Positions 1 to 64,000 of a stretch of 64,000 bases of DNA are shown in pieces. The notes under the pieces are model-generated. The model had not been told where the DNA came from and ran no database searches. It saw nothing but the letters and a program-made list of their open reading frames with translations. The stretch's first letter is position 1; every line of letters begins with the position of its first letter. Origin of the DNA: a virus; the IMG/VR virus record IMGVR_UViG_3300036770_006434, positions 124,001 through 188,000 of that record, one strand, 5' to 3'. The position numbers were made by a program, and so were the translations under genes.

Positions 1-92
1 AATTTCTCTTTCCCTGCCTATTGGACCGAATCCAAACGAGACGAGCGACGGGTCTGTGGTCATATTCAATTGAGTTTTCTCAATATTTAGAC

Positions 93-118
93 GGAAATCC
101 ATCCGTTTCTTGTGTAAC
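93..118 (+). promoter_or_regulatory. Putative late promoter 1 (GAAA-14-GTGTAAC)
   Basis: GAAA at 94-97 is followed after 14 bases by GTGTAAC at 112-118, 44 bases before the ATG of the first tail gene. The same two boxes recur before many structural genes. Promoter function is inferred from recurrence and position. Confidence 0.6.
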
Positions 119-161
119 CCAAAGAGGGACCAGCATTTCCCGGTAAAACCTTTTACACACC

Positions 162-1298
162 ATGCCCGCATCCACTCCTCGCACTCGTCTTATCTTCCAG
201 AACGTCAACGCGTTTGTCGGCCCTGCGGCCGGTTCTGGAACCACGGCTACTGGCGCTCACTATACCAGCGGCAATGTTCCCATTGGAAATCTTGTCGCTG
301 AAATCGCCAATGTGACCTCGGCCACGCTGAATGTCGGTATCAACCGACAGGACATCAATGTCTTCGGCGTTCTTAACCGCGTTGATCAGATCATCATCGC
401 TCCTCCGAGTATTACGATGGACCTGTCTTGGAACGTTACGGACGGTTACAATGAGTCGATTGTTGGTCTCAACGCTCTTGGAGGTTCTTTTATCTCTGGG
501 CTTTTGACGAAGGTTTCGGATTCAAAGAATTACTTCTTAGCTATTTCGCAACAAGGCATTGATGATGACGGTGTGACCAACCCCAATCAGCGCGACGTTC
601 TCGCCGTTGGCAATGGGTTTATATCAAATTATACGTTCAATGCCGCGGTCGGTCAAGTTGCTACGGCCTCAATTTCGATTGACGCCATGAACGTTGTGGG
701 CTACACGGGCGCGAGCGGAAATAACATTCCAGCCATCAACCCTGAAACCAGCAGCCGAGTCACGACTTGGAACTTCCAGCTTCCGACTGCTACTACTATT
801 ACGGGTGGCAACAACGTTTTCGCCCTTCGCCCCGGTGATATTACGCTTTCTTTCCCGACCAACGCCGGATTCCTTTCGCCACTGAGCGGTCAAAACGCGA
901 TCAACGTTCAATCGGTCAGCATGTCTGTTCCGATCAGCCGTGTGACGCTTGACCGTTTGAACTCAACTTTTGGATATAGCCGAGAAATTCAGTTCCCGGT
1001 CAACTGTTCGCTGGCGATCCGCGCTCTGGCCACAGAAGTAAACCCGACCTCGTTTGATTCGCTTTACTGCAATGACCAAGCCTATAATTTGACGCTTACC
1101 CAGCGCCAGCCTAGCTGCAACGGAACAGGACTTAACGCTTTGATCATCGGATTTAACGAAGCCAAAATTGCAAGCTGGTCGCAGGGAATTACGGTCGGCG
1201 GAGACAGCACAATTGATATAAATGCGGTAGCACAGATCGCTGGCGCTACAGCTACTGACGGTATCACGTTCTCCGGTTACGGAGCGGTTCGGATTTAA
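162..1298 (+). CDS. Tail-tube-like structural protein (paralogue of the gene at 19830-21107)
   Basis: This 378-residue, Ser/Thr/Asn/Gly-rich, beta-looking protein has no signal peptide and opens the tail gene block. It is clearly related to the 425-residue protein at 19830-21107: both contain an N-Y-[FY]-L stretch followed by 'AVGN' and an 'AAVGQ' block in the middle third. Its place before the chaperone-like genes and the tape measure is where a major tail tube gene normally lies. Only four cysteines are present, three of them in the C-terminal third. There is no convincing Shine-Dalgarno site before the ATG. It is closed by a strong terminator, which fits an abundantly and separately expressed product. 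Tail tube is an inference from context; another beta-rich virion protein is possible. Confidence 0.6.
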   Translation: MPASTPRTRLIFQNVNAFVGPAAGSGTTATGAHYTSGNVPIGNLVAEIANVTSATLNVGINRQDINVFGVLNRVDQIIIAPPSITMDLSWNVTDGYNESIVGLNALGGSFISGLLTKVSDSKNYFLAISQQGIDDDGVTNPNQRDVLAVGNGFISNYTFNAAVGQVATASISIDAMNVVGYTGASGNNIPAINPETSSRVTTWNFQLPTATTITGGNNVFALRPGDITLSFPTNAGFLSPLSGQNAINVQSVSMSVPISRVTLDRLNSTFGYSREIQFPVNCSLAIRALATEVNPTSFDSLYCNDQAYNLTLTQRQPSCNGTGLNALIIGFNEAKIASWSQGITVGGDSTIDINAVAQIAGATATDGITFSGYGAVRI

Positions 1299-1323
1299 CT
1301 CAAAACACACTTCAAACCCCTAG

Positions 1324-1356
1324 ACCCGCAGACTAAAATCTGCGGGTTTTTCTTTT
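1324..1356 (+). terminator. Rho-independent terminator after the tail-tube-like gene
   Basis: A perfect 9-bp stem (ACCCGCAGA with TCTGCGGGT), a six-base loop and a T-rich tail follow the stop at 1298. It separates the first gene from the operon starting at 1452. Confidence 0.9.
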
Positions 1357-1360
1357 TTCT

Positions 1361-1386
1361 GAAACTCCACCATTTTCCTGTGTAAC
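1361..1386 (+). promoter_or_regulatory. Putative late promoter 2 (GAAA-15-GTGTAAC)
   Basis: GAAA at 1361-1364, 15 bases, then GTGTAAC at 1380-1386, directly behind the terminator and 65 bases before the ATG at 1452. Confidence 0.6.
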
Positions 1387-1451
1387 CCCACTTTGCAGGC
1401 TTCTGTCAAAGGTCGCCGGCAGGAACGGAAGAGTAATACGAAACATTTCAC

Positions 1452-1769
1452 ATGAACGGAACGGAGCATTTTAGTCCGCACATTGTCGTGCCGGACCCCA
1501 CCGAACTGCTGAAGACCAAGGTTACCTTGGCTATCAACAGGATTATGGCGAACTATCTGACAAATCTGGAGCAGCTGGCAGATGAACACGATGAAGCCAT
1601 GGGTAAATTGATAGATACCCTGCCGCCGGAGTATAAGGCCAATGTCCATCTCGCTGACATCTATGGAGATACGAGATTTGAGGCTATCCGTAAGTTCGTT
1701 CTGAAGAGCGGGAATGACGGTAGGAGAGAGATTGAGGAAATGATTGATTTTCTCAAAGGAACAAAATGA
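1452..1769 (+). CDS. Small tail-module protein, unknown
   Basis: A 105-residue, mostly helical, charged protein with no signal peptide or membrane segment. It contains a run compatible with long helices (residues about 25-55) and ends in a Lys-rich tail. It is the first gene of the operon that leads to the tape measure, and its stop overlaps the next start (ATGA at 1766-1769), so translation is probably coupled. Genes at this place in siphoviruses encode tail completion or assembly-chaperone factors, but no family signature was recognised. Confidence 0.7.
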   Translation: MNGTEHFSPHIVVPDPTELLKTKVTLAINRIMANYLTNLEQLADEHDEAMGKLIDTLPPEYKANVHLADIYGDTRFEAIRKFVLKSGNDGRREIEEMIDFLKGTK

Positions 1770-1978
1770 AAGACGGGGCGATAAAGTTGGTGATAAAATC
1801 CGACGGACTCTCTACAAACACCCACTTGTGTTTATCCAATGGAGAAAAACTTGAACAGGTTGAATCGGTGCATTGGAGCATAAAGGTCGGAGAGGCGGCA
1901 AAATGCGTTTTAACTATGGCGGCAATACCCGTAGAGCTGGAGACAGACATGGAATCAGTTGAAATTTCAAGAAACTAA
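1766..1978 (+). CDS. 70-residue protein, unknown
   Basis: Starts inside the stop of the previous gene (ATGA overlap). The small protein is rich in beta-branched residues and has two cysteines. It lies between a helical small protein and the larger chaperone-like gene. No domain was recognised. The ATGA coupling is the main reason to accept it. Confidence 0.65.
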   Translation: MKDGAIKLVIKSDGLSTNTHLCLSNGEKLEQVESVHWSIKVGEAAKCVLTMAAIPVELETDMESVEISRN

Positions 1979-1997
1979 CAAAGAGCAAATCAGAAAA

Positions 1998-2843
1998 ATG
2001 AGCACCACAAACACGAGCACGGACATCAAAATTCTCCACCAGTGGGAAGTAACGGTCACCAAAGAGGTGGACGAAACGACGGCGGAAACGGTCAACGGTC
2101 AGGTCGTCAATGTGACGAGAAAGGTCTCGAAACCGGTAGTCACCAAGATGGCGCTGAAACGCCCGACCCGGCGCGAACTGCGCGCGGCCGAACTGTTCTA
2201 CGGCAAGGAGTTCAATAAATTCGTCCAAATGGGGTTCCTGCCCGAGTCCATCATGCGAAACAAGATGATCGACATCTCCGGCGGGGTCATTTCCGAGAAA
2301 GAGCGGGACCGCGCCGAGAAGTTGACCCACAAACTGGTCGCTTTGGAGATGGATTTGGCGCGGCTCGCCACGAAAAGCGGCGACGTAGAAGAGGAGAAAA
2401 AGGACATCCAATCCCAAATGGTGGCTATCCGCACGGAACTCATCAACCTGAACGCCGTCAAGGAAGCGGCCTTTTCCCAAAGCGCAGAGGCCCGTGCCAA
2501 CAGCCAGTTGCAGAGCTGGTTCTCGTTCTTCCTTGTGTATATCGACAAAAATGGGAAGTGGGTCCCCTACTTTGAAGGTGAATCCTTCGATAACAAAGAG
2601 GAGTTTATGTGGAAGCTGGAAGAAGATGATGACAAATTCTATTCTATCGCTTCTTCCAAGATAGCTACCTACGTGGGGTGGTTCAGTCACGGTGCCGATA
2701 GCCCCGAGGCGTTCAAGGCGATTGACGAGGAGATGGCCAAGCAGCTGAATGCGGACAAGGTCAAGGAAGACGACGTGAAAGGTGAGCCCCTCGCCACGGA
2801 AGCCGAAGAGCCTGCCAAGCAGCCGGAAGCCCCGGCGGCTTAA
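1998..2843 (+). CDS. Probable tail assembly chaperone-like protein
   Basis: A 281-residue hydrophilic protein with an N-terminal beta-looking region, a helical middle with coiled-coil character (residues about 100-160) and an acidic Ala/Pro/Glu-rich C-terminus. The ATG at 1998 is preferred over a TTG at 1959 that overlaps the previous gene. It sits just before the tape measure with one more gene between, the place of the paired tail assembly chaperones (lambda G and GT). Its TAA stop is followed at once, in the same frame, by a TTG that opens the next gene, so this is not the usual -1 frameshift arrangement. The chaperone role is positional inference. Confidence 0.6.
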   Translation: MSTTNTSTDIKILHQWEVTVTKEVDETTAETVNGQVVNVTRKVSKPVVTKMALKRPTRRELRAAELFYGKEFNKFVQMGFLPESIMRNKMIDISGGVISEKERDRAEKLTHKLVALEMDLARLATKSGDVEEEKKDIQSQMVAIRTELINLNAVKEAAFSQSAEARANSQLQSWFSFFLVYIDKNGKWVPYFEGESFDNKEEFMWKLEEDDDKFYSIASSKIATYVGWFSHGADSPEAFKAIDEEMAKQLNADKVKEDDVKGEPLATEAEEPAKQPEAPAA

Positions 2844-3809
2844 TTGCCCCGTGTGGACTCGCTGCGAAGAGCATTCCGCGACATATCCGCTGGCTACACT
2901 CGCGGGACCATACTGGGCCGCCCGGCAGTCATAAAACACCTCTCGCACTCGGACCAGATTGATCTGGACGACAAGCGAGAGGAGTTCTATGAATTTGCGC
3001 GCTCTAACGGAGCAAAAACCGACGAAGAGCGGTTGAAGGAGGCTATCAAATCCGGCCAATGGTCCGGTGAAAAAGAGCGGGAACTTGCCCGCGCCAAGAC
3101 GTATATAGAGGAGCTGTATGAGGGTAAGAAAAAGAATGTGAACAACCCGTCCATGGTCAAGGCGTATATGGACAAAATTGAACAGGCCAAAAAGGAGTAT
3201 GAACAGAAACAGATGGATAAGCGCATGGTTTTGGGTCGGACCTGCGAGGTATACGCGGAAGAAGAGATAAACGACTACTATATTCTATACAATCTGTTTA
3301 AGGATATAGACTTACGGATTCCACTATTCAGGGTGGAGGACTTGGATTACGTGCCGGAAAAGGACATGTCCCAAATCTCCAACGACTACCGGAAAGCTAT
3401 GGAACCGTGTTCCGACAAGGGGGTCAAAAAGCTGGCGATGCAGGGCTTTTTCCAACGTTATTTCCAGATTTGCCAAGACGATTTTACCTCCTTTTTTGGT
3501 GTTCCAATCTGCCGGCTGACCTTCAATCAGGTAGACCTTATCCGTTGGGGCTCCCATTTTAAGGGACTCTACTCCAAGCACGACGTATCGAAGTGGCCGA
3601 AAAACGTATTGGATGATCCGGATTTGATGATAGAATACGCTTCTTCCGTGGATGAAAAAAGGCGGGAACTGGAGGAAAAGGGCGCAAATGACGCGGACAC
3701 AATGGTAATTGGCATGAAAGATGAGGACGCCAAAGTAACGGGAGTAAAGTCCCATAACCCTATCCAGAAGATAGCCAATATGGGAATGGACTTCTTTGGC
3801 AAGAAATAG
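2844..3809 (+). CDS. Second pre-tape-measure protein, TTG start abutting the previous stop
   Basis: A 321-residue, highly charged protein with helical segments (residues about 60-130) and a C-terminal Lys-rich end. Coding character begins immediately after the previous TAA and no ATG lies in the first 115 codons, so the TTG at 2844 is the likely start. It is in the same frame as the upstream gene, so reinitiation or stop read-through giving a roughly 600-residue fusion are both possible. The position matches the second chaperone gene before the tape measure. No enzymatic motif was seen. Confidence 0.6.
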   Translation: MPRVDSLRRAFRDISAGYTRGTILGRPAVIKHLSHSDQIDLDDKREEFYEFARSNGAKTDEERLKEAIKSGQWSGEKERELARAKTYIEELYEGKKKNVNNPSMVKAYMDKIEQAKKEYEQKQMDKRMVLGRTCEVYAEEEINDYYILYNLFKDIDLRIPLFRVEDLDYVPEKDMSQISNDYRKAMEPCSDKGVKKLAMQGFFQRYFQICQDDFTSFFGVPICRLTFNQVDLIRWGSHFKGLYSKHDVSKWPKNVLDDPDLMIEYASSVDEKRRELEEKGANDADTMVIGMKDEDAKVTGVKSHNPIQKIANMGMDFFGKK

Positions 3810-3827
3810 TCCCTGATTCCGTGTAAC
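3803..3827 (+). promoter_or_regulatory. Putative late promoter 3 before the tape measure gene
   Basis: GAAA at 3803-3806, 14 bases, GTGTAAC at 3821-3827. The first box overlaps the last codons of the previous gene and the ATG of the tape measure is 60 bases downstream. Confidence 0.6.
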
Positions 3828-3886
3828 AATACGGGAGAGAACTCTGTCACCGGAGTTCCCAAGGAATCCAAAGACCTTTTACCGGA

Positions 3887-6800
3887 ATGGCCGACCAAAC
3901 CTCAGTCACGTTCAACTACGATCTCGCCCCGTCGGCGCAGGTGCAGTCCAAGCTGCAACGGCAGTTCAACGAGTTTGAGAAACGGCTGATCTTTAAGGGG
4001 CCGTTCGGTCAAATGAACCGAGAGGTGCGGACGTTCCAGTCCGAAATGGAACGCGCGAATCAGCGAGTAATCACGCTGGGGGCCTCTTTTGCCGTCCTGT
4101 CTTCTTCGATCAGAATCCTGAAGGACATTGTTAGGTCCACGATTGAGGTAGAAAAGTCCCTCACCGATATCAATGCCGTTTTCGGGCTTTCCGCCCAGAA
4201 TCTGGACAAATTCTCCAAAGACCTGTTCAATGTGGCGCGGAACACCAGCCAATCCTTTGACAAGGCCGCAGAAGCCGCAAAAGAGTTCTCCCGCCAAGGT
4301 CTGTCGGCAGAAGAGACGTTAAAGAGAACGAGGGACGCCCTGATTCTCACGCGTCTCGCCAATCTGGACGTGTCCAAGTCCGTAGACGTTCTTACGGCCT
4401 CCATCAACGGGTTCCAGAAGAGCGCGCTGAACTCCACGGAGATCATTAACAAGCTGGCCACGGTTGACGCCAAATTCGCGGTGTCATCCTCGGACCTTGC
4501 GGAAGCCCTCTCGCGTGCAGGTGCCGCCGCCTCGGACGCTGGCGTGTCCTTTGACCAATTGCTCGGTATCGTTACATCGGTCCAACAGACTACGGCGCGA
4601 GGCGGTTCCGTCATCGGTAACGCGCTGAAAACGATCTTCACCCGTGTCGAGCGCCGGGATACGATTGAGGCTTTTCGGTCTCTCGGCGTTGCAGTGGAAG
4701 ACTCCAGCGGCCAAATCCTCGGGGCCATCCCGCTTTTGCAGAATTTCGCTAGGTCCTATGACAAACTGTCGGACTCAACCAAAAAGCAGGCGGCGGAACT
4801 GGTCGGCGGCGTTTACCAGATCAACATCCTGAAAGCGGCTTTGGGCGACTTGGCCCGCGCCAACGGTATCGCGGCTCAGGCCACCAGAACGGCGGCAGGA
4901 GCCACGGACGAGGCCATCGAACGTAACGAGGTCCTGAACAAGACTCTGGACGCGACTCTGACCCGCTTGGGAACGAGTTTCAAACAGATCGGCTCCAATA
5001 TCGGCAGCCTGTCCTTTGCGAATCCGCTCAAAGACTTGTTGAACACCATTCAGGGTGGCGGCATCATGAAGGCTCTGGAAGACGCTTCCGGCGGGGCTGA
5101 GACTGCCGGTGGAAAAGTCGCGCAAATGTTTCTGTCCGGATTTGGTGCGGCCATAACCTACGGACTTGCGCCCCTTCTGGCTTTTGGCGTCGGCAGAATC
5201 GTAACGGGAACATTCAAAAATCTATTCAAGGACGCAAAAGAAATCACGTTTCTAAACAAGGAGGCGTCCACTCAGGCCCAGATACAAAACCAGCTGGTCG
5301 GTCTTTATCGCGCTGGCGGAGCAGCACTACAGCAACAGCTCTCCACCATGTCTACCATGACGGAGAAGGCCGCTTACCTGAACACGCTCATGCGGAGCAG
5401 TTCTGCGGCGGTAGTTTCCCCAAGGAGAATGGCGCAGTTCATGGCTAAGGGCGTCCCGCGCTCGGCTGGCGGCTACATTCCCATGGGAGAAGAATCCGCC
5501 GCCATTGCTGCGGGGGTCGGCGGTGCGCCGGCAGGAGCCAGACCCGTTTATCTGCCGTCCTTCAATCGCGGCGGCGGTCAACGCGGGATTGTAGCGAATA
5601 CCAGTGAGTTTATCGTGCCCGGTGCGGCGGGCGGTGCAATTTTCAATCGGGAAATGATCCAGAAATATGGGCTTCCGCCCGGCAGCACTCCGGTGGCGGC
5701 GGGTGGGTATATTCCGAATGCCGCAGAAGGAGTTATCAAAACACATGTCGATTACTCTAGCTTTAGATCATCGCGTGGAACATTTGTTAGCAAAGAATCA
5801 ATCGCCCAAATTGATGATTTGCTCAAGGCAATAACCAAAGCGGGTAGCGGACAAGAAGCTCGCCAACTTGGCAAAGGCGTAATTGATCTAGCGGAAGGTC
5901 TGAACAGAATGTCAAAAGGAAAAGTTTGGGAAGAACTTGGGCGTATTTACACTTTGTTTGATCGAGGATACTATGGCGGAACTCCTGCCGGTCCCGGCCA
6001 GTTGCCCGACATGCCAAGCTCGCCAAGAGGAACCGGGGTGGGAGCACCGTTTACAGCCATTCCATATATGCCTCAAGTATATGCAGAAAAATATTTTAAG
6101 AAAAATTTTTCATCTCTTCGATTAAAGGATTTGTCTTATGCTTCTGGACTATTTGATCTTACTTCCGATTCTGGAGATAGGTTTCTGGCCGAGCAGATCG
6201 GAAGACGATCTTCCAATTTTAACGCATTAAATAAAAATGGAAATATTCAAGGTCTAGCCTTGGCGGACGCCATTACGGCATCCCGTGGCTTGGCATATGG
6301 AACCACGTTAACGGATCAATTCAATCAGACGGTTCAAGCATCAATCCAATCTGGAAAAGGAATTTTAACCGCCTATAGAGAAGCGATTCAACAACTAACC
6401 ACCGAAACAACGAATCGAAAACAAATAAATTCAATTATTCGCAAATCAATTCCGACAAATGTCGCTTTTGAAAAGGAGCGCGGAGAATCGTTGGCACTTG
6501 CAAGGCTTGAAAACAAATCCATAAAAGGTTCTATTTCTAGGCAGGCCATTTTGAACGCAGCGGTCCAAAGAGTCGAAGGCGGCGCAAGGCTTTCCGATTT
6601 GACCCCTCAGCAAAGAGGGCTATTTATTTCCGGCCTGCGCCAAAAGGCCGCGAATGACCTCGGGTTTGGCGGCCAAGACATTTCCACCGTTTTAAGAGAC
6701 AAAGACGCCAGATCGCAGATCAACCAAATTGTTTCAAGGGAAATGGCGGTCATAAACTCACAGCCAAGAGAGATTCCGCCCCTTCTTTCTGGTCGTGGCA

Positions 6801-9800
6801 AGACCTCGTCTTTCCTTCAAAGAGCCATGGGCAGACTCAATTCTCCCTCGGGTTCTCTGGCCTTGGCTCTTGGGCCGTCATTTGCGGCGGGACTAATACC
6901 CGAAGGCAGTGGTGGAACCACGTCTGGAATGGGATTTGGTGCCCTTAAAGGTGGTCTGAGTGGAGCGGGAGTCGGTGCCGGTATAGGCTCTTTCATCCCC
7001 GGAATCGGAACCGCCGCTGGCGCTGGTATCGGTGGTGCCATCGGCTCTGCTTATGGCTTCCTGTCTAAATTCAGAGAATCTTTTGAAGAACTGTCCACAA
7101 GACTGGAAGAGTCTACGAAAGAAGTGACGCAGGAATTTGACAATACCGCCAAAATCATCAGGCTGAGAGGGGAGGCTAGCCGCGCCCGCGCCGAAGGAAG
7201 AGAAAGAGACGCTTATGCAGCGGAAAACGAGGCTGCCGATCTTGTCCGAGGGACTAGAAACCAGAAATACATGGACTTTTTGGGGAAGAATCGTTTTAAC
7301 CCCAATTTGGAATCTGATTTTGCAGAGTTTGGCGGCGCAGAAGTTGAATCCAATTTCTTGCGCAAACAGATGCTTTATGCGGGAAAACTGGGGGAAAAGC
7401 CCCTAATACCTTTTGAATCTATGCTTTCAAAAGGCGGCCTTGGAATGGCGTTAGGCTCTATTATCCCCGGAATAGGACCGTCTCTTGGTGCTGGAATAGG
7501 CGGTATGGTTGGATCGGGTTATATTGATAAGTTTCTGCCAAAAGAATATACAAAACAGCCATTTGAGGAGTCTGCCGCAGAAGAAGCGTCCAAAGGATTG
7601 CGACAAATCGTAAAACAGCTACCCAACATTGTTTTGGCGAATCTTCAGACCAAAGCGGCATCTGACCCGTTAGGCGCTATGGCCCTCATCGCTGGGATGA
7701 GCGGCATGCAGGGTTCGGAGGTCAAAGCACTGATGTCAAATGTGAACCCCGATTTCGCCAGAAGCGCGGTAATTGGAGCCACATCTCAGGCCATCCGTGG
7801 TAACCTGAACGTCCAACAAAATGCCACCCCCAATCAGGCATATAGAGATTTGAACCAAGCTCAGATTACCGAAATGGTGATATCCCGCAAAATGAGGGCT
7901 TCACTATCCGATCTTTCGTTCTCTTCTGGCAACCAAATCGAGCAAAACAGACAGAGACTTTTGCTTGGCAAAGAATACCTCTCCGATTCGGACAGATTGA
8001 CGATGGAGAGAAATTACGGTCAAGCCAACATAGAGAGAGAAACCGCGCAAAAACGCAAGACTCTTGTCACGGGTGGAATTGCGGACCTATTTTCGCAACT
8101 TGGACAACAAAACGTTCTTGATCCAAAGGTTTTTTCAAGAATTGGGTCAATAGAGAGGTCAAGAGACCCGTTGAATGAATTGCTGAAACTACAGTCGGTT
8201 CTTTCAAATTCTCAAAAACCGTCTGATTTAGCTGGGGTATACACCAAAGAATTCATGAACCAACTCGGCGAAATGATTCAAAGCATCAAAGTTTTGAATG
8301 AAACCGAAAAACTGAACATCAAAGTCAATAACGAAACCAACGCTTTGATGCAGAAAGATTTGGCGGAGAAAAAGACGTTTGAATACGCGGTTCAAATGGG
8401 CAGAAAGCGCGGCGATGACGCTAGGGAAGCAGTTGCCTTGGCGATGAGGCAGGGAGAGCTTAGCTCCGTTATTGAAAACAATATATTGAATGAGGACGAG
8501 ACAGAATACCGCAACTCTCTAAGGGAGGGCAAATCTGGCTTTAGCGAATCTGGGCTATTCTCTTTGTTGGCGTCCAACTCGAAAAGGAGAAGCATTCTGT
8601 CGTCAAGAGAGTCCGATAGCGCCATAATCAATGCGTATAAAGAAAACCCAAGTCTTTTCTCTGGGTCCGAAATCGGTTCGTCCATTTTTGGCGACGCAAA
8701 GGAAAGGGGCAGACTTGGCAAAACTCAAGGCTCCTTCCTCGGCGGCTTCCGTTCCGTCATAGAAGGTGCCAAACGCGACCTTCTGGACTTCTCGGAAATC
8801 GGTGCCCAAGTCGCGAATTCCCTGCAATCCAATCTGACCAGTTTTTGGACCGATTTCGCGACCGGCGCTATCAGCGGAAAAAACGCCTTCCGCAGTTTCG
8901 CGGCTTCAGTTCTGACGGACGCCTCCCGGATGCTGGCCTCCAAAGCGTTTTCGGCGGTTCTGTCATCTATCCCCGGGTTCGGTCTCTCTTCCGGCGGTCG
9001 CGTCGGCTTTGCGGCTGGCGGCATGGTCCCGGCAATGCTGACCGGCGGCGAATACGTGTTCGGCCCCAAAGCGGTTCAACAGATTGGGCCGGAAACCCTC
9101 CGCCGCCTGAATGGCTACGCGAACGGCGGCATGGTGCGCGGCGGTTCCGGCGTGCGTGATGACGTGCCGGCGGACTTGCCGACGGGTTCTTTTGTCATCA
9201 AAAAGAGTTCGGCCCAACGCCTTGGCAGCGGTTACCTGAACGCTTTGGCGGAGGGTAAGGTCCAAAACAGGTTCTTGGGCGGCCTCATGAGCACGGCTCT
9301 TGGCGGTGCCTTGACTGGCGGCGTCCTTGGCGGCGGTCTCGGCTATCTGGTCGGCGGCAAGAAGGGGGCAATCGGCGGCGCTCTACTTGGCGCAATCGGC
9401 GGCGGCTTATATGGGTATAACAGCGGCCAAATGTCAGCCGGAATGCAGGCGTATGGGCTGCAAAACGAAGTGGCTGGACTCAGCGTAGGGACTAAGGCGA
9501 TGCTGGGTATCGGCGCTTCCGCAGGTCTCGGTCTCCTTGCCGGCGGTATCTCGTCAAAGGGACTAAAGAAGGAGTCCTCTTACATTTCCGAAGATCAGGT
9601 CCCGGCCCTTCGCGCGCAACTGGAGCAGAACCAGCTGGCGGGGCGGAAAGCTGGCCAACAAGTTTTCCTGCAAATCAACCCGCAGGGCGGCTACTCTCTG
9701 GCCGGATTTGACAGTGCCCCCGCTACCCGGCGCTGGGCAAATGGCGGGGGAGTCGATCTCCCGATGTCATCCGGCCCAAGTTCCCCGATGTTCCAAGGTT

Positions 9801-10075
9801 TTTCCGAGGGTGGCGAGGTCGGCATTCCGATGTCCGTCGGATCATCTTCCCCCTCTGTTTCCAGCTCCCCTTCCGTAGACCAGCAAGTCTACGTCAAAAT
9901 CGAGATCAACAACCAAGGCGGCGTGTCTTCTTCTTCCAAGTCCGGCGGCGGCGGCATGGACTCCCAAGCGGCGGGCAGACTGGAGAAGTTGGTCCGTGGA
10001 TGGACACAGGACGAGCTGGTCCGCCAGAGCCGCTCGGACGGGTTCTTTACCCAACGCTCCAGATATATACAGTAA
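3887..10075 (+). CDS. Tail tape measure protein
   Basis: A 2,062-residue protein, the longest gene in the window. Residues about 60-260 read as the TP901-type tape-measure core, with conserved Phe/Ala/Gly helices and an 'ARGGSVIGNALKTIF' block. Long helical stretches alternate with hydrophobic Gly/Ala segments (about 1000-1060, 1190-1220 and 1790-1860) expected of a protein that inserts into membranes during DNA entry. A lambda H-like stretch ('FATGAISGKNAF') lies near residue 1650. It sets tail length and scaffolds tube assembly. The next gene follows after 6 bases. Codon use becomes AT-richer roughly between 5740 and 8720, then returns, suggesting a recombined middle part. Confidence 0.92.
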   Translation: MADQTSVTFNYDLAPSAQVQSKLQRQFNEFEKRLIFKGPFGQMNREVRTFQSEMERANQRVITLGASFAVLSSSIRILKDIVRSTIEVEKSLTDINAVFGLSAQNLDKFSKDLFNVARNTSQSFDKAAEAAKEFSRQGLSAEETLKRTRDALILTRLANLDVSKSVDVLTASINGFQKSALNSTEIINKLATVDAKFAVSSSDLAEALSRAGAAASDAGVSFDQLLGIVTSVQQTTARGGSVIGNALKTIFTRVERRDTIEAFRSLGVAVEDSSGQILGAIPLLQNFARSYDKLSDSTKKQAAELVGGVYQINILKAALGDLARANGIAAQATRTAAGATDEAIERNEVLNKTLDATLTRLGTSFKQIGSNIGSLSFANPLKDLLNTIQGGGIMKALEDASGGAETAGGKVAQMFLSGFGAAITYGLAPLLAFGVGRIVTGTFKNLFKDAKEITFLNKEASTQAQIQNQLVGLYRAGGAALQQQLSTMSTMTEKAAYLNTLMRSSSAAVVSPRRMAQFMAKGVPRSAGGYIPMGEESAAIAAGVGGAPAGARPVYLPSFNRGGGQRGIVANTSEFIVPGAAGGAIFNREMIQKYGLPPGSTPVAAGGYIPNAAEGVIKTHVDYSSFRSSRGTFVSKESIAQIDDLLKAITKAGSGQEARQLGKGVIDLAEGLNRMSKGKVWEELGRIYTLFDRGYYGGTPAGPGQLPDMPSSPRGTGVGAPFTAIPYMPQVYAEKYFKKNFSSLRLKDLSYASGLFDLTSDSGDRFLAEQIGRRSSNFNALNKNGNIQGLALADAITASRGLAYGTTLTDQFNQTVQASIQSGKGILTAYREAIQQLTTETTNRKQINSIIRKSIPTNVAFEKERGESLALARLENKSIKGSISRQAILNAAVQRVEGGARLSDLTPQQRGLFISGLRQKAANDLGFGGQDISTVLRDKDARSQINQIVSREMAVINSQPREIPPLLSGRGKTSSFLQRAMGRLNSPSGSLALALGPSFAAGLIPEGSGGTTSGMGFGALKGGLSGAGVGAGIGSFIPGIGTAAGAGIGGAIGSAYGFLSKFRESFEELSTRLEESTKEVTQEFDNTAKIIRLRGEASRARAEGRERDAYAAENEAADLVRGTRNQKYMDFLGKNRFNPNLESDFAEFGGAEVESNFLRKQMLYAGKLGEKPLIPFESMLSKGGLGMALGSIIPGIGPSLGAGIGGMVGSGYIDKFLPKEYTKQPFEESAAEEASKGLRQIVKQLPNIVLANLQTKAASDPLGAMALIAGMSGMQGSEVKALMSNVNPDFARSAVIGATSQAIRGNLNVQQNATPNQAYRDLNQAQITEMVISRKMRASLSDLSFSSGNQIEQNRQRLLLGKEYLSDSDRLTMERNYGQANIERETAQKRKTLVTGGIADLFSQLGQQNVLDPKVFSRIGSIERSRDPLNELLKLQSVLSNSQKPSDLAGVYTKEFMNQLGEMIQSIKVLNETEKLNIKVNNETNALMQKDLAEKKTFEYAVQMGRKRGDDAREAVALAMRQGELSSVIENNILNEDETEYRNSLREGKSGFSESGLFSLLASNSKRRSILSSRESDSAIINAYKENPSLFSGSEIGSSIFGDAKERGRLGKTQGSFLGGFRSVIEGAKRDLLDFSEIGAQVANSLQSNLTSFWTDFATGAISGKNAFRSFAASVLTDASRMLASKAFSAVLSSIPGFGLSSGGRVGFAAGGMVPAMLTGGEYVFGPKAVQQIGPETLRRLNGYANGGMVRGGSGVRDDVPADLPTGSFVIKKSSAQRLGSGYLNALAEGKVQNRFLGGLMSTALGGALTGGVLGGGLGYLVGGKKGAIGGALLGAIGGGLYGYNSGQMSAGMQAYGLQNEVAGLSVGTKAMLGIGASAGLGLLAGGISSKGLKKESSYISEDQVPALRAQLEQNQLAGRKAGQQVFLQINPQGGYSLAGFDSAPATRRWANGGGVDLPMSSGPSSPMFQGFSEGGEVGIPMSVGSSSPSVSSSPSVDQQVYVKIEINNQGGVSSSSKSGGGGMDSQAAGRLEKLVRGWTQDELVRQSRSDGFFTQRSRYIQ

Positions 10076-10081
10076 ATCCAC

Positions 10082-10834
10082 ATGTCTGTTCAATATTCCA
10101 TCGCCCCTTTCAACTCTACCCTGACGTATAAGAAATACGACGTGGTGTATGGCATATACATAGGGTCCACCATCCATTCTTCGCCTTATTTCTATGCCAC
10201 ATCCGACGTGGCGGCAGGCTACAGCCCGTCCGGCGTATACAACTACCCGATCACGCAATTCTCGCGCTCAGAGGATGTTACAACTCTGACATACTCCCAC
10301 ACCGGCGGCCCGGCCTTCGGGGTGGGTTCCATCATCAAGGTGACCGGCATGGCGAATACCACCGTCAATTTTACCGGTATGGTGATGCAGGGCGGTTCCG
10401 GCACCATTTCCTTTGTAAATCCCGGATGGCCGGAAACGACAGCTACCAGTATCGGGGCCATCAACTGCCTGTCGCCCGCTTGGACGACTGGGTTCATGCA
10501 TATCCCGGACTACACAACAAATGTAGACACCGAAAATCCCACGATTGTGTCGCAAATGGGAGGAGGCTACTCCCAACGAATTTCGCAGGGAATCAACACC
10601 TTCAATCAAGGCATCAATCTGGTTTTCCGCAATATCGGACCCCAGCAGACGAAGGCCATCAATAACTTCATCCAAGACAAACAGGGGGTCTACCCCTTTG
10701 ATATCCTATTAAACGACCAGTTTCTGAATAATCAACCGAACCAGAAGTATGTGGGCTCCAATGTGAAGATTGAGCCAGCGTCCTTCAAGTTATACAACGT
10801 GTCGGTTCAGGTGAACCGCGTGTTTGACCTCTAA
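10082..10834 (+). CDS. Minor tail protein, lambda M-like
   Basis: A 250-residue protein placed exactly between the tape measure and the L-like gene, as M is in lambda. The C-terminal half, with a 'GINLVFRNI' stretch followed by a hydrophobic-polar beta pattern and a conserved-looking end, resembles the M-type tip proteins that close the tail tube at the baseplate. The N-terminal 120 residues are Tyr/Ser/Gly-rich and longer than in lambda M (about 109 residues), so the protein may carry an added domain. No SD is visible; the spacing to the tape measure is 6 bases. Confidence 0.65.
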   Translation: MSVQYSIAPFNSTLTYKKYDVVYGIYIGSTIHSSPYFYATSDVAAGYSPSGVYNYPITQFSRSEDVTTLTYSHTGGPAFGVGSIIKVTGMANTTVNFTGMVMQGGSGTISFVNPGWPETTATSIGAINCLSPAWTTGFMHIPDYTTNVDTENPTIVSQMGGGYSQRISQGINTFNQGINLVFRNIGPQQTKAINNFIQDKQGVYPFDILLNDQFLNNQPNQKYVGSNVKIEPASFKLYNVSVQVNRVFDL

Positions 10835-10839
10835 TCTAT

Positions 10840-11766
10840 ATGCTGTCAATAGGACAAAAGTTTTCAGAAGAAAATAAACCAAATTCAACACACAAAAGCC
10901 CCGCTATTTACATAGCAACAAACTCTGTAAATGGTAAAATATACGTTGGTAGCACAAAGAGTTTCGAGAGAAGATTCGCGGGTCATAGATGCATAATGAG
11001 AAGGCCGCATGACGCGTCCACCGCTTTTGAATATGCGATTGTAAAATATGGGTTTTCTGCTTTTGTTTTTGAGATAGTCGAAATTCCGGTTGAGGAAAAA
11101 AGGTTTGAAAGAGAGCAGTTTTGGATTGATAAAATGCAGCCTTTTAGAGAAAAAGGATACAATTTATTAAAAACTACAAAATACATACCCAATAATTGCA
11201 AAAAACCAATGTCAGAAGAGGCCCGTAAAAAAATGATAGAAACGAGCAGAAGGACTGGCCTAAAATATGCCGAAGAAACCAGAAAAAGAACAAGCAAGCC
11301 AGTTTATCAAATAGACCCCGAAACCAAGTTGATAATTAGCGAATACCCTTCAGCAATAGCGGCAGACATTGCAATCGGATCACCCACTTCTTCCGTTAAC
11401 AACGCGTGTAGAAAGGGACGTAAAGTAAAGGGTTTTTTTTGGGTTTACAAAAAAGATTACGACTCAGGAAACTATTCAATCCGACCAAAAAGAAAGATAA
11501 ATCTTTGCGCCTCTTTTTACAAAAGCATAAAACCAATTGTAATGATGGACATGGATGGTAATGAAATAGCCTATTGGGATTCAGCCCAAGACATTTTGGA
11601 GGTAATGGGATTTGTTCAAAGCCCTATTTTAAAATGTTGCCGTGGAGAGAGGAATAAAAGCTATGGATATACATGGAAATTTGTCCAAGATCAAGCGGCT
11701 ATAGATTCGATAAAAAAGAAAAGAAAAACGGTATACGAAAGAAACAAGTTTGAAATTTTAGAATAA
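10840..11766 (+). CDS. GIY-YIG homing endonuclease
   Basis: A 308-residue protein with an N-terminal GIY-YIG nuclease domain: Y24 and Y35-V-G-S-T in the two motif strands, then R44, H49 and a downstream catalytic Glu in 'EREQFW' (about 100). The C-terminal part contains repeated short modules typical of DNA-binding regions of phage homing endonucleases. It is a free-standing mobile gene dropped between the M-like and L-like tail genes, with gaps of 5 and 1 bases. Its sequence is clearly more AT-rich than both neighbours, a sign of independent transfer. No intron is apparent, as both flanking genes look intact. Confidence 0.92.
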   Translation: MLSIGQKFSEENKPNSTHKSPAIYIATNSVNGKIYVGSTKSFERRFAGHRCIMRRPHDASTAFEYAIVKYGFSAFVFEIVEIPVEEKRFEREQFWIDKMQPFREKGYNLLKTTKYIPNNCKKPMSEEARKKMIETSRRTGLKYAEETRKRTSKPVYQIDPETKLIISEYPSAIAADIAIGSPTSSVNNACRKGRKVKGFFWVYKKDYDSGNYSIRPKRKINLCASFYKSIKPIVMMDMDGNEIAYWDSAQDILEVMGFVQSPILKCCRGERNKSYGYTWKFVQDQAAIDSIKKKRKTVYERNKFEILE

Positions 11767-11767
11767 A

Positions 11768-12688
11768 ATGCCACAAGAAAAAATATTAGCAGAGTCATAT
11801 TCTTTTACGCCAAGCGCTCTGATTGAGCTGTTTGAGTTAAATGGCACAAGCGTCGGGCTATCAACTATTTATAGATTTGTAAATTCAAGTTCCAGCAGTT
11901 TTCAATCTGTTGTTTTTGATGGCGAAACATATATGCCTTTTCCCATAATGATGGAAAATGTCGATAGCGATTCCAAGGGAAGTCTGCCACGTCCGCGTCT
12001 CTCGGTATCCAACATCAACGGATTCGTTTCCAATCTCCTTTTACTGAATACCAATTCCTTGGACGGCGCGACGGTTACCAGAAGGCGAGTCTTCGCCCGT
12101 TTTCTGGATGCGTCCAACTACCCGACACCAACCCCGATCTGGGTCACACCCGATACGACCGCCGCCTTCCCGGACGAACCGTTTATCATCAACCGAAAGG
12201 TCCTTGAAAACCCGCAGGTAGTCCAGTGGGAGTTGGCCAGTCCGTTGGAGGCGAATAATGCGAGATTGCCCAGACGCCAACTGATTGCAAATGTCTGCAC
12301 TTGGAAATACCGCCAAAGCGGGACCTGTAACTACTCTGGTGCTCCGGTGTCGGATGTCGCAAATAGAGCGTTTGAAGGAACGTTTTACAATATGACGTTT
12401 GCTCCGACAAATGATAAAGGGGAATATGATTCCGCAACCACTTACGACCGAGGCGATTACGTGTATACGACATCCAATTTGCCGCAATTCAGCGGCATCC
12501 AAGTCTATTGGGTCTGTCTAGTGGACGGAACCAACGGCGTAGCCCCCGCCACGAATAGCCCCAACTGGCAGGCGGACCAGTGCTCCAAGTCCTCGGCGGC
12601 CTGTAAGCTGAGGTTCACCGATACCCCTCTCAGGACCTCGGCCATGCCCGGCGTCTCGCGCGCGGATTGGATTTTGCAGCGTCGGTAA
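11768..12688 (+). CDS. Tail tip protein, lambda L-like (iron-sulfur type)
   Basis: A 306-residue protein. The first 160 residues follow the L-type tail-tip fold. The C-terminal part has the cysteine pairs C177/C187 and C272/C279, matching the spacing logic of the four cysteines that bind the Fe-S cluster in lambda gpL. Between the pairs is an insertion of about 80 residues with a Tyr/Trp-rich, possibly carbohydrate-binding character and one further cysteine (C250). In lambda, L joins the tube to the J hub. It sits in the expected order before the K-like gene. The first 200 bases are AT-rich, perhaps from conversion alongside the neighbouring homing endonuclease. Confidence 0.85.
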   Translation: MPQEKILAESYSFTPSALIELFELNGTSVGLSTIYRFVNSSSSSFQSVVFDGETYMPFPIMMENVDSDSKGSLPRPRLSVSNINGFVSNLLLLNTNSLDGATVTRRRVFARFLDASNYPTPTPIWVTPDTTAAFPDEPFIINRKVLENPQVVQWELASPLEANNARLPRRQLIANVCTWKYRQSGTCNYSGAPVSDVANRAFEGTFYNMTFAPTNDKGEYDSATTYDRGDYVYTTSNLPQFSGIQVYWVCLVDGTNGVAPATNSPNWQADQCSKSSAACKLRFTDTPLRTSAMPGVSRADWILQRR

Positions 12689-12689
12689 T

Positions 12690-13388
12690 ATGCACCCCAA
12701 GATAAAGGCGGACATCATTGGGTTGGCCAAGGCGGAGCCAGACCGCGAGGTGTGCGGATTCATATATGTGGACGCTCAAAACGAGGCGGCCATTCTGCCG
12801 TGCGCCAATATTGCCGCGAATCCGACAGAAGAGTTCCTTATATCTGACGAAGACCACATGCGGGCGATGGGATACAAAAGAATCCTCGGCGTTTACCACT
12901 CTCACCCCAATTCCCCGGGGTTCTCGCCGGAAGATTTGGGGTGTGCCGAAGCCATGGGCGTGCCTTTCTACCTGTATTGCGTCAAATCAGAGACTTGGCA
13001 ATCGTATCTGCCGGAATCCTACGATCCCCCGCTGGCCGGAAGACAATTTGTCGTGGGATTCGAGGACTGCTACGAGTTGGTTCGGTTGTATTTCCGGCAA
13101 AAAGGCCACCACATGAACGATTATGACAGGGACCGGACCTTAAACCTGAAGGACCTGATACTGGACAGGTTTCAGGTAGAGGGATTTACGGAAATCCCTG
13201 TGAATCAAGCCACTTATGGAGACGTATTCATGTTCAAGTCAGATCGGGTTTTGTCCAATCACTTCGGCATTCTGATAGGTCCGTCCAAGATGTTGCACCA
13301 CCCTATTGGCGGCCTATCCTGCGAAGAAATGGTGACGGACCGCTGGCTTTCCAGACTTACCCACGTTTTCCGACTAAAACAGGGCTGA
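12690..13388 (+). CDS. Tail assembly peptidase, lambda K-like (JAMM plus NlpC/P60)
   Basis: A 232-residue two-domain protein. The N-terminal half has a JAB1/MPN metallopeptidase motif, H70-S-H72-P with D82 downstream ('HSHPNSPGFSPED'). The C-terminal half is NlpC/P60-like with a candidate nucleophile C127 in 'GFEDCYELVR' and a His at about 191 in 'NHFGILIG'. This architecture is the one seen in lambda K and relatives, which act in tail-tip assembly and may cut peptidoglycan during entry. It lies between the L- and I-like genes, 1 base after the previous stop. Confidence 0.9.
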   Translation: MHPKIKADIIGLAKAEPDREVCGFIYVDAQNEAAILPCANIAANPTEEFLISDEDHMRAMGYKRILGVYHSHPNSPGFSPEDLGCAEAMGVPFYLYCVKSETWQSYLPESYDPPLAGRQFVVGFEDCYELVRLYFRQKGHHMNDYDRDRTLNLKDLILDRFQVEGFTEIPVNQATYGDVFMFKSDRVLSNHFGILIGPSKMLHHPIGGLSCEEMVTDRWLSRLTHVFRLKQG

Positions 13389-13400
13389 TTTTTGTGTAAC
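13376..13400 (+). promoter_or_regulatory. Putative late promoter 4 (AAAA-14-GTGTAAC)
   Basis: AAAA at 13376-13379 lies in the end of the K-like gene and GTGTAAC at 13394-13400 follows its stop. The I-like gene starts 39 bases downstream. This gives the I and J genes their own late promoter. Confidence 0.6.
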
Positions 13401-13439
13401 CCCAAGGGTCGGCACCAAATCGGTTCCGACGGAGCGGAA

Positions 13440-14162
13440 ATGCAAAAGGAAGCGCAAATTGTCAAAATCATTCTGGGTGGGGCTCTTGGCCGGAAATTCG
13501 GCAAAGAGTGGAATCTGCGCGTGGGGTCTGTGGCGGAAGCCGTTCAAGCGATTGATGTGAATACGGGCGGCAAATTCAGGGGACACCTCTACAAAGAGGG
13601 TAACAAAAAATTCTACAAAATCGCGCTTGGCAGGAAGGATAATCTATTGGACAAAGAGGAGCTGTGCAATCCCAGCGGCAAGAACGATATATACATTTTG
13701 CCGGTAATCAAGGGTAGGGAAAAGGGGCTGACCAAGATACTGGCGGCAGTAGCGATTGCGGCAGTTACATATTTTACTTTTGGTGCTGGTGGATTTTTCG
13801 CAAACGCGGCGCTTGCAACAGCGGGATATAGCGCAGCCGCTTCATTGGCTATCGGTGGCATCGTCCAGCTCCTCACCCCAGTCCCGAACTTCAACCAGTC
13901 CCCGAGCCAAGACAGTTCCAGAGGTTCCAATATTTTTGCCGGCAACGCCGCTTCCGCCTCCCAAGGGGAAGGTGTGGCGCTGGTATATGGCCGCGCTTTG
14001 GTGGCCCCGACCCCAGTCTGTTTGTCGTTCTCTGCCGTGGATCAGCTAAACGTCGGCTCAGACAGTTACGCCACTCAGGAATACGATATAGAATACGGTG
14101 ACGGCGGAGTGGTCAACTACATCCCGCGCGCCCCGAATCCGGACGATAACGTTCCAAGCTAA
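13440..14162 (+). CDS. Tail assembly protein, lambda I-like
   Basis: A 240-residue protein with an N-terminal ubiquitin-like beta region, a hydrophobic Ala/Gly segment at about 100-145 and a Gly/Asn/Pro-rich end, the layout of lambda gpI. The ATG at 13440 is chosen because an earlier in-frame ATG at 13392 lies inside the late promoter. The stop overlaps the start of the J-like gene (TAATG). gpI is needed to assemble the tip initiator but is not a major virion component in lambda. Confidence 0.85.
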   Translation: MQKEAQIVKIILGGALGRKFGKEWNLRVGSVAEAVQAIDVNTGGKFRGHLYKEGNKKFYKIALGRKDNLLDKEELCNPSGKNDIYILPVIKGREKGLTKILAAVAIAAVTYFTFGAGGFFANAALATAGYSAAASLAIGGIVQLLTPVPNFNQSPSQDSSRGSNIFAGNAASASQGEGVALVYGRALVAPTPVCLSFSAVDQLNVGSDSYATQEYDIEYGDGGVVNYIPRAPNPDDNVPS

Positions 14163-17100
14163 TGGCCAACCAAGAAGCCCCGAATACCCTTCTGTCCAAT
14201 GGGACCCTGAAGATACTGGACCTTATCTGTGAAGGGCCTATTTCCGGCTTTGTCACCAAAAACGGTGTCTACGGATCGGACCCGTTGGTATCCACGTATT
14301 ACGATGATGTTCAGGTCAGGAATCTTGACGGCTCTTACAACTATAACGTCACAGGCGCAGGGTATTCCTTCAATTATACCCGTGGATACAGTTCCCAGAC
14401 CGGAATAGAAGGCTTCCAAAAGGTGGAGGCCGTCCTCCCGCTTTCTTCCAATACCCGTATTGCCAACCCGCCGGATGGAGCGGGTCCCTTTAAGCCCGTC
14501 ATCGTAGCGTTCAATTCCAATATGTTCCCGGATTCTGACTCTATTCGAGTTACGGTCCGGGTCCCGGCACTCATGGCGCAGGACGACGACAACAACACGA
14601 ATCCATTCGAGATTTTCTACGCTGTCGATATCTCCATAAATAACGGGGCTTTTGTCACGGTTGGAAACGAGTTCGTGCGCGGAAAATGCACGTCCGCATA
14701 CCAGAAGAGCACGCAATACCAGCTGCCTAAGACCACTCCGCCAAGCACTTTCTACGATTGGAAAGTCCGAGTTCGCCGCGTTTCCCAGAATATTCTGTCC
14801 ATCAGGACGCAAAACGAGATTTTCGTAGACTCAATCTCCGTAATCTCCACCAGTTTATACGCTTACCCGAACAGCGCGCTGGTCGGGACAGAAATCAACG
14901 CGGACCAGTTTTCTTCCATCCCCAGCCGCGCCTACGAGATAGCTGGCCTTCTGGTTAGCGTCCCTTCCGGATATACGCCGACCCAATATGGATACGACAC
15001 AACTCCATTCGAGCGAATCTGTGAATTTGACCAAAACAATCCCAATATAGGTTTGACGACGCAGTCCGAGTCTGAAATGGCCGGAATAGTCGATGGCATA
15101 ACGATTACAGGTTCCGGTATCCCCCCAAACACCACAGTCATAGATGTCAGCCAAGAGGCACCATGGGCCTTTGCCATAGACACACTTCCGCTAGAAACGG
15201 GACGGGAAATTCCCATCACTTTCTTCCCCACGGAAACCGTCCAGACAATAACCCCGGCCAGTTACCCGGCGGTTTGGGACGGAACCTTTGTGACCGGGGT
15301 ATGGACCGATAACCCAGCTTGGATTTACTACGACATTCTGACGAACCCCGTCCACGGGCTGGGAGACTATATCCAGTCTTCATATGTTGACAAATGGTCT
15401 CTCTACAAGATCGCCCAATACTGCGATGCCATGGTGGATGACGGAGCCGGTGGCCTCGAACCACGGTTTACCTGCAACACGGTAATCAAAGACCCGCAGG
15501 ACGCTTATACGGTCCTTCTCAATCTGGCCTCCACCTTCCGGGGAATGTTGTATTACACGAATGGTGGCATTCATGCATCCCAGAATCAGGACGAGCCGCC
15601 GGTTTACGCGTTCAACAACGCGAACGTGATAGACGGCGTGTTCAGCTACTCGGATACCGCGCGCGACGCCCGCGCGACCGTGGCCAAGGTCAAGTGGGTC
15701 GATCCCGACAACGGATACCGCGAAAACATCGAATACATCGAAGACATAGACGGAATCCTGCGTTACGGCTATCAGGAGAAGGAAATGACTGCCTTTGCCT
15801 GCACCAGCCGTGGACAGGCTTACAGACTTGGGTCTTGGACCCTTCAAACCGAGAGACTTCTCACCGAAACGGTCACATTCCAGACCAGCCTTGAAGGCGT
15901 GGCAGTGCGACCCGGCGACAATTTCGCGGTCTACGATAACTTCCGCAACAATCGGGCGCAGGCCGGTCGTATCACATCCTTCTCTCCCTCTCGCTCTTTG
16001 GTCTATCTGGACAGGTCCGTGGCCATAGAGCCCGACCAAGTGTATAGCCTGTCCTGTATTGTGCCGAAATACCAGCTGGACGGGTCAGGAGATGTCACGG
16101 GCTCCAGCCAAATCCAGTTTATCCGCCAGAGTCAGGTCGAGTCCTTCGCGGTTACCACGTCCGCTACCTCCGGCACCGATTTTCTGGTCATTGCCGGTTC
16201 ATTCTCGACCGGACTCTATCCCGGTAGCCCGTTCATTCTGGCTGCCTCCGGGACCGGTGCCAGTATCCTGAATCGGGCTACATTCTACACCTGTCTGGCC
16301 ACCGCCGAGGTGGAAGCAGGCAAGATAGAAGTCCTTGGCCTAAAGGCGGATACCGGAATCCAGTTCTCCATCCAAACGGGTTATACTGTGGTCGATTGGC
16401 CGGAAAACCCCGGCGACATTGATACGTCCATCCTTCCGCCGAGCAACCTTTTTGTAACCGGCGTCACTGGCGCAGACCTTAACAACGTCTTTTACTCCGC
16501 AATTCAGCTGACTTGGGTGAATACGCCCAGTGCGAATCTCGGCTACTACATAGTGTCCGGCAAGGAGTGGGACACGTCTTACGAAAGGTTCACGGTATCA
16601 AATACGGGATTCAATTTTACCCGTGGAGATTCTGGTTTTTACAACTTTAGAGTGGCAGCAGTCAGTTTTGGAGGCGTGGAATCTGATTTTATTACGGGCG
16701 GTTTTCTGGTATCTTCCCAAAACCCCATCGGCACTCTTCGCGCGCTTTCGGGGGTTAGGATACAGGACAATCCCGACCCGCTTTATGTCAATTCTGTCAC
16801 GGGATACACCGGTTACATCGGAATCAATCCCGGATTCCAGTGGGCTTCCGAAGAAGCGTCCAACGGACTGCCGATAGTCGATTACCAGTTTATCTCCGGT
16901 TATCGGGTTTCCGCCAAGAGTTTTGACGGTGCCACAACATATTACACGACCGATGTAAGCGGAAGGAGCAACACCTCTTTCCAGTTTACCGGAAACCTGT
17001 TGCGCGAATTTGCCGGTTCTCCCCGTGGCTTTGACTTCAGAGTCCAAACGATTGATTTATACGGCAATGTGGCGGACGGAGCCAACATCAAGGTAGACAA

Positions 17101-19066
17101 CCCGCCGATGAAGCCGCCGGTAGCCTCGGGCTTTGTCGGATACAATGGCGGCGTCATATACAGTATAACCCCAAGCGTTCAGTATGACACTTCCGGCGTA
17201 TATCTTTGGGTCGATACAAGCCCGTCTTTCACGCCGTCTTTCTCGAATTTCGATTACGTTTCCACCAATCTGGCGGGCAACGCGGAGATAGCGCCACAAC
17301 AGGGAACGTTTTACACATGGTTCTCTCTGGTGGACACGTTTTCCACGGCCGGCAATGCGATTTATGGACCGATTTCCGGTAATGCCGAGGGGATGTTTCC
17401 CACGACATTTAGGGATATATCAACGGAAATCGCGGCAGCAGACGCTGCTGTATCGGGTGCCTTCAATCTGATTACGGGACAGATTACGGATTATATCAGA
17501 ATCATTTCCGGGGATGCCTTGCTCGCCATTGATTCGGTAAACGCCCTTAGCGGCCAAGTCACAGGACTTCCGGGTGTCGTAAATACCGCCCTCAACGTTC
17601 GGGTTGACAGTATCGTGGTTACGGCCAGCGGCTCTCTGTCCGAACAAATTGATGCGGTCCGCGCTATTACGGAGCTGACCGGACAACAGTTGACGGCGCA
17701 GGTTTCGACCGTTTCTACGGCCCTAACAAATAGCGGCGTTGCCCTTGGAACCAGAGTGGACACCGTTCAGGCGAACGTGAACAGTCTTTCGGGATACACC
17801 AACGCGAGAGTGGATACAGTCACAACCGCCCTCGCCACGACGGGCGGGTCTCTTGCATCTCAAATCACAGAGCTAAGCGCTTATACTACCGGTCAGAGTG
17901 CCTCTATCAAAATAGCCGCCGAAGCCTTTGTGACAGGAGACGTAAACGGTCTCGGCGGCGCGGCCAAAGCGTCTTGGGGTTTTGAGCTGAACGCCAACGG
18001 CAAGGTCACGAGCATGGTTGCGACCTCGTCCGATACCTATGGTCAACCGTCCAGCTTCGGCACCATCGCTTTTGGTAACGCGGACCTTGAGTCAAACGAT
18101 TATGATCCGGGCGTTACCGGGTGGCAGATCAGATATGATGGCTCAACTGAATTTAACGATATCCAAGCTCGCGGGACATTACAGTCCTATTCGTTTACCG
18201 CTGGGTCTGCCGGGTGGAGAGTTCAGTCCAATGGCAACGCGGAATTCAATGATATATCGGCCCGAGGAGCGTTTACGGGAGGAGCTAGCGCAAATCAAAC
18301 CGCTATTGACGGAAGAGGTTTGACGGTAGGAACGTCAAGCTATTTTACACAATTGGGTGGAGGAGATGGATTTTTGCGTTTGGCGACACCAATTGCAAAT
18401 ACGATTACATTAAGCACCATCAATAATGGAGGGGTATACGCAGGAGATATATCCCTTTACAGTGAGTCAAGTCCATCAACACCAACAATAAACCTAAACG
18501 GCTTTAACGGAACAATATTTGGCCAAAAGTTGACAATTGAATCAGGTTCCAACAACGGTTCAATTCCACAAAACTACTTAGCCAAGATAATCCACAAAAG
18601 CAATTCCACTAACCGTTACGGTCTTGCTGTAGCCACCAATTGGCAGGCTGCTGAAAATAAAATCTTTGTCGCTGGATCGTGCGATGCGTCGGCTGGCAAT
18701 TTCCTAGAACGTTTCACCATCTACGGTGAAGGCACCGTTACCAACTCCGGCACCATCAACGCCGCCTCATTCAATACCACCTCCTCAATCCGATACAAGG
18801 AAAATGTTCAAGATTTCGATAACGCTTTGGGCGTTGTGGAATCCCTCCGCGGCGTCACCTTCGATTGGAAAACTGGACACGTCACAACCGGCCACGACTT
18901 CGGGCTAATCGCCGAAGAGGTCGCCGCAGTGCTGCCAACCGCCGTTAGCCGCGACCCCGGCGGTCTAATCCGAGGCGTAGACTATGGCAGACTCAGCGCG
19001 GTTTTGATCGAGGCAGTTAAAGAACTCCATCATGAAGTGAAAGAACTTAGAAAAATAAAGGGGTAG
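14162..19066 (+). CDS. Host-specificity tail tip protein J-like with S74 chaperone end
   Basis: A 1,634-residue protein. The N-terminal region (about 1-740) has the J-type hub arrangement. A fibronectin-III-like domain follows (about 745-840), then further beta domains and a J-type C-terminal helical and beta region (about 1100-1330). The last 95 residues are an S74 intramolecular chaperone with the Ser-Ser-x-Arg-Tyr-Lys start (Ser-Lys self-cleavage pair) and 'GLIAEEV'. The product should trimerise at the tail tip, bind the receptor and shed the chaperone. DNA coding residues about 1375-1510 is AT-richer than its surroundings, consistent with exchange of receptor-binding segments. Confidence 0.93.
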   Translation: MANQEAPNTLLSNGTLKILDLICEGPISGFVTKNGVYGSDPLVSTYYDDVQVRNLDGSYNYNVTGAGYSFNYTRGYSSQTGIEGFQKVEAVLPLSSNTRIANPPDGAGPFKPVIVAFNSNMFPDSDSIRVTVRVPALMAQDDDNNTNPFEIFYAVDISINNGAFVTVGNEFVRGKCTSAYQKSTQYQLPKTTPPSTFYDWKVRVRRVSQNILSIRTQNEIFVDSISVISTSLYAYPNSALVGTEINADQFSSIPSRAYEIAGLLVSVPSGYTPTQYGYDTTPFERICEFDQNNPNIGLTTQSESEMAGIVDGITITGSGIPPNTTVIDVSQEAPWAFAIDTLPLETGREIPITFFPTETVQTITPASYPAVWDGTFVTGVWTDNPAWIYYDILTNPVHGLGDYIQSSYVDKWSLYKIAQYCDAMVDDGAGGLEPRFTCNTVIKDPQDAYTVLLNLASTFRGMLYYTNGGIHASQNQDEPPVYAFNNANVIDGVFSYSDTARDARATVAKVKWVDPDNGYRENIEYIEDIDGILRYGYQEKEMTAFACTSRGQAYRLGSWTLQTERLLTETVTFQTSLEGVAVRPGDNFAVYDNFRNNRAQAGRITSFSPSRSLVYLDRSVAIEPDQVYSLSCIVPKYQLDGSGDVTGSSQIQFIRQSQVESFAVTTSATSGTDFLVIAGSFSTGLYPGSPFILAASGTGASILNRATFYTCLATAEVEAGKIEVLGLKADTGIQFSIQTGYTVVDWPENPGDIDTSILPPSNLFVTGVTGADLNNVFYSAIQLTWVNTPSANLGYYIVSGKEWDTSYERFTVSNTGFNFTRGDSGFYNFRVAAVSFGGVESDFITGGFLVSSQNPIGTLRALSGVRIQDNPDPLYVNSVTGYTGYIGINPGFQWASEEASNGLPIVDYQFISGYRVSAKSFDGATTYYTTDVSGRSNTSFQFTGNLLREFAGSPRGFDFRVQTIDLYGNVADGANIKVDNPPMKPPVASGFVGYNGGVIYSITPSVQYDTSGVYLWVDTSPSFTPSFSNFDYVSTNLAGNAEIAPQQGTFYTWFSLVDTFSTAGNAIYGPISGNAEGMFPTTFRDISTEIAAADAAVSGAFNLITGQITDYIRIISGDALLAIDSVNALSGQVTGLPGVVNTALNVRVDSIVVTASGSLSEQIDAVRAITELTGQQLTAQVSTVSTALTNSGVALGTRVDTVQANVNSLSGYTNARVDTVTTALATTGGSLASQITELSAYTTGQSASIKIAAEAFVTGDVNGLGGAAKASWGFELNANGKVTSMVATSSDTYGQPSSFGTIAFGNADLESNDYDPGVTGWQIRYDGSTEFNDIQARGTLQSYSFTAGSAGWRVQSNGNAEFNDISARGAFTGGASANQTAIDGRGLTVGTSSYFTQLGGGDGFLRLATPIANTITLSTINNGGVYAGDISLYSESSPSTPTINLNGFNGTIFGQKLTIESGSNNGSIPQNYLAKIIHKSNSTNRYGLAVATNWQAAENKIFVAGSCDASAGNFLERFTIYGEGTVTNSGTINAASFNTTSSIRYKENVQDFDNALGVVESLRGVTFDWKTGHVTTGHDFGLIAEEVAAVLPTAVSRDPGGLIRGVDYGRLSAVLIEAVKELHHEVKELRKIKG

Positions 19067-19072
19067 CAAGCC

Positions 19073-19591
19073 ATGGCGTCAAACCTAAAATACAACGGGA
19101 CAGACCTTGACGACCTTTTTAAGCCAATCGGGGACTTTCCCGAAAGTTCGGATACCAATTACAAGGTCGGTGGAACGGACATATTGAGTCGATACGCCCC
19201 GAGCCAAGTCGATAATGACAGGCTTCTTTACAATGTAGGTTTCAAGGTAAACGGAACCGATTTGTCGGACCTGTTTCGGGATTTCAACTGTCCAAACGTT
19301 ACCTTGGTCGGCCCCGATAGCGTCACAGCCGGCTCTTTCAACGGAGAATTTTGGTATTTTACAGGAGGGTCTCCGACCACGATTACGGGAGTTCGTTTTT
19401 ACATTGAAAATCATGGTCTAGGAAACTGGACATCCGTTTCGACCAACAGTTATTCCGGCGACGTTTTTTGGGTTGACCCTCTGGGCAATCCCTCCATCTC
19501 TAATACGCCGGGAAGTTATACCTATATTTTTGAAGCAATGGATTCAAACCATTTGGTCGGACACGACGAGATACAAGTATCCGTTTCTTAG
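19073..19591 (+). CDS. Small beta-rich tail accessory protein with duplicated motif
   Basis: A 172-residue protein directly after the J-like gene. Its N-terminal part holds two copies of a short motif, 'YNGTDLDDLF' (about residue 7) and 'VNGTDLSDLF' (about 58). The C-terminal half looks like an immunoglobulin-like or PKD-like beta sandwich. 'AAGGGG' 11 bases before the ATG is a weak SD. Genes here often encode tip-associated or J-interacting proteins. The exact role is unknown. Confidence 0.65.
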   Translation: MASNLKYNGTDLDDLFKPIGDFPESSDTNYKVGGTDILSRYAPSQVDNDRLLYNVGFKVNGTDLSDLFRDFNCPNVTLVGPDSVTAGSFNGEFWYFTGGSPTTITGVRFYIENHGLGNWTSVSTNSYSGDVFWVDPLGNPSISNTPGSYTYIFEAMDSNHLVGHDEIQVSVS

Positions 19592-19601
19592 CTAAAATTT
19601 T

Positions 19602-19829
19602 ATGAATCTAGACAAAAACACTCTTCAATCCAATCTCGACCGCCTTTCCCAAGACTTCGCATCCCTCCAAGCCGCAGTAAACGACCGCCAGAAGGAATTG
19701 GAGCAAATAGAAAAGCGCAAATCCCAGCTGATCGAAGAGATTATGCGGAACCAAGGCGCAATGGCCTATAACCGCGTTTTCGCGGAAAGCCTCGCCAAGG
19801 AGATGGACAAGGCGGTGCCAGCCCTTTGA
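19602..19829 (+). CDS. 75-residue coiled-coil protein
   Basis: An almost wholly helical protein with heptad-like Leu/Ile spacing through residues 5-45, giving a predicted coiled coil. It is the last gene of the rightward tail module. Its TGA stop (19827-19829) meets the TCA of the opposing gene directly, forming the palindrome TGATCA with no spacer. It could be a small chaperone or tail-fibre assembly factor, but no family was recognised. Confidence 0.65.
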   Translation: MNLDKNTLQSNLDRLSQDFASLQAAVNDRQKELEQIEKRKSQLIEEIMRNQGAMAYNRVFAESLAKEMDKAVPAL

Positions 19830-21107
19830 TCAGGCGATTGTCACTGTCAGGTCCTGAGTGTCGGAACCGTCTGCGGCGATAATTCTGACCACCACGGTGC
19901 CAGCCGCATCCGTAACATAGACGTTATTGGCCGCCAAGAATGCGGGGCCGCTCAGAATTACCAGATAGCACGCTTGGTTCAGATCAAAGGTCAGCGGCGA
20001 AGAGCCGGATACATAGTCTACCTGCGGGAAAACGATAGAGGTATAGGACACCTGCTCCGAGAGAATGTAGAAATTCGGGTCAGCCACGCCCACTCGCGCA
20101 ATATCATTTATTTTCAACGACCAGCTGAATGACGCTTGAGCCACGCCTCCGCCGACGCCAATTCTGAACGAGGAACTGTCCAATTTGGCACCCCTGAATA
20201 GGAACGCGAAATCGTCCAGTCCGGCGCACCCGGATTTGAATCCCAACCTGAATGCATACCCGCTGTCCGGGCAATTCACACGGGTCAAAGCATCGTATTG
20301 AAACTGGGTTAACCGTCCCTCCGCCCGTATATTCACGTTTACGGGCCACTGGATCGGCCTTTCGTCGGGATAGGCCCACCCCAAATCCTTAACCTCGGCT
20401 CTCGGCAAATCCACCGTAAAGCCAAATGACTCTATGGGGCACGAGTTATTGCCGCTCAAAAGAGCGCCTACCGCGCTACCGGTGTCAAAAGTGAGCTGAA
20501 TAGCAGAGGGCGCGGCCTCAAAGTAGTTTGTGACAGATTGAGATGGAACCGGCAATGCGTATACCCCTGTTACGCCTATGCCGCTCTGTTTGTAGACAGC
20601 GGGAAGCACTTGGCCGCTCCCGCTGGGTTGTATAAGCAGGTTTAGACCGTCCAACGAGACGGATATAGCGCTGGGCTGCCCGACTGCGGCGCTAAAGTCG
20701 TAACGCGTAATCACCGCATTGCCGACCGCCATTACGCGGCAATCCGGGTCTATGTAACCCGCCGAATCCCGGCCATTCTGGTTTATCAGCAGGTAGTAGT
20801 TTCTCTCCTGATTAAGTCCTGCAATAGCGGAAACGGTGCCGGACGGAGACGATACAAAGCCTATGCTTGTTTCATTTACCCCTGACCCGAATATCCAAGA
20901 CAAATCCACGGTGGCCCGGGGTCTTTGGATCATCTGGCGGTCCCCGCCGCCGTCCCAGTAAAAATTATCCTCCCTAGGATAGATCAGAGCCACATCCGCG
21001 TTGGTCACCCCCTGCAACGTCTGCGTCGCCAACTCCTCAAATGCGGGCGAGTAAGGGCTGGTCGAACCGACCAAAGCGGAAACGACGTTGAATTGGAAGG
21101 CGCTCAC
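19830..21107 (-). CDS. Tail-tube-like protein with C-terminal Ig-like extension
   Basis: A 425-residue protein homologous over most of its length to the product of 162-1298, sharing the 'NYYLLINQNG' region, 'AVGNA' and 'SAAVGQPSA'. It adds about 70 residues at the C-terminus ending in a Val/Thr-rich beta sandwich, like the Ig-like decorations on many major tail proteins. It is convergent with the tail operon, the stops touching, and lies in the head-gene block. Which paralogue forms the main tube and which a terminator, tip or baseplate-specific ring cannot be told from sequence. Confidence 0.6.
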   Translation of the reverse strand: MSAFQFNVVSALVGSTSPYSPAFEELATQTLQGVTNADVALIYPREDNFYWDGGGDRQMIQRPRATVDLSWIFGSGVNETSIGFVSSPSGTVSAIAGLNQERNYYLLINQNGRDSAGYIDPDCRVMAVGNAVITRYDFSAAVGQPSAISVSLDGLNLLIQPSGSGQVLPAVYKQSGIGVTGVYALPVPSQSVTNYFEAAPSAIQLTFDTGSAVGALLSGNNSCPIESFGFTVDLPRAEVKDLGWAYPDERPIQWPVNVNIRAEGRLTQFQYDALTRVNCPDSGYAFRLGFKSGCAGLDDFAFLFRGAKLDSSSFRIGVGGGVAQASFSWSLKINDIARVGVADPNFYILSEQVSYTSIVFPQVDYVSGSSPLTFDLNQACYLVILSGPAFLAANNVYVTDAAGTVVVRIIAADGSDTQDLTVTIA

Positions 21108-21110
21108 GAA

Positions 21111-21581
21111 TTAGGGGCTGGGCCAAGCGGGGAGGCTGGCGGCGTCCACCGAAACAGTGAGAGTGTGTCCCAGCTTCCAATTCGCGATGGCGATGTGCAT
21201 CTCTTCCTCGGCCCCTTTGTGAAGATTCATATAAGCCTTGGAAATATCGGCTGGATTGGCGCGAGTAACCTTACTGTCCCCTTCACTCATAGAAACCCAG
21301 AGTAACCCGCCACCAGCCAATACCTGCTGCGCTTGCTTTCGATAGTATTCTTTTTGATACAGGAGCCCGTAAATAGCAGCCTCAGAATCCCCGAAGCCAC
21401 CGCTGATACACCCGCCGCTGTAAAAGAAGTCTGTGGTCAACTTGTTGTTTAAGTCTCCCAAAGAAGTGCTAGATGTAATCCACCCAGAGATGAACGCCAC
21501 CGAAAGACTGGTCGGAGAATTGATGTCGTCATATATCCCGGAAGCCAGCGCGAGAATGTCGTTTGTGCAGTAAGCGGACAT
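21111..21581 (-). CDS. Head-tail module protein, unknown
   Basis: A 156-residue acidic to neutral protein. An N-terminal segment rich in Ser/Ile/Leu (about 5-50) is followed by a helical region. It lies 3 bases upstream of the tail-tube-like paralogue in the same operon. Its size and place would suit a neck or tail-completion protein. No SD is visible before the ATG at 21581. No domain was recognised. Confidence 0.65.
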   Translation of the reverse strand: MSAYCTNDILALASGIYDDINSPTSLSVAFISGWITSSTSLGDLNNKLTTDFFYSGGCISGGFGDSEAAIYGLLYQKEYYRKQAQQVLAGGGLLWVSMSEGDSKVTRANPADISKAYMNLHKGAEEEMHIAIANWKLGHTLTVSVDAASLPAWPSP

Positions 21582-21643
21582 GGTAAGAATATGAAATAAA
21601 AGGTTTTGGGTATCTGGCCCGAAAGGCAGACTATACCCTGTAA

Positions 21644-21668
21644 GTTACACTGGATTCGCGGCTGGTTA
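21644..21668 (-). promoter_or_regulatory. Putative late promoter 5 (TAAC-14-GTGTAAC)
   Basis: GTGTAAC reads on the - strand at 21644-21650, with TAAC in place of the usual GAAA box 14 bases upstream. The gene start at 21581 is 62 bases further. The upstream box is degenerate. Confidence 0.45.
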
Positions 21669-21677
21669 GCCGCAAAA

Positions 21678-22049
21678 TCACCGGCCCCTCTGCATAATCA
21701 GAGCCGCGCGCTCCTCTACCGAGAGGTCTCCCTCGTCCTTTTTGCCTTCATCCCGAGCTTTGAGATAGGCGTCCCGTTCATGGGGATTCTCTTGCAGGAA
21801 CTTTCTCTCAAGCCGATCAATCATGATATCCTTGGTCGCGCCGGCCGGCACGCCGATTGTAAATCCATGGTCATGAAGTTCCAACAGATTCATGGACCTG
21901 ATCTTGCTCTGGTAGGCGGCGAATGTTTTTTCCCAGTAGGATACATTCTTGATTCCGGCCAACTCGTAAACCGAGCGAAACGGTTTCAAGGACCCGTCAG
22001 CCACAGTGGCGGACCCAATGTCGATAGTTTTCTTAGATTTCCGTGCCAT
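21678..22049 (-). CDS. Small basic/acidic mixed protein, unknown
   Basis: A 123-residue protein counted from the ATG at 22049 (reading MARKSKK). An earlier in-frame ATG at 22097 lies inside the promoter motif and is rejected. The N-terminus is Lys-rich. Residues about 55-95 ('GFTIGVPAGATKD' and following) resemble a short helix-turn-helix or SAP/HeH-like nucleic-acid-binding fold seen in phage head-module proteins, but the similarity is weak. The C-terminus is charged and helical. Confidence 0.6.
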   Translation of the reverse strand: MARKSKKTIDIGSATVADGSLKPFRSVYELAGIKNVSYWEKTFAAYQSKIRSMNLLELHDHGFTIGVPAGATKDIMIDRLERKFLQENPHERDAYLKARDEGKKDEGDLSVEERAALIMQRGR

Positions 22050-22095
22050 ATTGTAATGCTTGTTTTCCGCCGGACGATTTGTGCCGGCAAAGGGC

Positions 22096-22121
22096 ATTAC
22101 ACAGGAAATGGGAGAAGTTTT
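22096..22121 (-). promoter_or_regulatory. Putative late promoter 6 (AAAA-15-GTGTAAT)
   Basis: On the - strand AAAA (22118-22121), 15 bases, GTGTAAT (22096-22102). Context CATTTCCTGTGTAA matches late promoter 2 almost base for base. The ATG at 22049 lies 47 bases downstream. Confidence 0.6.
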
Positions 22122-22136
22122 GGATAAATATGAAAT

Positions 22137-23084
22137 TTATGCCGCCTTTAACCTGTAGCATCTTGGAGAAAGGTCTCTTTCTGGATGGATAATGTTGCCA
22201 TTTTGGTCAAATTTAAGCAAAAACTCATCCTTGAACACTTCTGGCCTGATATCTTTTTTGCGCTTTACGTTTTTCAGTATCTCTTCATTTTCCCATTTTC
22301 TCTTGAACTTTGGGGTTGGAAGCGACTTGAAGAAGTCGAACATATGGACGCAACGATTGCCCGTTACCATATAAGACCAACATTCCTTGTCTTTTATCTT
22401 TACAACATTGGCCTTAAATGGATTTTTTTCTGATCCAAAATGCGCGTCAACAAACGATTTGATCCACTCTAAAATTTCTTTAGACGCAGAAGATATGCTT
22501 ATAGACGAACTTTTTTCGGTAAAAGATATAGAGCCATCTCCATCAAGATAGCCCAAGATAAAACACGCCTTCAACAAATCTCTATCAAGATTTGGTGGCG
22601 CAATCCTGTAGGTTTTTTGAGGAAACAGATTGAAGTTTTTATACATATCCTGATTCCATTTTTCAGCTGAATTTATCTGCAACTGGACGATGTCTCCGCC
22701 ACCAAATAGACTATGTTGTTTGTATATTCTTGTTTCACCTGTAAATTCACAATGTTTTATAAAATTATCAATTTCTTTTTTATCTTTATGATTAAGCGTT
22801 ATTGCGATAAAATTGTTTTCCCAATTAACCGTTCCATCAGCGGCCCAAAGACCCGCATAGTAGCTGTTGATAGGATTTGGAACTGCCCAAAAATCTTCGT
22901 TTTTGGAGTATTTCCTTAGTTCAAATTGCGATTTCAAACCTAGTCTACCAGCCTGAAGGCAAACGGAGTCCCTGCTTCGCCCCAAAATCATTCCAATAAT
23001 AGCGAAAGTTGCAAAGCCCTCTTTGAGCAATGCTTCTAGCGTGATAATCTCTTCAATAGTCCACTTTTTTCTTTTGTGTCCCAT
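22137..23084 (-). CDS. LAGLIDADG homing endonuclease with N-terminal HTH
   Basis: A 315-residue protein. Residues 8-50 form a Myb/SANT-like or homeodomain-like helix-turn-helix ('WTIEEIITLEALL'). Two LAGLIDADG motifs follow at about 76-84 (AGLWAADG) and 177-185 (ILGYLDGDGS), so one chain can form the full active site. The gene is strikingly AT-rich against its neighbours and lies next to the major capsid gene. No intron boundary is evident, so it reads as a free-standing mobile gene whose target is probably in or beside the capsid gene. Confidence 0.93.
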   Translation of the reverse strand: MGHKRKKWTIEEIITLEALLKEGFATFAIIGMILGRSRDSVCLQAGRLGLKSQFELRKYSKNEDFWAVPNPINSYYAGLWAADGTVNWENNFIAITLNHKDKKEIDNFIKHCEFTGETRIYKQHSLFGGGDIVQLQINSAEKWNQDMYKNFNLFPQKTYRIAPPNLDRDLLKACFILGYLDGDGSISFTEKSSSISISSASKEILEWIKSFVDAHFGSEKNPFKANVVKIKDKECWSYMVTGNRCVHMFDFFKSLPTPKFKRKWENEEILKNVKRKKDIRPEVFKDEFLLKFDQNGNIIHPERDLSPRCYRLKAA

Positions 23085-23114
23085 AGTGTATATAATAGTA
23101 ATGTGTTAAATCAT

Positions 23115-23142
23115 AAAATAAAAGCCACCCCGAAGGGTGGCT
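23115..23142 (-). terminator. Rho-independent terminator behind the capsid gene
   Basis: On the - strand a GC-rich stem (AGCCACCC with GGGTGGCT, loop TTCG-containing) is followed by a run of T. It lies 20 bases after the capsid stop and before the homing endonuclease start. Confidence 0.92.
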
Positions 23143-23161
23143 TGAACTTGTTTAAGTGGAC

Positions 23162-24280
23162 TTACCAGACTAGGGCGCAAAGACCCTTGCCATCAATGCC
23201 CACGCGACCTTCGCGCTTTTTAGCGTAGAAGCCGATTTCCTCGGCGCGGTTGCTGAACTGGTTATCTGCAAGGACGCGCATTTGTGAGCCATCGTCCGGA
23301 TTGCTCTCGGACAGAACGGCCAGACTCTTGACGCGCTTGTTGACCGCATACACGACCTGCTCGGAGCCGGGCGAGAAAGCGACCGCAGTGCCGTTATTGT
23401 AACCGGCATACGTGCGGGCACCAGCCGCGCTGGCGAACAGGATGTTATACGTTTCGTTGATACCCATGTTATACACGGTGACCAACTCCATGCCGTAGAT
23501 CGAGGGGTTCGGAGCGGCGTAGATGTCGTCACGGAACTTGTCCGAACCCGGGATGCGGGTAACGGTGTTGCCAACCGTATTCAGGGGCTCGAACGCCATG
23601 TTGCGGATTTGCTCACCGAACTCCGGCGAACCGACCAGCGTGGTGATCGAACGCGAGGCACCGGCAGGCGTGCCGCCAACCCACGAGGAGTTGATGCGAG
23701 CCATGATGCGCTCAAGAGCGCTGATGTCCTGAGGGACAACCGTGCCCTGCGTTTTCGAGCGATACACCTGATAGGTGTCCGTGCCACGCAGCTTGTAGGT
23801 CGTCTGGGCGGTCATGGTCGAGAGGATCGCGGCAGAGTTGACTTCCGTCTTGACGAGGAAGTTCTGGGCGAGATGCTCAAGATAGGCGGCCAGAACGTCC
23901 ACGCGAGCGGCGCGGATGAAGTTCAGGGGCAGAGCGACGGCACCTTCGATGCCATAGGTCATGACCGGCATCTCGGACACGTCAACGTTCGTGGAGGTCG
24001 CGAGACCACCCGGACGGGACTGCGCCCAAGTGCGGACGAAACCGGCGTCTTTGATGTCAAACAGCGGGGCCAGCGGGATCGTGCTCGGCGTGCCGTAGTC
24101 GTAGGTATAAGGGGTGAAGAGCTGCTGGAGAACCGGCGCGCTTTCAATCACCTGAAGGATGGGCTCGGTGATGTAGGCCGCGAAAGCGTTGCGCGCTTTG
24201 ATGGCTTCCATGATGTCATCCGACGCCATGGCGCGGAGAAGCGCCGCATTCTTTTTGGTCTTCTGGATTTCGATATTCAT
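23162..24280 (-). CDS. Major capsid protein (probable HK97 fold)
   Basis: A 372-residue protein starting with a short helical, Lys/Ala-rich arm (1-35) followed by mixed alpha-beta sequence. It has 'PLNFIRAARVDVLAAYLE' in the spine-helix position and a long central Ala/Thr domain. It follows protease-scaffold and decoration-type genes and precedes a strong terminator, the usual context of the most abundant head protein. 'AAAGGA' lies upstream of the ATG, one of the few visible SD sites here. Length and context fit an HK97-fold shell. No large N-terminal delta domain is present, in line with a separate scaffold. Confidence 0.85.
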   Translation of the reverse strand: MNIEIQKTKKNAALLRAMASDDIMEAIKARNAFAAYITEPILQVIESAPVLQQLFTPYTYDYGTPSTIPLAPLFDIKDAGFVRTWAQSRPGGLATSTNVDVSEMPVMTYGIEGAVALPLNFIRAARVDVLAAYLEHLAQNFLVKTEVNSAAILSTMTAQTTYKLRGTDTYQVYRSKTQGTVVPQDISALERIMARINSSWVGGTPAGASRSITTLVGSPEFGEQIRNMAFEPLNTVGNTVTRIPGSDKFRDDIYAAPNPSIYGMELVTVYNMGINETYNILFASAAGARTYAGYNNGTAVAFSPGSEQVVYAVNKRVKSLAVLSESNPDDGSQMRVLADNQFSNRAEEIGFYAKKREGRVGIDGKGLCALVW

Positions 24281-24316
24281 TGTAGAGTATTTCCTTTCTT
24301 AGGGTAGAGGTTAGAG

Positions 24317-24994
24317 TTAGGCTTGGGGGCTGAACTCGAAGAACGCGTAACCGCCCTGAGCCGAGAACTCGTTAGCAACACCCGTGTTGGTGGAAGTCGG
24401 GAGGGACGACAGCCACTTGCCAACCACGCTGTTAGGCGTGTAGATGGACGTGAGAGTCGGGACTCCGGAAGCGCTGAAGAGCGTGCTGGTCGGTGCGATA
24501 GCGCCGAGCGTGCCGTTACCCGAGCGCGAGATAACCACGAGGTGGCCGGGCTGAGGAGCACCGAGCGACGTGTCGATGTAGTTACCCCAAACGCCGAGGA
24601 TGGTGGCCTTGTTGATGATCGGCACGGTCTCGCCGGAAACCACGGCACCAATCTGCTTGGCGCGTTCCGGCATATACTTCAGGGGCATGCCGTTTTCGTC
24701 GTATTCCAGCGTCGAGAGTTTCGTGATACCGAGAGCGTTGAAGCGGGTATCGCCCGAAGCGGTCGGGGTAACCTTCCAAAGGGTCTCGTAGCGGAAGCTC
24801 TGGGCACCGTTGTAGTTGACACCAACCGGCGAAGAGCCGAACGCGTCAGTCTGGGTAGACTGCGGATTGGCCGTGCCGGTAACGATTTTGACGAGCTGGC
24901 CGGCGAGACCGGTGCCGTCCAACGAATAGAGCGACACTTGATCGTGCTCGCTGTAATCGTGGTAGGGGTGGAGGCGATTGCGAATAGTAGGCAT
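24317..24994 (-). CDS. Head structural protein, probable capsid decoration
   Basis: A 225-residue, Gly/Ser/Thr-rich, beta-looking protein without membrane segments. It lies between the protease-scaffold gene and the capsid gene, a common place for decoration or cementing proteins. A clear SD (AGGAG) lies 12 bases before the ATG at 24994, fitting high expression. Its codon use is as GC-biased as that of the capsid gene. Decoration is inferred from place and composition; a virion core protein is the alternative. Confidence 0.65.
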   Translation of the reverse strand: MPTIRNRLHPYHDYSEHDQVSLYSLDGTGLAGQLVKIVTGTANPQSTQTDAFGSSPVGVNYNGAQSFRYETLWKVTPTASGDTRFNALGITKLSTLEYDENGMPLKYMPERAKQIGAVVSGETVPIINKATILGVWGNYIDTSLGAPQPGHLVVISRSGNGTLGAIAPTSTLFSASGVPTLTSIYTPNSVVGKWLSSLPTSTNTGVANEFSAQGGYAFFEFSPQA

Positions 24995-25038
24995 GTTTTA
25001 TTTCTCCTGAAGAGATGGTTGTTCTTTGTTAAGAGGGA

Positions 25039-25719
25039 TTATTCTTGGGGTTCTTTGGCGGCCTTATCAGCGCGGCGGTCCTTGACGGAACGCCCACCAA
25101 CCTTAATCGTGCCGTCAAACGCTTCGGCGAGGGCGGTCTTCAAATCGACCGCGACCTGAGCTTGACCGACCGGAATCTGGGTCTGGCCCGGGATTTCCGT
25201 GACGGAGGCGATGGCCTCGGCGACCGGGACTTCCTGCTTGGCGGCCATAGCGGGCTTGACCGGGGCTACGGGAGCCATGGCTTTGCCCTTTTTCTTGCCG
25301 CACATGAGTTTGCCCATTTTCTTCTGATAAGCGGCGAACGCTTCATCATCGGGCAGGCTCTGGAGGTCGGAAGCCAGCATTTGGCGGTCTTCGTCATCCA
25401 GATCGAACTCTTCGTCAAAAGCGGCCATGCGCTCTTGGAATTTTTGGGTGGCTTCGGCGGCGGCCTGAGACGACTTCAGGTCCTCAACCTCTTTCTTGAC
25501 GCCGTCAAGCGAGGCTTGCAGTTCGCTCGCGCGCTGCTCGGCTTCGGCCTTGGCTTTTTCGAGATTTTGGACGATGTTCTTTTCGGCCGCGAGTTTTTGC
25601 TCCCAATCGGAAGTGCCTTTTTGAATGGCGTTGACAAAGTCTTCCACAGCGGCGACGGATTCCATTTTGCGGAGTTCCGGCCAGAGGGACTTGAGTTGAT
25701 CCAGTGATTCGATCTTCAT
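25039..25719 (-). CDS. Nested scaffold protein from an internal start
   Basis: An in-frame internal ATG at codon 348 of the long gene opens a 226-residue, strongly helical protein: a coiled coil at about 35-95, an acidic segment, then an Ala/Pro/Val/Lys tail. A late-promoter-like motif (GTGTAAC at 25736-25742 on the - strand) lies 16 bases upstream. Protease-plus-nested-scaffold pairs are known from lambda C/Nu3 and many other phages, where the short form is made in excess. Expression of the short form is inferred. Confidence 0.65.
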   Translation of the reverse strand: MKIESLDQLKSLWPELRKMESVAAVEDFVNAIQKGTSDWEQKLAAEKNIVQNLEKAKAEAEQRASELQASLDGVKKEVEDLKSSQAAAEATQKFQERMAAFDEEFDLDDEDRQMLASDLQSLPDDEAFAAYQKKMGKLMCGKKKGKAMAPVAPVKPAMAAKQEVPVAEAIASVTEIPGQTQIPVGQAQVAVDLKTALAEAFDGTIKVGGRSVKDRRADKAAKEPQE

Positions 25720-26760
25720 AGTGGCGGTATTGAGGGTTACACAGGTTTTCTGTTCGGTTATGATTTTTTCTTCTACTTTTTCAGCAGAGGCATTTGACTC
25801 TTGACTGTTTTTTGGCGCGATTTGTGCGTTTGATTCGGATGCAGCGGCAGCGGTTTCAGAGGGGGTTGAGGCATCGGATTTTTCCTTGATTTCTTCGTTT
25901 TCATCGTCTTCTTCATCCTCCATTTCTTCCTCGTGATTTTTGTCTTTGCACTGACAATTTTCGCACTTGCAATCGGGGCAGCATTTTTCCGTTTCTTCTT
26001 CCGCCTTAACGAGTTGGGTAACTGGCAAAATTCCTTTGACGGGAGCGGCGGGATTTTGCACAATGGAATAACCCAAAATAATTGCGTCTCCTTCGATGAT
26101 GCGGAAAACTTCTTCGCCCTCTGTCGTCTTGCCGTTGCCGCCATTGCAGCGGAGTCTCTTCTCGTAATCACGGAACTCGGCGTCAGATTCCGTGTAAATC
26201 TTTGCGTCCCAAAGATTTTTGGAGCCAACTCCAATGGAATATTCATTGAAGGCGATCTCCCAAGACATGGACAACGCATCTGTATCCAGAGAGTCGCCGG
26301 TTTTCGTAATATACTTGGCGAGCAGCGGTTGAACCGCTTTCCACAGGACTCCCGCGAAAGACATATTGAAGGGCTCCTGTAGATTGGCCGCCTCTTCATT
26401 GGTCAGTATCCGATGATCATCCAAGGTTGTCAGGGCCGGGAAAAGGACTACGCCCACGACCTTGGCTTTGTCATGGTCCGTCGAGATATACTTGTGCTTG
26501 GCTGTAGCATGAATCTCTATCGCCTTCTTGGCGGTAATACCGTCGCCGTTCTTGTTGATAAGGCCGCCGACCGCGCCGTCTGACGAGATGTAGAGGAGGT
26601 CCGGGTCATTCTCCGGGTTCACGTCCGGCGGCAAAATCCCCTTGAGAGGAGCTAGCGACGCTTTGGCCACGAATCTGTCGGTATCCGTGATGGCCGCGAC
26701 CTTCGCGGTAGACGTAAAAACAGACGTGTAACGGTAAGAATTGGTCTTGGAACTTGGCAT
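25039..26760 (-). CDS. Head maturation protease fused to scaffold
   Basis: A 573-residue protein in two parts. Residues 1-250 form a globular alpha-beta domain with a His-containing 'STDHD' segment (about 94) and a Ser/Trp stretch ('LSMSWEIAF', about 166), compatible with a phage prohead Ser-His protease of the XkdF or T4 gp21 type. Residues 255-345 are a low-complexity Cys/Glu/Asp/Ser linker with several CxxC-like pairs. Residues 348-573 are helical, coiled-coil and Ala/Glu/Lys-rich like a scaffold. An in-frame ATG at 25719 with its own promoter motif would yield the scaffold alone. The protease assignment is by context and loose motif. Confidence 0.7.
   Translation of the reverse strand: MPSSKTNSYRYTSVFTSTAKVAAITDTDRFVAKASLAPLKGILPPDVNPENDPDLLYISSDGAVGGLINKNGDGITAKKAIEIHATAKHKYISTDHDKAKVVGVVLFPALTTLDDHRILTNEEAANLQEPFNMSFAGVLWKAVQPLLAKYITKTGDSLDTDALSMSWEIAFNEYSIGVGSKNLWDAKIYTESDAEFRDYEKRLRCNGGNGKTTEGEEVFRIIEGDAIILGYSIVQNPAAPVKGILPVTQLVKAEEETEKCCPDCKCENCQCKDKNHEEEMEDEEDDENEEIKEKSDASTPSETAAAASESNAQIAPKNSQESNASAEKVEEKIITEQKTCVTLNTATMKIESLDQLKSLWPELRKMESVAAVEDFVNAIQKGTSDWEQKLAAEKNIVQNLEKAKAEAEQRASELQASLDGVKKEVEDLKSSQAAAEATQKFQERMAAFDEEFDLDDEDRQMLASDLQSLPDDEAFAAYQKKMGKLMCGKKKGKAMAPVAPVKPAMAAKQEVPVAEAIASVTEIPGQTQIPVGQAQVAVDLKTALAEAFDGTIKVGGRSVKDRRADKAAKEPQE
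25736..25760 (-). promoter_or_regulatory. Putative internal late promoter 7 for the nested scaffold
   Basis: GTGTAACCC reads on the - strand with TAAC 14 bases upstream. It lies inside the long coding region and 16 bases before an in-frame ATG. Confidence 0.55.
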
Positions 26761-26770
26761 GCCTAATCGG

Positions 26771-26796
26771 GTTACACGTAAAATAGACCTGATTTC
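26771..26796 (-). promoter_or_regulatory. Putative late promoter 8 (GAAA-15-GTGTAAC)
   Basis: GAAA at 26793-26796, 15 bases, GTGTAAC at 26771-26777 on the - strand. The start of the protease-scaffold gene is only 10 bases beyond the motif. Confidence 0.6.
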
Positions 26797-27082
26797 ACAG
26801 GAGTCTGAGAACTTCCTGATAGTTGAAAGCGGTCAGTTTTGCGCTGTTGGTCCCGGCTATTTCAACGGTTAACACACCCATTTCCTCTGGGGTAACTATA
26901 TCGTCCACAAAATCCCAGATACCGTAGCGGCGGAACCAGACCGAGTAATGGTCCCGCATATCCTCCGGGCTTATCGCCAAAACATCGTATTTCCTAAACG
27001 TCTTGGAGAATAGGCAGACATCCCGAAATATAGTCGGGCTGGACGGAGGGGCCGACAATTCGGCGGCGATGCCGAGGATCAT
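26795..27082 (-). CDS. Small HAD-like fold protein lacking motif I
   Basis: A 95-residue protein between a fibre-like gene and the protease-scaffold gene. The stretch 'MRDHYSVWFRRYGIW' followed by 'DFVDDIVTPEEMG' resembles the C-terminal half of small phage HAD phosphatases (polynucleotide-kinase-phosphatase or IIIC type), but the DxDGT nucleophile motif is absent, so a catalytic role is doubtful. It may be a truncated or repurposed fragment. Its stop overlaps the promoter of the next gene. Confidence 0.5.
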   Translation of the reverse strand: MILGIAAELSAPPSSPTIFRDVCLFSKTFRKYDVLAISPEDMRDHYSVWFRRYGIWDFVDDIVTPEEMGVLTVEIAGTNSAKLTAFNYQEVLRLL

Positions 27083-27096
27083 GTTTTGTCCAGATT

Positions 27097-29217
27097 TTAC
27101 TGGTCTTCTCGGGTGTTGAGAGAAATGGAAACGAAGTTAGCGGTAGAGGAGGCCGTTCTTGCGGCGGCCGTTACCCATTCTCCGGGCTGTAAATCAAACC
27201 CCAGCTCGTTGATGTCGATAGACTCTTGGCCCAATTCGGCAATGGATATGGAGAACAAGAGCTGAGAATTGTCCCTGATAGTCGCCGTGGTCGCAGAGTT
27301 GTCGTATAAAGCACAGGAGTTTGTCGAGTATTGCGAAAAATTGGGGTTTCCCGCAAGATCGGCGTTTTTAAGCAGATAAATTGTAACCGGCTGAGTATGT
27401 TTGACGCTGGCGTTAAGGTTGATCAGATTGATGACGCACTGATTTGTTTTACCCTTGAAAGTGAGGGAGTTTTTGATTGTAAACAGCGCCCTAAAGGCGG
27501 ACGCAGTGACCGCCGAAGATGATTCTTGATATGTGAATGGGGGTCCATTCAGCTTTTTCTGCCCTTCGATAAATCCGGCGAAAGACGCTGTGGATAACTC
27601 CAGATTGGTCGTGCTTCCGTAGGAATAGGCAGATGCCGTAAAGGGGAACGACGGATTCCTGAAGTTTGGAGCCGTATTATTGTTGGGATACCTTACCGTG
27701 TGGACGCTGACCCAATCGGCGTTGTTCCCATTTGCGGCAGACTCAATCTGAAAATTCAAGATACCGTAACCCAGAAACTGATAGCCGATTTGATATACGT
27801 TACCCTTTGTGGTATCGAGGGTTACGGCACTATACCCGGTGCCGTTCATGGTGTCGCCATTCCATTGCGATTGAGGCGTCCAGTTTTCTATGGCCAAAAC
27901 TCCCGAGCGCGTTTCCGAGAAAGTGCCGGCGGCATTTGTAGATAGACCGCTGAACAGGAACGGGGCATTTTGGGGACCTGCGGCACCAGCCAAAAACACC
28001 ACGCCGGACCCAACGGACTGCGCGGTCCAACCAGTGTAGATTCCGGTCGAAATCTCGTATGCAGTTCTGAGGGTATTGGCAGAATTGCTGAGTTGAATCG
28101 TGTGCGGGACGTTGTTCAACACAATCGTGGCGTTGCCGGCCACCGTTGCAGAAGCCGAAAGAGTGAGGGTTTGGACTTCCCGCACACCCGCTCGGGCATG
28201 AAGAATACCGAAGTTTTGACCGCTATATCCGAAATAGATTCCATCTTCCGCGTGACCTATGCCGGCGACTTGGAACGAGTTAGCCACACCCGATGTGAAT
28301 TTCGCTGTAAACCGCGCGACTGCACCCTGACCGGGTCGGTAACGAAGTCTCTTTCTGGACTGAAGGGTAGCGTTGCCGCCAACGGACGTGTTTGTCCTCA
28401 TGACAAACTGTGCGTTTTCCTCGACTATCACGCCGCCAAGTCCGGTGGTTGCCCTGACCAAAATATCGTTTATTCCATAAACCGCATCGACTTGGAATAT
28501 GGGCAAAAGATTCTCTGTATGGACCGAGCCAAAGGGGTTGATAGGACCATGGATGGCCGCCTCCAAATGCCCCTCATTTGTAACGGGCACATTCACGTAT
28601 GAACCGTTTTCCACGCTACCCATCAGAACGCTTCTGGTAACCGTGGCGTCTGCGTCGGGCTGGACGCGGCTATTCAGCGTAGATGTAAGGATATTTTGAG
28701 AGCCAAAAAGAGTGGTAAGTCTCAGATAACCTTGATCATTTGAACCATTTGTATACACGGTTCGGTAGTATGGACGCGTGATAGACAGGCGATGGACCTC
28801 GTTGACGCCCGATTCTACTGTAAAACTCAGGGAACTGTCCCAGTTCACAGCATCCGGCGAGAACTGCATGTGCAATGTCCCGTCCGCATCCGATTTCGCC
28901 GCCACAATGACAGAAGAGTATTTCGATATGCTCTCGGATTCCCCGGTCCAAGCCTGATTGGACAAAAGCGCTCCGGTCGTATTGTTGAAAGACGAAACTG
29001 TGTTTACAGGAACTCCGGCCCCGCTTATCGCGAGGCTTAGCCCCTCCACGCCGACATCGCTGATTCTAAGCGGTCGAAACGCTCCGGTAGACGTGTTGCC
29101 GGCGGCGTTCTCCCAGACCAGACCGGTGTCATGAACATATTGTATTCCCGGCGCGATTCGCTGGAATCCTATAACGCTCTGGAAAAAGGGGAGTTCAGGG
29201 CTGGATATATTGGACAT
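27097..29217 (-). CDS. Large beta-rich virion protein (fibre or head-associated)
   Basis: A 706-residue protein with Ser/Thr/Asn/Gly/Val-rich sequence throughout, no signal peptide and almost no cysteine, typical of secreted or virion beta-structure. It lies between the portal and the protease-scaffold gene, so it could be a head fibre, neck whisker or decoration protein rather than a tail fibre. 'AGAGG' lies 13 bases before the ATG. The final 90 residues end in an acidic, compact-looking domain ('ELGQESIDINELGF'). No family was recognised. Confidence 0.6.
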   Translation of the reverse strand: MSNISSPELPFFQSVIGFQRIAPGIQYVHDTGLVWENAAGNTSTGAFRPLRISDVGVEGLSLAISGAGVPVNTVSSFNNTTGALLSNQAWTGESESISKYSSVIVAAKSDADGTLHMQFSPDAVNWDSSLSFTVESGVNEVHRLSITRPYYRTVYTNGSNDQGYLRLTTLFGSQNILTSTLNSRVQPDADATVTRSVLMGSVENGSYVNVPVTNEGHLEAAIHGPINPFGSVHTENLLPIFQVDAVYGINDILVRATTGLGGVIVEENAQFVMRTNTSVGGNATLQSRKRLRYRPGQGAVARFTAKFTSGVANSFQVAGIGHAEDGIYFGYSGQNFGILHARAGVREVQTLTLSASATVAGNATIVLNNVPHTIQLSNSANTLRTAYEISTGIYTGWTAQSVGSGVVFLAGAAGPQNAPFLFSGLSTNAAGTFSETRSGVLAIENWTPQSQWNGDTMNGTGYSAVTLDTTKGNVYQIGYQFLGYGILNFQIESAANGNNADWVSVHTVRYPNNNTAPNFRNPSFPFTASAYSYGSTTNLELSTASFAGFIEGQKKLNGPPFTYQESSSAVTASAFRALFTIKNSLTFKGKTNQCVINLINLNASVKHTQPVTIYLLKNADLAGNPNFSQYSTNSCALYDNSATTATIRDNSQLLFSISIAELGQESIDINELGFDLQPGEWVTAAARTASSTANFVSISLNTREDQ

Positions 29218-29231
29218 AAAATGAAAGCCTC

Positions 29232-31247
29232 TTACTTAGGCGCTTCCGTCCTACAGTGCCGCAGGATAGCGGCGTCCACGAAATCCACCTGATAAGACTC
29301 GGCGATCTCATCAATCTCCCGACCGATTTCCAACGAGATGGCGGGCGGATTTTCTACGGCAGACGCTACGGATTCTCTCCATTTCGCCGGAGGAACGGTA
29401 GCTATGATATTGTTGACCAATAACTTGCAGGCGTTGCTCTGGACTTCGTTCAATCCACCCTTGACCTTGAAACGCTTTTTCAAAGCACCGGCAACCGACT
29501 CGGATAAATTGCCGTATTCCTTGAGAAATACGGTATAGTTTTTGAGCGAGAAAGCATCCGAAGCCCGGCTTGTCCCGATGGGTGACGCCTTTCTGGTGCC
29601 GGACTGCTTGATTCCGCTCGTGCCAGCGGGGCGACCATTCGCGGCAGGACCGCCGCCGCCCTCTTCGTCGTCTTGTTTCCCGCCAATCAAAGGATTGTAA
29701 TACCCGTCTTCGCGCGCTTTTTTGTATTCCTTCTGGCCATTGCGCATTTCATTTACGTTCGGAAGGACCTGAGTTTGAATGGCTTCAACCACCTGTTCGG
29801 CGGTAAGGATGCCGAGCTGACCGAGCTGTGTATAAATCCGGGACATCACCGCTTCATCCTGCAAGTCAATGGGTTGGAACCCGATTTCTGGAACTGTCCT
29901 AAAATTCATAGTCTCGCAGATTTTCTTGATTTCCGGCATGAGGAAATCGTTCAGGAATCTGTTCTGCCCCTCCTCCAGTCGTTGGATGAAGATTTTAGCC
30001 TTCATCTGGGCATTGGCGAATTTATCGTTACCAGAGAGGATGGATTGCAGCCCTTCTCGGATATCATTGTCCACGACCTGATACTTTTCAGGTCCAAGAA
30101 TCTCTTGGATCGGGGGGACCAGCCACTGGCCCTTGACCGTATAGTCAGCTACCAGCACACGGCCAACCGTCTGGTTATTCATCAGCGACTGGACGCGCGC
30201 GATATTGTTCTGATTGATGCCGTTGCCGCCGTTATACTGATTCGGCGCTTCACCCATCGTGATCAGAAGGATGGCGTGCTCAATGGTCCGCGCCAGAGCC
30301 TTGTCCATCTTGGTTAAAGTCAGTTTCCACTCCACATCCGGGAGAACCGGCCAGACCATTGGAACTGCCAGCGGCTCATAGTCCTGTTTTTTGTAGAAAA
30401 AGAACCGCAGTCTCTTGGGGTCCATTTGCAGGTATACGCCCATAGGATTGGTGGCACCGTATTTGATCTGTTCTTTGGCTTCGGGCGGCAAATCCTTGTA
30501 AACCTGCTTGTCCTGCTCCGTCACAGGATTGCGCAGGCGCTCGCATTCATACGTGGAAAGGAGCCGCACATAGGTATACGGGAAACTCAGACCGGATGGA
30601 ACGAAGACGTTTGACGGGTTTAGCAGTTCATATCGGATTGGAACCCGATTCGCTTTTGCGCCATACGTGGCCCTAAAATTGTCGTAATAAGCAGGGCCGA
30701 ATTGACCGTCAAAACGGTAAAGGAACACGTTCCCGGAGCGGTAATATTCGCGCAGAGCCTGTTCCGTTAACTTGTTCATCTGCACGGCCTTAAACCACTC
30801 TTGGAAGAAGGTTTTGACCGTCTGGTTCTCGGACTTGACGAAAAGCGGCTGGGTGCTGAACTCCACTGCCACCTCTATGGCGTTCCTGATGATCGCGATG
30901 CCTGCCCAAGCCTTGGCACAAAGGTTGATAGCGTCCGTGGCCCCGGCATATTCCCTGCCGCCCGTGAACCCGATATACGGAGACGGCATGGCGTTGATGT
31001 TTTGGAATGCCCCCGCGTCGGAAATGGAGCTGTTAAGCTGGCGGCCACGATAGACCGTCTGAGAAGCGCCCCCAGAGGAGTCTGCGGCAAGCGCCACTTC
31101 ACCGCCGTAGTTGATTTCAGGAAAAGGCGTGGGATTCACCGAAGCACTGGACTGGGCAACGGGATGGTTGATATTGAAAACCGGCGGCTGAGCGGCGATT
31201 TTCCGAGCATCCCAATACGAAGAGGACTTGGTGTATTTTCTTGGCAT
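29232..31247 (-). CDS. Portal protein
   Basis: A 671-residue protein just after the large terminase. The N-terminal 100 residues are polar and disordered. Residues about 110-470 show the portal pattern: 'AGIAIIRNAIEVAVEF', a wing region, then a long helix ('EEGQNRFLNDFL') of the stem. A Gly/Pro/Asn linker at about 545-590 and a helical C-terminal domain (about 595-671) follow. The portal forms the dodecameric DNA gate at the head vertex. The fibre-like gene follows after 14 bases. Confidence 0.88.
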   Translation of the reverse strand: MPRKYTKSSSYWDARKIAAQPPVFNINHPVAQSSASVNPTPFPEINYGGEVALAADSSGGASQTVYRGRQLNSSISDAGAFQNINAMPSPYIGFTGGREYAGATDAINLCAKAWAGIAIIRNAIEVAVEFSTQPLFVKSENQTVKTFFQEWFKAVQMNKLTEQALREYYRSGNVFLYRFDGQFGPAYYDNFRATYGAKANRVPIRYELLNPSNVFVPSGLSFPYTYVRLLSTYECERLRNPVTEQDKQVYKDLPPEAKEQIKYGATNPMGVYLQMDPKRLRFFFYKKQDYEPLAVPMVWPVLPDVEWKLTLTKMDKALARTIEHAILLITMGEAPNQYNGGNGINQNNIARVQSLMNNQTVGRVLVADYTVKGQWLVPPIQEILGPEKYQVVDNDIREGLQSILSGNDKFANAQMKAKIFIQRLEEGQNRFLNDFLMPEIKKICETMNFRTVPEIGFQPIDLQDEAVMSRIYTQLGQLGILTAEQVVEAIQTQVLPNVNEMRNGQKEYKKAREDGYYNPLIGGKQDDEEGGGGPAANGRPAGTSGIKQSGTRKASPIGTSRASDAFSLKNYTVFLKEYGNLSESVAGALKKRFKVKGGLNEVQSNACKLLVNNIIATVPPAKWRESVASAVENPPAISLEIGREIDEIAESYQVDFVDAAILRHCRTEAPK

Positions 31248-31260
31248 TCTACTTTGGTGG

Positions 31261-31286
31261 GTTACACGAAATACAGAGGTGTTTTC
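31261..31286 (-). promoter_or_regulatory. Putative late promoter 9 before the portal gene
   Basis: GAAA at 31283-31286, 15 bases, GTGTAAC at 31261-31267 on the - strand; the portal ATG at 31247 is 13 bases beyond. Confidence 0.6.
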
Positions 31287-31310
31287 CGGTAAAAGTGGAA
31301 TATTTGACTT

Positions 31311-33206
31311 TTACCCGACGAAAGCGTATGGGAACTCTACCGGGCCGGTTTTGATCTCCATGGCCATGGCTTCGGTATACATTTTGACACACCAGTTGGC
31401 GATCAGCAAAGCGCTGTAACTGTCTTTGCGGACGCGAGTTGGGCCAGTGGTCCGGCGCAGGTTTTGCGGCAGCTCAAACCCCATGGTGCCAAGGGTCGAT
31501 ATCTTCACCTGAATCAGAGCGCACTCCTTCTTTGTCAAATCCACGAGAAAGTCCTGATTCGATATAAACTCCGATGCAGTAGTTTCCTTAAAGTCTTCAT
31601 GACCAGATAGGATGGACAAGTCCAGACTCATAGCCCGACTGACGGACGAGCCATGGGCAGCTATCTTGCCGCCGAACAGGATGTTTTTGTGGTCAAAACA
31701 GGACTGGAGGTATTCATTGGAGGACCTCTGCCACTCAGAAGAGAACGGCTGCTTTTGGACTATCTTGCCGGCGGTCTTGTTGTAGCCCCGGCGAATCTCG
31801 GTAACCACCTCATTGAAGGTGTGCTTCTTGAAATCGGCTCCTATGTCCAATAGCTTTATATCACTGTCCTGAAACAGTTTAGACTGGTTGCAGGAATTGA
31901 TAAACTCCAACTCATCGCCGCCCGACGCGTCTACCCCAATATACACGATATTGAAATTTTTCATCAGGTAAAAGAGATACAGCATGTGGTCCTTCAGATT
32001 GCCGCCGGCCACCGCGTAAGAGTGGACGACCATGCCGATTTTTTTGCCATCCGTCGCGCGCGTGACCACTTTCATCAGGCACATGGCGAAATGGTCTGAA
32101 GACTCTGATCCAGAAAGACTTTGGTCAATGCCAAGGACGTATTCAGCCTTCTCTTCTCCGGTCAATTCCAGACACGGCGCTTCCCCATCCGGTATAGTGC
32201 ATTCTTGCATCTTTGAAGCGCGGTAAAACCCGTCCGAGTCATTGGTAAATTGAGCGCCATACTCACGATTGAACATGGACTCGGAAGTCTCGCGCTTGGC
32301 AGCCATGATTTCCTCCATGTCCAGAAGTCCGGCAGGCGCGGCCTCCCAAGATAGTCGCGAAACGAAGTAGCCGCGACCGGCGGCCTTGAATTCATCGTAT
32401 TTCACCTTGTCTCTGACCGGGTCCAGCATGAGGATGTCGGTCCAGCTCTTGTATTGGCGGTATAGATGCTCAAACTGGTAAGACGCGGAGGACAGGAAGA
32501 TGACCTTTTTGCGGTCATCCACGATGGTCCTATCCTTCTCGCTCATAAGTCCTTGCGCGATCATCTCGCTTTCCCTTTCGTCCACCTGTCTCTGTTCCGT
32601 GATCTTGTTTTTGGACGCAAGGAACGGCCTTAGAATCTCGGCGATGATGTTTTCCGGCAGGAACGCGAACTCGTCCACGATCAGAACGTCAGCGCGAACG
32701 CCACGGATGGACCGACCGTCGCCAAGGGGCAGACATCGGATGACCGCGCCGTTGGGGACCTGCAAAATGTATTCATCCGTCTTGGTCCTGAGATCGTCCG
32801 GGAAGCAGGCTCGCAAAAGCCCGGCGCTTTCCTGCTTGATCAGTTTGGCGCACAATTCCAGAATCGCGCGGCTTTGGCGAAACGAGTAAGAGGCTATTAC
32901 TATACGGGCGTTTGGATTGAATATGGCCCAATACAGGGCGAAGGTGCTGACGGAATAGCTTTTTGAAAGTCCGCGTCCCCAAACCCCGAGATTATAATCA
33001 TTTCTGGCCCAGCCTTTTATGATGATTTCTTGGAACGGGAAGAGTTTGATTCCGCCCAGAATGTCCATCAAAAACGCGGGGTTGTGATACAGGAACTCCG
33101 CCAATGTTGCCTTAGCTTCCTCGTCACTAAGGTCGCCTTCCAGAGCAGAAAATTCAGCAAAGACATTTTTTATAGGACGAACGTTATTGATGCCAAGTTC
33201 TATCAT
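31311..33206 (-). CDS. Large terminase subunit (TerL)
   Basis: A 631-residue protein with an N-terminal packaging ATPase: a deviant Walker A at about 77-84 (GRGLSKSY), an adenine-binding region around 58-60 and Walker B at 174-179 (VLIVDE). The C-terminal RNase H-like nuclease has acidic motifs 'GIDQSLSGS' (about 380) and 'GVDASGGDE' (about 440). The start overlaps the stop of the ERCC4-type nuclease gene (ATGA). TerL translocates and cuts the genome at the portal. Confidence 0.93.
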   Translation of the reverse strand: MIELGINNVRPIKNVFAEFSALEGDLSDEEAKATLAEFLYHNPAFLMDILGGIKLFPFQEIIIKGWARNDYNLGVWGRGLSKSYSVSTFALYWAIFNPNARIVIASYSFRQSRAILELCAKLIKQESAGLLRACFPDDLRTKTDEYILQVPNGAVIRCLPLGDGRSIRGVRADVLIVDEFAFLPENIIAEILRPFLASKNKITEQRQVDERESEMIAQGLMSEKDRTIVDDRKKVIFLSSASYQFEHLYRQYKSWTDILMLDPVRDKVKYDEFKAAGRGYFVSRLSWEAAPAGLLDMEEIMAAKRETSESMFNREYGAQFTNDSDGFYRASKMQECTIPDGEAPCLELTGEEKAEYVLGIDQSLSGSESSDHFAMCLMKVVTRATDGKKIGMVVHSYAVAGGNLKDHMLYLFYLMKNFNIVYIGVDASGGDELEFINSCNQSKLFQDSDIKLLDIGADFKKHTFNEVVTEIRRGYNKTAGKIVQKQPFSSEWQRSSNEYLQSCFDHKNILFGGKIAAHGSSVSRAMSLDLSILSGHEDFKETTASEFISNQDFLVDLTKKECALIQVKISTLGTMGFELPQNLRRTTGPTRVRKDSYSALLIANWCVKMYTEAMAMEIKTGPVEFPYAFVG

Positions 33207-34189
33207 AGGGAAACTGGGTCAGGTCTTTCAAAGGACAGTCTCTTCAAATCGTATTCACCCTGCAAATCCACGGACTTCACTGCGTCTCCTGCCGCGAGCA
33301 GTTTGACCACAGCCATAGATGATTCATCCCTGTTTTTCACGAACAGCGCCTGAAAGGAGGTCGGGAAACGGTGGAGCAAATCGCGCAGATTGTGAAAGAT
33401 GTGTTCTGGCGTGACACGGATGTGTCCGAATTGCCGCTTCAGGTATGGGATAGAGTTGTAGGCGAGCGCGTCGGACAGCGGTTGTTCTACCAACATGATT
33501 ATGTAGGCACCGGTTTCCTGCGCCCGCTCCAGCTCGCGAACGAAGCGGGACAGATTGGAGTCGCCGGCCCGGGTCTCTCTGTCCGACAAGGTGCCTAAAA
33601 AATCCGACAGGTTCTTTCTTTCGATGTAGATGCCGATATCACGGTCCGGGGGCAGCCCGTAGTCGCCGCAGACCAGTCTTTCCGATACAGTGGGGACTGG
33701 CAAATCCAGCGGTTTCTGTTCCCGCGTGTCCATAATGACCTTGGCGGGCATAGCACCGCTTTCCGGCAAGCCACCGCCAAACAGCGGGGTATATCCAAGA
33801 GACTTGCAGATGGCACCGTATCCTTCCGGGAAGGCGGCCTCATAATAGGCGAGGCTGGGACACAGAAGGGAACGTAGCTCGACTTGGGTAGGCGAATAAA
33901 CCAACCCCTTCTCCTCTTTTCTTTTACGCAACCAGTCCAAAGCCCATTTTTTGCCCTCTTCCGGGCACGTTTTCAACCACTTCTTCAGCCCGTTTTTATT
34001 CAGGAACTCCCGCTTCACATACTCGGCGGCGGGAGCCTTGAACGGGATTTTCTCACCTGTCCCCTTGTCAAAAACCGGCGCGTGTTCCGTATAGTAGACC
34101 TCCTGAGTGATCTTGAGTTTCCTCAGATGCTTGTGAAGGGTATCCAGATTCTCGTGCTCTGTTCCGTCTATGGCGCAAATGATGGGCAT
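33203..34189 (-). CDS. ERCC4/XPF-type nuclease
   Basis: A 328-residue protein. The C-terminal two thirds carries the XPF/ERCC4 nuclease signature: D154-T-R-E in 'MDTREQKPL', then GD at 175-176 and E190-R-K in 'IYIERKNLSDF', a good match to GDx(n)ERKx3D. The N-terminal 140 residues are Lys-rich and may bind DNA. It is coupled by 4-base overlap to TerL downstream. A structure-specific nuclease beside terminase could clear branched DNA before packaging, as T4 endonuclease VII or T7 endonuclease I do; that role is inferred. Confidence 0.88.
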   Translation of the reverse strand: MPIICAIDGTEHENLDTLHKHLRKLKITQEVYYTEHAPVFDKGTGEKIPFKAPAAEYVKREFLNKNGLKKWLKTCPEEGKKWALDWLRKRKEEKGLVYSPTQVELRSLLCPSLAYYEAAFPEGYGAICKSLGYTPLFGGGLPESGAMPAKVIMDTREQKPLDLPVPTVSERLVCGDYGLPPDRDIGIYIERKNLSDFLGTLSDRETRAGDSNLSRFVRELERAQETGAYIIMLVEQPLSDALAYNSIPYLKRQFGHIRVTPEHIFHNLRDLLHRFPTSFQALFVKNRDESSMAVVKLLAAGDAVKSVDLQGEYDLKRLSFERPDPVSL

Positions 34190-35280
34190 CAGTGAATGAT
34201 GGTATTCGGGTCAATTCCCCACAGCTCGCCGCGAAGACTGTCCATGGTGCTAAAACGCTCAACCTCCTGTTTAAGGGCGGTCTGCTGCTTTTTCTCGACC
34301 AGTTTGATGATTCGGTTCCTGTCCTCTTTCCTCTTCCAAGCCTGCACCAACGGATGCATGGACGAGGAGCCGGCAATTCTTTCATTGATCATCTTGAATC
34401 GCTCCCCGGTCAGGGTCTTGATAAGGGAGTTGATCTGCTTCAAGTGTTCAGTGGCCTTCTCCTTGGTGGCGTTAAGGGCATCCACTTCCGGCTTGCTCAG
34501 TTTCTTCGTATCATCTTCCAGACTGATGGTGAAACGCTCGTCCAGTTTTCTCACGAGTCTGTCGGCAATGTTTCTTTGCGAGGTAAGACTGGCCAATTGG
34601 ATGTATTGGATCACATGCTCGGCCGAAAGGTCCGGCTTGTCCCAACAGGTGGAGATAAAGACCGACTCAAACACTTCTCGGTCCAGCCTTTTCACGAACT
34701 TGTCCGCTTCCACCTTGAATACAGGCAGCTGCATATAGGACATGAGAGCGTCAAGTCCCTTCTTTTCTTCGGCCGACAATTCTCCGTCATGGAACAACTT
34801 CTTCCCATCCGCTCGCGCCTGAATCTTGTATTCGTTCAACCTGCCGGCCAGAGCCACGATGCTGCGAGGCGGCGCATACTCTTCGGCCAAATCATCTTCC
34901 TTGCGATACCCCGGCTCTATCTGGCGGATATGCGACAAAACGAGCTGGGACTCAAAGCTGGCACCGTTCAGGCGCGGGTTTGAAAACAGAATTCTCGCTA
35001 TTTCCGTAGGGTTGGAACTCTTATACGCGTTTCCGATAAACTCCTTCTGCTCATCGGTCAAGCTGGCGGTTTCCGGCAGCGGCGGAGGTGCCTTCTGTTT
35101 GCCGTTCATTTCAGCTATATACAGGCGGATGGCCTTCCATTCAACGGACCGCTGGTCAAGCGACTCTTTATCGGGGAAGACCATGCCCAAAAGGGTGTTG
35201 GGGTCCAGTCGGAAATTCTGTTCTATCAGTTCCTTCTGGGCTTCGTCCAGTTTTGGGAGGGGTTTCGCTACTTTTGGCAT
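34189..35280 (-). CDS. Probable small terminase-like DNA-binding protein with tandem repeat
   Basis: A 363-residue, highly charged helical protein. The N-terminus contains two related units of about 45 residues: one starting 'LDEAQKELIEQNF' (about 11-56) and one 'LTDEQKEFIGNAYK' (about 74-119). Both look like compact helical DNA-binding units. A long helical, coiled-coil C-terminal half follows. It directly precedes the nuclease-TerL pair with overlapping stop and start. Position and duplicated DNA-binding-like units suggest the genome-recognition subunit, but no family match was established. Confidence 0.6.
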   Translation of the reverse strand: MPKVAKPLPKLDEAQKELIEQNFRLDPNTLLGMVFPDKESLDQRSVEWKAIRLYIAEMNGKQKAPPPLPETASLTDEQKEFIGNAYKSSNPTEIARILFSNPRLNGASFESQLVLSHIRQIEPGYRKEDDLAEEYAPPRSIVALAGRLNEYKIQARADGKKLFHDGELSAEEKKGLDALMSYMQLPVFKVEADKFVKRLDREVFESVFISTCWDKPDLSAEHVIQYIQLASLTSQRNIADRLVRKLDERFTISLEDDTKKLSKPEVDALNATKEKATEHLKQINSLIKTLTGERFKMINERIAGSSSMHPLVQAWKRKEDRNRIIKLVEKKQQTALKQEVERFSTMDSLRGELWGIDPNTIIH

Positions 35281-35286
35281 ATTGTG

Positions 35287-36054
35287 TTACAGTTCTTGGA
35301 CCAGACCCTCTTCTTCTATAATCTCTTTGGCCATAAGCACAAACTTTTTCTTGGCCGTCAGGATAATCTGATATCCGGGGTAGAGGTTCTTTTTGCCGGT
35401 CTTCTTCTTTTTGAAGCCCATAGCCTTGGCCACTTCCCGCTCGGACAATCCCTTTATGATAAGCAGTTTATACATCTTCCATTCTGCGCGACCCAGCTTA
35501 CCCTTCATCTTTTTGTCTATCACGCTCTTTTTCTCCTCTATATTCACGAAATCGCCCTGCATATTCTGGGCTTCCGCCGCGTGCTTGGGCGTATCCAAGG
35601 ACAGAGTCATTTTGATGGCGTGCAAATCCTTCTTCTTCTCTTCCCAGTTCTTGTATGCCGGGCATTCCGAGCACTGAAAGCCAGAAGGGGTCTTGCTGCA
35701 CTGGTCATTGCCCATGTTGAAAACGCAGCCGCCGTTACCCGTGATGCAGGGGCGGGAAAAACTGCTGAGATTGTCACGCCAGATATTGCGAAGAGCGTAA
35801 GTGATGACCTTATTCACCCACCTGCGGAACTCGACGGGTTTGCCGCCGATCACTTTGAGCGGGTCAAACATGTGATACTTGTTGTTTACGTGGATAACCA
35901 CTTTTTGGCGGATATCCTCCCACTCCAAAGTGGCCAGATCGAAGTTCCTGCGTCTCTTATCTATCCAGTAAACGATTTCTTCGTATCTTTGCTCAAAGGA
36001 GAGGGCGGACCTCGCGGTTTCGGCGTAGACTGCTTCCAGCTGTTTGTTGGCCAT
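35287..36054 (-). CDS. Sigma-factor-like protein with inserted cysteine cluster
   Basis: A 255-residue protein. Residues about 20-95 resemble sigma region 2, with 'WEDIRQKVVIHVNNKY' and an aromatic Trp/Tyr/Arg-rich helix 'WVNKVITYALRNIW'. Residues about 188-217 resemble region 4 ('LSEREVAKAMGF' helix-turn-helix, then a basic Lys run). Between them lies a cluster of five cysteines (103, 110, 119, 128, 131) that could bind zinc. The ATG at 36054 is taken because the longer frame overlaps the next gene. It lies amid late genes and is the best candidate to read the GAAA/GTGTAAC promoters. Sigma activity is inferred from motif layout. Confidence 0.65.
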   Translation of the reverse strand: MANKQLEAVYAETARSALSFEQRYEEIVYWIDKRRRNFDLATLEWEDIRQKVVIHVNNKYHMFDPLKVIGGKPVEFRRWVNKVITYALRNIWRDNLSSFSRPCITGNGGCVFNMGNDQCSKTPSGFQCSECPAYKNWEEKKKDLHAIKMTLSLDTPKHAAEAQNMQGDFVNIEEKKSVIDKKMKGKLGRAEWKMYKLLIIKGLSEREVAKAMGFKKKKTGKKNLYPGYQIILTAKKKFVLMAKEIIEEEGLVQEL

Positions 36055-36058
36055 GTTT

Positions 36059-36448
36059 TTAGGAGCCCTGTTTAAGCATCTCTTGCACAAGGGACGCGGC
36101 GGATATTGGAGTGTTCCGGCCGCCGGGCGAATTTGAAGAGCGCAGATCGACCCCGCCGATAGCCCCGTTCTCGCGCACATCCTTGATAGTCGGGATTTTG
36201 CCGTCAAACTGGTCGCGGTTCAGGACAATATCCATGCCGCCGAAGGAGCCCTCTTCAATGGCGTGAACCACCTCTTGGGACTCGGATTCCCAGCTGTAGA
36301 CACCGGGTTTTGCGGCGGTTTTGACGGGGCCGGCGGCCGGAATATGGATAGGCTTGACTTCCATGGGTCCGTTACAGGACGGGCACTTGGCGGGTTTTGA
36401 GCTGCTATACGTGACCTTGTGGCCGGAGGGGCAATAAGAGGTGGGCAT
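36059..36448 (-). CDS. Zinc-ribbon protein
   Basis: A 129-residue protein with an N-terminal zinc-ribbon-like pattern: C6-P-S-G-H with a second 'CPSC' pair at about 22-25. A Pro/Ala linker and a C-terminal domain of unknown fold follow. It is 4 bases upstream of the sigma-like gene and probably co-translated, which suggests a transcription-related or nucleic-acid-related partner. Its function is otherwise unknown. Confidence 0.65.
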   Translation of the reverse strand: MPTSYCPSGHKVTYSSSKPAKCPSCNGPMEVKPIHIPAAGPVKTAAKPGVYSWESESQEVVHAIEEGSFGGMDIVLNRDQFDGKIPTIKDVRENGAIGGVDLRSSNSPGGRNTPISAASLVQEMLKQGS

Positions 36449-36480
36449 GATGTCAGATAACGAGGTTGGTGTTGAAAGTG

Positions 36481-37575
36481 TTATGGATTCGGCTTGCCGG
36501 GAAGCATATCGTATGCGGCAAGTTTGCTGTCTATGTGTTTTTCTATCGACGGGTCCCGGGCGGTAGTCAGTTTGCCGCCGGCCGTCTTGCGATACTTGGA
36601 CAGGCGGTCGGTCACAGCGGGTTTAATCTGGTTTTCCCAGACTTCCGGGGCGGACTCCTTCACGTCCTGTGTGGCCAAGACCAAGGCGTCCGCGACCTTC
36701 TCTTCTTTTCTGTATTTGATGGCGACCCAGACCACGATTCCGGCCAAGATTGCGCCGACAGCGGCCATAATCATCCAGCCTTCAATGAACGGCAGACTAG
36801 CGGCGACCCCACCAAATACTACAGCGGCGATTCCCAGTTCTTGCTTGAAGACCGGCGAGAATATGGCCCCGGCCACGCAGAGAGCGGCTATAATCCCGGC
36901 TCCCCATGACAGTTTGGCAATCTGCGCGTCCCGGCGGGCGATAGAGGCGGACTTGTCCTCTGCCGCCGCCACGATTTCGTTCTGCAACGCGATAATCTCG
37001 GACTGTTTCTCGTCCAGTTTCGCTGCAAACTCCCGTTCCTGTGACTTCCTGCGTTCCTCTAGCGCGCTCAACTCCCGCTGGAACTGTTCCGTGGCCTCGG
37101 CAAGCGCCTCATTTTGCGCCAGAGCCGCGATATGATTCTTCTGTAACTGTTCAAGCGACGTTCTGGTCTCATCCAGTTCGGCTGCTACCCTATCGTTCAT
37201 AGCCTTCATCGCTTCATAGGTCGGCTGGACCCCAAGAGCGGCCCAACCCTCCAAAGCGAGGTTATGGGTGATCAAATCCGTTCTGGTCGGCGTCACAATA
37301 GACTTGAACACAAGGTCCTGCCCGGCAAACGCCGCTGCTGCCGCCTGTTTTTGCGCCAGATTACTGGACAGTAACTGCGCCGTTTTGGTTTCTGCCTCCT
37401 GACGAAGGGCGGCCATCTTGGTGTCATGCTCCACCCGAAGAGCCGCCACTTCCCGCTCCTTTTGACCCTTGGTCACAAGTAGACCGGACAAGGGGTTGGT
37501 ATTACACCCCGTCCAGCCGGACCCCACGAATAGAGTCGCGACCAGAAGGAACAGGATGCGGCAGTGGCGGCGCAT
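36481..37575 (-). CDS. Coiled-coil membrane protein with lipoprotein-like signal
   Basis: A 364-residue protein. Residues 1-24 read as a signal sequence with charged start, hydrophobic core and a Trp-Thr-Gly-Cys24 end that is an imperfect lipobox. Residues 40-220 are Ala/Glu/Gln-rich coiled coil, with about three hydrophobic membrane-spanning segments at 226-290 and a basic cytoplasmic-looking tail after them. It could be an envelope-spanning lysis factor or a phage-encoded membrane anchor; the layout does not match standard i-spanin/o-spanin pairs. It lies in the late operon 9 bases after the preceding gene. Confidence 0.6.
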   Translation of the reverse strand: MRRHCRILFLLVATLFVGSGWTGCNTNPLSGLLVTKGQKEREVAALRVEHDTKMAALRQEAETKTAQLLSSNLAQKQAAAAAFAGQDLVFKSIVTPTRTDLITHNLALEGWAALGVQPTYEAMKAMNDRVAAELDETRTSLEQLQKNHIAALAQNEALAEATEQFQRELSALEERRKSQEREFAAKLDEKQSEIIALQNEIVAAAEDKSASIARRDAQIAKLSWGAGIIAALCVAGAIFSPVFKQELGIAAVVFGGVAASLPFIEGWMIMAAVGAILAGIVVWVAIKYRKEEKVADALVLATQDVKESAPEVWENQIKPAVTDRLSKYRKTAGGKLTTARDPSIEKHIDSKLAAYDMLPGKPNP

Positions 37576-37584
37576 AAACCCGGA

Positions 37585-38025
37585 TTATTCCTCCCGAATC
37601 AGCGGCGACAGAATGGCCAGAATCGTGGTAGGGATTTGATTCTCTTCCAGATTCAGGTCCTTCAGGTCAACCGTGAGCAGGCCGGTAACCTCGACCTTCT
37701 GATCAAGGGCTTCCGTCAGTTCCTTGTTCAGGCGGGCAATGGCCTCGGTATCATCCGGTTTGATTGAGCCCTTGCCGCCGGAAATTTCATTGATAATAGC
37801 GTCACGGGCCTTGGTGAAGTCCTCCTGATGCTGACGGAGCTTGGACGTGATCTTGGTCAGATTCCAGCGGGCCTTGCCACCAAATTTGTAGGGCACGGTC
37901 ACGGCCTTTTGGGATTCGCCCTGACCGACCACGACGGTTTGACCGTCCAGATTAGTGACAGCGGTGAAGAGTTCGTTCAGTTCGCGGACGGTGAAGGTCC
38001 GGATGTTGGTATTGGTATCAGGCAT
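37585..38025 (-). CDS. Late-module protein, unknown
   Basis: A 146-residue protein with helical N-terminal and central segments and a C-terminal part ('LLTVDLKDLNLEENQIP') suggesting a small alpha-beta domain. It is first in a short operon followed by the membrane coiled-coil gene. The ATG at 38025 has no SD and no GTGTAAC motif is seen upstream. No family was recognised. Confidence 0.65.
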   Translation of the reverse strand: MPDTNTNIRTFTVRELNELFTAVTNLDGQTVVVGQGESQKAVTVPYKFGGKARWNLTKITSKLRQHQEDFTKARDAIINEISGGKGSIKPDDTEAIARLNKELTEALDQKVEVTGLLTVDLKDLNLEENQIPTTILAILSPLIREE

Positions 38026-38055
38026 GTTCTCTAGGTGTGTTTATAGGTTGTTGAA

Positions 38056-38199
38056 ACGGGTCTATTCCCGTCTCATATATCCCATTATAGGAGTCTTATG
38101 GATATGGTCAAGCAGGTTTTTGAGACTTATTCTCAGTTATTTTTACAACAGGTTTGCCCGGCTACCTTGCGGCGGCCGGGCGCGGTGGGTAAAACCCAC
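38056..38199. other. Intergenic region with three hairpins
   Basis: The space between genes at 38026-38222 holds three inverted repeats. ACGGG-TCTATT-CCCGT (38056-38071) has the same core as the stop palindromes of the 50-63 kb block. A GC-rich stem lies at about 38156-38183 (GCCCGGC with GCCGGGC). A third stem, GTGGGT-AAA-ACCCAC, lies at about 38185-38199. One or more may terminate the fibre operon, but none has a clear T run on the - strand. Confidence 0.45.
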
Positions 38200-38222
38200 G
38201 GAACAGATTGACAGACAGGGGG

Positions 38223-38474
38223 TTAGGGAATAATCGGAGTGAGTCCGATGTTTTCCGCCACACACTGCGCGACGAACTCGTCATCACCTGTCCACGCTTC
38301 ATATTGCTCTGTGGTCAGAGTGTTGCGGGCGGGGACGGAAACGAGGTTGCCGTCAGCGTCCAGCAGGGCATACTGGAAATTGGCGGACTGACCAAGGGTA
38401 ACGTGGCCGTCGTCTACCCGGAGTTGGGTAGCGGGGGATGGGAATGCTTCACGGGGTTCGATTTGGATGATCAT
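38223..38474 (-). CDS. Small fibre-operon protein, tail-fibre assembly-like position
   Basis: An 83-residue protein from the ATG at 38474 (reading MIIQIEP). An earlier in-frame start would overlap the fibre gene. It contains 'FQYALLDADGNLVS', a beta-hairpin pattern, and lies directly behind the repetitive fibre gene, where tail-fibre assembly or attachment proteins often occur. The function is unproven. Confidence 0.6.
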   Translation of the reverse strand: MIIQIEPREAFPSPATQLRVDDGHVTLGQSANFQYALLDADGNLVSVPARNTLTTEQYEAWTGDDEFVAQCVAENIGLTPIIP

Positions 38475-38515
38475 AAGGTTGGGTTTGGTTGAGTTGAGGG
38501 ATGCTAAACGAGGGG

Positions 38516-40282
38516 TTACGTAGCCGAAGTGAAGTTCGTCCAAGTCGTCGCGCCGTCCGTATTCACATACAGGCGGCTAGTGGTGCCGGCACCGTCAGAG
38601 CGGAGATAAATCGAGCCTTGTGCCGCCGAGACCGAGGGTGCACCGGAGCCGTAGTATATCCCGAAGCCGGCGGTTGTGCCGAAGAGGAGGCGGGCGGAGG
38701 TGGAGCCGCCGGCAGGGGTGGCGGTGGCGGATGCTAATGTCGCGACGCCTGTCAAATTGAATCCACCCGCGTAAGAAAACGTAGCGAGTGTCGTAGGAGT
38801 GGAGCTGTCATTTAACGCATAAGCAATCGTAAGGGGGAGGCCGCCGTTACCGTCGCCGAGGAGAATCATCTGTCTTCCGCTTGGGCCAGCGACTAGCCGC
38901 AGCACAGCGGCATTGGAAGTAGCACCGTATAGGGAATTACCCGACGAGTTGGCCCGCAGGGAGGCTTCGTTATTTCCGTATGCGGCGCCGTTAGCCAGCG
39001 CACGGATATTGGAAGAAGTAGATTGGTTATCCTGCGTGAATATACCAGACACATTCATCGCGCCCCCCGCATACACCGCCCCCGCGATACCCACGCCTCC
39101 AGAAACTTGGAAAGCACCAGTCGTTGTGCTCGTGCTCGCCGTGGTGCCGAACACCTTGAGCCCGCCGCTGCCGCTGATATCATTATTGCCACCCCAGAGA
39201 AAATTCCCGGTTGTGGTCATCACTCCTTTTTCAGTGCTATTGAAAAAATAAAGGTTGTTCCGTATCTGCGAGGTCCCGGAAGTGGAGCCACCGATGGCGA
39301 CATACCAGCTGGTCCCGGCTGCATTAGTCAGCTGAAGATTCGCCGATTTGACGTTATCGCCAGTAGTCGCGACTTTGAAAAGGGCATCTTGGCCGGTGGG
39401 GGCGTTGAACGTGCCGATTCCTCCGGTGCCTTGACCGAGGACCAGACTCGCGCCCGATGACCCGCCGGCCAGAGTCAGGTTGGTCGCGGAGGCGGCGGTG
39501 ATGGAGGAGGCGGAACCGAGGGTGATGGCTCCGGCTGACGAGGTGGTGATGGAATTCACCCCGTTGACTTGGATATTTACTGCGTTCGCGCCGTTGCTGG
39601 TAAGGGTAAGAGTGCTCTGTCCGATTACGCGGCCATTCACTTGAACGTTCGTGCCTTGGAACGTAGCGTTGCCTACGACATCGAGAAGCCCCCCAATATA
39701 AGCCGCCCCCGCAATCCCAACCCCACCGCTGACGACTAGGGCGCCGGTGGTGGTGTTGGTCGCGGCGGTGGTGGAGGCGATACTGACCGCGCCGTTAGAC
39801 CCGGCAATACGCATAGCTTCCGTGCCACTATTGCGGCGGAAGATCATGTTGCCGTTGGCGTTTTGGTCTACGGCAATGAACACATCACCGCCAAAGGCAG
39901 AAAATGAGCCTATGGATGTGCCGGCTGTTAAAACCCGGAGAATCGGAAGACTGGCGTGGTCGGCTGCGATGGTCCCGCCCGACGCCGTAACAGTGCCCGC
40001 AAACGTCGCGGCCAACGTGCTGTTCGCCAACGTCAGAGCCGTGCCCCCGGTCCCCAAGGCCAGCACCAGATTCTGCCCCGCTACAGAGGTAACGGAATTG
40101 ATGGAGGTCAGCGTCGAAGACAGCGACAAAGTCCCGGCCGAAAGCGAGAGGTTGGACTGTAGAGTGGTAGTAGAAACGACGCCGGACGCATCCAGCCGCG
40201 CCAATGAGGAGGTCGTGGCACTAAGAGTGGTGGTGCCCGCGACACTTAACGCGGTCGGTATGGAAAAATTTATCGTAGCCAT
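38516..40282 (-). CDS. Repetitive fibre-like protein
   Basis: A 588-residue, Thr/Ser/Gly/Ala-rich protein with repeated units including 'TTTGALVVSGGVGIAGA' (about 180) and 'TTTGAFQVSGGVGIAGA' (about 390), plus many 'SLSSTLTS'-type beta repeats. This motif is common in phage fibre and bacterial stalk proteins that form trimeric beta structures. The C-terminus ends with a compact domain, probably the tip. A late-promoter motif precedes it. It may be a side fibre or a structural fibre on head or tail. Confidence 0.78.
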   Translation of the reverse strand: MATINFSIPTALSVAGTTTLSATTSSLARLDASGVVSTTTLQSNLSLSAGTLSLSSTLTSINSVTSVAGQNLVLALGTGGTALTLANSTLAATFAGTVTASGGTIAADHASLPILRVLTAGTSIGSFSAFGGDVFIAVDQNANGNMIFRRNSGTEAMRIAGSNGAVSIASTTAATNTTTGALVVSGGVGIAGAAYIGGLLDVVGNATFQGTNVQVNGRVIGQSTLTLTSNGANAVNIQVNGVNSITTSSAGAITLGSASSITAASATNLTLAGGSSGASLVLGQGTGGIGTFNAPTGQDALFKVATTGDNVKSANLQLTNAAGTSWYVAIGGSTSGTSQIRNNLYFFNSTEKGVMTTTGNFLWGGNNDISGSGGLKVFGTTASTSTTTGAFQVSGGVGIAGAVYAGGAMNVSGIFTQDNQSTSSNIRALANGAAYGNNEASLRANSSGNSLYGATSNAAVLRLVAGPSGRQMILLGDGNGGLPLTIAYALNDSSTPTTLATFSYAGGFNLTGVATLASATATPAGGSTSARLLFGTTAGFGIYYGSGAPSVSAAQGSIYLRSDGAGTTSRLYVNTDGATTWTNFTSAT

Positions 40283-40346
40283 GGGATTCGTGTAAAATGA
40301 ATTGACCTTACCTGCGGCCAGACCTTGCGATGTGGTCGCCTATGTA

Positions 40347-40372
40347 GTTACACGTATTCCAGCTGGGGTTTG
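40347..40372 (-). promoter_or_regulatory. Putative late promoter 11 before the fibre gene
   Basis: CAAA at 40369-40372, 15 bases, GTGTAAC at 40347-40353 on the - strand; the fibre ATG at 40282 is 64 bases beyond. Confidence 0.5.
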
Positions 40373-40396
40373 ACCGCTATTTTGGGGAGACGGGCT

Positions 40397-40636
40397 TTAC
40401 TTCTGGTAAAACACGACTACATTGCTCCCGGTCGCGCCGACATTCAAAAGGACCGGAGTCCCAATATGGCTCTCGATCTGTGTGGGAGCCCAAATCGGCG
40501 CGGACCCATTCACCACAGCTGCCCCTGAAACCACTGTGACAGAGAAGGTTACGGCACCAGCCGGAATCTGGGTCTGCCCGGCGGTTACGACGGCAAAATA
40601 AGGAGTAACAGGGTTGTAATCGGATGCAAAGGGCAT
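40397..40636 (-). CDS. 79-residue beta-rich structural protein
   Basis: A small Val/Thr/Ser/Gly-rich protein without charged clusters, probably a compact beta barrel or sandwich of the kind found as fibre knobs or decoration proteins. It has its own late-promoter motif 45 bases upstream and lies before the fibre gene. The ATG at 40636 is the only good start. The function is unknown. Confidence 0.6.
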   Translation of the reverse strand: MPFASDYNPVTPYFAVVTAGQTQIPAGAVTFSVTVVSGAAVVNGSAPIWAPTQIESHIGTPVLLNVGATGSNVVVFYQK

Positions 40637-40681
40637 GGGTGTAAAATGGAAGAGGTGGAAAAGACTGTATTCTCACCACTG

Positions 40682-40706
40682 GTTACACCTATATCCGATG
40701 GATTTT
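40682..40706 (-). promoter_or_regulatory. Putative late promoter 12
   Basis: AAAA at 40703-40706, 14 bases, GTGTAAC at 40682-40688 on the - strand, 45 bases before the ATG at 40636. Confidence 0.55.
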
Positions 40707-40713
40707 TATGTCA

Positions 40714-41514
40714 TTATTTGGGTGGAAACATGGGCTCGTTTTTGACGGAGGCCATTTCTTTCCGTTCAAATCTTTCCACGATATATTTCACGATCTTGGA
40801 CCGGACAATGTCGTCTTTTGTGAAGGAGAAGCAGTGGATTCCATTCTCCCGGCTCTCTTCATCATTGAACATGTCAAAAGTCTTTTGGAAAGCGGACTTG
40901 GAACCGATATCGGACTGGCTAGGATCGCCGCAAATCACGATTTTTGAGAACTGGCCGACACGGGTGAGAATTGTCAATAATTCCTCGCGAGTTTCGTTCT
41001 GGCTTTCGTCTGAAATTATGAACTTAGCGTTAAACGAAGCGCCTCTCAGGAAATTAACGGGAATACCCTCAATCCTGTTCTCCTTAACCAGTCTATCTAC
41101 CTCACATTTCGGCAGCATTTCCTCCATTTTATCGTGAAGTGGTCGAGTGTAAGGCTCCATCTTCATGCCAGCCTCTCCGGGTAGGTAGCCAAGAGACCTA
41201 GACGCGCTTTCTACGACAGAGCGGATATACAGGATATCGGAAACCGCACGTTTCTGCATCAGCATAAGACCAGCTAATACCGAGACATAGGTTTTGGACG
41301 TGCCGGCGGGACCCGAAAGGAAGACTACCTTTGTATTTTTATCCAGAATCAGGTGTATCAACTCCTTCTGCTTGTCCGTTAAATCCGCTCTTTGGGATAT
41401 GGAGAGGTCAAATCCGATTTTGTCCCTCTGCGGGACTTTGGTGGATTTATCCGTTGCTGCGCCGCTATTCCCGCTTGCCTGCGGGACCGCCTTACGAGCC
41501 TTTTTCTTGGACAT
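40714..41514 (-). CDS. PhoH-like ATPase
   Basis: A 266-residue protein with Walker A at about 68-75 (GPAGTSKT), 'DILYIRSVVE' and 'GYLPGEAGMKMEPY' blocks characteristic of PhoH, and an acidic 'IISDESQN' Walker B region at about 170. The N-terminal 35 residues are a basic, disordered leader. PhoH-family RNA helicase-like ATPases are frequent in phage genomes and may act in RNA metabolism. A late-promoter motif lies 73 bases before the ATG. Confidence 0.92.
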   Translation of the reverse strand: MSKKKARKAVPQASGNSGAATDKSTKVPQRDKIGFDLSISQRADLTDKQKELIHLILDKNTKVVFLSGPAGTSKTYVSVLAGLMLMQKRAVSDILYIRSVVESASRSLGYLPGEAGMKMEPYTRPLHDKMEEMLPKCEVDRLVKENRIEGIPVNFLRGASFNAKFIISDESQNETREELLTILTRVGQFSKIVICGDPSQSDIGSKSAFQKTFDMFNDEESRENGIHCFSFTKDDIVRSKIVKYIVERFERKEMASVKNEPMFPPK

Positions 41515-41587
41515 AGAGGATTGGTATATGATTTGCGGCGCTTTTTTCTACAGACCGGAGGTCTGCAAAGACTTCGCCACGCCCAAG

Positions 41588-41612
41588 GTTACACTTGATT
41601 CCTGACCCTTCT
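41588..41612 (-). promoter_or_regulatory. Putative late promoter 13 before phoH-like gene
   Basis: AGAA at 41609-41612, 14 bases, GTGTAAC at 41588-41594 on the - strand. Confidence 0.5.
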
Positions 41613-41642
41613 TGGAAAAACATGTGACAGTATGGAAAACGC

Positions 41643-41670
41643 TTGACTCCTGTCCCAATTGGGGTAAAAA
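41643..41670 (+). promoter_or_regulatory. Sigma70-like promoter for the T5orf172-type gene
   Basis: TTGACT (41643-41648), 16 bases, TAAAAA (41665-41670) lie upstream of the ATG at 41702 and diverge from the phoH-like promoter. Confidence 0.5.
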
Positions 41671-41701
41671 GGGTAATCACACTGTTTTTCAACCCTATTA
41701 C

Positions 41702-42145
41702 ATGAGTTCTATCTCCTCCGGTTCTCCCGGTTTCGTCTATATCGCGACTTCCTCTACCCTTTCGGCGGCCGGTCTCCTGAAAATCGGGGCTACCACCCAT
41801 GACCCGGACCTGAGAATGAAACAGTTGTCGGCCTCCACATCCTCTCCCACTCCCTTTTTTGTGGCCTACTCCCGGCGGGTGCCAGACGTGAATCTGGCGG
41901 AGCGGGAGTTGCATGAATTCTTTGAGGATCGCCGCGTCAATGAAGGGCGCGAATTCTTTCAGGTCACATTATACGAGGCGGCCATAACTTTGGACCGCTT
42001 GGTGGGCGGAATGCCGGAATTGGTGGACCAGCCGGAAACACCTTTTTCAGAGCTGTTTGCATCTTTCCCCGATGACGGGACCGGTCGCGAGCTGACGGAA
42101 TTCGAGGCGGCTCAATGTCGCGAACTGGCCGCAAAAACGCGCTAA
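41702..42145 (+). CDS. T5orf172/GIY-YIG-related nuclease-fold protein
   Basis: A 147-residue protein from the ATG at 41702. The N-terminal half matches the T5orf172 (MUG113) branch of the GIY-YIG superfamily: 'GFVYIATSS', then 'LLKIGATTHDPDLRMKQLS', a Tyr in the third strand and 'AERELHEFFEDRRV' with a Glu and the final 'GREFFQV'. These proteins occur widely in phages and bacteria with mostly unknown roles, possibly DNA cleavage or regulation. The gene runs opposite to its neighbours and ends before the Hsp20 gene. An earlier in-frame ATG at 41612 is less likely as it overlaps the promoter. Confidence 0.8.
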   Translation: MSSISSGSPGFVYIATSSTLSAAGLLKIGATTHDPDLRMKQLSASTSSPTPFFVAYSRRVPDVNLAERELHEFFEDRRVNEGREFFQVTLYEAAITLDRLVGGMPELVDQPETPFSELFASFPDDGTGRELTEFEAAQCRELAAKTR

Positions 42146-42199
42146 CCCGGCGGAATCCGCTGAATTAGCGCGAAAATGGGCGAAATCTTTTTGCCCGTC

Positions 42200-42571
42200 T
42201 TACTTGATTTCAATCCTCTTGGGTAGCGCTGTTTCCGGCTGGAACGCGGTAACAGTCAGGATGCCATCCTCCAGTTTGGCCTCAATCCTTCCGGTGTCAA
42301 TCTCCGGCACATAAAATGTCTTGGACGCCTTGCCGCGCTTCTGGTTTTCGGCAGTCACCGTGATCTGGCTATCCGCAGCCTCCACGGAAATGTCCTCTTT
42401 CCGGTAACCGGCGACATTGATGTCAATCTGATAGACGCCCTCCTTCTCGTTATAGGTCAGCCCCGTTTGGCTGCCGGCCAGCTCGCCGAACAGGTCGGAG
42501 AAAAAGCTGTCATAGCCGCGAGTAGTCTGCGGGCGGGAGAAGAGACTGAGCGGGTAGTTCTTGATAATCAT
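42200..42571 (-). CDS. Small heat-shock protein, Hsp20/alpha-crystallin family
   Basis: A 123-residue protein with the alpha-crystallin domain at about 35-120: 'YQIDINVAGYRKEDISVEA', 'ITVTAENQK' and 'IEAKLEDGILTVTA', the last being the A-x-L-x-D/n-G-x-L-x-[IV] signature. It has a short N-terminal arm with Phe-rich 'DSFFSDLFGEL' and a C-terminal 'IEIK' end. The protein should act as a holdase preventing aggregation during phage assembly. It occurs sporadically in large phages. Confidence 0.93.
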   Translation of the reverse strand: MIIKNYPLSLFSRPQTTRGYDSFFSDLFGELAGSQTGLTYNEKEGVYQIDINVAGYRKEDISVEAADSQITVTAENQKRGKASKTFYVPEIDTGRIEAKLEDGILTVTAFQPETALPKRIEIK

Positions 42572-42595
42572 AGCGATATGTTTTTTCTATTATTG

Positions 42596-42602
42596 GTTAC
42601 AC
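42596..42602 (-). promoter_or_regulatory. GTGTAAC box before the Hsp20 gene
   Basis: GTGTAACC on the - strand, 24 bases before the ATG at 42571. No good GAAA box lies 14-15 bases upstream, so it is a weaker member of the late set. Confidence 0.4.
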
Positions 42603-42742
42603 CGCCCGGAATTGAGCGGCTAGAAGTGTATAGGCATGGACTGTGCCAGATGGGAAATACATCTGATACGAGGGGAAAGCGAGAAAACTCTAGTCCCGAG
42701 TGTGTCATTATGTCCCCATCCCCTTGACACATTCTTTTAACC

Positions 42743-42770
42743 TTGACTCAGCCCCCATAACGTGTAACAT
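42743..42770 (+). promoter_or_regulatory. Promoter for the rightward 42.8-43.6 kb operon
   Basis: TTGACT (42743-42748), 16 bases, TAACAT (42765-42770), ATG at 42780 only 9 bases later, close to the leaderless geometry of the small-gene block. A GTGTAAC overlaps the second box, so both promoter types may be present. Confidence 0.5.
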
Positions 42771-42779
42771 CCCTTTACT

Positions 42780-43004
42780 ATGACCCGGTTACCAAACCCT
42801 AAATTCGATTTCGGGACCACTGTCTATCCGGTCCTTTGCCCGTCCAAGGAAAACGCCGGTATGGTGACAGGCTACATCCTTCGGCCCGGCGGCCACATCC
42901 TGTATCTGGTCTCCGACGAATCCGGCACGGAATCCGAGCGGGAAGCCATCGAGCTGACGGACGAAGTGGATTACACCGCCTCTTCCGATAAAGACGACAA
43001 GTAA
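42780..43004 (+). CDS. 74-residue protein, unknown
   Basis: A small acidic protein with a short beta-strand-rich centre ('GHILYLVSDESG') and an Asp/Lys-rich tail. It is first in a three-gene rightward operon with 7- and 6-base gaps. Start and promoter almost touch, suggesting a very short or absent leader. No family was recognised. Confidence 0.65.
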   Translation: MTRLPNPKFDFGTTVYPVLCPSKENAGMVTGYILRPGGHILYLVSDESGTESEREAIELTDEVDYTASSDKDDK

Positions 43005-43011
43005 TCGGACA

Positions 43012-43338
43012 ATGAGCGAAGAAATGAGTCTGGCCGCTTTCTGGGACGCGGCCCCAGCGGCAGACAGGAAGGAAAAGAAGTGGTTGAAAGGTCCGACCAT
43101 AACCCAAGAAAACCTGAAGAACGGGACCGGCGCGATTGAAAAGGTGACCCCGGCGGTATGGTTCTCCAAGACTTCCGGCAAACCGGCGACCAGTTCAAAA
43201 GGTCCACTCAAAATGTCTTTCGGCAAATACAAGGGCCGGCTAGCCATTGAAGTCCGAGAAGACGACCCCCATTACTGGAACTGGGCGCTGGACAATGTTG
43301 ATTGGTTCGCGAAACAGGTGAAAGACGCTGGGCTTTAA
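43012..43338 (+). CDS. DUF3820-like small protein
   Basis: A 108-residue protein whose C-terminal 40 residues ('FGKYKGRLAIEV' and 'PHYWNWAL') match the FGKYKG/Y-x-x-W pattern of the DUF3820 module found beside exonuclease domains. The N-terminal part is Lys-rich. It might bind DNA or act as an exonuclease accessory module. It is the second gene in the operon. Confidence 0.7.
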   Translation: MSEEMSLAAFWDAAPAADRKEKKWLKGPTITQENLKNGTGAIEKVTPAVWFSKTSGKPATSSKGPLKMSFGKYKGRLAIEVREDDPHYWNWALDNVDWFAKQVKDAGL

Positions 43339-43344
43339 TCGGTT

Positions 43345-43617
43345 ATGGCACATCCCAGAGTGGTGAAGAAAGGTGAGGCCGGCTACGACACCTACGTGGG
43401 ACGCGGGTCTGTCTGGGGTAACCCATTTGTGATCGGTATCCACGGGGACAGAGCGGAAGTAATCGCGCAATACGAGGAATGGATTCGCGGCAGGCCAGAA
43501 TTATTGGCCAGACTCCCGGAGCTAAAGGGCAAGACCTTGGGTTGCTTCTGTGCCCCTAAGCCCTGCCACGGGGAAGTATTGCTGAAGTTGCTGAAAGAAA
43601 ACGGGATAGAGGAATAG
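43345..43617 (+). CDS. DUF4326-family protein
   Basis: A 90-residue protein with the DUF4326 layout: 'YVGRGSVWGNPF' near the N-terminus, then 'YEEWIR' and a 'GKTLGCFCAPKPCHGEVLL' cysteine-histidine segment. This family is widespread in phages and plasmids, and its function is not settled; the Cys/His cluster may bind metal. It is the last gene of the rightward operon, and no clear terminator follows. Confidence 0.88.
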   Translation: MAHPRVVKKGEAGYDTYVGRGSVWGNPFVIGIHGDRAEVIAQYEEWIRGRPELLARLPELKGKTLGCFCAPKPCHGEVLLKLLKENGIEE

Positions 43618-43657
43618 CCTCTGCTCTATCAGCTCCCCCCCGTTTACAGATCAGTTT

Positions 43658-44005
43658 CTAGCAGCATTTCCCGGCAAAGCGCGACCCGCCACGGAGCCCG
43701 CCATTTTTGCGAACAGCCGCGCCCCGAGCCGTTTTTTGCGGCAGGGACTGGGGCACAGGAGCCGAGCCCACGATATCCGACATTTTGGAAAGGTCCAAAG
43801 GAGGACGGTCCAATTCCCGGATTTGCCGATTGGCTTCTTCCGCAATCTGATACCACCCCATATTACTGGCGTGACGCGCCTTGGACTTGAGCCTTACCTT
43901 TTTGCGGTATTTCTCGGAGCCGAAGTCGTAACAGAGACACTTAATGATGTGGGTCACGAACTTGCCGGTTACGACTAAGACGAAGATGAAGAATAAGGCT
44001 AGCAT
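43658..44005 (-). CDS. Small membrane-anchored basic protein
   Basis: A 115-residue protein. Residues 1-20 form an N-terminal hydrophobic anchor ('LALFFIFVLVVTG'), followed by a strongly basic, Lys/Arg-rich domain and a Gly/Arg tail ending in a Cys pair. A good sigma70-like promoter lies upstream with a leader of about 50 bases, so this gene is not leaderless. The function is unknown. Confidence 0.65.
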   Translation of the reverse strand: MLALFFIFVLVVTGKFVTHIIKCLCYDFGSEKYRKKVRLKSKARHASNMGWYQIAEEANRQIRELDRPPLDLSKMSDIVGSAPVPQSLPQKTARGAAVRKNGGLRGGSRFAGKCC

Positions 44006-44063
44006 GATGGGATGGATGGATTTTGGTGAAGTTTTTGGAACAGTTTTTTCTGATTTCTCCGAG

Positions 44064-44092
44064 ACTATGGACTAATTTCTGCCAAATGTCAA
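44064..44092 (-). promoter_or_regulatory. Sigma70-like promoter
   Basis: TTGACA (44087-44092), 17 bases, CATAGT (44064-44069) on the - strand, upstream of the ATG at 44005. Confidence 0.7.
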
Positions 44093-44890
44093 GCCCCGAA
44101 AGGGGGTAATTTTTGCAAGTAATTGGTCCCGCCTATTTTTTGGGATTTTATCCCAAACGGATGGACCCCTTTCTGCCCGGTTTTTGAAAACAGGGGGTCA
44201 CCTGATGCGAATACCACCGTCCACAGTGAAAAGGTGTCCAAACAGACATAGGCGGTGGGAGAGGACAAGATACATTGCCATAGGGACCGGAACACCGGGA
44301 TACAACTGGATTTTTGAAGTGGTGCCGAGGCGAGGGTAGCGGTGAACCACAAAGGATAGGAAGGAATAAGACTATCGGCAAAGGAGACAGTGACTCTGGG
44401 TATAACTTGGATTTTTGGGGGACCGGCGAGGCTTCTTACAATGGATATGGAAACACTGACATACAACTGGATTTTGGAATGGGCTACGAGGCGAGAATGA
44501 TAGCCACCCGGCGCTCGCGCCGCTTGTAAAAAACTTGTAAAAATCGAAAAACACCCCTCGTTCTTTCGGATTAGGGGGAACCCCTCGGTCTGACTAGGGT
44601 GTTTCCCCTAGTTTTGACAACTTTTTTACGTATGTAAAAATCGCGCCTAGTATGCTTTCCCTTCGATCCTAGGCCATCGGGCCGGAGTGCATACCTAGGT
44701 ATACCACAAAAAGGGAGCGGCCCTAATGCGGCGCAATGGCCGTTTCCGGGCATCCCCCCCCTTTGGCTCGATCCCCTGTTTTCGGCCTAGTCTATTGCAA
44801 GGGATTAGCGAAAGGGAGGTGGCGGGAATGGGCACGAAAAAACCCGGACCGTTTCCGGCCCGGGGCGAGGGGATGCGGCGCGCCGTGCGG
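44093..44890. other. Gene-poor region with repeats and palindromes
   Basis: No convincing gene was found here. The region holds a CCCC-GAAA-GGGG hairpin with a T run on the + strand (about 44094-44114), a threefold imperfect repeat (44285-44500) and tandem TGTAAAAA units (44524-44546). It also has two stop-palindrome copies (AGGGGGAACCCCT at 44573-44585; an 18-base copy at 44594-44611) and an inverted repeat TTTTTAC-GTAT-GTAAAAA (44623-44640). It marks the border between the late and small-gene blocks and may be regulatory. Confidence 0.5.
44285..44500 (+). repeat. Three imperfect direct repeats around AACTGGATTTTTG
   Basis: Copies near 44302, 44404 and 44463 share a (G)GGATACAACTGGATTTT-like core followed about 20 bases later by GC(C/T)GAGGC or ACGAGGC. 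Spacing is about 100 and 60 bases. No ORF explains them convincingly. They could be protein-binding sites or a decayed coding repeat. Confidence 0.5.
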
Positions 44891-45106
44891 TTAGACGCCC
44901 ACGGGTTCGCGCTGCGTCACAGTTGCGTGCGTCACATCCGACACGCTTTCAACCGTCATAGACTTGCGCGCGTGCCATTGAACCAACGTGTCGAGTGCCA
45001 TAAAGCTCGCGCGCGAACGGGAAAGGAAAGCCGAATCCGTGACAAGTTGCGTGCGTTGACCCTTGGGTGTGTTCACGATAACGGTGCGGGAATAGAGGGA
45101 GGACAT
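44891..45106 (-). CDS. 71-residue protein, unknown
   Basis: A Ser/Thr/Val/Arg-rich small protein starting at the ATG at 45106. It lacks the MKT-type start and the promoter module of its neighbours. It is accepted because its composition looks more natural than that of the overlapping + strand frame and it shares the strand of the block. No domain was recognised; a non-coding segment is the alternative. Confidence 0.4.
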   Translation of the reverse strand: MSSLYSRTVIVNTPKGQRTQLVTDSAFLSRSRASFMALDTLVQWHARKSMTVESVSDVTHATVTQREPVGV

Positions 45107-45223
45107 TTGAGGGAGGCTTAAGCGAATCAGTTAATCGGCCCGGCGGAGCGCCGAACCTATGCGCAAAGGAAAAGACCCCGCACAAGCGGAGTCAATCCCT
45201 TTTTCTCGCCTACGTGTTACTAC

Positions 45224-45454
45224 TTAGGCCGCGCGCCGGCCCGTTTGCGAGGGGTGGAGACCCATTGCGCGCAATTGTTTGGCTTCCCTTTCCTCTGCGT
45301 TCCATTGCGCGGCCTGCTCCGCTTGCGCATGGCTTTCCCGCGCATCGTCCAGTAATTCCCGCGCAAGGGAAAGCAGGTTTTGGCGCCCATAGGACAGGCA
45401 CGAAGCGCCCCAAAAACCGCGGTGATCCTGATCGAAATCCGCGCTTTGCGTTAC
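45224..45454 (-). CDS. Open frame without a start codon, probable -1 frameshift extension
   Basis: A clearly coding stretch of about 75 residues (hydrophilic, helical, including 'LLSLARELLDDARESH' and ending 'TGRRAA') is open from the stop of the 151-residue gene to 45224. No ATG, GTG or TTG start precedes it in frame after the last upstream stop. It lies in the -1 frame of the upstream gene, whose last codons are GCG GAA AAC GAG TAA, a run of A just before the stop. A -1 frameshift would add these residues to the upstream protein. An unusual start (ATT) is the alternative. Its TAA lies in a TACGTG-TTACTACTTA element. Confidence 0.5.
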   Translation of the reverse strand, partial: VTQSADFDQDHRGFWGASCLSYGRQNLLSLARELLDDARESHAQAEQAAQWNAEEREAKQLRAMGLHPSQTGRRAA

Positions 45455-45906
45455 TCGTTTTCCGCAATCTCCAGTTTGATTCCAAGGGAGGCAAGCAATT
45501 CCGGAGTCAATGCGTCAAGCCTGTCTCCGTTCAAATCCTTTGCGTAAATGCTCGAAAGCGTGCCGTCGGGCATCCTGCGGGAATTCCCGCGGAATCCGTA
45601 GGCATCATTCCAGCAACGCCGCAAATGGTCGCGCTCTTCGCCTTCGGGCATCGCTTCGATTTCAGCGTGCTCTTTTCCGGCCTCTTCATCGCCAGCGGGA
45701 AAGAATTCGTCTTCACAAATGGAATAGGCGTCTTCCCACGTTTGCGCCCGGACAATTCCACCAACCATGCCGAAGTTGCCAAGCGTAGTTTGCCAGACGA
45801 ACAGAGGGCCGAATCCATCATCATACGTGGGGATTTTATGGCCGGATTCCGTTTGAGCGGAAACAAGCGATTGCGAGTCAGTAATCAGGGAGTTGTTTGT
45901 TTTCAC
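45451..45906 (-). CDS. 151-residue protein, unknown
   Basis: Begins GTG AAA ACA AAC, giving the MKTN-type N-terminus shared across this block. The protein is acidic, with an aromatic segment ('FGPLFVWQTTLGN') and a charged helix ('EEAGKEHAEIEAM'). The GTG start at 45906 is fixed by the shared N-terminal codons. No cassette promoter is seen; a perfect palindrome TGCGGCGCGCCGCA (45927-45940) lies 20 bases upstream. It may be extended by frameshifting into 45224-45454. Confidence 0.7.
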   Translation of the reverse strand: MKTNNSLITDSQSLVSAQTESGHKIPTYDDGFGPLFVWQTTLGNFGMVGGIVRAQTWEDAYSICEDEFFPAGDEEAGKEHAEIEAMPEGEERDHLRRCWNDAYGFRGNSRRMPDGTLSSIYAKDLNGDRLDALTPELLASLGIKLEIAENE

Positions 45907-45971
45907 GTTACGAGGTAAACGGTTTGTGCGGCGCGCCGCAAGCTTTATTTTGCGGGAAAATGCACGGTGTT

Positions 45972-45987
45972 TTGTAACGCGTTACAA
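45972..45987. promoter_or_regulatory. Perfect 16-base palindrome TTGTAACGCGTTACAA
   Basis: This dyad directly follows the stop codon of the gene at 45988-46284 and lies 66 bases before the next start. Perfect symmetry suggests a dimeric regulator site. A second palindrome, TGCGGCGCGCCGCA, lies at 45927-45940. Confidence 0.55.
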
Positions 45988-46284
45988 TCAAACCGTTTCC
46001 CGCACGGGATAAAGGTCAGCAGACGAAAGCAGGCCGGCGGCCTTTTTCATCCGGAATTCCCGGACATATTGGCGGTCAATTTCCCGGAGTTCGGCATAAA
46101 CTTCGGGCTTCACAACCGCCAACGTTGGCCAATCCCATCCCGTGCAAATGTCTCCGCGGCAACGGTCTGCGCGCGCTTCACGGTCAAGTTTCCGCAAAAT
46201 TGCGTCATACCGGCGGCGGAGTGCTGCGCGCGCTTTGTCGAAAGGAGTAGGAGAAAGGACAGGGGAAACGGTGTTTGATTTCAT
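45988..46284 (-). CDS. 98-residue basic helical protein
   Basis: Starts MKSNT. Rich in Arg and Ala with helical 'KARAALRRRYDAILRKLD', two cysteines in a short loop and an aromatic 'GWDWP'. Its ATG overlaps the stop of the upstream gene (ATGA), so translation is coupled. It could bind nucleic acid by charge, but no motif was recognised. Confidence 0.75.
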   Translation of the reverse strand: MKSNTVSPVLSPTPFDKARAALRRRYDAILRKLDREARADRCRGDICTGWDWPTLAVVKPEVYAELREIDRQYVREFRMKKAAGLLSSADLYPVRETV

Positions 46285-46472
46285 GCGAGGAAATGAGAAG
46301 CGGGGACGGGTTTAATGGGGCGAATCGCGTTAACGTCTTGGACGAAAAACGTGCCATTGTATCCGACGCGCATAACTTTGTAAAGCGCATGTTTAGAGAG
46401 ACCGTTTTCGTTGGAAGGCGATTCCAAAGTTTTGCCAAGGTAATGGGCGAGGGATTCGTTTTTCGTTTTCAC
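46281..46472 (-). CDS. 63-residue protein, GTG start
   Basis: Starts GTG AAA ACG AAA, reading MKTKNESLA, closely similar to the MKTKTESLA start of the next upstream gene. The 5' flanks of the two genes also match (CCTTGCGCCC, CTTTCTCTC), so the start region was probably duplicated. The sequence contains 'HALYKVMRVGYNGTFFV'. The stop overlaps the next ATG. No domain was recognised. Confidence 0.7.
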   Translation of the reverse strand: MKTKNESLAHYLGKTLESPSNENGLSKHALYKVMRVGYNGTFFVQDVNAIRPIKPVPASHFLA

Positions 46473-46517
46473 AGAAAAGAGAGAAAGGGGATTTGCGGCC
46501 GGGCGCAAGGTTTATTT

Positions 46518-46877
46518 TCAGTAATTTTCGCTTTCCCGCTCTTCTTTTTCCCTCAATTCTTTCGCAAATCCTTCGTGCGCGGGCACATAGACGCCCCATG
46601 CCGTGCGCGGTTCATCCTCCTTTTTCCACGCCGTCAATCCGAACACTTTCAAGCAAGCGGACGCCACTGGACCGGTAAAACCGGCGCAAATCGCCTTGCG
46701 AGGTTCCGCGCCGCGGGAAATGTCCTCAGCTACGTTTTCGGCCCGCTCGAAATAGATTCCAAGTGCATAAGGGTTGTAACCTTTGGTGCGGTTTCCTCCG
46801 GTCCGTTCACGGTGTGCGGAGTCGAAACGCGTCAATGCGGTTTGCAGTAAGGCAAGGGATTCGGTTTTCGTTTTCAT
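46518..46877 (-). CDS. 119-residue protein, unknown
   Basis: Starts MKTKTESLA and continues with Arg/Thr/Gly-rich sequence, an aromatic stretch ('NPYALGIYFERAENVAE'), 'TAWKKEDEPRTAWGVYV' and a Glu-rich end. It is the first full-size gene after a 13-codon leader ORF and may be controlled through it. The upstream flank is pyrimidine-rich and lacks an SD. No family was recognised. Confidence 0.75.
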   Translation of the reverse strand: MKTKTESLALLQTALTRFDSAHRERTGGNRTKGYNPYALGIYFERAENVAEDISRGAEPRKAICAGFTGPVASACLKVFGLTAWKKEDEPRTAWGVYVPAHEGFAKELREKEERESENY

Positions 46878-46944
46878 CGGAAGGGAGAGAAAAGGGTTTT
46901 TGCCGGGGGCGCAAGGGAAAAGAAAAAGAATTTTCGCAAGGGGT

Positions 46945-46986
46945 TTACAGTTTCACCCCGTAAACCCGCGCAAGGTTTGTTTTCAT
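46945..46986 (-). CDS. 13-codon leader peptide
   Basis: A tiny ORF (reading MKTNLARVYGVKL) with the MKTN start, preceded by a strong promoter with the standard spacing. About 67 bases separate its stop from the ATG of the 119-residue gene. It could act as a leader controlling the operon, or mark a promoter-start module that lost its cargo gene. GGTTTAC-GGGGTGAAACT-GTAAACC inside it can form a hairpin. Confidence 0.55.
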   Translation of the reverse strand: MKTNLARVYGVKL

Positions 46987-46995
46987 CGGTTGAAA

Positions 46996-47024
46996 GGTAA
47001 AGCGAGGGACAAACCTATTGTCAA
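46996..47024 (-). promoter_or_regulatory. Cassette promoter (TTGACA-17-TTTACC)
   Basis: TTGACA at 47019-47024, 17 bases, TTTACC at 46996-47001, then 9 bases to the ATG of the 13-codon leader. Confidence 0.75.
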
Positions 47025-47063
47025 GCGGTTTTCCGGAAAAACCCACTAAGTAGTTTCCACACC

Positions 47064-47092
47064 TAGGCAAGCTCCCGTTTTTGCGCTATACT
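47064..47092 (+). promoter_or_regulatory. Cassette-type promoter pointing right
   Basis: TAGGCA (47064-47069), 17 bases, TATACT (47087-47092), followed by GTCCGCAC, the same 8-base tail as the leaderless gene promoters, but ending at GTTAG instead of ATG. Confidence 0.55.
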
Positions 47093-47100
47093 GTCCGCAC

Positions 47101-47200
47101 GTTAGAAAACGCCCGGCAAGGCTCCTTTTCTAATTCAAACCCCGGGGGTTGGGGAGAACCGGACGGCGTGTAAAAAAAGTGTAAAACAGTATTTTGGGCT
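47101..47200 (+). ncRNA. Candidate structured RNA, rightward
   Basis: From the predicted transcription start at 47101 the sequence folds by eye into a perfect 8-bp stem (TTAGAAAA at 47102-47109 with TTTTCTAA), then a GC-rich hairpin (AACCCC-GGGGGTT), and has no ORF. The 3' end is not defined. Confidence 0.35.
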
Positions 47201-47261
47201 TGCATGTCTCCCGGGCTTCGACTAGGGGCGGCAGCACTACGTAATACTACTACCTAGACAG

Positions 47262-47369
47262 GGAATCTTTTTTCGCGTAGGATAGGCGGCGAAGGCTATG
47301 GGGCTCCGCCCCGCAGTGAGGGTGGACAGGCTACGCGGATTCCTAGGGCCGCCGCGCAGCAAGGCCCAT
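47262..47369 (-). ncRNA. Candidate structured RNA, leftward
   Basis: Downstream of a strong promoter the sequence forms nested stems: GGAATC (47338-47343) with GATTCC (47262-47267), CGCGTAG (47331-47337) with CTACGCG (47274-47280), and an inner GGGGC-GGA-GCCCC hairpin. A GGGCC/GGCCC hairpin lies at the start. A nine-codon ORF with stop (ATG at 47369) begins at the predicted transcription start. Confidence 0.45.
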
Positions 47370-47376
47370 TTGGAAA

Positions 47377-47405
47377 ATTTTACCACATCCCGGAAACTGT
47401 GTCAA
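47377..47405 (-). promoter_or_regulatory. Strong sigma70-like promoter (TTGACA-17-TAAAAT)
   Basis: TTGACA at 47400-47405, 17 bases, TAAAAT at 47377-47382; an ATG lies 7 bases further. It is among the best promoter matches in the window. Confidence 0.75.
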
Positions 47406-47532
47406 GCATTTATTTTTCGGCTCTTTTTTGTGTGTGTTTGGAAACATTCTAACACGAAAGCCGCGCGGAGTCAATAGCTAAAATGGTGAGGTGCGGAAAC
47501 TACGTAGAAACCGGATTTGCGCAATTTTCCCG

Positions 47533-48084
47533 TTGACTTCCCGCTGCGCGCCGTTATTAGGCCGCCGCCTCGCGCTTCTGTAAGTAGTTGGAACACGTCA
47601 ATGACTTACAAAAGTGTGGGCGATTTTTTACCTCTAATTCGCCCGAAAATTGACTTGAATTTATATCGTTGCGCCGCAATTACTTACAAAAGCGGAAAAT
47701 GCCGGAAATGAGGTTTTCATCGGGGTCTGACACTCGCGGCGAATAATTAAATAAATAACGTAAGTCACTCCGACACTTGCTTGGCACGTTTCCTGCGCGT
47801 GACGCAAGTAGTTAGTCCCGCAAAGACTTACGCACTTCCCGAAGGGGCGCGCAATTCCGGCGGCGCGTTTGGAAAAGTGTTGACTTTTCCCCGGGGTTAG
47901 ATAGAAGCGCGAAAATAATTGTTTTTCGGTCTTGACTTCCCGCCGGGAGTCGATAAAAGCGCCGCGCCTACGTGTTTTTACCCCTTGACTACCGGCCGGA
48001 ATCAGTTAGTGGCGCAAATTTTCCCGGATTTTCCCGCGTTTTCCCGGATTTTGCCGTTGACTTACGGGCGGGAGCAGGTAGGGG
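47533..48084 (+). repeat. Family of TTGACT-N16-TANNNG elements
   Basis: TTGACT occurs at 47533, 47880, 47932, 47985 and 48057. Each is followed, after exactly 16 bases often containing CCCGCCGGGA-like dyads, by TANNNG (TATTAG, TAGAAG, TAAAAG, TAGTGG, TAGGGG) and usually GCGC or GCCGC. A degenerate copy is at 47650. They read as tandem promoters or as protein-binding iterons. Confidence 0.6.
48019..48056 (+). repeat. Four 10-bp repeats of TTTTCCCGGA
   Basis: Units start at 48019, 48029, 48039 and 48049. The last one is degenerate. Exact helical-turn spacing suggests one protein array on one DNA face. Confidence 0.75.
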
Positions 48085-48100
48085 AGCGGGTCCGTGGTAG

Positions 48101-48140
48101 ATTTTGGAAGATTTTGGAAGAAAATGGAAGATTTTGGAAC
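48101..48140 (+). repeat. Four 10-bp repeats of ATTTTGGAAG
   Basis: Units at 48101, 48111, 48121 (AAAATGGAAG) and 48131 (ATTTTGGAAC). They form an AT-rich array adjacent to the TTTTCCCGGA array, as expected of an unwinding element beside iterons. Confidence 0.75.
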
Positions 48141-48468
48141 GTTCGTTTCAAACGGTCGTTTAGAGGCGAGAACCAAAGGCTAACCCGCCCCAACCCATTT
48201 CGACACATTTCCCCCCAAAAAGCTCCTTTTGCCTGTCCTGTCTACTGTCCTTTCCTCCTATGGCGGGAGTCTTTTCCTCTAAGGTCTTTCCCCTTTGTTT
48301 CCTTTCCTCCCTTTTGCGGCCTTTCCCTTGCCGATCTAAGGTCTAAAGACTCCGGGACAGGTGAACCCCGGGACAAGGCGGCGGGAAGGGGGCGGGAAGG
48401 GTTTGCACATCCCCCCGGGGGGACAGTTTGCCGGCCGTTTCCATGCAGCGGGGGCGGGGGCGGGACGC

Positions 48469-48505
48469 AAAAAGCCCCGGAAACCGTGTGACAGGCTCCC
48501 GGGGC
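48469..48505 (-). terminator. Rho-independent terminator at the end of the leftward small-gene block
   Basis: On the - strand, GCCCCGG pairs with CCGGGGC and a T5 run follows. It lies 22 bases after the stop of the 48528-48911 gene and insulates the origin-like region. Confidence 0.85.
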
Positions 48506-48527
48506 GTAAAACTAGCGGACAGGCGGG

Positions 48528-48911
48528 TTAAACCAACCCCGCGCGCCTAGCCGCCGCCAAGGCTTCCGGCTGAGTTTCCAAGTCCCAACCGTTCCGCAAA
48601 TATTCCCGCGCCCGGGCAAGGTCCGCAAACTCTTCAACCTCTGCAACCGTCGCGCGGATTTCCGCCAAGGGGGCCGGCTCCCGGTAATTCTTTTGACGCC
48701 GGAACGTTTCACCCCAACCAACCGCCAACCCGCCAACCCCGGGCAGGCTTTCCACTGTATAGCCGGCCAATCGAAACGCAGATTCCGCGGACGCAAGGCA
48801 CGTTTGCGGGGAGTCCGGAAACCATGCGGCAACCCCTTCCCATTTCCGGGATTTTGTCCGGCGGGCTAGGAGGTAGGGCGCAAGGGCGGCGGGGGAGGTG
48901 TTCGGATTCAT
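48528..48911 (-). CDS. 127-residue protein, unknown
   Basis: Starts MNPNTSPAA, the block's N-terminal type with a Ser-Pro-Ala-Ala run. An aromatic, Arg-rich centre and an Ala/Glu-rich helical C-terminal half ('ARAREYLRNGWDLE') follow. The ATG at 48911 is fixed by its promoter, 8 bases upstream; an earlier in-frame ATG lies within the promoter. It is the last gene before a terminator. No family was recognised. Confidence 0.75.
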   Translation of the reverse strand: MNPNTSPAALAPYLLARRTKSRKWEGVAAWFPDSPQTCLASAESAFRLAGYTVESLPGVGGLAVGWGETFRRQKNYREPAPLAEIRATVAEVEEFADLARAREYLRNGWDLETQPEALAAARRAGLV

Positions 48912-48919
48912 CGGCGGCA

Positions 48920-48948
48920 AGGTAAGGGCCAATTTTCCCCCGTGTCAA
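48920..48948 (-). promoter_or_regulatory. Cassette promoter (TTGACA-17-TTACCT-8-ATG)
   Basis: TTGACA at 48943-48948, TTACCT at 48920-48925. The upstream gene's TGA stop lies inside the first box (GTT TGA CA). Confidence 0.8.
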
Positions 48949-49421
48949 ACGCTTTTTGCGTAAAACTGCAACGCCCAAAGCGGGCGCGGCTTCGTGTCGT
49001 CCGTTTTCGTGATCCGGGCTAGGGAAACGGGCGGGCATCCCGGGAACGCAACCAGCGCGGCGGTTTTCCCATTTTCGGGAATTTCACACGTTACCCCATG
49101 AAGGGCGCCCCATTGCGTTACCTGCTCCCGGGTCAAAAGGTGCGGAGACCCGGCCGGGCGCATCCCCGGCACTTCGTCCGGGGTTTCGGGAGGATAGGGG
49201 AGCCAACCGGCAACCGGCGAGCGTTCATCGGTCCGGCCGGTCAAGTCAACCCGTTTGCCCGAAGGCGTCGCGCAATAATGGCAACCCGTTTCCGGGTCAA
49301 CTGCAACCCGGGCGAGCTGGCGGGAACCGTCGGCGCGGACTAGGACTAGGAGAAGCCCGGCCGCGTTCGGAATGTCCGCGCGGGCGCGAAGGGCGGGAGC
49401 GGGGGAAGTGTTTTTATTCAT
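48945..49421 (-). CDS. 158-residue protein, unknown
   Basis: Starts MNKNTSPAPA from the ATG at 49421. It contains a beta-rich N-terminal domain with 'GCHYCATPSG', a Cys/His pair that may bind metal, a Pro-rich centre and a C-terminal beta region. Its stop overlaps the promoter of the next gene. A weak promoter with standard spacing lies upstream. No family was recognised. Confidence 0.75.
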   Translation of the reverse strand: MNKNTSPAPALRARADIPNAAGLLLVLVRADGSRQLARVAVDPETGCHYCATPSGKRVDLTGRTDERSPVAGWLPYPPETPDEVPGMRPAGSPHLLTREQVTQWGALHGVTCEIPENGKTAALVAFPGCPPVSLARITKTDDTKPRPLWALQFYAKSV

Positions 49422-49429
49422 CGGGGCCA

Positions 49430-49485
49430 AGGTTGCGCCCTTTCCATCCCGGGCACAAGTTTTTTCTCCTACGTAGTTCTACGTA
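49430..49485 (-). promoter_or_regulatory. Weak cassette promoter with TACGTA-type element
   Basis: TTGTGC (49453-49458), 17 bases, CAACCT (49430-49435), 8 bases, ATG. TACGTAGTTCTACGTA at 49470-49485 directly follows the TAA stop of the upstream gene. Confidence 0.55.
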
Positions 49486-49656
49486 TTACCCAAGGGCCAA
49501 CCCGGAGCCGATAATGGCGAACCCAAGCGCCAACCCAAGCAGGGCCGCGCAGACATAGGCCGCACCCCGGGACCGGCGCCAGACAGGGGGCCGGCGGGGC
49601 GGGACCGTCACCGGGACATAACAGAGGACGCGGGCAGGGCGTGGAAAGTGTGTCAT
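49486..49656 (-). CDS. 56-residue single-pass membrane protein
   Basis: From the ATG at 49656, 4 bases after the upstream stop. A basic, Pro-rich N-terminal half is followed by a C-terminal transmembrane helix (about 33-55, Ala/Leu/Gly/Ile). Its stop TAA abuts a TACGTA-type element. A small phage membrane protein of this kind could affect the host envelope, but no family was recognised. Confidence 0.6.
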   Translation of the reverse strand: MTHFPRPARVLCYVPVTVPPRRPPVWRRSRGAAYVCAALLGLALGFAIIGSGLALG

Positions 49657-49660
49657 GGCG

Positions 49661-49876
49661 CTAGGAAAGTTCAGCACGACGGCGGGCAATGGCTTCGTTG
49701 AACGTTTCCCCCGGGCGCGCCCAAATTAGGCCGGTTCCGCGTTGCTCACGGCAACCCCATGAACGTGCGTAAGCCGTATCGCGCCCGAAACTCTCGAAAA
49801 AGTGGTAATGCCAGCAAATTGCGCCGCGTTTGGTTTCGCGGATGACGGCTTGGCGGTGATAATATATCGAAGACAT
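49661..49876 (-). CDS. 71-residue protein, unknown
   Basis: From the ATG at 49876. The N-terminal half is Arg/His/Tyr/Trp-rich, the C-terminal half includes 'GETFNEAIARRRAEL', an amphipathic helix. It lacks the MKT start and own promoter, following the upstream stop by 31 bases. It is probably read on the same transcript as the upstream gene. No family was recognised. Confidence 0.65.
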   Translation of the reverse strand: MSSIYYHRQAVIRETKRGAICWHYHFFESFGRDTAYARSWGCREQRGTGLIWARPGETFNEAIARRRAELS

Positions 49877-49907
49877 TTTTACAAGTTTAGAGGTTGCGGG
49901 GTGCGAC

Positions 49908-50240
49908 TCAGGCCGTAAGGAGCAGGCATTGCACCGGGTCGCCGCCGTTGGCGCGGTCACAATCGGCGAGAAACGCGGACAGACCGGCGCGGAAATCGGC
50001 AGGCACTTCCTCAATGCTCGACACGAAGGGCGCCACCGGGGCCGGGACGAAATCGGCGGGGAGCAGGTCCGCCGGGTCAAGCGGAGCCGGGGCCGGGGAC
50101 TGTTTGGCAACCCAAACGCGCGGCATGACGGGAGCGGACGGGGCGGGGAAAATCCCGGCGGCGGCAAGGGCGGCACAAGACGCGGCGCGGCGGGAGAGAA
50201 CACGGGAGCGAATCAGGGCGAGACGGGTGGCGGATTTCAT
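49908..50240 (-). CDS. 110-residue Ala/Pro-rich protein
   Basis: Starts MKSATRLA. Residues 15-35 are Ala-rich and could form a signal or membrane-proximal helix; Ala/Pro/Val linkers follow and then an acidic helix ('EEVPADFRAGLSAFLADCD'). The transcript probably starts about 73 bases upstream at a cassette promoter whose own start codon position is TTC, so this gene, unlike most neighbours, should have a leader. Confidence 0.65.
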   Translation of the reverse strand: MKSATRLALIRSRVLSRRAASCAALAAAGIFPAPSAPVMPRVWVAKQSPAPAPLDPADLLPADFVPAPVAPFVSSIEEVPADFRAGLSAFLADCDRANGGDPVQCLLLTA

Positions 50241-50321
50241 CGTATAACGGGAACAGACTAGCGGTTTTCGGTTTTTGGCGTCCGGGGTGACGTTGTGCCT
50301 TCCCAGACTTGAACGGGGCAG

Positions 50322-50388
50322 AGGTTGTGGGCGGGTTGGCGGGAAGTCAAGCGGTTTTCCTGACTATTTTCCTACGTAGTTTTACGTA
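50322..50388 (-). promoter_or_regulatory. Cassette promoter lacking an adjacent start, with TACGTA element
   Basis: TTGACT (50345-50350), 17 bases, CAACCT (50322-50327), then CTGCCCCG and TTC where ATG would stand. TACGTAGTTTTACGTA (50373-50388) contains the TAA stop of the upstream gene. Confidence 0.55.
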
Positions 50389-50666
50389 GTCGGCGAACTC
50401 TTTTTGATCCACTTCCGCACCGTCATATCCCAAAGGAAGCCGGCCGCAAGGCGCTCCGCTTCCCGGACACTTTGGCAGTGCGGGTTGCCGTTCCCGCCGC
50501 GTTTCGCTAGGTATTCCGCCCCGCGTTTCGTGCGGAACGGGCCAACCGCACAAGTGAATTGCGGGCATGTTTCGGCGGTAGGTTCGCCAGTGTGACGGAA
50601 TACGGTGCGGGCGTTGCCTTTTACGCCTACCCAAAGGCGGCGCGTTTGTTTCGTTTCTTTTTTCAT
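50382..50666 (-). CDS. 94-residue basic protein
   Basis: Starts MKKETKQTRR. It is Lys/Arg-rich with 'FTCAVGPFRTKRGAEYLAKRG', a pattern like small beta-alpha domains that precede a helix. Promoter and ATG follow the leaderless rule. The stop lies inside a TACGTA element. No family was recognised. Confidence 0.75.
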   Translation of the reverse strand: MKKETKQTRRLWVGVKGNARTVFRHTGEPTAETCPQFTCAVGPFRTKRGAEYLAKRGGNGNPHCQSVREAERLAAGFLWDMTVRKWIKKSSPTT

Positions 50667-50674
50667 CGGAGCAC

Positions 50675-50731
50675 AGTATCGGAAAAATTCCCGCGCTTGT
50701 CACGCTTTTTCTCCTAGGGTCTATTCCCTAG
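50675..50731 (-). promoter_or_regulatory. Cassette module: stop palindrome plus promoter
   Basis: Palindrome CTAGGG-AATAGA-CCCTAG (50714-50731), then GTGACA (50698-50703), 17 bases, GATACT (50675-50680), 8 bases, ATG. Confidence 0.8.
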
Positions 50732-50805
50732 TCATCCCGCAAATCGTTTTCAGTAGCCAAAAGGATGCCCAAAACAAGGCAAATCAGGAGAACGGCGGCA
50801 GCCAT
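50728..50805 (-). CDS. 25-residue hydrophobic peptide
   Basis: A short ORF (start at 50805, 21 bases after the upstream stop) coding an N-terminal membrane helix of about 18 Ala/Val/Leu/Ile residues and a charged tail 'ENDLRDD'. Its TAG stop is the first codon of the stop palindrome, so it uses the standard cassette ending. Micropeptides of this type can dock on host membrane proteins. Expression is unproven. Confidence 0.5.
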   Translation of the reverse strand: MAAAVLLICLVLGILLATENDLRDD

Positions 50806-50826
50806 AAATTGCGAGGGTTTAAGGGT

Positions 50827-51501
50827 TTACGCGTTAGCATAGGCGGGGGACTTTAGGAAAGCAATCAGCGCGAGAGCTTGCGCCCGGGTTGCATCAACCT
50901 CGATCCGCACGCTGTCCCCGCCGCGAACGTCAAGCGACGCAAGGGCATAGCGCCCGCCCTCTTCCCCGTGCTTCGGATTCAACAGGCAAAAGGATTTGCG
51001 CGTGCCGCCCCGATGGTGATCCTTTTCAATCTCGCGCCCGCAGGCGGCGGCAATCTCCCCGGCGGTCTTTTCGTGAGCGTTCGCCGCGTTTGTGTCGCGC
51101 TCAATTTGCGCGTTCGCCATAGCAAACACCGTTTCCGCTTCCGGGAGCAGGCGCCGGGCAATGTCCGCGGCAATAATGGCGGGCGCTTTTGTTTCCGCTG
51201 CGGTGATTTCCGGGTCTTTCACACCGCCATAGTTCGGGCTCTCAGAGTAGAGCCGCACATAGTTCCCGGCGTTGCGCGGGCGATTGAACTGAACCCGGAC
51301 CCGGCCCTTGGCTGCCCATCCCCCGGAAGAACCGGCGAGGAACAGTTGCAGACCGTCGGAACGGGTCAAATACTGGTTGCCGTTGCGTTCGGTGGCGTCG
51401 GGGTGAACCGGGCGGGCGTTCCAAGTGCCGGGCAGAGCGGCGGCGATTTCAGCGGCGAGAGCCGCAAGGGAAACGGGGGCGGGTGTGTTTGTGTTATTCA
51501 T
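50827..51501 (-). CDS. 224-residue protein, unknown
   Basis: Starts MNNTNTPAPVS, a typical Asn/Thr N-terminus, followed by an Ala-rich helix. It has a beta-rich, Trp/Gly-containing central domain ('GLQLFLAGSSGGW'), a long helix with many Ala/Glu and a C-terminal 'DVRGGDSVRIEVDATRAQAL' segment. One of the larger proteins of the block. Its promoter is an ideal match. No enzyme motif was recognised. Confidence 0.8.
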   Translation of the reverse strand: MNNTNTPAPVSLAALAAEIAAALPGTWNARPVHPDATERNGNQYLTRSDGLQLFLAGSSGGWAAKGRVRVQFNRPRNAGNYVRLYSESPNYGGVKDPEITAAETKAPAIIAADIARRLLPEAETVFAMANAQIERDTNAANAHEKTAGEIAAACGREIEKDHHRGGTRKSFCLLNPKHGEEGGRYALASLDVRGGDSVRIEVDATRAQALALIAFLKSPAYANA

Positions 51502-51509
51502 CGGCGGAC

Positions 51510-51538
51510 AGTATGCGCGCGGGTTGCGGGTATGTCAA
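51510..51538 (-). promoter_or_regulatory. Cassette promoter (TTGACA-17-CATACT-8-ATG)
   Basis: TTGACA at 51533-51538, CATACT at 51510-51515, then GTCCGCCG and ATG. An AGGAAAACACCCTA element at 51567-51580 lies upstream in the orientation opposite to the other copies. Confidence 0.88.
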
Positions 51539-51580
51539 CAGGAGAAATGGGTTTTGCGTCAATATGAGGAAAACACCCTA

Positions 51581-51970
51581 TCAAAAACGCAATTCCTTCA
51601 TTAAAGCAATTTCCTTTACGGTAAAAAACGCCTTAGCGGCGCGGTTTAAGGGAACCGTTTTACCGGCCTCTTCAATCAGTTTTTCGTCAACCGTTTCCCC
51701 CTCGTCCTCCATTTTTGCGACATATTGCGGCACAGATTGTGCCCCGGTGCAATGGCAACACATTTGCCCCATAAAATCGGCGGCGGATCGGCAGGACCGC
51801 ATAAACCCGGAGAACTCCGCGCCGTTTTGGCGGCGAAACACTCCGCGCCATGTGGCGGACTTGCCCGGTTCAATTGTCAAAACTAGGGAAAGCCCGGTCT
51901 CGGCGAGAAAATATGCAACGTCCGACTCAGGGTGCGGGGTGACAGTGTCTAATATGTTGGAATTTTTCAT
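51581..51970 (-). CDS. 129-residue protein with a Cys/His motif
   Basis: Starts MKNSN. A central 'CRSAADFMGQMCCHCTGA' segment holds four cysteines and a histidine and may bind zinc. The C-terminal half is helical and acidic then basic. The promoter has the TACT-type second box but a poor first box. No family was recognised. Confidence 0.75.
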   Translation of the reverse strand: MKNSNILDTVTPHPESDVAYFLAETGLSLVLTIEPGKSATWRGVFRRQNGAEFSGFMRSCRSAADFMGQMCCHCTGAQSVPQYVAKMEDEGETVDEKLIEEAGKTVPLNRAAKAFFTVKEIALMKELRF

Positions 51971-51978
51971 CGGCGGAC

Positions 51979-52035
51979 AGTATGGGCAAAAGCCGGGGGA
52001 AAGGGAAGAAAAATGTGCTAGGGTGTATTCCCTAG
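51979..52035 (-). promoter_or_regulatory. Cassette module: stop palindrome plus promoter
   Basis: Palindrome CTAGGG-AATACA-CCCTAG (52018-52035), weak TTCCCT (52002-52007), 17 bases, CATACT (51979-51984), GTCCGCCG, ATG. Confidence 0.7.
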
Positions 52036-52036
52036 G

Positions 52037-52399
52037 TCAAACCGTTTTGCGTAGCCCTACGCCGAAGAATTGCACGAATTTGCGCAACTCCTCACCATAA
52101 AGGGAGCTGGCGGGCGATACCTGAAACCCCGGGCCGGTTTTCCGCGCGCAACAGATGCAACCGAATTTTCCGTTGTCCGCGTCGTTTTCCAATTCCATGC
52201 CGCGCAACAGTTTATGCGCAACCGATGCGGGGAACGTCTCACGGGCGGCAACGGGCAAACCGTTTTTGCCAATCCATCCGGCGTCAACTACCCACTCGGC
52301 GGGCGCTCCGGGTTCATCGGCAATCATGCCGGAAAAACAGATGCGGACAGGCACGCGGGAAGTCGCGAAACGGGCGGCGGTTTTGTGTTTTGATTTCAT
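52037..52399 (-). CDS. 120-residue protein, unknown
   Basis: Starts MKSKHKTA with a basic N-terminus. It contains 'WVVDAGWIGKNGLPV', a 'GCICCARKTG' cysteine group and a C-terminal aromatic-basic end. The stop TGA immediately precedes the palindrome. No family was recognised. Confidence 0.75.
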   Translation of the reverse strand: MKSKHKTAARFATSRVPVRICFSGMIADEPGAPAEWVVDAGWIGKNGLPVAARETFPASVAHKLLRGMELENDADNGKFGCICCARKTGPGFQVSPASSLYGEELRKFVQFFGVGLRKTV

Positions 52400-52407
52400 C
52401 GGGCGGC

Positions 52408-52463
52408 ATTATGCGAGCGCGCGAACGGAAAAACAAGGTTTATTTTCTAGGGTCTTTCCCCTA
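52408..52463 (-). promoter_or_regulatory. Cassette module: stop palindrome plus promoter
   Basis: Element TAGGGGAAAGACCCTAG (52447-52463), TTGTTT (52431-52436), 17 bases, CATAAT (52408-52413), 8 bases, ATG. Confidence 0.78.
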
Positions 52464-52751
52464 TCCGGTAACGGGCAGAGCGTGAAACGTCATGCCTACC
52501 CGCTCACAATCCCGGCGGAAACGGCGCTGCCAGTAAACGGAAAGGGGTTTTGCCGCATCCAACGCCCGCATGGCGTCAATCTGCGCGTCATAGCGCAAAA
52601 CGCCTTCCGGTTTCGTCGTATACCCCCAATCCTTCCCCATTTCGCCGGGCAATTGCGACACATAAAGCGGCGCGCGGTGCGGCTGTTTGGGGTGCGTGCA
52701 ATAGCAGATTGCGGAGCCGGGAGCGGGGGAGGTGACAGGTTTTGATTTCAT
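52461..52751 (-). CDS. 96-residue protein, unknown
   Basis: Starts MKSKPVTSPAPGS. It contains a Cys-Tyr-Cys-Thr-His group near residue 17, 'GKDWGYTTKPEG' and an Ala/Asp-rich helix followed by 'WQRRFRRDCERVGM'. Its TAG stop is the first codon of the palindrome. No family was recognised. Confidence 0.75.
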   Translation of the reverse strand: MKSKPVTSPAPGSAICYCTHPKQPHRAPLYVSQLPGEMGKDWGYTTKPEGVLRYDAQIDAMRALDAAKPLSVYWQRRFRRDCERVGMTFHALPVTG

Positions 52752-52759
52752 CGGCGGAC

Positions 52760-52831
52760 AGTTTACGCGCTTTCAGGACCTTTTCCTAGTCGGGAAAACT
52801 ACCCATTTTCCGTCTAGGGTGTTCCCCCTAG
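52760..52831 (-). promoter_or_regulatory. Cassette module: stop palindrome plus promoter
   Basis: Palindrome CTAGGGGGAACACCCTAG (52814-52831) and second box TAAACT (52760-52765) with GTCCGCCG before the ATG. No good first box is visible at the normal spacing. Confidence 0.6.
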
Positions 52832-52832
52832 T

Positions 52833-52868
52833 TGCCCGGCCGCGCGGGGTTGAAGTCCGGCGGCCGGG
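52833..52868. other. Strong GC-rich inverted repeat
   Basis: GCCCGGCCG pairs perfectly with CGGCCGGGC across an 18-base loop. No T run follows on either strand. It lies between a terminator and a stop palindrome. Confidence 0.6.
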
Positions 52869-52877
52869 CCTAGGATG

Positions 52878-52916
52878 AAAACCCCGGGGGATTTATGGAA
52901 AAGGGCTCCCCGGGTT
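52878..52916 (-). terminator. Probable Rho-independent terminator
   Basis: On the - strand AACCCGGGGA pairs with TCCCCCGGGGTT (one bulge) and TTTT follows. It lies 31 bases after the stop of the 52947-53420 gene. Confidence 0.65.
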
Positions 52917-52946
52917 GGCCCAAGTGTAAAAAGGGACGCGGGCCGG

Positions 52947-53420
52947 TTAGCTGATTTCCGACAGTTCCGCGCGCTCCGTCTCTGTGAAGAACGCCCGCAG
53001 GCGCTTTCCGAAGGCGGCGCACCGCTTGAAAGTCGCCAACGCTTTGCGGCTGTCCTCTTCGTAACCGAACTCCCCGCAGAAGTCGGCGAACGTGTCCGGG
53101 CAATTCACATCCCCGGAGATGCACGCTAGCGCATCGTAAGACGTGGGGGTTTCACCCTTTTCCTTCGCGCTGATACTGTCCCAAAAGGAGAACGAAAGGG
53201 CGCGGACGTTTACCGGATTCACGCCGCCCGGGCGGACCTTGCGGGAGAGCTTGACCCGGTATTTGATCCCGTGCGCACCGTCTTTTGCCCAAGCCGGGGG
53301 CGTTTGCGCTTTCGCGGGCTTCGCGGCGAACGTGATTCCGTTCCGGGCGAGGAAGTCAAGCGCCGTTTGCTCATAGGAGGAAACCGGCGCGGGGGAGGTG
53401 TTTTGCGTGTTTGTTTTCAT
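52947..53420 (-). CDS. 157-residue protein, unknown
   Basis: Starts MKTNTQNTSPAPVSS, the fullest form of the shared N-terminus. A helical region with 'EQTALDFLARNGI' follows, then a beta domain ('IKYRVKLSRKVRPGG') and a Cys/Phe-rich acidic helical C-terminus ('FADFCGEFGYEEDSRKA'). The last part resembles phage proteins of about this size that carry an N-terminal 'FLxxxxI' helix, but no family could be named. A terminator follows. Confidence 0.78.
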   Translation of the reverse strand: MKTNTQNTSPAPVSSYEQTALDFLARNGITFAAKPAKAQTPPAWAKDGAHGIKYRVKLSRKVRPGGVNPVNVRALSFSFWDSISAKEKGETPTSYDALACISGDVNCPDTFADFCGEFGYEEDSRKALATFKRCAAFGKRLRAFFTETERAELSEIS

Positions 53421-53428
53421 CGGCTAAA

Positions 53429-53473
53429 AGATAGCAGAGGACCGGGAAGGAAAGCAATACGTAGTTATACGTA
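53429..53473 (-). promoter_or_regulatory. Cassette promoter with TACGTA-type element
   Basis: TTGCTT (53452-53457), 17 bases, CTATCT (53429-53434), 8 bases, ATG. TACGTAGTTATACGTA at 53458-53473 touches the first box. Confidence 0.65.
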
Positions 53474-53474
53474 G

Positions 53475-53699
53475 TCAGAGGACCGGCGCGCTAACCGTCA
53501 CACGCTTGTAACGCGTCCCGTTCGGCATCCGGGAGAGCGGCGGCAATCCGTCATGCGCGCGGGCGCTGTTGTAGTCGGCAAGGGCGTTTTGCCGGTAGGT
53601 TTCACCGTAGGAGGCGGAACAGTTGCCGGAATAGCTACCAACGTGCCGAGTAGGCGGGACGGTGAAGCGGTAGGAGGCGCGGGGGGTGTTGTTTTTCAT
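53475..53699 (-). CDS. 74-residue protein, unknown
   Basis: Starts MKNNTPRAS and is Arg/Tyr/Ser-rich, with 'SCSASYGETYRQNALADYN'-like aromatic-polar sequence and a C-terminal 'RYKRVTVSAPVL'. It is small, basic and without hydrophobic segments. Perfect promoter spacing supports expression. No family was recognised. Confidence 0.75.
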   Translation of the reverse strand: MKNNTPRASYRFTVPPTRHVGSYSGNCSASYGETYRQNALADYNSARAHDGLPPLSRMPNGTRYKRVTVSAPVL

Positions 53700-53707
53700 C
53701 GTCGGAC

Positions 53708-53765
53708 AGTATGCCGGAGGGTTTTCCGTTTGTCACGCTTTTTCCGTCTAGGGTCTATTCCCTAG
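53708..53765 (-). promoter_or_regulatory. Cassette module: stop palindrome plus promoter
   Basis: Palindrome CTAGGG-AATAGA-CCCTAG (53748-53765), GTGACA (53731-53736), 17 bases, CATACT (53708-53713), GTCCGACG, ATG. Confidence 0.85.
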
Positions 53766-54145
53766 ACCCGGACCCGCAATGCCCTTTCCGCGCGGGCATA
53801 GTCGTATACCGTTGGCACGCCTTCCCGGCCGTCAAGCCGGGCGGATGTGAGTCTAGCGGGGATTTCCCGGACGATGGCGGACAGTTCGGCGACCTGTTCC
53901 AAAAGGGCGGCGTTTTGGCGGCGAAGTTCCTCAATGTGCGCGAGGTGAACGGATTCCGGGTCATAACAGCCGCCCTTTTCCCGGCTCCGCGCGTCCTCTG
54001 CCGCGAGTCCGGCGAGGTGTTCGGCGATTTCCGTTGGCATTTGCAGGGAGTGCAACCCCGACGGGCCTTTCCCGTCCTGCCACTGGAACAGGGAGTGCCC
54101 GGGCATTGAGGTTGGGGCGACGGCGAAAATGGGCGGGTTCTTCAT
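53762..54145 (-). CDS. 127-residue protein, partial paralogue of 63534-63758
   Basis: Starts MKNPPIFA. The segment 'EIAEHLAGLAAEDARSRE' matches 'EVAEYIAGLAAENARLRA' in the last gene of the window, so the two share a module. A coiled-coil 'IEELRRQNAALLEQVAELS' follows, and the C-terminus is basic ('ARAERALRVRV'). The TAG stop begins the palindrome. The function is unknown. Confidence 0.75.
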   Translation of the reverse strand: MKNPPIFAVAPTSMPGHSLFQWQDGKGPSGLHSLQMPTEIAEHLAGLAAEDARSREKGGCYDPESVHLAHIEELRRQNAALLEQVAELSAIVREIPARLTSARLDGREGVPTVYDYARAERALRVRV

Positions 54146-54154
54146 AATGTGTAA

Positions 54155-54210
54155 AGGATGCCAAAACGCGGCTTGCTTGTCACGTCTTTTCGCCTAGGGT
54201 CTATTCCCTA
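54155..54210 (-). promoter_or_regulatory. Cassette module: stop palindrome plus promoter
   Basis: Element TAGGGAATAGACCCTAG (54194-54210), GTGACA (54178-54183), 17 bases, CATCCT (54155-54160), 9 bases, ATG. Confidence 0.8.
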
Positions 54211-54374
54211 CCTTTCCGGTTAAAGTGTTCCCGTGCATCCCGGCGGGCGGTCCGCAGGTTGGCGGCATCGGTTGTAAACTGTCCTAGCCCACGGGAATAG
54301 CAGGTGAACACGGCCATGCCGTAGGCGTTGCGCCCGTGATAGGTGATTTCAGAGTGTTTGACTTTGGTTTTCAT
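54201..54374 (-). CDS. 57-residue protein (short, easily missed)
   Basis: ATG at 54374 opens MKTKVKHSEITYHG and runs to the TAG that lies in the middle of the palindrome (54201-54203). The sequence has a beta-hairpin-like 'GMAVFTCYSRGLGQFTT' and a helical Arg-rich end. Only 13 bases separate it from the upstream stop, so it is probably on the upstream transcript. The shared N-terminus and cassette ending strongly support it. Confidence 0.7.
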   Translation of the reverse strand: MKTKVKHSEITYHGRNAYGMAVFTCYSRGLGQFTTDAANLRTARRDAREHFNRKGRE

Positions 54375-54387
54375 CGGTCAAAACGTT

Positions 54388-54741
54388 TCAGGATTGCGCT
54401 CGGTTTTTCAACCAAAAACCCGCTTGCAGGGCAATTTCGCCGGCATCCATTTTGCGCAATTGCCGCAGGAAAAGGACGGCGGAACGTATTTGCCGGTAGC
54501 GCCAAGCGGCCCGCGCCGCGTGTTCCGTGTCGAATCGGCTCCCGTAATAGGTCCCGCTTTTCGTGTCATAGTAAACGAATCCGCGCTCCTCAATGCGCGA
54601 CGGCCAAGGGATTGAACCATAAGGGGAAAACTCGAATCCGTCAGACAGGCGGACGGCAACCCGTGCCGGGGAGATTTCCGGGCAAGGGCGCACAGTGGCG
54701 AGCGCAATCATCTTTTCAAGTGTGGGCGTTTTCGTTTTCAT
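54388..54741 (-). CDS. 117-residue protein, unknown
   Basis: Starts MKTKTPTLEKM. It has a beta-rich domain with aromatic 'RGFVYYDTKSGTYYGSRFDTE' and an Ala/Arg-rich helical C-terminus ('HAARAAWRYRQIRSAVL'). A strong promoter (TTGACA/CATAAT) drives it. No family was recognised. Confidence 0.78.
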   Translation of the reverse strand: MKTKTPTLEKMIALATVRPCPEISPARVAVRLSDGFEFSPYGSIPWPSRIEERGFVYYDTKSGTYYGSRFDTEHAARAAWRYRQIRSAVLFLRQLRKMDAGEIALQAGFWLKNRAQS

Positions 54742-54749
54742 CGTCGCAC

Positions 54750-54793
54750 ATTATGCACCCTTCCCCGGGTTCTGTCAACTAGGGGATTCCCCT
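54750..54793 (-). promoter_or_regulatory. Cassette module: stop palindrome plus promoter
   Basis: Palindrome AGGGG-AAT-CCCCT (54781-54793), TTGACA (54773-54778), 17 bases, CATAAT (54750-54755), 8 bases, ATG. Confidence 0.85.
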
Positions 54794-54802
54794 CATTTTC
54801 CC

Positions 54803-56056
54803 TTATTTTGCGGCAAATCCGGCAAGCACGGATTCAACCGCTGCCAGCCCGGCAACCTTATTCCCGCGAAAGGGTTGAGAGGCGGAAATCGCGGCGTGCG
54901 CTTGGGCGCGGGTCAACCCCCGGGCGCGGAAATCCTTTCCAGTTGCGCAATAGAGAGCGAACGTCTGGCGAGGGCTTGCCGGCTCCTCCCCGTTCTCCGG
55001 GGCCGGGACGGTGACGGGCGCGGAAACAGCGCGGACAGGGGCGGCGGCAGCCTTCACGGGCTCCCCGAAAACGCGCCCCGCCTTCGCTTGCTCCTCGAAT
55101 TTCGCGACGCGTGCGGGCTCCAGACGCTTGAATTGCCCGCCGTCAACGTTGTAACAGAGGGAGCCGCCGCGTTTCTTCACGGTGATTTTGCGGGGCTTAA
55201 ACGTGCCCGGAGCCGTCTCCGTTTCCATGCTGCAAAGGTAAAGCGTGAATTCCCCTCCATCCCGTAACGGAGCCGTTTCCAACCGTTGCGCGGCCGGGAG
55301 GGTCGCCAGAAAAGCGGCGAAACGCACCTTGCGCGCCTCTTCCTCTGCGGCGTTTTTGATCCGGCGCTCCTCGCATTCCGCGCGCCAAGCGTCGTCTTTC
55401 CGGTCCTGTTCCTCTTTCGCGGCCCGCTCCAAGGTCGCCAGCGTTTCGGGGCTTCCCACGTCGGGGAACACGGTTGCGATGAACGCCCAAAGGTCCGCCG
55501 CAGGGATCGCGCCAATATGCATGGATACCCCGTAGCCTAGCCCATACGCGAGGGCAAACGCCCCGGCGGACCCATAGAACAGGGACACGGGAAGGGCGCG
55601 GAGCGTGTCAATGGTTTTCTGTTTTTGCGCCGCGCGGTCCTCCTCCTTGTAAACGGTGAAGTAGCGGACAAGCTCGAAGCCGGAAGAGTTTTTGTGCGCA
55701 ACCCATCCCGCCGCCGACACTTTGGCAATACGGGAAAGCAGAGCCTTTTTCTCCGCGTCAATGGCCGAAAACTTGACTCCCACGGAGCCGTTGCCGTTCT
55801 GGAAAACGGCTTTGTAACCTCCGGGGCGCGCGGCGGGATTGAAAGCGGGGAGCTTCCCGTGTATCGTTACCTGCGTGCTATACAGAAGGGCCGGGACGTT
55901 GAGGGTTTCGAGCCGTTCAAGCGTCACCCCGTTTTCCAGTTCTTCGGCCGTGATTTCGGCAACCGTGTTCGGCGCCACGTTGGAAACGCGCCGCGCTTTG
56001 TCGTCCCGGCGGCAATCCATCGTTTCCAGTTTTTCCGTCAAGGTGTATGTGTTCAT
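54803..56056 (-). CDS. 417-residue protein, largest of the small-gene block
   Basis: Starts MNTYTLTEKL. It has an N-terminal beta region, a central Ala/Gly-rich hydrophobic stretch (about 180-210) that might be membrane-associated, a long Glu/Arg/Lys helix (about 220-260) and a C-terminal Ala/Pro/Val linker with a final helical domain ('GLTRAQAHAAISASQ'). The start at 56056 follows the promoter geometry. Domain linkage through low-complexity Ala/Pro is unusual for the block. The function is unknown. Confidence 0.75.
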   Translation of the reverse strand: MNTYTLTEKLETMDCRRDDKARRVSNVAPNTVAEITAEELENGVTLERLETLNVPALLYSTQVTIHGKLPAFNPAARPGGYKAVFQNGNGSVGVKFSAIDAEKKALLSRIAKVSAAGWVAHKNSSGFELVRYFTVYKEEDRAAQKQKTIDTLRALPVSLFYGSAGAFALAYGLGYGVSMHIGAIPAADLWAFIATVFPDVGSPETLATLERAAKEEQDRKDDAWRAECEERRIKNAAEEEARKVRFAAFLATLPAAQRLETAPLRDGGEFTLYLCSMETETAPGTFKPRKITVKKRGGSLCYNVDGGQFKRLEPARVAKFEEQAKAGRVFGEPVKAAAAPVRAVSAPVTVPAPENGEEPASPRQTFALYCATGKDFRARGLTRAQAHAAISASQPFRGNKVAGLAAVESVLAGFAAK

Positions 56057-56064
56057 CGGGGAAC

Positions 56065-56106
56065 AGTGTGCCAGAACGCGCGGGCTTTGTCTATGGGGTG
56101 TTCCCC
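56065..56106 (-). promoter_or_regulatory. Cassette module: stop palindrome plus promoter
   Basis: GGGG-AACA-CCCC (56095-56106), TAGACA (56088-56093), 17 bases, CACACT (56065-56070), GTTCCCCG, ATG. Confidence 0.75.
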
Positions 56107-56343
56107 TTATTCGCAAACCGCCACAATGGAAACCCGGACGCCGGCCGCTTCACATCGGGCTTGTGCCCATACGGCATCCGCTCCGCTGGCATACCGTTTC
56201 GCGTCCTTCCGGTCGGCAACGCCGCGCACGGCTTCAACCGTTGACGCATCGGAAACGATCCATGCCCGGATCGGAAACCCCGGTTTCGCGGGCAGGGTGC
56301 GGAGATAGAAGGAAACAGGGGAAGAACAGGTATTTGATTTCAT
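56107..56343 (-). CDS. 78-residue protein, unknown
   Basis: Starts MKSNTCSS (ATG at 56343). The sequence 'WIVSDASTVEAVRGVADRKDAKRYASGADAVWAQARC' suggests a small alpha-beta domain with a nucleotide-binding-like loop, but no family was found. Stop TAA lies at the edge of the palindrome. Confidence 0.72.
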   Translation of the reverse strand: MKSNTCSSPVSFYLRTLPAKPGFPIRAWIVSDASTVEAVRGVADRKDAKRYASGADAVWAQARCEAAGVRVSIVAVCE

Positions 56344-56351
56344 CCCCGGCA

Positions 56352-56406
56352 TCATAGCACATCGGGCCGGGAAGGGAAGAAAAATGTGAATAGGGTGTTT
56401 ACCCTA
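56352..56406 (-). promoter_or_regulatory. Cassette module: stop palindrome plus weak promoter
   Basis: Palindrome TAGGGT-AAAC-ACCCTA (56391-56406), second box CTATGA (56352-56357), 8 bases, ATG. The first box (TCTTCC) is poor. Confidence 0.6.
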
Positions 56407-56410
56407 GTCC

Positions 56411-56590
56411 CTATCCTACCCGCACCCAAACCCCGCCAAAGGACTCCCGCTCATAGCGAAAAGACTCCCCGGCATAATGGGCAACCGCCCAAAGGGAGCA
56501 AACCGTTTCGCCGCGCATCATGGAAATCCCGGGGGCGAAGTAGTCCGGGGGAAGGATGGAGCCGATGGGCGCGACGTGTGCCGGTTTCAC
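56411..56590 (-). CDS. 59-residue protein, GTG start
   Basis: GTG at 56590 (reading MKPAHVAPIG) lies 5 bases past the upstream stop and restores the Met-Lys start of the block. A TTG at 56623 is the alternative. The protein is aromatic-rich ('CSLWAVAHYAGESFRYERE') and ends 'GVWVRVG'. It is probably coupled to the upstream gene. No family was recognised. Confidence 0.6.
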   Translation of the reverse strand: MKPAHVAPIGSILPPDYFAPGISMMRGETVCSLWAVAHYAGESFRYERESFGGVWVRVG

Positions 56591-56594
56591 GGGG

Positions 56595-57068
56595 TCAAAA
56601 GGCGTGATTTTCGCAGGCTTCAATCTCCGCTTCCAACCGCGCGATTTTGGCCGTCAACTCGGCGACGGTTTCAGGGGCGGACGCACCCTCCTCCTCCGCT
56701 TCAAGATTCTCCTCTTTTTCAAGCGCGGTTTCCGCGTCCGTCAATTCGCCGCGCAGGGAGTCAAGAAACTCCTCCCGCGCGTTTTCAACGTCCCTTTCAT
56801 CGTAATAGTCCCCGCCAATCTCGTAAACATTTTCGTGGTCCGAAGAGTCCGCGACTCCGCAGCGAAATGCTATGGGGTCCATCTCTTCTAGGACACGGGA
56901 GGGTGACATACCGGAGAACGGGCCGCCGATAGAGTCGAAAGAATAGAGTTCGTCAAGCGTATCGCGGAAACGCTGTTCTATGTCAACCGCCGAACATTCG
57001 GCTACAACGTGAGCGGTCAGACGGTCAATGACGGATTTCAGGGCTTCGGGGGACAGGTTGGTTTTCAT
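56595..57068 (-). CDS. 157-residue very acidic protein
   Basis: Starts MKTNLSPEALK. Asp and Glu make up about a quarter of the residues, with runs such as 'EKEENLEAEEEGAS', and the final 50 residues form a coiled coil. Such acidity is seen in DNA-mimic anti-restriction or anti-defence proteins, and this is a candidate by composition only. An ordinary acidic coiled-coil protein is equally possible. Confidence 0.75.
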   Translation of the reverse strand: MKTNLSPEALKSVIDRLTAHVVAECSAVDIEQRFRDTLDELYSFDSIGGPFSGMSPSRVLEEMDPIAFRCGVADSSDHENVYEIGGDYYDERDVENAREEFLDSLRGELTDAETALEKEENLEAEEEGASAPETVAELTAKIARLEAEIEACENHAF

Positions 57069-57076
57069 CGGCGGAA

Positions 57077-57121
57077 ACTGTAACATTTTTTAGGACGCAA
57101 TGGAATAGGGTGTTTTCCTTA
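57077..57121 (-). promoter_or_regulatory. Cassette module: stop palindrome plus promoter
   Basis: TAAGGAAAACACCCTA (57106-57121), first box TTCCAT (57100-57105, weak), 17 bases, TACAGT (57077-57082), TTCCGCCG, ATG. Confidence 0.62.
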
Positions 57122-57132
57122 TTTTGCGGTTT

Positions 57133-57507
57133 TTATCCCTTTTTCAGTTCCCGCGCAAGTTCTTCCAAACGATGCCGGTTGGATTCGTCGCCGGGCAAGG
57201 AGCGGGCAAGTCGCGCGTCAATCCATTCCGCAAGGGATTCGTCCGGGGCCGATTGAATCAGCGTAAACTTCTCCCGGGCAATGTCCGCGCAATTCGCCAG
57301 TTCCTCGGCGTCAAACGCGGCGGAGCCCCCGCTATTGACAAACGTGCATTGCCAGCGGACGAACTTGGCGACCTGTTCCAAGGTGACAAAAACAGGTTTG
57401 AACCCGGGCAAACCGCAGCCAAACAACGCGGAATCGTCAACGTGCGCGAGGTCTTTCGAGTAGTCAAACGCCAGAGCGGCGGCGGAAGCGAATTCTGATT
57501 TTTTCAT
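57133..57507 (-). CDS. 124-residue protein, unknown
   Basis: Starts MKKSEFAS (ATG at 57507). It has helical ends and a middle with 'GCGLPGFKPVFVTLEQVAKFVRW', suggesting an alpha-beta domain. The C-terminal third is acidic/basic amphipathic helix ('RLEELARELKKG'). No family was recognised. Confidence 0.75.
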   Translation of the reverse strand: MKKSEFASAAALAFDYSKDLAHVDDSALFGCGLPGFKPVFVTLEQVAKFVRWQCTFVNSGGSAAFDAEELANCADIAREKFTLIQSAPDESLAEWIDARLARSLPGDESNRHRLEELARELKKG

Positions 57508-57516
57508 CGGGAACAC

Positions 57517-57561
57517 AGTGTAACAGGTTCCGGGCGGTTTTCAATAGGGTTTATTCCCTAT
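57517..57561 (-). promoter_or_regulatory. Cassette module: stop palindrome overlapping promoter
   Basis: Palindrome ATAGGG-AATAAA-CCCTAT (57544-57561) abuts TTGAAA (57539-57544), 16 bases, TACACT (57517-57522), ATG 9 bases on. Confidence 0.8.
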
Positions 57562-57570
57562 ACTACCCCG

Positions 57571-58158
57571 TCACCCAAACCGCCGGCCGTCCTCGGTAAA
57601 GGTGTATTCGTTGGCCTCAATGGATTCGTCAACCTGTTCGTCGGCGTTTTCCCATTCATAGGCGCTTTCCAGTTGACGGTAAATCCATCGCATCGCGTCT
57701 TTGGCGGCTTCCTCTAGGGCGCGTTCCGCCTCGTCCGCGTCATCCCCGTTTTGATCCGGGAAGGAGAACGAAAAATCCGTGCAATTCTCGTGCTGATAAT
57801 ACCCGGAATGCCGCACGGTGAAGGTCGCCAGCGGGAACAGCGCCGCCAGACGCTCAAACTCGGCGGCAATCCGGTGAAGCTCGGCGTCTTTCGGGGCGTA
57901 TTCCCGCATAGCGCCCGGCGTCACGTCAGCGGCGCGCCAAGTGCCCTCGAAACACGCGCCGTCACCTTGGGAAGAGAACCCCGAGTAAAGCACGCGGTCA
58001 ATGGTGATTCCGCAGGTGGCGAACGCCTGTTTGGCGTCCTCAATGGTGGAGTAGGCGTCAAAGGAGGAATCGCCATTGCGAAACCATTCCCGCGCCTTTT
58101 CCTTGGCGGCGGCAGACAGTTCGGAGAAGGAGTAGACTTGTGTTTGGATTGTTTTCAT
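57571..58158 (-). CDS. 195-residue phage protein of the 'SFSELSxxAKEKAREW' type
   Basis: Starts MKTIQTQ and continues 'VYSFSELSAAAKEKAREWF', an N-terminal pattern found in many phage and prophage proteins (often annotated only as hypothetical or antitoxin-like). Later it has 'SGFSSQGDGACFEG' and an aromatic centre ('HSGYYQHENCTDFSFSF'), which are also typical of that group, and a strongly acidic C-terminus. The group assignment is from memory of the pattern; its function is not known. Confidence 0.8.
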   Translation of the reverse strand: MKTIQTQVYSFSELSAAAKEKAREWFRNGDSSFDAYSTIEDAKQAFATCGITIDRVLYSGFSSQGDGACFEGTWRAADVTPGAMREYAPKDAELHRIAAEFERLAALFPLATFTVRHSGYYQHENCTDFSFSFPDQNGDDADEAERALEEAAKDAMRWIYRQLESAYEWENADEQVDESIEANEYTFTEDGRRFG

Positions 58159-58166
58159 CGGGGAAA

Positions 58167-58209
58167 AGAATAGCAGAGAAGGGTCAGTATTTCAATAGGG
58201 TGTTTCCCT
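58167..58209 (-). promoter_or_regulatory. Cassette module: stop palindrome abutting promoter
   Basis: AGGGAAACACCCTA (58196-58209) directly followed by TTGAAA (58190-58195), 17 bases, TATTCT (58167-58172), TTTCCCCG, ATG. Confidence 0.85.
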
Positions 58210-58679
58210 CATTCCGCAGTTTTCTGCGCGCTCCGATGGATTTTACCCACATTCCGGTCCCCCCAACGGGTAACGTCAGGGTTAAACGGCTCGTCATAGG
58301 TCTCTTGCGCTTCATCATACGTCAACCCAGAGGAAAGCACATCGGGAATCAAATTCCAGCGCAGTTCCCCGCCTTTGGTCGGCAAAATGGAAACGCCGCC
58401 GACTGCAATGCCCTTGCGTTTAGTGGCGTCCGATCCCCGGTCAATGGCCGGGACTTGGGCCGTGACGTGACGTGCCCCTTTCAGGAGCGGGAGAAAAGCG
58501 TCGCCGTCATGGAAAACGATGCGGCCCTTGAACCCAAGGAAAGACCGTTCCGCGACGATCCGCTCGTAAATTTCCACGTATTCGACACGCCCCGCTTCCC
58601 GGTCGATTTTGTCGTAGCAGGCAACGGCATGGCCGTCGGAATAAAGGTAAAGGCAAGTGCAGGTTTTACGGGAGTTCAT
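58209..58679 (-). CDS. 156-residue protein, unknown
   Basis: Starts MNSRKTCTC at 58679. It has a Cys-Thr-Cys N-terminus, a beta-rich half with 'RVEYVEIYERIVAERS' and 'GRIVFHDGDAFLPLL', and a C-terminal polar region. The TGA stop leads straight into the palindrome. No family was recognised. Confidence 0.75.
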   Translation of the reverse strand: MNSRKTCTCLYLYSDGHAVACYDKIDREAGRVEYVEIYERIVAERSFLGFKGRIVFHDGDAFLPLLKGARHVTAQVPAIDRGSDATKRKGIAVGGVSILPTKGGELRWNLIPDVLSSGLTYDEAQETYDEPFNPDVTRWGDRNVGKIHRSAQKTAE

Positions 58680-58686
58680 GGGGAAG

Positions 58687-58729
58687 AGAGTAACAGATTC
58701 TCTGTATTTGTCCAGTAGGGTGTTTCCCT
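58687..58729 (-). promoter_or_regulatory. Cassette module: stop palindrome plus promoter
   Basis: AGGGAAACACCCTA (58716-58729), TGGACA (58709-58714), 16 bases, TACTCT (58687-58692), 7 bases, ATG. Confidence 0.78.
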
Positions 58730-59061
58730 CAATTCGTGGTAATCTCAAATTCCCCGGCCATCCCCCGGTCAAATAGCCCCTGCAAAGCAGAGCACAATCG
58801 GCTAACGGTTAAACGGCTTTCAATTGCGGCCAAAACCGTGTAAGTGTCACCGTCTTTTTCCATGCTGCCCCAAGACAGGGACAAGCCGCGAAAGGCGGAA
58901 CTTGAATCCCCTATCCCGTGCGTCGTGCAATCCTCAAATTCCGTGCGAAGCTGGGTGATAAACCGATGGCGGTTGGTAGGGCAAACGAGACGCGGGAGAG
59001 ACGGCACGGCTTCCGCGTCTTCAGCAAGGGAACGGGTGAATTTGACGGTGTGAGTATTCAT
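58729..59061 (-). CDS. 110-residue protein, unknown
   Basis: Starts MNTHTVKFTRS. It has an alternating alpha-beta pattern with 'RHRFITQLRTEFEDC' and 'DGDTYTVLAAIESRLTVSRLCSAL'. The C-terminus 'GEFEITTN' ends at the palindrome. It could be a small globular inhibitor-like protein, but no family was recognised. Confidence 0.75.
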   Translation of the reverse strand: MNTHTVKFTRSLAEDAEAVPSLPRLVCPTNRHRFITQLRTEFEDCTTHGIGDSSSAFRGLSLSWGSMEKDGDTYTVLAAIESRLTVSRLCSALQGLFDRGMAGEFEITTN

Positions 59062-59068
59062 CGGGAAC

Positions 59069-59113
59069 AGGATAGCAGGTTGGAGTGCTTGGGTCTATAG
59101 GGAGTTCACCCCA
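59069..59113 (-). promoter_or_regulatory. Cassette module: stop palindrome abutting promoter
   Basis: TGGGGTGAACTCCCTA (59098-59113), TAGACC (59092-59097), 17 bases, TATCCT (59069-59074), 7 bases, ATG. Confidence 0.78.
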
Positions 59114-59118
59114 TTTCT

Positions 59119-59304
59119 TCACATAATAATATGCCCCGGATTCGCGGCCTTATACGCGGCAAGGTATTTCGTGCGGGCTTTATCCAAGTCGGATTTGACC
59201 CTCTTGTAATCAGCGGAAAAAACGCTGGTGTTCATCCATTTTGCGTGGTGGGCCTCATATTCGCGGACGGCGATTTCCAAGTTCTTTTTAACATTTGTAT
59301 TCAT
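59119..59304 (-). CDS. 61-residue helical basic protein
   Basis: Starts MNTNVKKN. It is almost fully helical with Lys/Ala/Tyr repeats ('YKRVKSDLDKARTKYLAAYKA') and a C-terminal 'NPGHIIM'. Small size, basicity and helices are compatible with nucleic-acid or protein binding. It has one of the best cassette promoters in the block. Confidence 0.75.
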   Translation of the reverse strand: MNTNVKKNLEIAVREYEAHHAKWMNTSVFSADYKRVKSDLDKARTKYLAAYKAANPGHIIM

Positions 59305-59312
59305 CGGCGGAC

Positions 59313-59358
59313 AGTATACCTGAAATCGGATGGGATTTCAATAGGGAGTTCACCCTAT
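59313..59358 (-). promoter_or_regulatory. Cassette module: perfect palindrome abutting promoter
   Basis: Palindrome ATAGGG-TGAACT-CCCTAT (59341-59358) shares a base with TTGAAA (59336-59341), 17 bases, TATACT (59313-59318), GTCCGCCG, ATG. Confidence 0.88.
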
Positions 59359-59442
59359 TTTTCCTCAAATCACGCGATACGCCGCGAAGGGATAACTTTT
59401 TCTCGGCGCTCGGAGCGGGTTTGGTGTTCGAGTGAGCGCGGC

Positions 59443-59463
59443 TCACTTCATTGGTGTTTTCAT
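59443..59463 (-). pseudogene. Decayed cassette: six-codon ORF behind a full promoter
   Basis: A complete module leads to ATG AAA ACA CCA ATG AAG TGA. One frame over, the DNA stays open with the block's usual composition (reading ENTNEVSRAHSNTK and on), as if a one-base change broke the original gene. About 80 bases of former coding sequence may remain before the next module. It could instead be a functional micropeptide or leader. Confidence 0.4.
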
Positions 59464-59472
59464 TGCGCTTGC

Positions 59473-59515
59473 AGTATGCCAGAGGTTGAGTCCAAAGTCT
59501 ATAGGGTGAATCCCT
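59473..59515 (-). promoter_or_regulatory. Cassette module without an intact gene
   Basis: AAGGGATTCACCCT (59502-59515), TAGACT (59496-59501), 17 bases, CATACT (59473-59478), 9 bases, ATG of the six-codon ORF. Confidence 0.75.
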
Positions 59516-59817
59516 TATTCCGTCTCTTCGCGCTCAGGACAAACCAGTTCCCCGGAGTCAATGAACTCCGCAACAAACCGTCGCATGGAAGCGCCGGAGA
59601 GGTGAAGGAACGCTGGATTTGGCCCCGTTTTCCACGGGAAGGGAGTCATCGGCTTACCTCTGAGGTTTTCGCAGTCGTCAAAACTCGGCGCGTCTTTTGC
59701 ATAGGTATAAAGGGCAATCACCTTATTGTCAGAGTTTCGGTGATGCACCATAACCTCGCTCTCCCCGTCGGTATAGGTGTATTCGGTGAAGGCGCGGGCT
59801 TTGGTTGGTGTTTTCAT
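59515..59817 (-). CDS. 100-residue protein, unknown
   Basis: Starts MKTPTKARAF at 59817 (a second ATG three bases upstream is possible). It has a beta-rich N-terminal half ('EYTYTDGESEVMVHH') with aromatic residues, then 'FDDCENLRGKPMTPFPW' and a helical acidic C-terminus. No family was recognised. Confidence 0.75.
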   Translation of the reverse strand: MKTPTKARAFTEYTYTDGESEVMVHHRNSDNKVIALYTYAKDAPSFDDCENLRGKPMTPFPWKTGPNPAFLHLSGASMRRFVAEFIDSGELVCPEREETE

Positions 59818-59826
59818 CATGCCGAG

Positions 59827-59870
59827 AGGATAGCACAGAAAGGGGGTGCGGCGCAATAGGGTGTATTCCT
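59827..59870 (-). promoter_or_regulatory. Cassette module: stop element plus promoter
   Basis: AGGAATACACCCTA (59857-59870), TTGCGC (59851-59856), 18 bases, TATCCT (59827-59832), 6-9 bases to either ATG. Confidence 0.7.
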
Positions 59871-59879
59871 CATTACCCC

Positions 59880-60257
59880 TCAACCCCTACTCATGGCCCT
59901 ATAATCCGCCCAAGTCTCGAATCTGTCATGCACGTGGTAAATCATCCCGCCACCCCGGGAATCCGTAGTCGCCGCCAGATTGCCGCCGGCCATCGGGCCG
60001 CACATGCCTTCGCGCTCCACATAAGGGACAAGCGCGTGATAGTTGCCGCCCCGGTGTTCGGGAAGAAAAATAAGGTTCGCATCCACTTCCGAAACCTTGA
60101 AGTGTCCCCTTGGGTTGGGGACATAAAGCGTGTGGTTCTTAGCGGAAACCCCGCCGTTTGTGCAATCGCATTCCGCACCGTCGTTCCAGTTGGCATAACG
60201 CGTGCGATAGACGTGAAACGGCAACAGCCGGGTGTCGGGGGAGAGAATGATTTTCAT
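59880..60257 (-). CDS. 125-residue protein, unknown
   Basis: Starts MKIILSPDTR at 60257. It contains 'RYANWNDGAECDCTNGG', a beta region 'HTLYVPNPRGHF', a His/Gly-rich segment ('PEHRGGNYHALV') and an aromatic C-terminus. The His and Cys content could bind metal. No family was recognised. Confidence 0.75.
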   Translation of the reverse strand: MKIILSPDTRLLPFHVYRTRYANWNDGAECDCTNGGVSAKNHTLYVPNPRGHFKVSEVDANLIFLPEHRGGNYHALVPYVEREGMCGPMAGGNLAATTDSRGGGMIYHVHDRFETWADYRAMSRG

Positions 60258-60266
60258 AGCGGCGAC

Positions 60267-60311
60267 AGTATGGCAGACCAAAGGGCGCTGCGCAATAGGG
60301 TCTTCACCCCA
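60267..60311 (-). promoter_or_regulatory. Cassette module: stop element plus promoter
   Basis: TGGGGTGAAGACCCTA (60296-60311), TTGCGC (60290-60295), 17 bases, CATACT (60267-60272), 9 bases, ATG. Confidence 0.78.
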
Positions 60312-60322
60312 TTTTCCCGCTC

Positions 60323-60808
60323 TTATAGCACAATCAGCGCGCCATTTATCACCGCGGCAAACCCGCGCGAACCGGGGTAGCTGTGTCCGTAAACGGGAAA
60401 CCAGTAGAGGGGCAGAGGTAAATTGCGCGCCTTTAACTCGGCAGTCATTTCCGCGATGCCTTCGCGATAGATGGAGGATGACGAGGATAGCGCAGAAACA
60501 CAGAACAGACACAGATCGTGCAGGGTATCAAACGCGTCACGGTCCCACCCCTCGACATACGAGGTGTCATCCGGGCGCATATAGGCGAATTCTAGCGGGC
60601 CGCGCTCACGATAGAGCCCTTCGCCATACAGGCCGCTACCCACGACCTTAAAGCACCGGGAGGGGGCATTATAGCAGGTCATCCCCTCGCGGATAAGCGT
60701 TTTGTCAGGCGGGACATAGTTGGCGAGCTGGGTAAAGTCAAAGGTCCCGGCGTCAGACGCGGGAGGTAGAGAGGTGAGGGGAGAGTGGAGGATTGCGTGC
60801 GTTTGCAT
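60323..60808 (-). CDS. 161-residue protein, unknown
   Basis: Starts MQTHAILHSP. An N-terminal disordered region, 'LIREGMTCYNAPSRCFKVVGSGLYGEGLYRERG' (a beta region with two cysteines) and a C-terminal hydrophobic-aromatic portion ('LPLYWFPVYGHSYPG') are seen. It follows the upstream stop by 6 bases, so it is the last gene of a tight operon that starts at 61686. No family was recognised. Confidence 0.75.
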   Translation of the reverse strand: MQTHAILHSPLTSLPPASDAGTFDFTQLANYVPPDKTLIREGMTCYNAPSRCFKVVGSGLYGEGLYRERGPLEFAYMRPDDTSYVEGWDRDAFDTLHDLCLFCVSALSSSSSIYREGIAEMTAELKARNLPLPLYWFPVYGHSYPGSRGFAAVINGALIVL

Positions 60809-60814
60809 AACGAA

Positions 60815-61096
60815 TCACCGCTTGGCTACCTCGGCGCCCGCAACAAGGGCACGCAGGATGTTGGCAGAGCTTGCCACGGCGTCACGATAGTCTGCATCTA
60901 TCTTGCTGCCGGTAAGCGCGCGGGTGTTATCGGCTTGCGCTTTCACCTCTTTGGCAAGCTGAAACAGTTCGCTACTGACGTGCTCATTCCCCGTGCGCTC
61001 AAACGCGCGTGCCAAATCGGAGATTTGGAAGGCAATGCTTTTCAGCGCATCGGAATGGGCGAACATTGAGTCAAGCCAAGTGGTTTCGGTTTTCAT
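60815..61096 (-). CDS. 93-residue helical protein
   Basis: Starts MKTETTWLDS. It is nearly all helix, with heptad-like 'ELFQLAKEVKAQADNTRALT' and Ala/Asn-rich 'AVASSANILRALVAGAE'. A four-helix or dimeric coiled-coil fold is likely. It is internal in the operon, 5 bases after the upstream stop. No family was recognised. Confidence 0.75.
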   Translation of the reverse strand: MKTETTWLDSMFAHSDALKSIAFQISDLARAFERTGNEHVSSELFQLAKEVKAQADNTRALTGSKIDADYRDAVASSANILRALVAGAEVAKR

Positions 61097-61101
61097 AGGG
61101 T

Positions 61102-61491
61102 TCACAGTTTCCAAATTTCCCGGTAGTCCTGCAAAACGAGCTTCCGGCAATCCGGCGGCAGGGACGCGAACGGAATCCGACGGCCAAGGTGGCATTTGCG
61201 GCCCATCGCGGGGGCAAATCCCCAGTCATTCACATCTGCGTGACGGTTCGGGGTTTCACCCCACATTCCGAAGCCTTGCGGGCAAAACGGGTGAGTGCTC
61301 ATGGCGCGGTATTGAGCAAAGGCGCGACGGTCGCCGGGAGTGCGGACAGTGCCCGCTTTGCCGGTGAAGCAGACGGTGTAACGGTCAACGGTTTCGCCGC
61401 CGTTATCATAACAGCGAACCCAACGCGGGATGCCGCCGGGCATCAGACGTTCGGCGCGAGAGGGGGAAGAGGAGGGTGTTTGGGCATTCAT
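61102..61491 (-). CDS. 129-residue protein, unknown
   Basis: Starts MNAQTPSSSPS. It is Arg/Gly/Pro-rich with aromatic 'GGIPRWVRCYDNGGETVDRYTVCFTG', a polypeptide pattern typical of small phage proteins that read 'RYTVxF(T)G', then 'GFGMWGETPNRHADVNDWG' and a basic C-terminus. Related sequences of the kind 'YDNGGxTxDRYTVxF' occur in phage hypothetical proteins; the function is not known. It is 6 bases downstream of the previous gene. Confidence 0.78.
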   Translation of the reverse strand: MNAQTPSSSPSRAERLMPGGIPRWVRCYDNGGETVDRYTVCFTGKAGTVRTPGDRRAFAQYRAMSTHPFCPQGFGMWGETPNRHADVNDWGFAPAMGRKCHLGRRIPFASLPPDCRKLVLQDYREIWKL

Positions 61492-61497
61492 AGGTGG

Positions 61498-61686
61498 TTA
61501 GGTCAAGCGGAACAGTCCATCGCGGGCAATGCGTTCGTGCTGCTCAATGTCGGCGGCACTCAGATCGTATGTGTGTCCATCCTTGGCAAAAATCCAGCCG
61601 CCGATTGCGTGCCAGCCGTGCGGTTCAAGGTGGTTGGCAGCCTTGAGCCAACGGGAGTATGATTGCTGTTCGGTTTCGGGTCTCAT
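61498..61686 (-). CDS. 62-residue protein, unknown
   Basis: Starts MRPETEQQSY. It contains Trp-Leu-Lys, 'GWHAIGGWIFAKDGHTYDLSAADIEQ' and an acidic-to-hydrophobic end. It is the first gene of a four-gene operon (61686 to 60323) with gaps of 5-6 bases. It has its own cassette promoter. No family was recognised. Confidence 0.75.
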   Translation of the reverse strand: MRPETEQQSYSRWLKAANHLEPHGWHAIGGWIFAKDGHTYDLSAADIEQHERIARDGLFRLT

Positions 61687-61696
61687 GTTGGGCGCT

Positions 61697-61743
61697 ACTC
61701 TAGCAGATCAAAGGGTGGGGTGGCAATAGGGTGTTTGCCCTAT
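61697..61743 (-). promoter_or_regulatory. Cassette module: perfect palindrome abutting promoter
   Basis: Palindrome ATAGGG-CAAACA-CCCTAT (61726-61743), TTGCCA (61721-61726), 18 bases, TAGAGT (61697-61702), 10 bases, ATG. Confidence 0.75.
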
Positions 61744-61775
61744 ACTGGCGCGTCATACCCAGCCTCCCAAAACCC

Positions 61776-61833
61776 AAAAGCCGCCCCCGCTCCCCGGCAA
61801 GGTGTTCAGTCTTGACAGGAGCGGAGACGGCTT
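61776..61833 (-). terminator. Rho-independent terminator
   Basis: A 16-bp GC-rich stem (AAGCCGTCTCCGCTCC with GGAGCGGGGGCGGCTT, one mismatch) is followed by TTTT on the - strand. It lies 83 bases after the stop of the 61917-62231 gene. Confidence 0.85.
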
Positions 61834-61916
61834 AGGCGATGAAAACGTGACGCGTCCGGCGTCACTGCGGGCCACGGTTTGCGGGAAACTGCGGCGGAAA
61901 TGGGTGAGCTAGGGCG

Positions 61917-62231
61917 TCACGCGACTACCTGCAAAGCCTCGGCGCGGGCGTGGAGAGTGGCGAGGTCAAGGCTGGTCTGCCCGTTGTCGTCCTGTTCTGC
62001 GGCGGCCAAATCGTCGTCATTCCACTCGGAAACGGTGGCGAGAGTGTCGCCGCGCAGGATGTTGCGGCCCCATACCTCAACCTCCGCTTCCGTTTCCCCA
62101 GTAAGGAGTCCGCGATGACCGGCGTGATTTGCGACGTTGGAAAGGAGGTGGATCAATTCCTCTTCCGTCACCCCATTCGGGATATACGTCACGGTGAGGG
62201 CGAGGGTCAGGGTGATGGGTTCGTTTTTCAT
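61917..62231 (-). CDS. 104-residue protein, unknown
   Basis: Starts MKNEPITLTLALTVTYIPNG, a beta-strand start also seen in other phage hypothetical proteins. The helix 'TEEELIHLLSNVANHAG' follows, then 'TGETEAEVEVW' (a second strand) and an acidic C-terminus. Promoter TTGACA/TACCTT is strong. No stop palindrome precedes it. Confidence 0.75.
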   Translation of the reverse strand: MKNEPITLTLALTVTYIPNGVTEEELIHLLSNVANHAGHRGLLTGETEAEVEVWGRNILRGDTLATVSEWNDDDLAAAEQDDNGQTSLDLATLHARAEALQVVA

Positions 62232-62241
62232 TGCGGGAGGG

Positions 62242-62270
62242 AAGGTAGCAGGTCGTTTCTATGGTGTCAA
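62242..62270 (-). promoter_or_regulatory. Cassette promoter (TTGACA-17-TACCTT)
   Basis: TTGACA at 62265-62270, TACCTT at 62242-62247, 10 bases, ATG. No palindrome. Confidence 0.8.
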
Positions 62271-62278
62271 GAGCGTTT

Positions 62279-62479
62279 TCAGTATTTCGCCCGTATCTGA
62301 GACACACGGGTATCCGTGCCTCTCAAACGCGCGGTTGGCCTTGAATCGTCAATCGTGCCGTCGTTATTGAATGAGGCGCGAATTTCCTCGGGATTCCCGC
62401 TAGCCGCAAACCGTTGGCCGTTCTTCAGGATAACCGTCCATAGGGGACGACCGAATTTATCGGCTTTCTGTGTTTTCAT
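62279..62479 (-). CDS. 66-residue protein, unknown
   Basis: Starts MKTQKADKFGRP (ATG at 62479). It has beta strands 'LWTVILKNGQRFAASG', then a Glu/Asn loop and a basic C-terminus. The short length and mixed charge suggest a small globular protein. Its stop lies 8 bases upstream of the next promoter. No family was recognised. Confidence 0.72.
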   Translation of the reverse strand: MKTQKADKFGRPLWTVILKNGQRFAASGNPEEIRASFNNDGTIDDSRPTARLRGTDTRVSQIRAKY

Positions 62480-62488
62480 GTGAGGGTA

Positions 62489-62517
62489 AGGTAGCGGGAG
62501 CCCCGCTTCTGTGTCAA
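62489..62517 (-). promoter_or_regulatory. Cassette promoter (TTGACA-17-CTACCT)
   Basis: TTGACA at 62512-62517, CTACCT at 62489-62494, then about 9 bases to the ATG. Confidence 0.8.
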
Positions 62518-62520
62518 GCC

Positions 62521-62808
62521 TCAAACCGTCCAGTTCATGCACCCAAGCAGGTAAATCTTGGCCTCGTTCCCATCCGTGTTCATCAAATGGATCGCGCCGT
62601 CAATCAGTTTGGGCTCCATATTGTCGGCAACTGTGAAACGCTCTTCCCCGTAAGCGGTCTCAAACGAAAGGAGAGCGTCATCGTATTCCTCCCCTTCGGC
62701 GTAAATCTGAGGGAAAACAAGCGATGTTTCGTCCACGAAAAGGGCCGTTGCGCGTTCAATCTGTTTGATAACGGACTCAAACGGGATGGTGGTAACGGAA
62801 GCATTCAT
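62521..62808 (-). CDS. 95-residue acidic protein
   Basis: Starts MNASVTTIPF. Acidic, with 'QIERATALFVDETSLVFPQIYAEGEEYDDALLSF' (helix then strand) and a beta-rich C-terminal half ending 'YLLGCMNWTV'. The promoter lies 31 bases upstream, so this mRNA should have a short leader, an exception in the block. No family was recognised. Confidence 0.72.
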   Translation of the reverse strand: MNASVTTIPFESVIKQIERATALFVDETSLVFPQIYAEGEEYDDALLSFETAYGEERFTVADNMEPKLIDGAIHLMNTDGNEAKIYLLGCMNWTV

Positions 62809-62839
62809 GTGTTTTGGGTGTTATCGGTTTACGTTGGCT

Positions 62840-62867
62840 AAGGTAGCAGACGCCCCATCTATGTCAA
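62840..62867 (-). promoter_or_regulatory. Promoter (TTGACA-16-TACCTT), leadered
   Basis: TTGACA at 62862-62867, TACCTT at 62840-62845; the ATG is 31 bases further. Confidence 0.72.
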
Positions 62868-62886
62868 GCCCGGAATCCGGCGCTCT

Positions 62887-63156
62887 TCAAGTGGCATCCG
62901 CGACAAACACCGTCAAATGCACATTGCGCCCGGTCGTTTCGTTGCGTCCAGTGCGGTAGCCCACGAAAGCGGAGAACTCCCCGGCGGTGCCGTCTTGGGT
63001 CCAAGACCCCAACGTGCAAGTGCGGCAGTAACCTCGGCGACCAAAGAGTTTGCGCGCTTCACGGGTGGCGAAGGTCTCGGCGGCTTCCTGCATGGAGTGG
63101 GCGCGGACAGAGCGGAAACCGGAACAGAGGTAGCGGGTGAGAGGATTAGTGTTCAT
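62887..63156 (-). CDS. 89-residue protein, unknown
   Basis: Starts MNTNPLTRYL (ATG at 63156). It contains 'MQEAAETFATREARKLFGRRGYCRTC', an Arg/Cys-rich helix and loop, and a beta end ('GRNVHLTVFVADAT'). This helix-strand pattern resembles small domains that follow 'A...FA.R.A.+.+G' in phage proteins. No family was named. Confidence 0.75.
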   Translation of the reverse strand: MNTNPLTRYLCSGFRSVRAHSMQEAAETFATREARKLFGRRGYCRTCTLGSWTQDGTAGEFSAFVGYRTGRNETTGRNVHLTVFVADAT

Positions 63157-63165
63157 TGCGTCGCC

Positions 63166-63213
63166 AGTATGACAGAGGATAGTGGGGAAATACAATAGGG
63201 TCTATCCCCTATT
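63166..63213 (-). promoter_or_regulatory. Cassette module: 7-bp-stem palindrome plus promoter
   Basis: Palindrome AATAGGG-GATAGA-CCCTATT (63194-63213), TTGTAT (63190-63195), 18 bases, CATACT (63166-63171), 9 bases, ATG. Confidence 0.78.
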
Positions 63214-63481
63214 CGGCGACCCGCGCCGCCTTCATGGCCTCTTGCCACTCGTTTTCGCTCCCATAATAGCCATCAAGCCGAGCATCCGCGCGAACGCCGC
63301 GCACGGTGCCCATACGCATGGGGTTCTCCATACGGACATGCCACCAGCACTTTATGCGCGCCAGAAGCCACCAGCGGTAGACGCCAAGCAGGCGGACGCC
63401 GCCGTCCCAATAGACGCCGATATGGGTATGGACTGCCCAGCGCCGGGAGGGGGAGTAGGTGAGAGGAGGCATGTTCTTCAT
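63209..63481 (-). CDS. 90-residue aromatic-rich basic protein
   Basis: Starts MKNMPPLTYSP. It has a Trp-rich core ('WDGGVRLLGVYRWWLLARIKCWWHVRM') unlike most neighbours and a basic middle followed by an acidic helix. Hydrophobic aromatic content suggests membrane or peptide contact. The TAG stop begins the palindrome. No family was recognised. Confidence 0.72.
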   Translation of the reverse strand: MKNMPPLTYSPSRRWAVHTHIGVYWDGGVRLLGVYRWWLLARIKCWWHVRMENPMRMGTVRGVRADARLDGYYGSENEWQEAMKAARVAE

Positions 63482-63490
63482 GGCACCGGC

Positions 63491-63536
63491 AACGTAGCAC
63501 GGTTTCGGGTTGCCGTCAAGTAGGGTCTATCCCCTA
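63491..63536 (-). promoter_or_regulatory. Cassette module: stop palindrome plus promoter
   Basis: TAGGG-GATAGA-CCCTA (63521-63536), TTGACG (63514-63519), 17 bases, TACGTT (63491-63496), 9 bases, ATG. Confidence 0.78.
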
Positions 63537-63758
63537 TTTGCGCTTTTCCAGTGCCGCCCTCAGCCTCGCGTTCTCCGCTGCGAGTCCCGCGATGTATTCG
63601 GCCACCTCTGTTTCCAGCATAACGGATTGTGGATAGGGGGCGTAACCGTCTCTGCCGCCAAACCGGGTGGTTGTCCAGCACAAAAGGGTTCTGCCCCCTA
63701 CGGTAGACGTTTCAAGGCGGAACGTTATGGGGTGGGGATGAACGAGCAGGGCACGCAT
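63534..63758 (-). CDS. 74-residue protein, shares a module with 53762-54145
   Basis: Starts MRALLVHPHP. The C-terminal 'EVAEYIAGLAAENARLRAALEKRK' helix is closely related to a segment of the product of 53762-54145. The N-terminal half is beta-rich. It starts 17 bases behind the CCA end of the tRNA-like gene, with which it is probably transcribed. The TAG stop begins the palindrome. Confidence 0.72.
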   Translation of the reverse strand: MRALLVHPHPITFRLETSTVGGRTLLCWTTTRFGGRDGYAPYPQSVMLETEVAEYIAGLAAENARLRAALEKRK

Positions 63759-63774
63759 GAGTAAAATTGTAAAA

Positions 63775-63877
63775 TGGTAGTCCCAACAGGATTTGAACCT
63801 GTAACGCCCTCAAATCTAGAGGCGACCTTTCGGCTGGAGGGTATAAGCCTCGTGTTTTACCGTTAAACTATGGGACC
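63775..63877 (-). tRNA. tRNA-like gene with very long variable region, anticodon uncertain (UAU)
   Basis: Read on the - strand: a 7-bp acceptor stem (GGTCCCA with TGGGACT) and an encoded CCA end. It has a D arm GTTT-AACGGTA-AAAC, a T arm ACAGG-TTCAAAT-CCTGT with a canonical TTC loop, and an anticodon arm with four good pairs and loop CTTATAC, giving UAU (Ile) if the loop is canonical. The variable region is about 33 bases with its own hairpin (CGCCTC with GAGGGCG, one bulge), far longer than a normal Ile tRNA. Identity is therefore uncertain; GAGGC/GCCTC offers an alternative anticodon stem. Confidence 0.75.
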
Positions 63878-63885
63878 AAAAGTGA

Positions 63886-63914
63886 AAGGGAAGACGGCGC
63901 GGCCAGTGTGTCAA
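63886..63914 (-). promoter_or_regulatory. Cassette-type promoter starting exactly at the tRNA
   Basis: TTGACA (63909-63914), 17 bases, TCCCTT (63886-63891), 8 bases, then the first base of the tRNA-like gene at 63877. Confidence 0.6.
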
Positions 63915-63951
63915 CTCCCCCGGCGCGCGCAATCTGCCCCGCTACCCCATC

Positions 63952-64000
63952 TCAGAACGTATAATCCCGGATCGCCTCAATCTGCGCGAACAGGACGGCG
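63952..64000 (-). CDS. Partial gene, C-terminal end only
   Basis: Only the last 15 codons and the TGA stop are inside the window (ending 'EAIRDYTF'). Too little is present to identify it. Confidence 0.5.
   Translation of the reverse strand, partial: AVLFAQIEAIRDYTF

Follow-up and report, generated by a model that had tools for sequence, protein, structure and literature searches.

A diverged phage sigma factor with a conserved four-cysteine linker module, candidate reader of GTGTAA(C) promoter-like sites in uncultured phages

The DNA analysed here, a 64 kb window of a virus record 190,671 bp long, was found to carry a gene whose product is, as judged from family profiles and predicted structures, a diverged sigma-70/ECF-type factor that falls below the formal ECF profile cut-off. 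A module of four cysteines conserved throughout the family lies between its regions 2 and 4, the surrounding gene order is conserved as well, and two promoter classes have gene-specific placement, GTGTAA(C) in this phage and its relatives and TATAAT in the relatives. It is considered likely (probability about 0.75) that this protein, in which the four cysteines would form a knuckle binding zinc in the linker, directs the host RNA polymerase to GTGTAA(C).

The original prediction of a sigma-factor-like protein was borne out by family profiles, by a PDB profile search and by fold searches with two models. By itself, the window protein has no Pfam match and matches TIGR02937 (sigma70-ECF) over residues 22-216 with E=2.7e-6 and 27.1 bits, below the curated cut-off of 42.9 bits; indeed, none of the copies of this sigma factor in the 11 records searched exceeds that cut-off. 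Two aligned sequences used as the query led to 33 IMG/VR loci, and alignment A3 comprises 27 members. TIGR02937 was matched by all 27, Pfam Sigma70_r2 by 25 (best 1.6e-9) and phrog_1740, weakly to moderately, by 24, while Pfam region 4, weak by profile, was seen in just one or two; one relative, L001, scored above the Pfam Sigma70_r2 gathering threshold. The best matches of the PDB profile search were weak and were to sigma factors. Among the phage sigma factors of PHROG 1740, for which no cysteine module is noted, the match of the window protein spans the sigma-2 part only.

Modelled with AlphaFold, the window protein and a relative, L016, both have a well predicted region 2 and C-terminal helical domain and a less certain insert and linker. 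In the window protein, the region 2 helices span residues 21-33, 45-62 and 76-98, mostly with pLDDT >85, and the region 4-like helices and helix-turn-helix (HTH) have mean pLDDT of about 74-96 by block. Foldseek matches of the two models were overwhelmingly to ECF and other sigma factors. The best was an initiation complex containing SigH of M. tuberculosis (E=8.6e-4, probability 1.00), and the sigma-2 fold was matched by 8b3z with TMt 0.68. Whole-chain TM-scores were low because the placement of the domains is uncertain, and the fold evidence is therefore mainly domain by domain. The layout in the models is that of ECF factors, with sigma-2 and a sigma-4-like domain and without sigma-3. Of the two kinds of structure proposed earlier for comparison, sigma70/ECF and T4 gp55, the former gave matches to ECF sigma factors but gp55 gave none in the PDB searches. 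A match to an unrelated fold, named in advance as the outcome that would count against a sigma factor, was absent from both the profile and the fold searches, and a recombinase or structural protein was rejected since neither kind of search favoured such a fold.

Table 1 Features of the window, and additional sigma loci of two relatives. Positions are those of the window unless a locus is named.
Feature	Position	Strand	Remarks
Zinc-insert sigma factor, 255 aa	35287..36054	-	ATG at 36054, stop at 35287; TIGR02937, family profiles, sigma folds
Sigma region 2 domain, residues 21-98	35761..35994	-	Model helices; aligns to ECF sigma-2 structures
Sigma region 4-like helical domain, residues 172-248	35311..35541	-	Model helices; TIGR02937 match reaches residue 216
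Four-cysteine zinc-type insert, residues 102-137	35644..35751	-	Alignment column counts; L016 model
Zinc-ribbon partner, 129 aa	36059..36448	-	Ends 4 nt before sigma ATG; conserved in relatives
363-aa conserved protein, next gene of operon	34189..35280	-	Homolog directly downstream of sigma in 33/33 first-round loci
ERCC4-type nuclease	33203..34189	-	phrog_3490 E=1.7e-8; Pfam ERCC4 above cut-off
Terminase large subunit (TerL)	31311..33206	-	phrog_2 E=4.3e-29
Portal protein	29232..31247	-	Weak phrog_2739 E=0.076; synteny: homologs follow TerL in relatives
GTGTAAC promoter-like site	31261..31267	-	13 nt before portal gene; GAAAAC upstream
GTGTAAC site	40347..40353	-	Upstream of 588-aa gene
GTGTAAC site	40682..40688	-	Upstream of 40377-40679 / 40397-40636 gene
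GTGTAAC site	41588..41594	-	73 nt upstream of phoH (40714-41514)
GTGTAAC site	42596..42602	-	Upstream of 42200-42571
GTGTAAC site	26771..26777	-	10 nt before 573-aa gene (25039-26760)
GTGTAAC site	21644..21650	-	Upstream of 21111-21581
GTGTAAC site	112..118	+	Upstream of 162-1298
GTGTAAC site	3821..3827	+	Upstream of tape measure gene (3887-10075), phrog_4211 E=1.8e-50
GTGTAAC site	13394..13400	+	Upstream of tail assembly gene (13440-14162), phrog_32 E=1.2e-35
Additional sigma loci	L079:127-984 (G001) and G002:C1:129399-130073; L077:648-1241 (G001) and L078:731-1354 (G002)		

The order zinc ribbon, sigma factor, 363-aa protein, ERCC4 nuclease, TerL and portal (Table 1) is conserved among the relatives, in which phoH is often located further upstream. 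The coordinates agree with the earlier description of a zinc-ribbon partner 4 bases upstream of the sigma gene, and almost every locus retains such a partner immediately ahead of sigma (a zinc-ribbon frame in 78 of the 80 second-round loci). In the window copy one of the usual four cysteines of the ribbon, the second, is lost, and C6, H10, C22 and C25 are retained; the nearby H10 could substitute for the missing residue. The 363-aa protein did not match known families, and a role in packaging or transcription is possible given its place before the nuclease and TerL.

Relatives of the sigma factor are encoded by at least 587 viral contigs, and none was detected by tblastn among 50,697 named phages. 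Four loci were on metagenome-assembled genome (MAG) contigs of Flavobacteriales, Flavobacteriaceae or Verrucomicrobiales; these are possibly phage contigs taken up by the binning, and constitute weak evidence on hosts. The C-termini of most relatives in A3 end with D/G-E-[IV]-D-I-[FWYI], resembling a clamp-binding tail, and the window copy lacks this ending. A clamp-binding C-terminal tail analogous to that of T4 (EIDI[FWY] in many relatives) was rejected, as the window copy does not have it and a search of the window's record for a beta-clamp domain (PF02767) found none.

The window contains 16 copies of GTGTAAC where 3.46 would be expected, and none of 100 shuffles reached 16. Across the whole record, 19 called genes have the motif in the 90 nt ahead of their start, compared with a mean of 1.1 over 630 composition-matched permuted heptamers, and the next-best permutation, an overlapping word, precedes 7 genes. 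AAA is present at -17 from the motif in 12 of 35 GTGTAAC sites, which none of 3000 circular shifts equalled, and no other permuted heptamer had a comparable count; pooling all TGTAAC sites dilutes this upstream element. The layout in this phage is approximately RAAAC-N13-GTGTAAC, with an A-rich, -35-like element. ECF promoters carry an AAC-type -35, and by analogy the layout recalls theirs. The genes behind GTGTAAC include those for portal, tape measure, tail assembly, PhoH, the ribonucleotide reductase large subunit and a DNA repair exonuclease. The late-gene setting proposed originally needs correcting, as some DNA-metabolism genes also follow the motif, and with the reductase and the exonuclease among them the set is not purely structural.

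For the relatives, genes were called by a simple ORF procedure, so that some start codons will be wrong. In 715 genes from ten relatives' records GTGTAA was found at -32 to -4 of 64 starts, as against one in a far window; it ranked first among 90 permutations in eight of the ten records and tied for first in another, and was not the top word in the tenth, G003. A second set gave 72 genes with GTGTAA near the start and none far from it, the next permutation, again overlapping, reaching 30. Only placement relative to start codons is enriched in the relatives, and GTGTAAC counted irrespective of position is not. No -35 consensus was found, the one feature in its stead being a run rich in A/T from -8 to -4. 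GTGTAA is ahead of the portal gene in all 15 relatives compared, 7 of which also contain TATAAT there, overlapping the end of the terminase gene, and it is ahead of phoH in most. Conversely, TATAAT is located within 30 nt before the zinc-ribbon-sigma operon in 65 of 87 distinct loci, where GTGTAA occurs in 9; such a host-type sequence before this operon suggests a switch from TATAAT to GTGTAA. TATAAT was not seen ahead of the operon in the phage of the window. The enrichment of GTGTAA was absent in the control phages HTVC008M and T4, which both show TATAAATA. Four called genes of the Pelagibacter phage HTVC008M (L075, 1-50000) have TATAAATA precisely at position -13 relative to their start, a hint that late genes of this pelagiphage are leaderless as well. 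A literature search for GTGTAA promoters, covering few subscription journals, returned nothing matching.

The original prediction had proposed the sigma factor together with the zinc ribbon as the candidate reader of GTGTAAC, and this is supported by position, by the bipartite -35/-10 layout, by co-conservation with GTGTAA and by the presence of a sole sigma-like protein, from which we infer the reading itself. The strongest competing explanation, though an unlikely one, accepts the protein as a sigma factor and assigns GTGTAA(C) to a second phage sigma factor, a host alternative sigma factor or an undetected phage polymerase. Two large relatives, G001 and G002, carry three sigma factors each, namely the zinc-insert one, a 285-aa RpoD-like and a 197-aa ECF-like protein, which suggests a sigma cascade and provides more than one candidate reader in these phages. 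Since all motif-bearing phages compared are relatives, in which motif and zinc-insert sigma factor are not separated phylogenetically, co-conservation cannot alone single out the reader. However, the extra sigma factors were not seen in the records of the other eight relatives searched, several of which are fragments, and in the window's record, which may be incomplete, a strong motif is accompanied by a single sigma-like protein at E<=0.1; therefore, the zinc-insert sigma factor is the leading candidate in this phage. A phage-encoded multisubunit RNA polymerase was rejected, as no RNA polymerase beta domain was found in the four records searched, this phage's included. The 197-aa ECF-like gene adjoins a nucleotide-kinase-like gene in G001 and G002.

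Less probable still is that GTGTAA is a translation signal or an mRNA 5' element and not a promoter. Its narrow distance to the start codon in the relatives, typically about 14-24 nt, would agree with this, but in the phage of the window the motif lies 2-74 nt from the starts and has its upstream element at a fixed spacing. Moreover, GTGTAA is unlike the anti-Shine-Dalgarno (SD) complement, and TATAAT occupies the equivalent position before another gene. The distribution of the SD core is also informative, as it was present in 3 of 51 genes with up to 16 nt between GTGTAA and the start, in 10 of 19 with 17-45 nt and in 161 of 642 without the motif. That SD sequences accompany the longer leaders after the motif and are mostly missing with the short ones fits a transcription start just after GTGTAA, giving very short leaders. 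In the relatives TATAAT is often about 8-14 nt before the zinc-ribbon start codon, and the zinc-ribbon-sigma operons too may therefore be leaderless.

The window protein has five cysteines, C103, C110, C119, C128 and C131, between its region-2-like and C-terminal helical/HTH domains. The earlier description of region 2-like and region 4-like segments flanking five cysteines was thus correct for their placement and for this copy, but only four are conserved: C103, C110, C119 and C131 are invariant in all 27 members of A3, as are Q127, Y134 and W137, whereas C128 is replaced by D, S, G or T in 10 members and kept in 17, so that the conserved module consists of four cysteines and not five. A second set was assembled from the best 80 viral loci of the scan that gave at least 587 contigs, plus four genome loci; it partly repeats the first and yielded 82 readable sequences. 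All 82 keep the four cysteines, and 81 fit the whole pattern, the remaining one having K for Q. The family pattern is CxxC...C...C, with a first pair C-x2-C in 80 of 81 further sequences, whereas the window copy has C-x6-C. About 4 residues past the last region 2 helix the module begins, directly after region 2.4, at a position that sigma-3 occupies in primary sigma factors. In the model of L016, where the insert is better predicted than in the window copy, it folds as a small beta hairpin followed by a helix. With C103, C110, C119 and C131 as the four conserved ligands expected of a zinc knuckle or ribbon, the module is probably a zinc-binding knuckle. No counterpart between regions 2 and 4 was found in the libraries searched or in the literature, where few subscription journals were covered.

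Similarly improbable is that the protein acts as an anti-sigma factor, an adaptor, or a metal or redox sensor and not as a promoter-reading sigma factor: cysteine metal modules do regulate some ECF factors, such as OrbS (PMC9023288) and CorE (PMC8999054), but here the protein keeps both sigma-2 and a C-terminal domain of HTH type, and a dedicated promoter class exists. The strict invariance of the four cysteines is also more in keeping with a structural site than with a sensor that could be dispensed with, although it is compatible with sensing.

CorE and OrbS are the closest metal-associated sigma factors found, and neither has the four-cysteine module of the phage protein. CorE and CorE2 (ECF238) of Myxococcus xanthus respond to copper and have a CXC in the sigma2-sigma4 linker and a C-terminal cysteine-rich domain (PMC8999054); the phage protein shares the linker cysteines, but has them in a single module without a C-terminal extension or cysteine domain. 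In OrbS (ECF243) iron is sensed by a C-terminal cysteine cluster located after region 4.2 (PMC9023288), so that both proteins have a cysteine site of their own, that of the phage factor being between regions 2 and 4. ECF (group IV) factors such as M. tuberculosis SigH, whose linker threads the active-site cleft (PMC6411747), resemble the phage protein in pairing sigma-2 with a sigma-4 or sigma-4-like domain without sigma-3, and differ from it in the four-cysteine module that opens the linker, the gene location near the terminase and the -10 core GTGTAA(C). T4 gp55 with its co-activator gp33 is comparable in proposed role, as a phage sigma factor for structural genes that works with the host polymerase and a small neighbouring partner, and T4 late promoters, like the sites in the relatives, consist of a -10-type element and show no clear -35. 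In contrast to gp55, the phage factor has a region 4-like domain and a cysteine insert; membership of the gp55 type was rejected, as no gp55 match was obtained in PDB sequence or fold searches and the motif is GTGTAA(C) instead of TATAAATA. The accessible part of a survey of jumbo-phage sigma factors (PMC7824862) distinguishes one type that is a minimal HTH from another that is RpoD-like, and mentions no such insert.

According to the preferred reading, in which the zinc-insert sigma factor recognizes GTGTAA(C), the host enzyme would first transcribe the zinc-ribbon-sigma operon from TATAAT promoters, as located in the relatives. The sigma factor, with regions 2 and 4 joined by a linker that opens with the probable zinc knuckle, would then join the host core RNA polymerase, taken as its partner because no phage polymerase beta subunit was found. 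The holoenzyme would go to the -10-type core GTGTAA(C), in this phage also to the A-rich -35-like element, and transcription would be switched to a set of genes that includes those for portal, PhoH and tail, the leaders being often very short or absent; the zinc-ribbon protein would likely serve as co-factor. A further-reaching proposal is tentative: across a large lineage of uncultured phages the zinc knuckle might replace sigma-3 and help to read or hold the GTG of GTGTAA, and the sigma factor and its zinc-ribbon partner might constitute a two-part initiation factor for a TATAAT-to-GTGTAA switch producing leaderless transcripts.

Phage sigma factors are of a known kind, and what seems new is that a module of four conserved cysteines separates regions 2 and 4, in a family that is common to at least 587 viral contigs and had no member in the named phage records searched. 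The sigma factor and GTGTAA, present across the relatives and absent from the two control phages, make up a testable pair of factor and promoter, and with the motif as a guide, sequence alone allows a prediction of which genes are switched in these phages.
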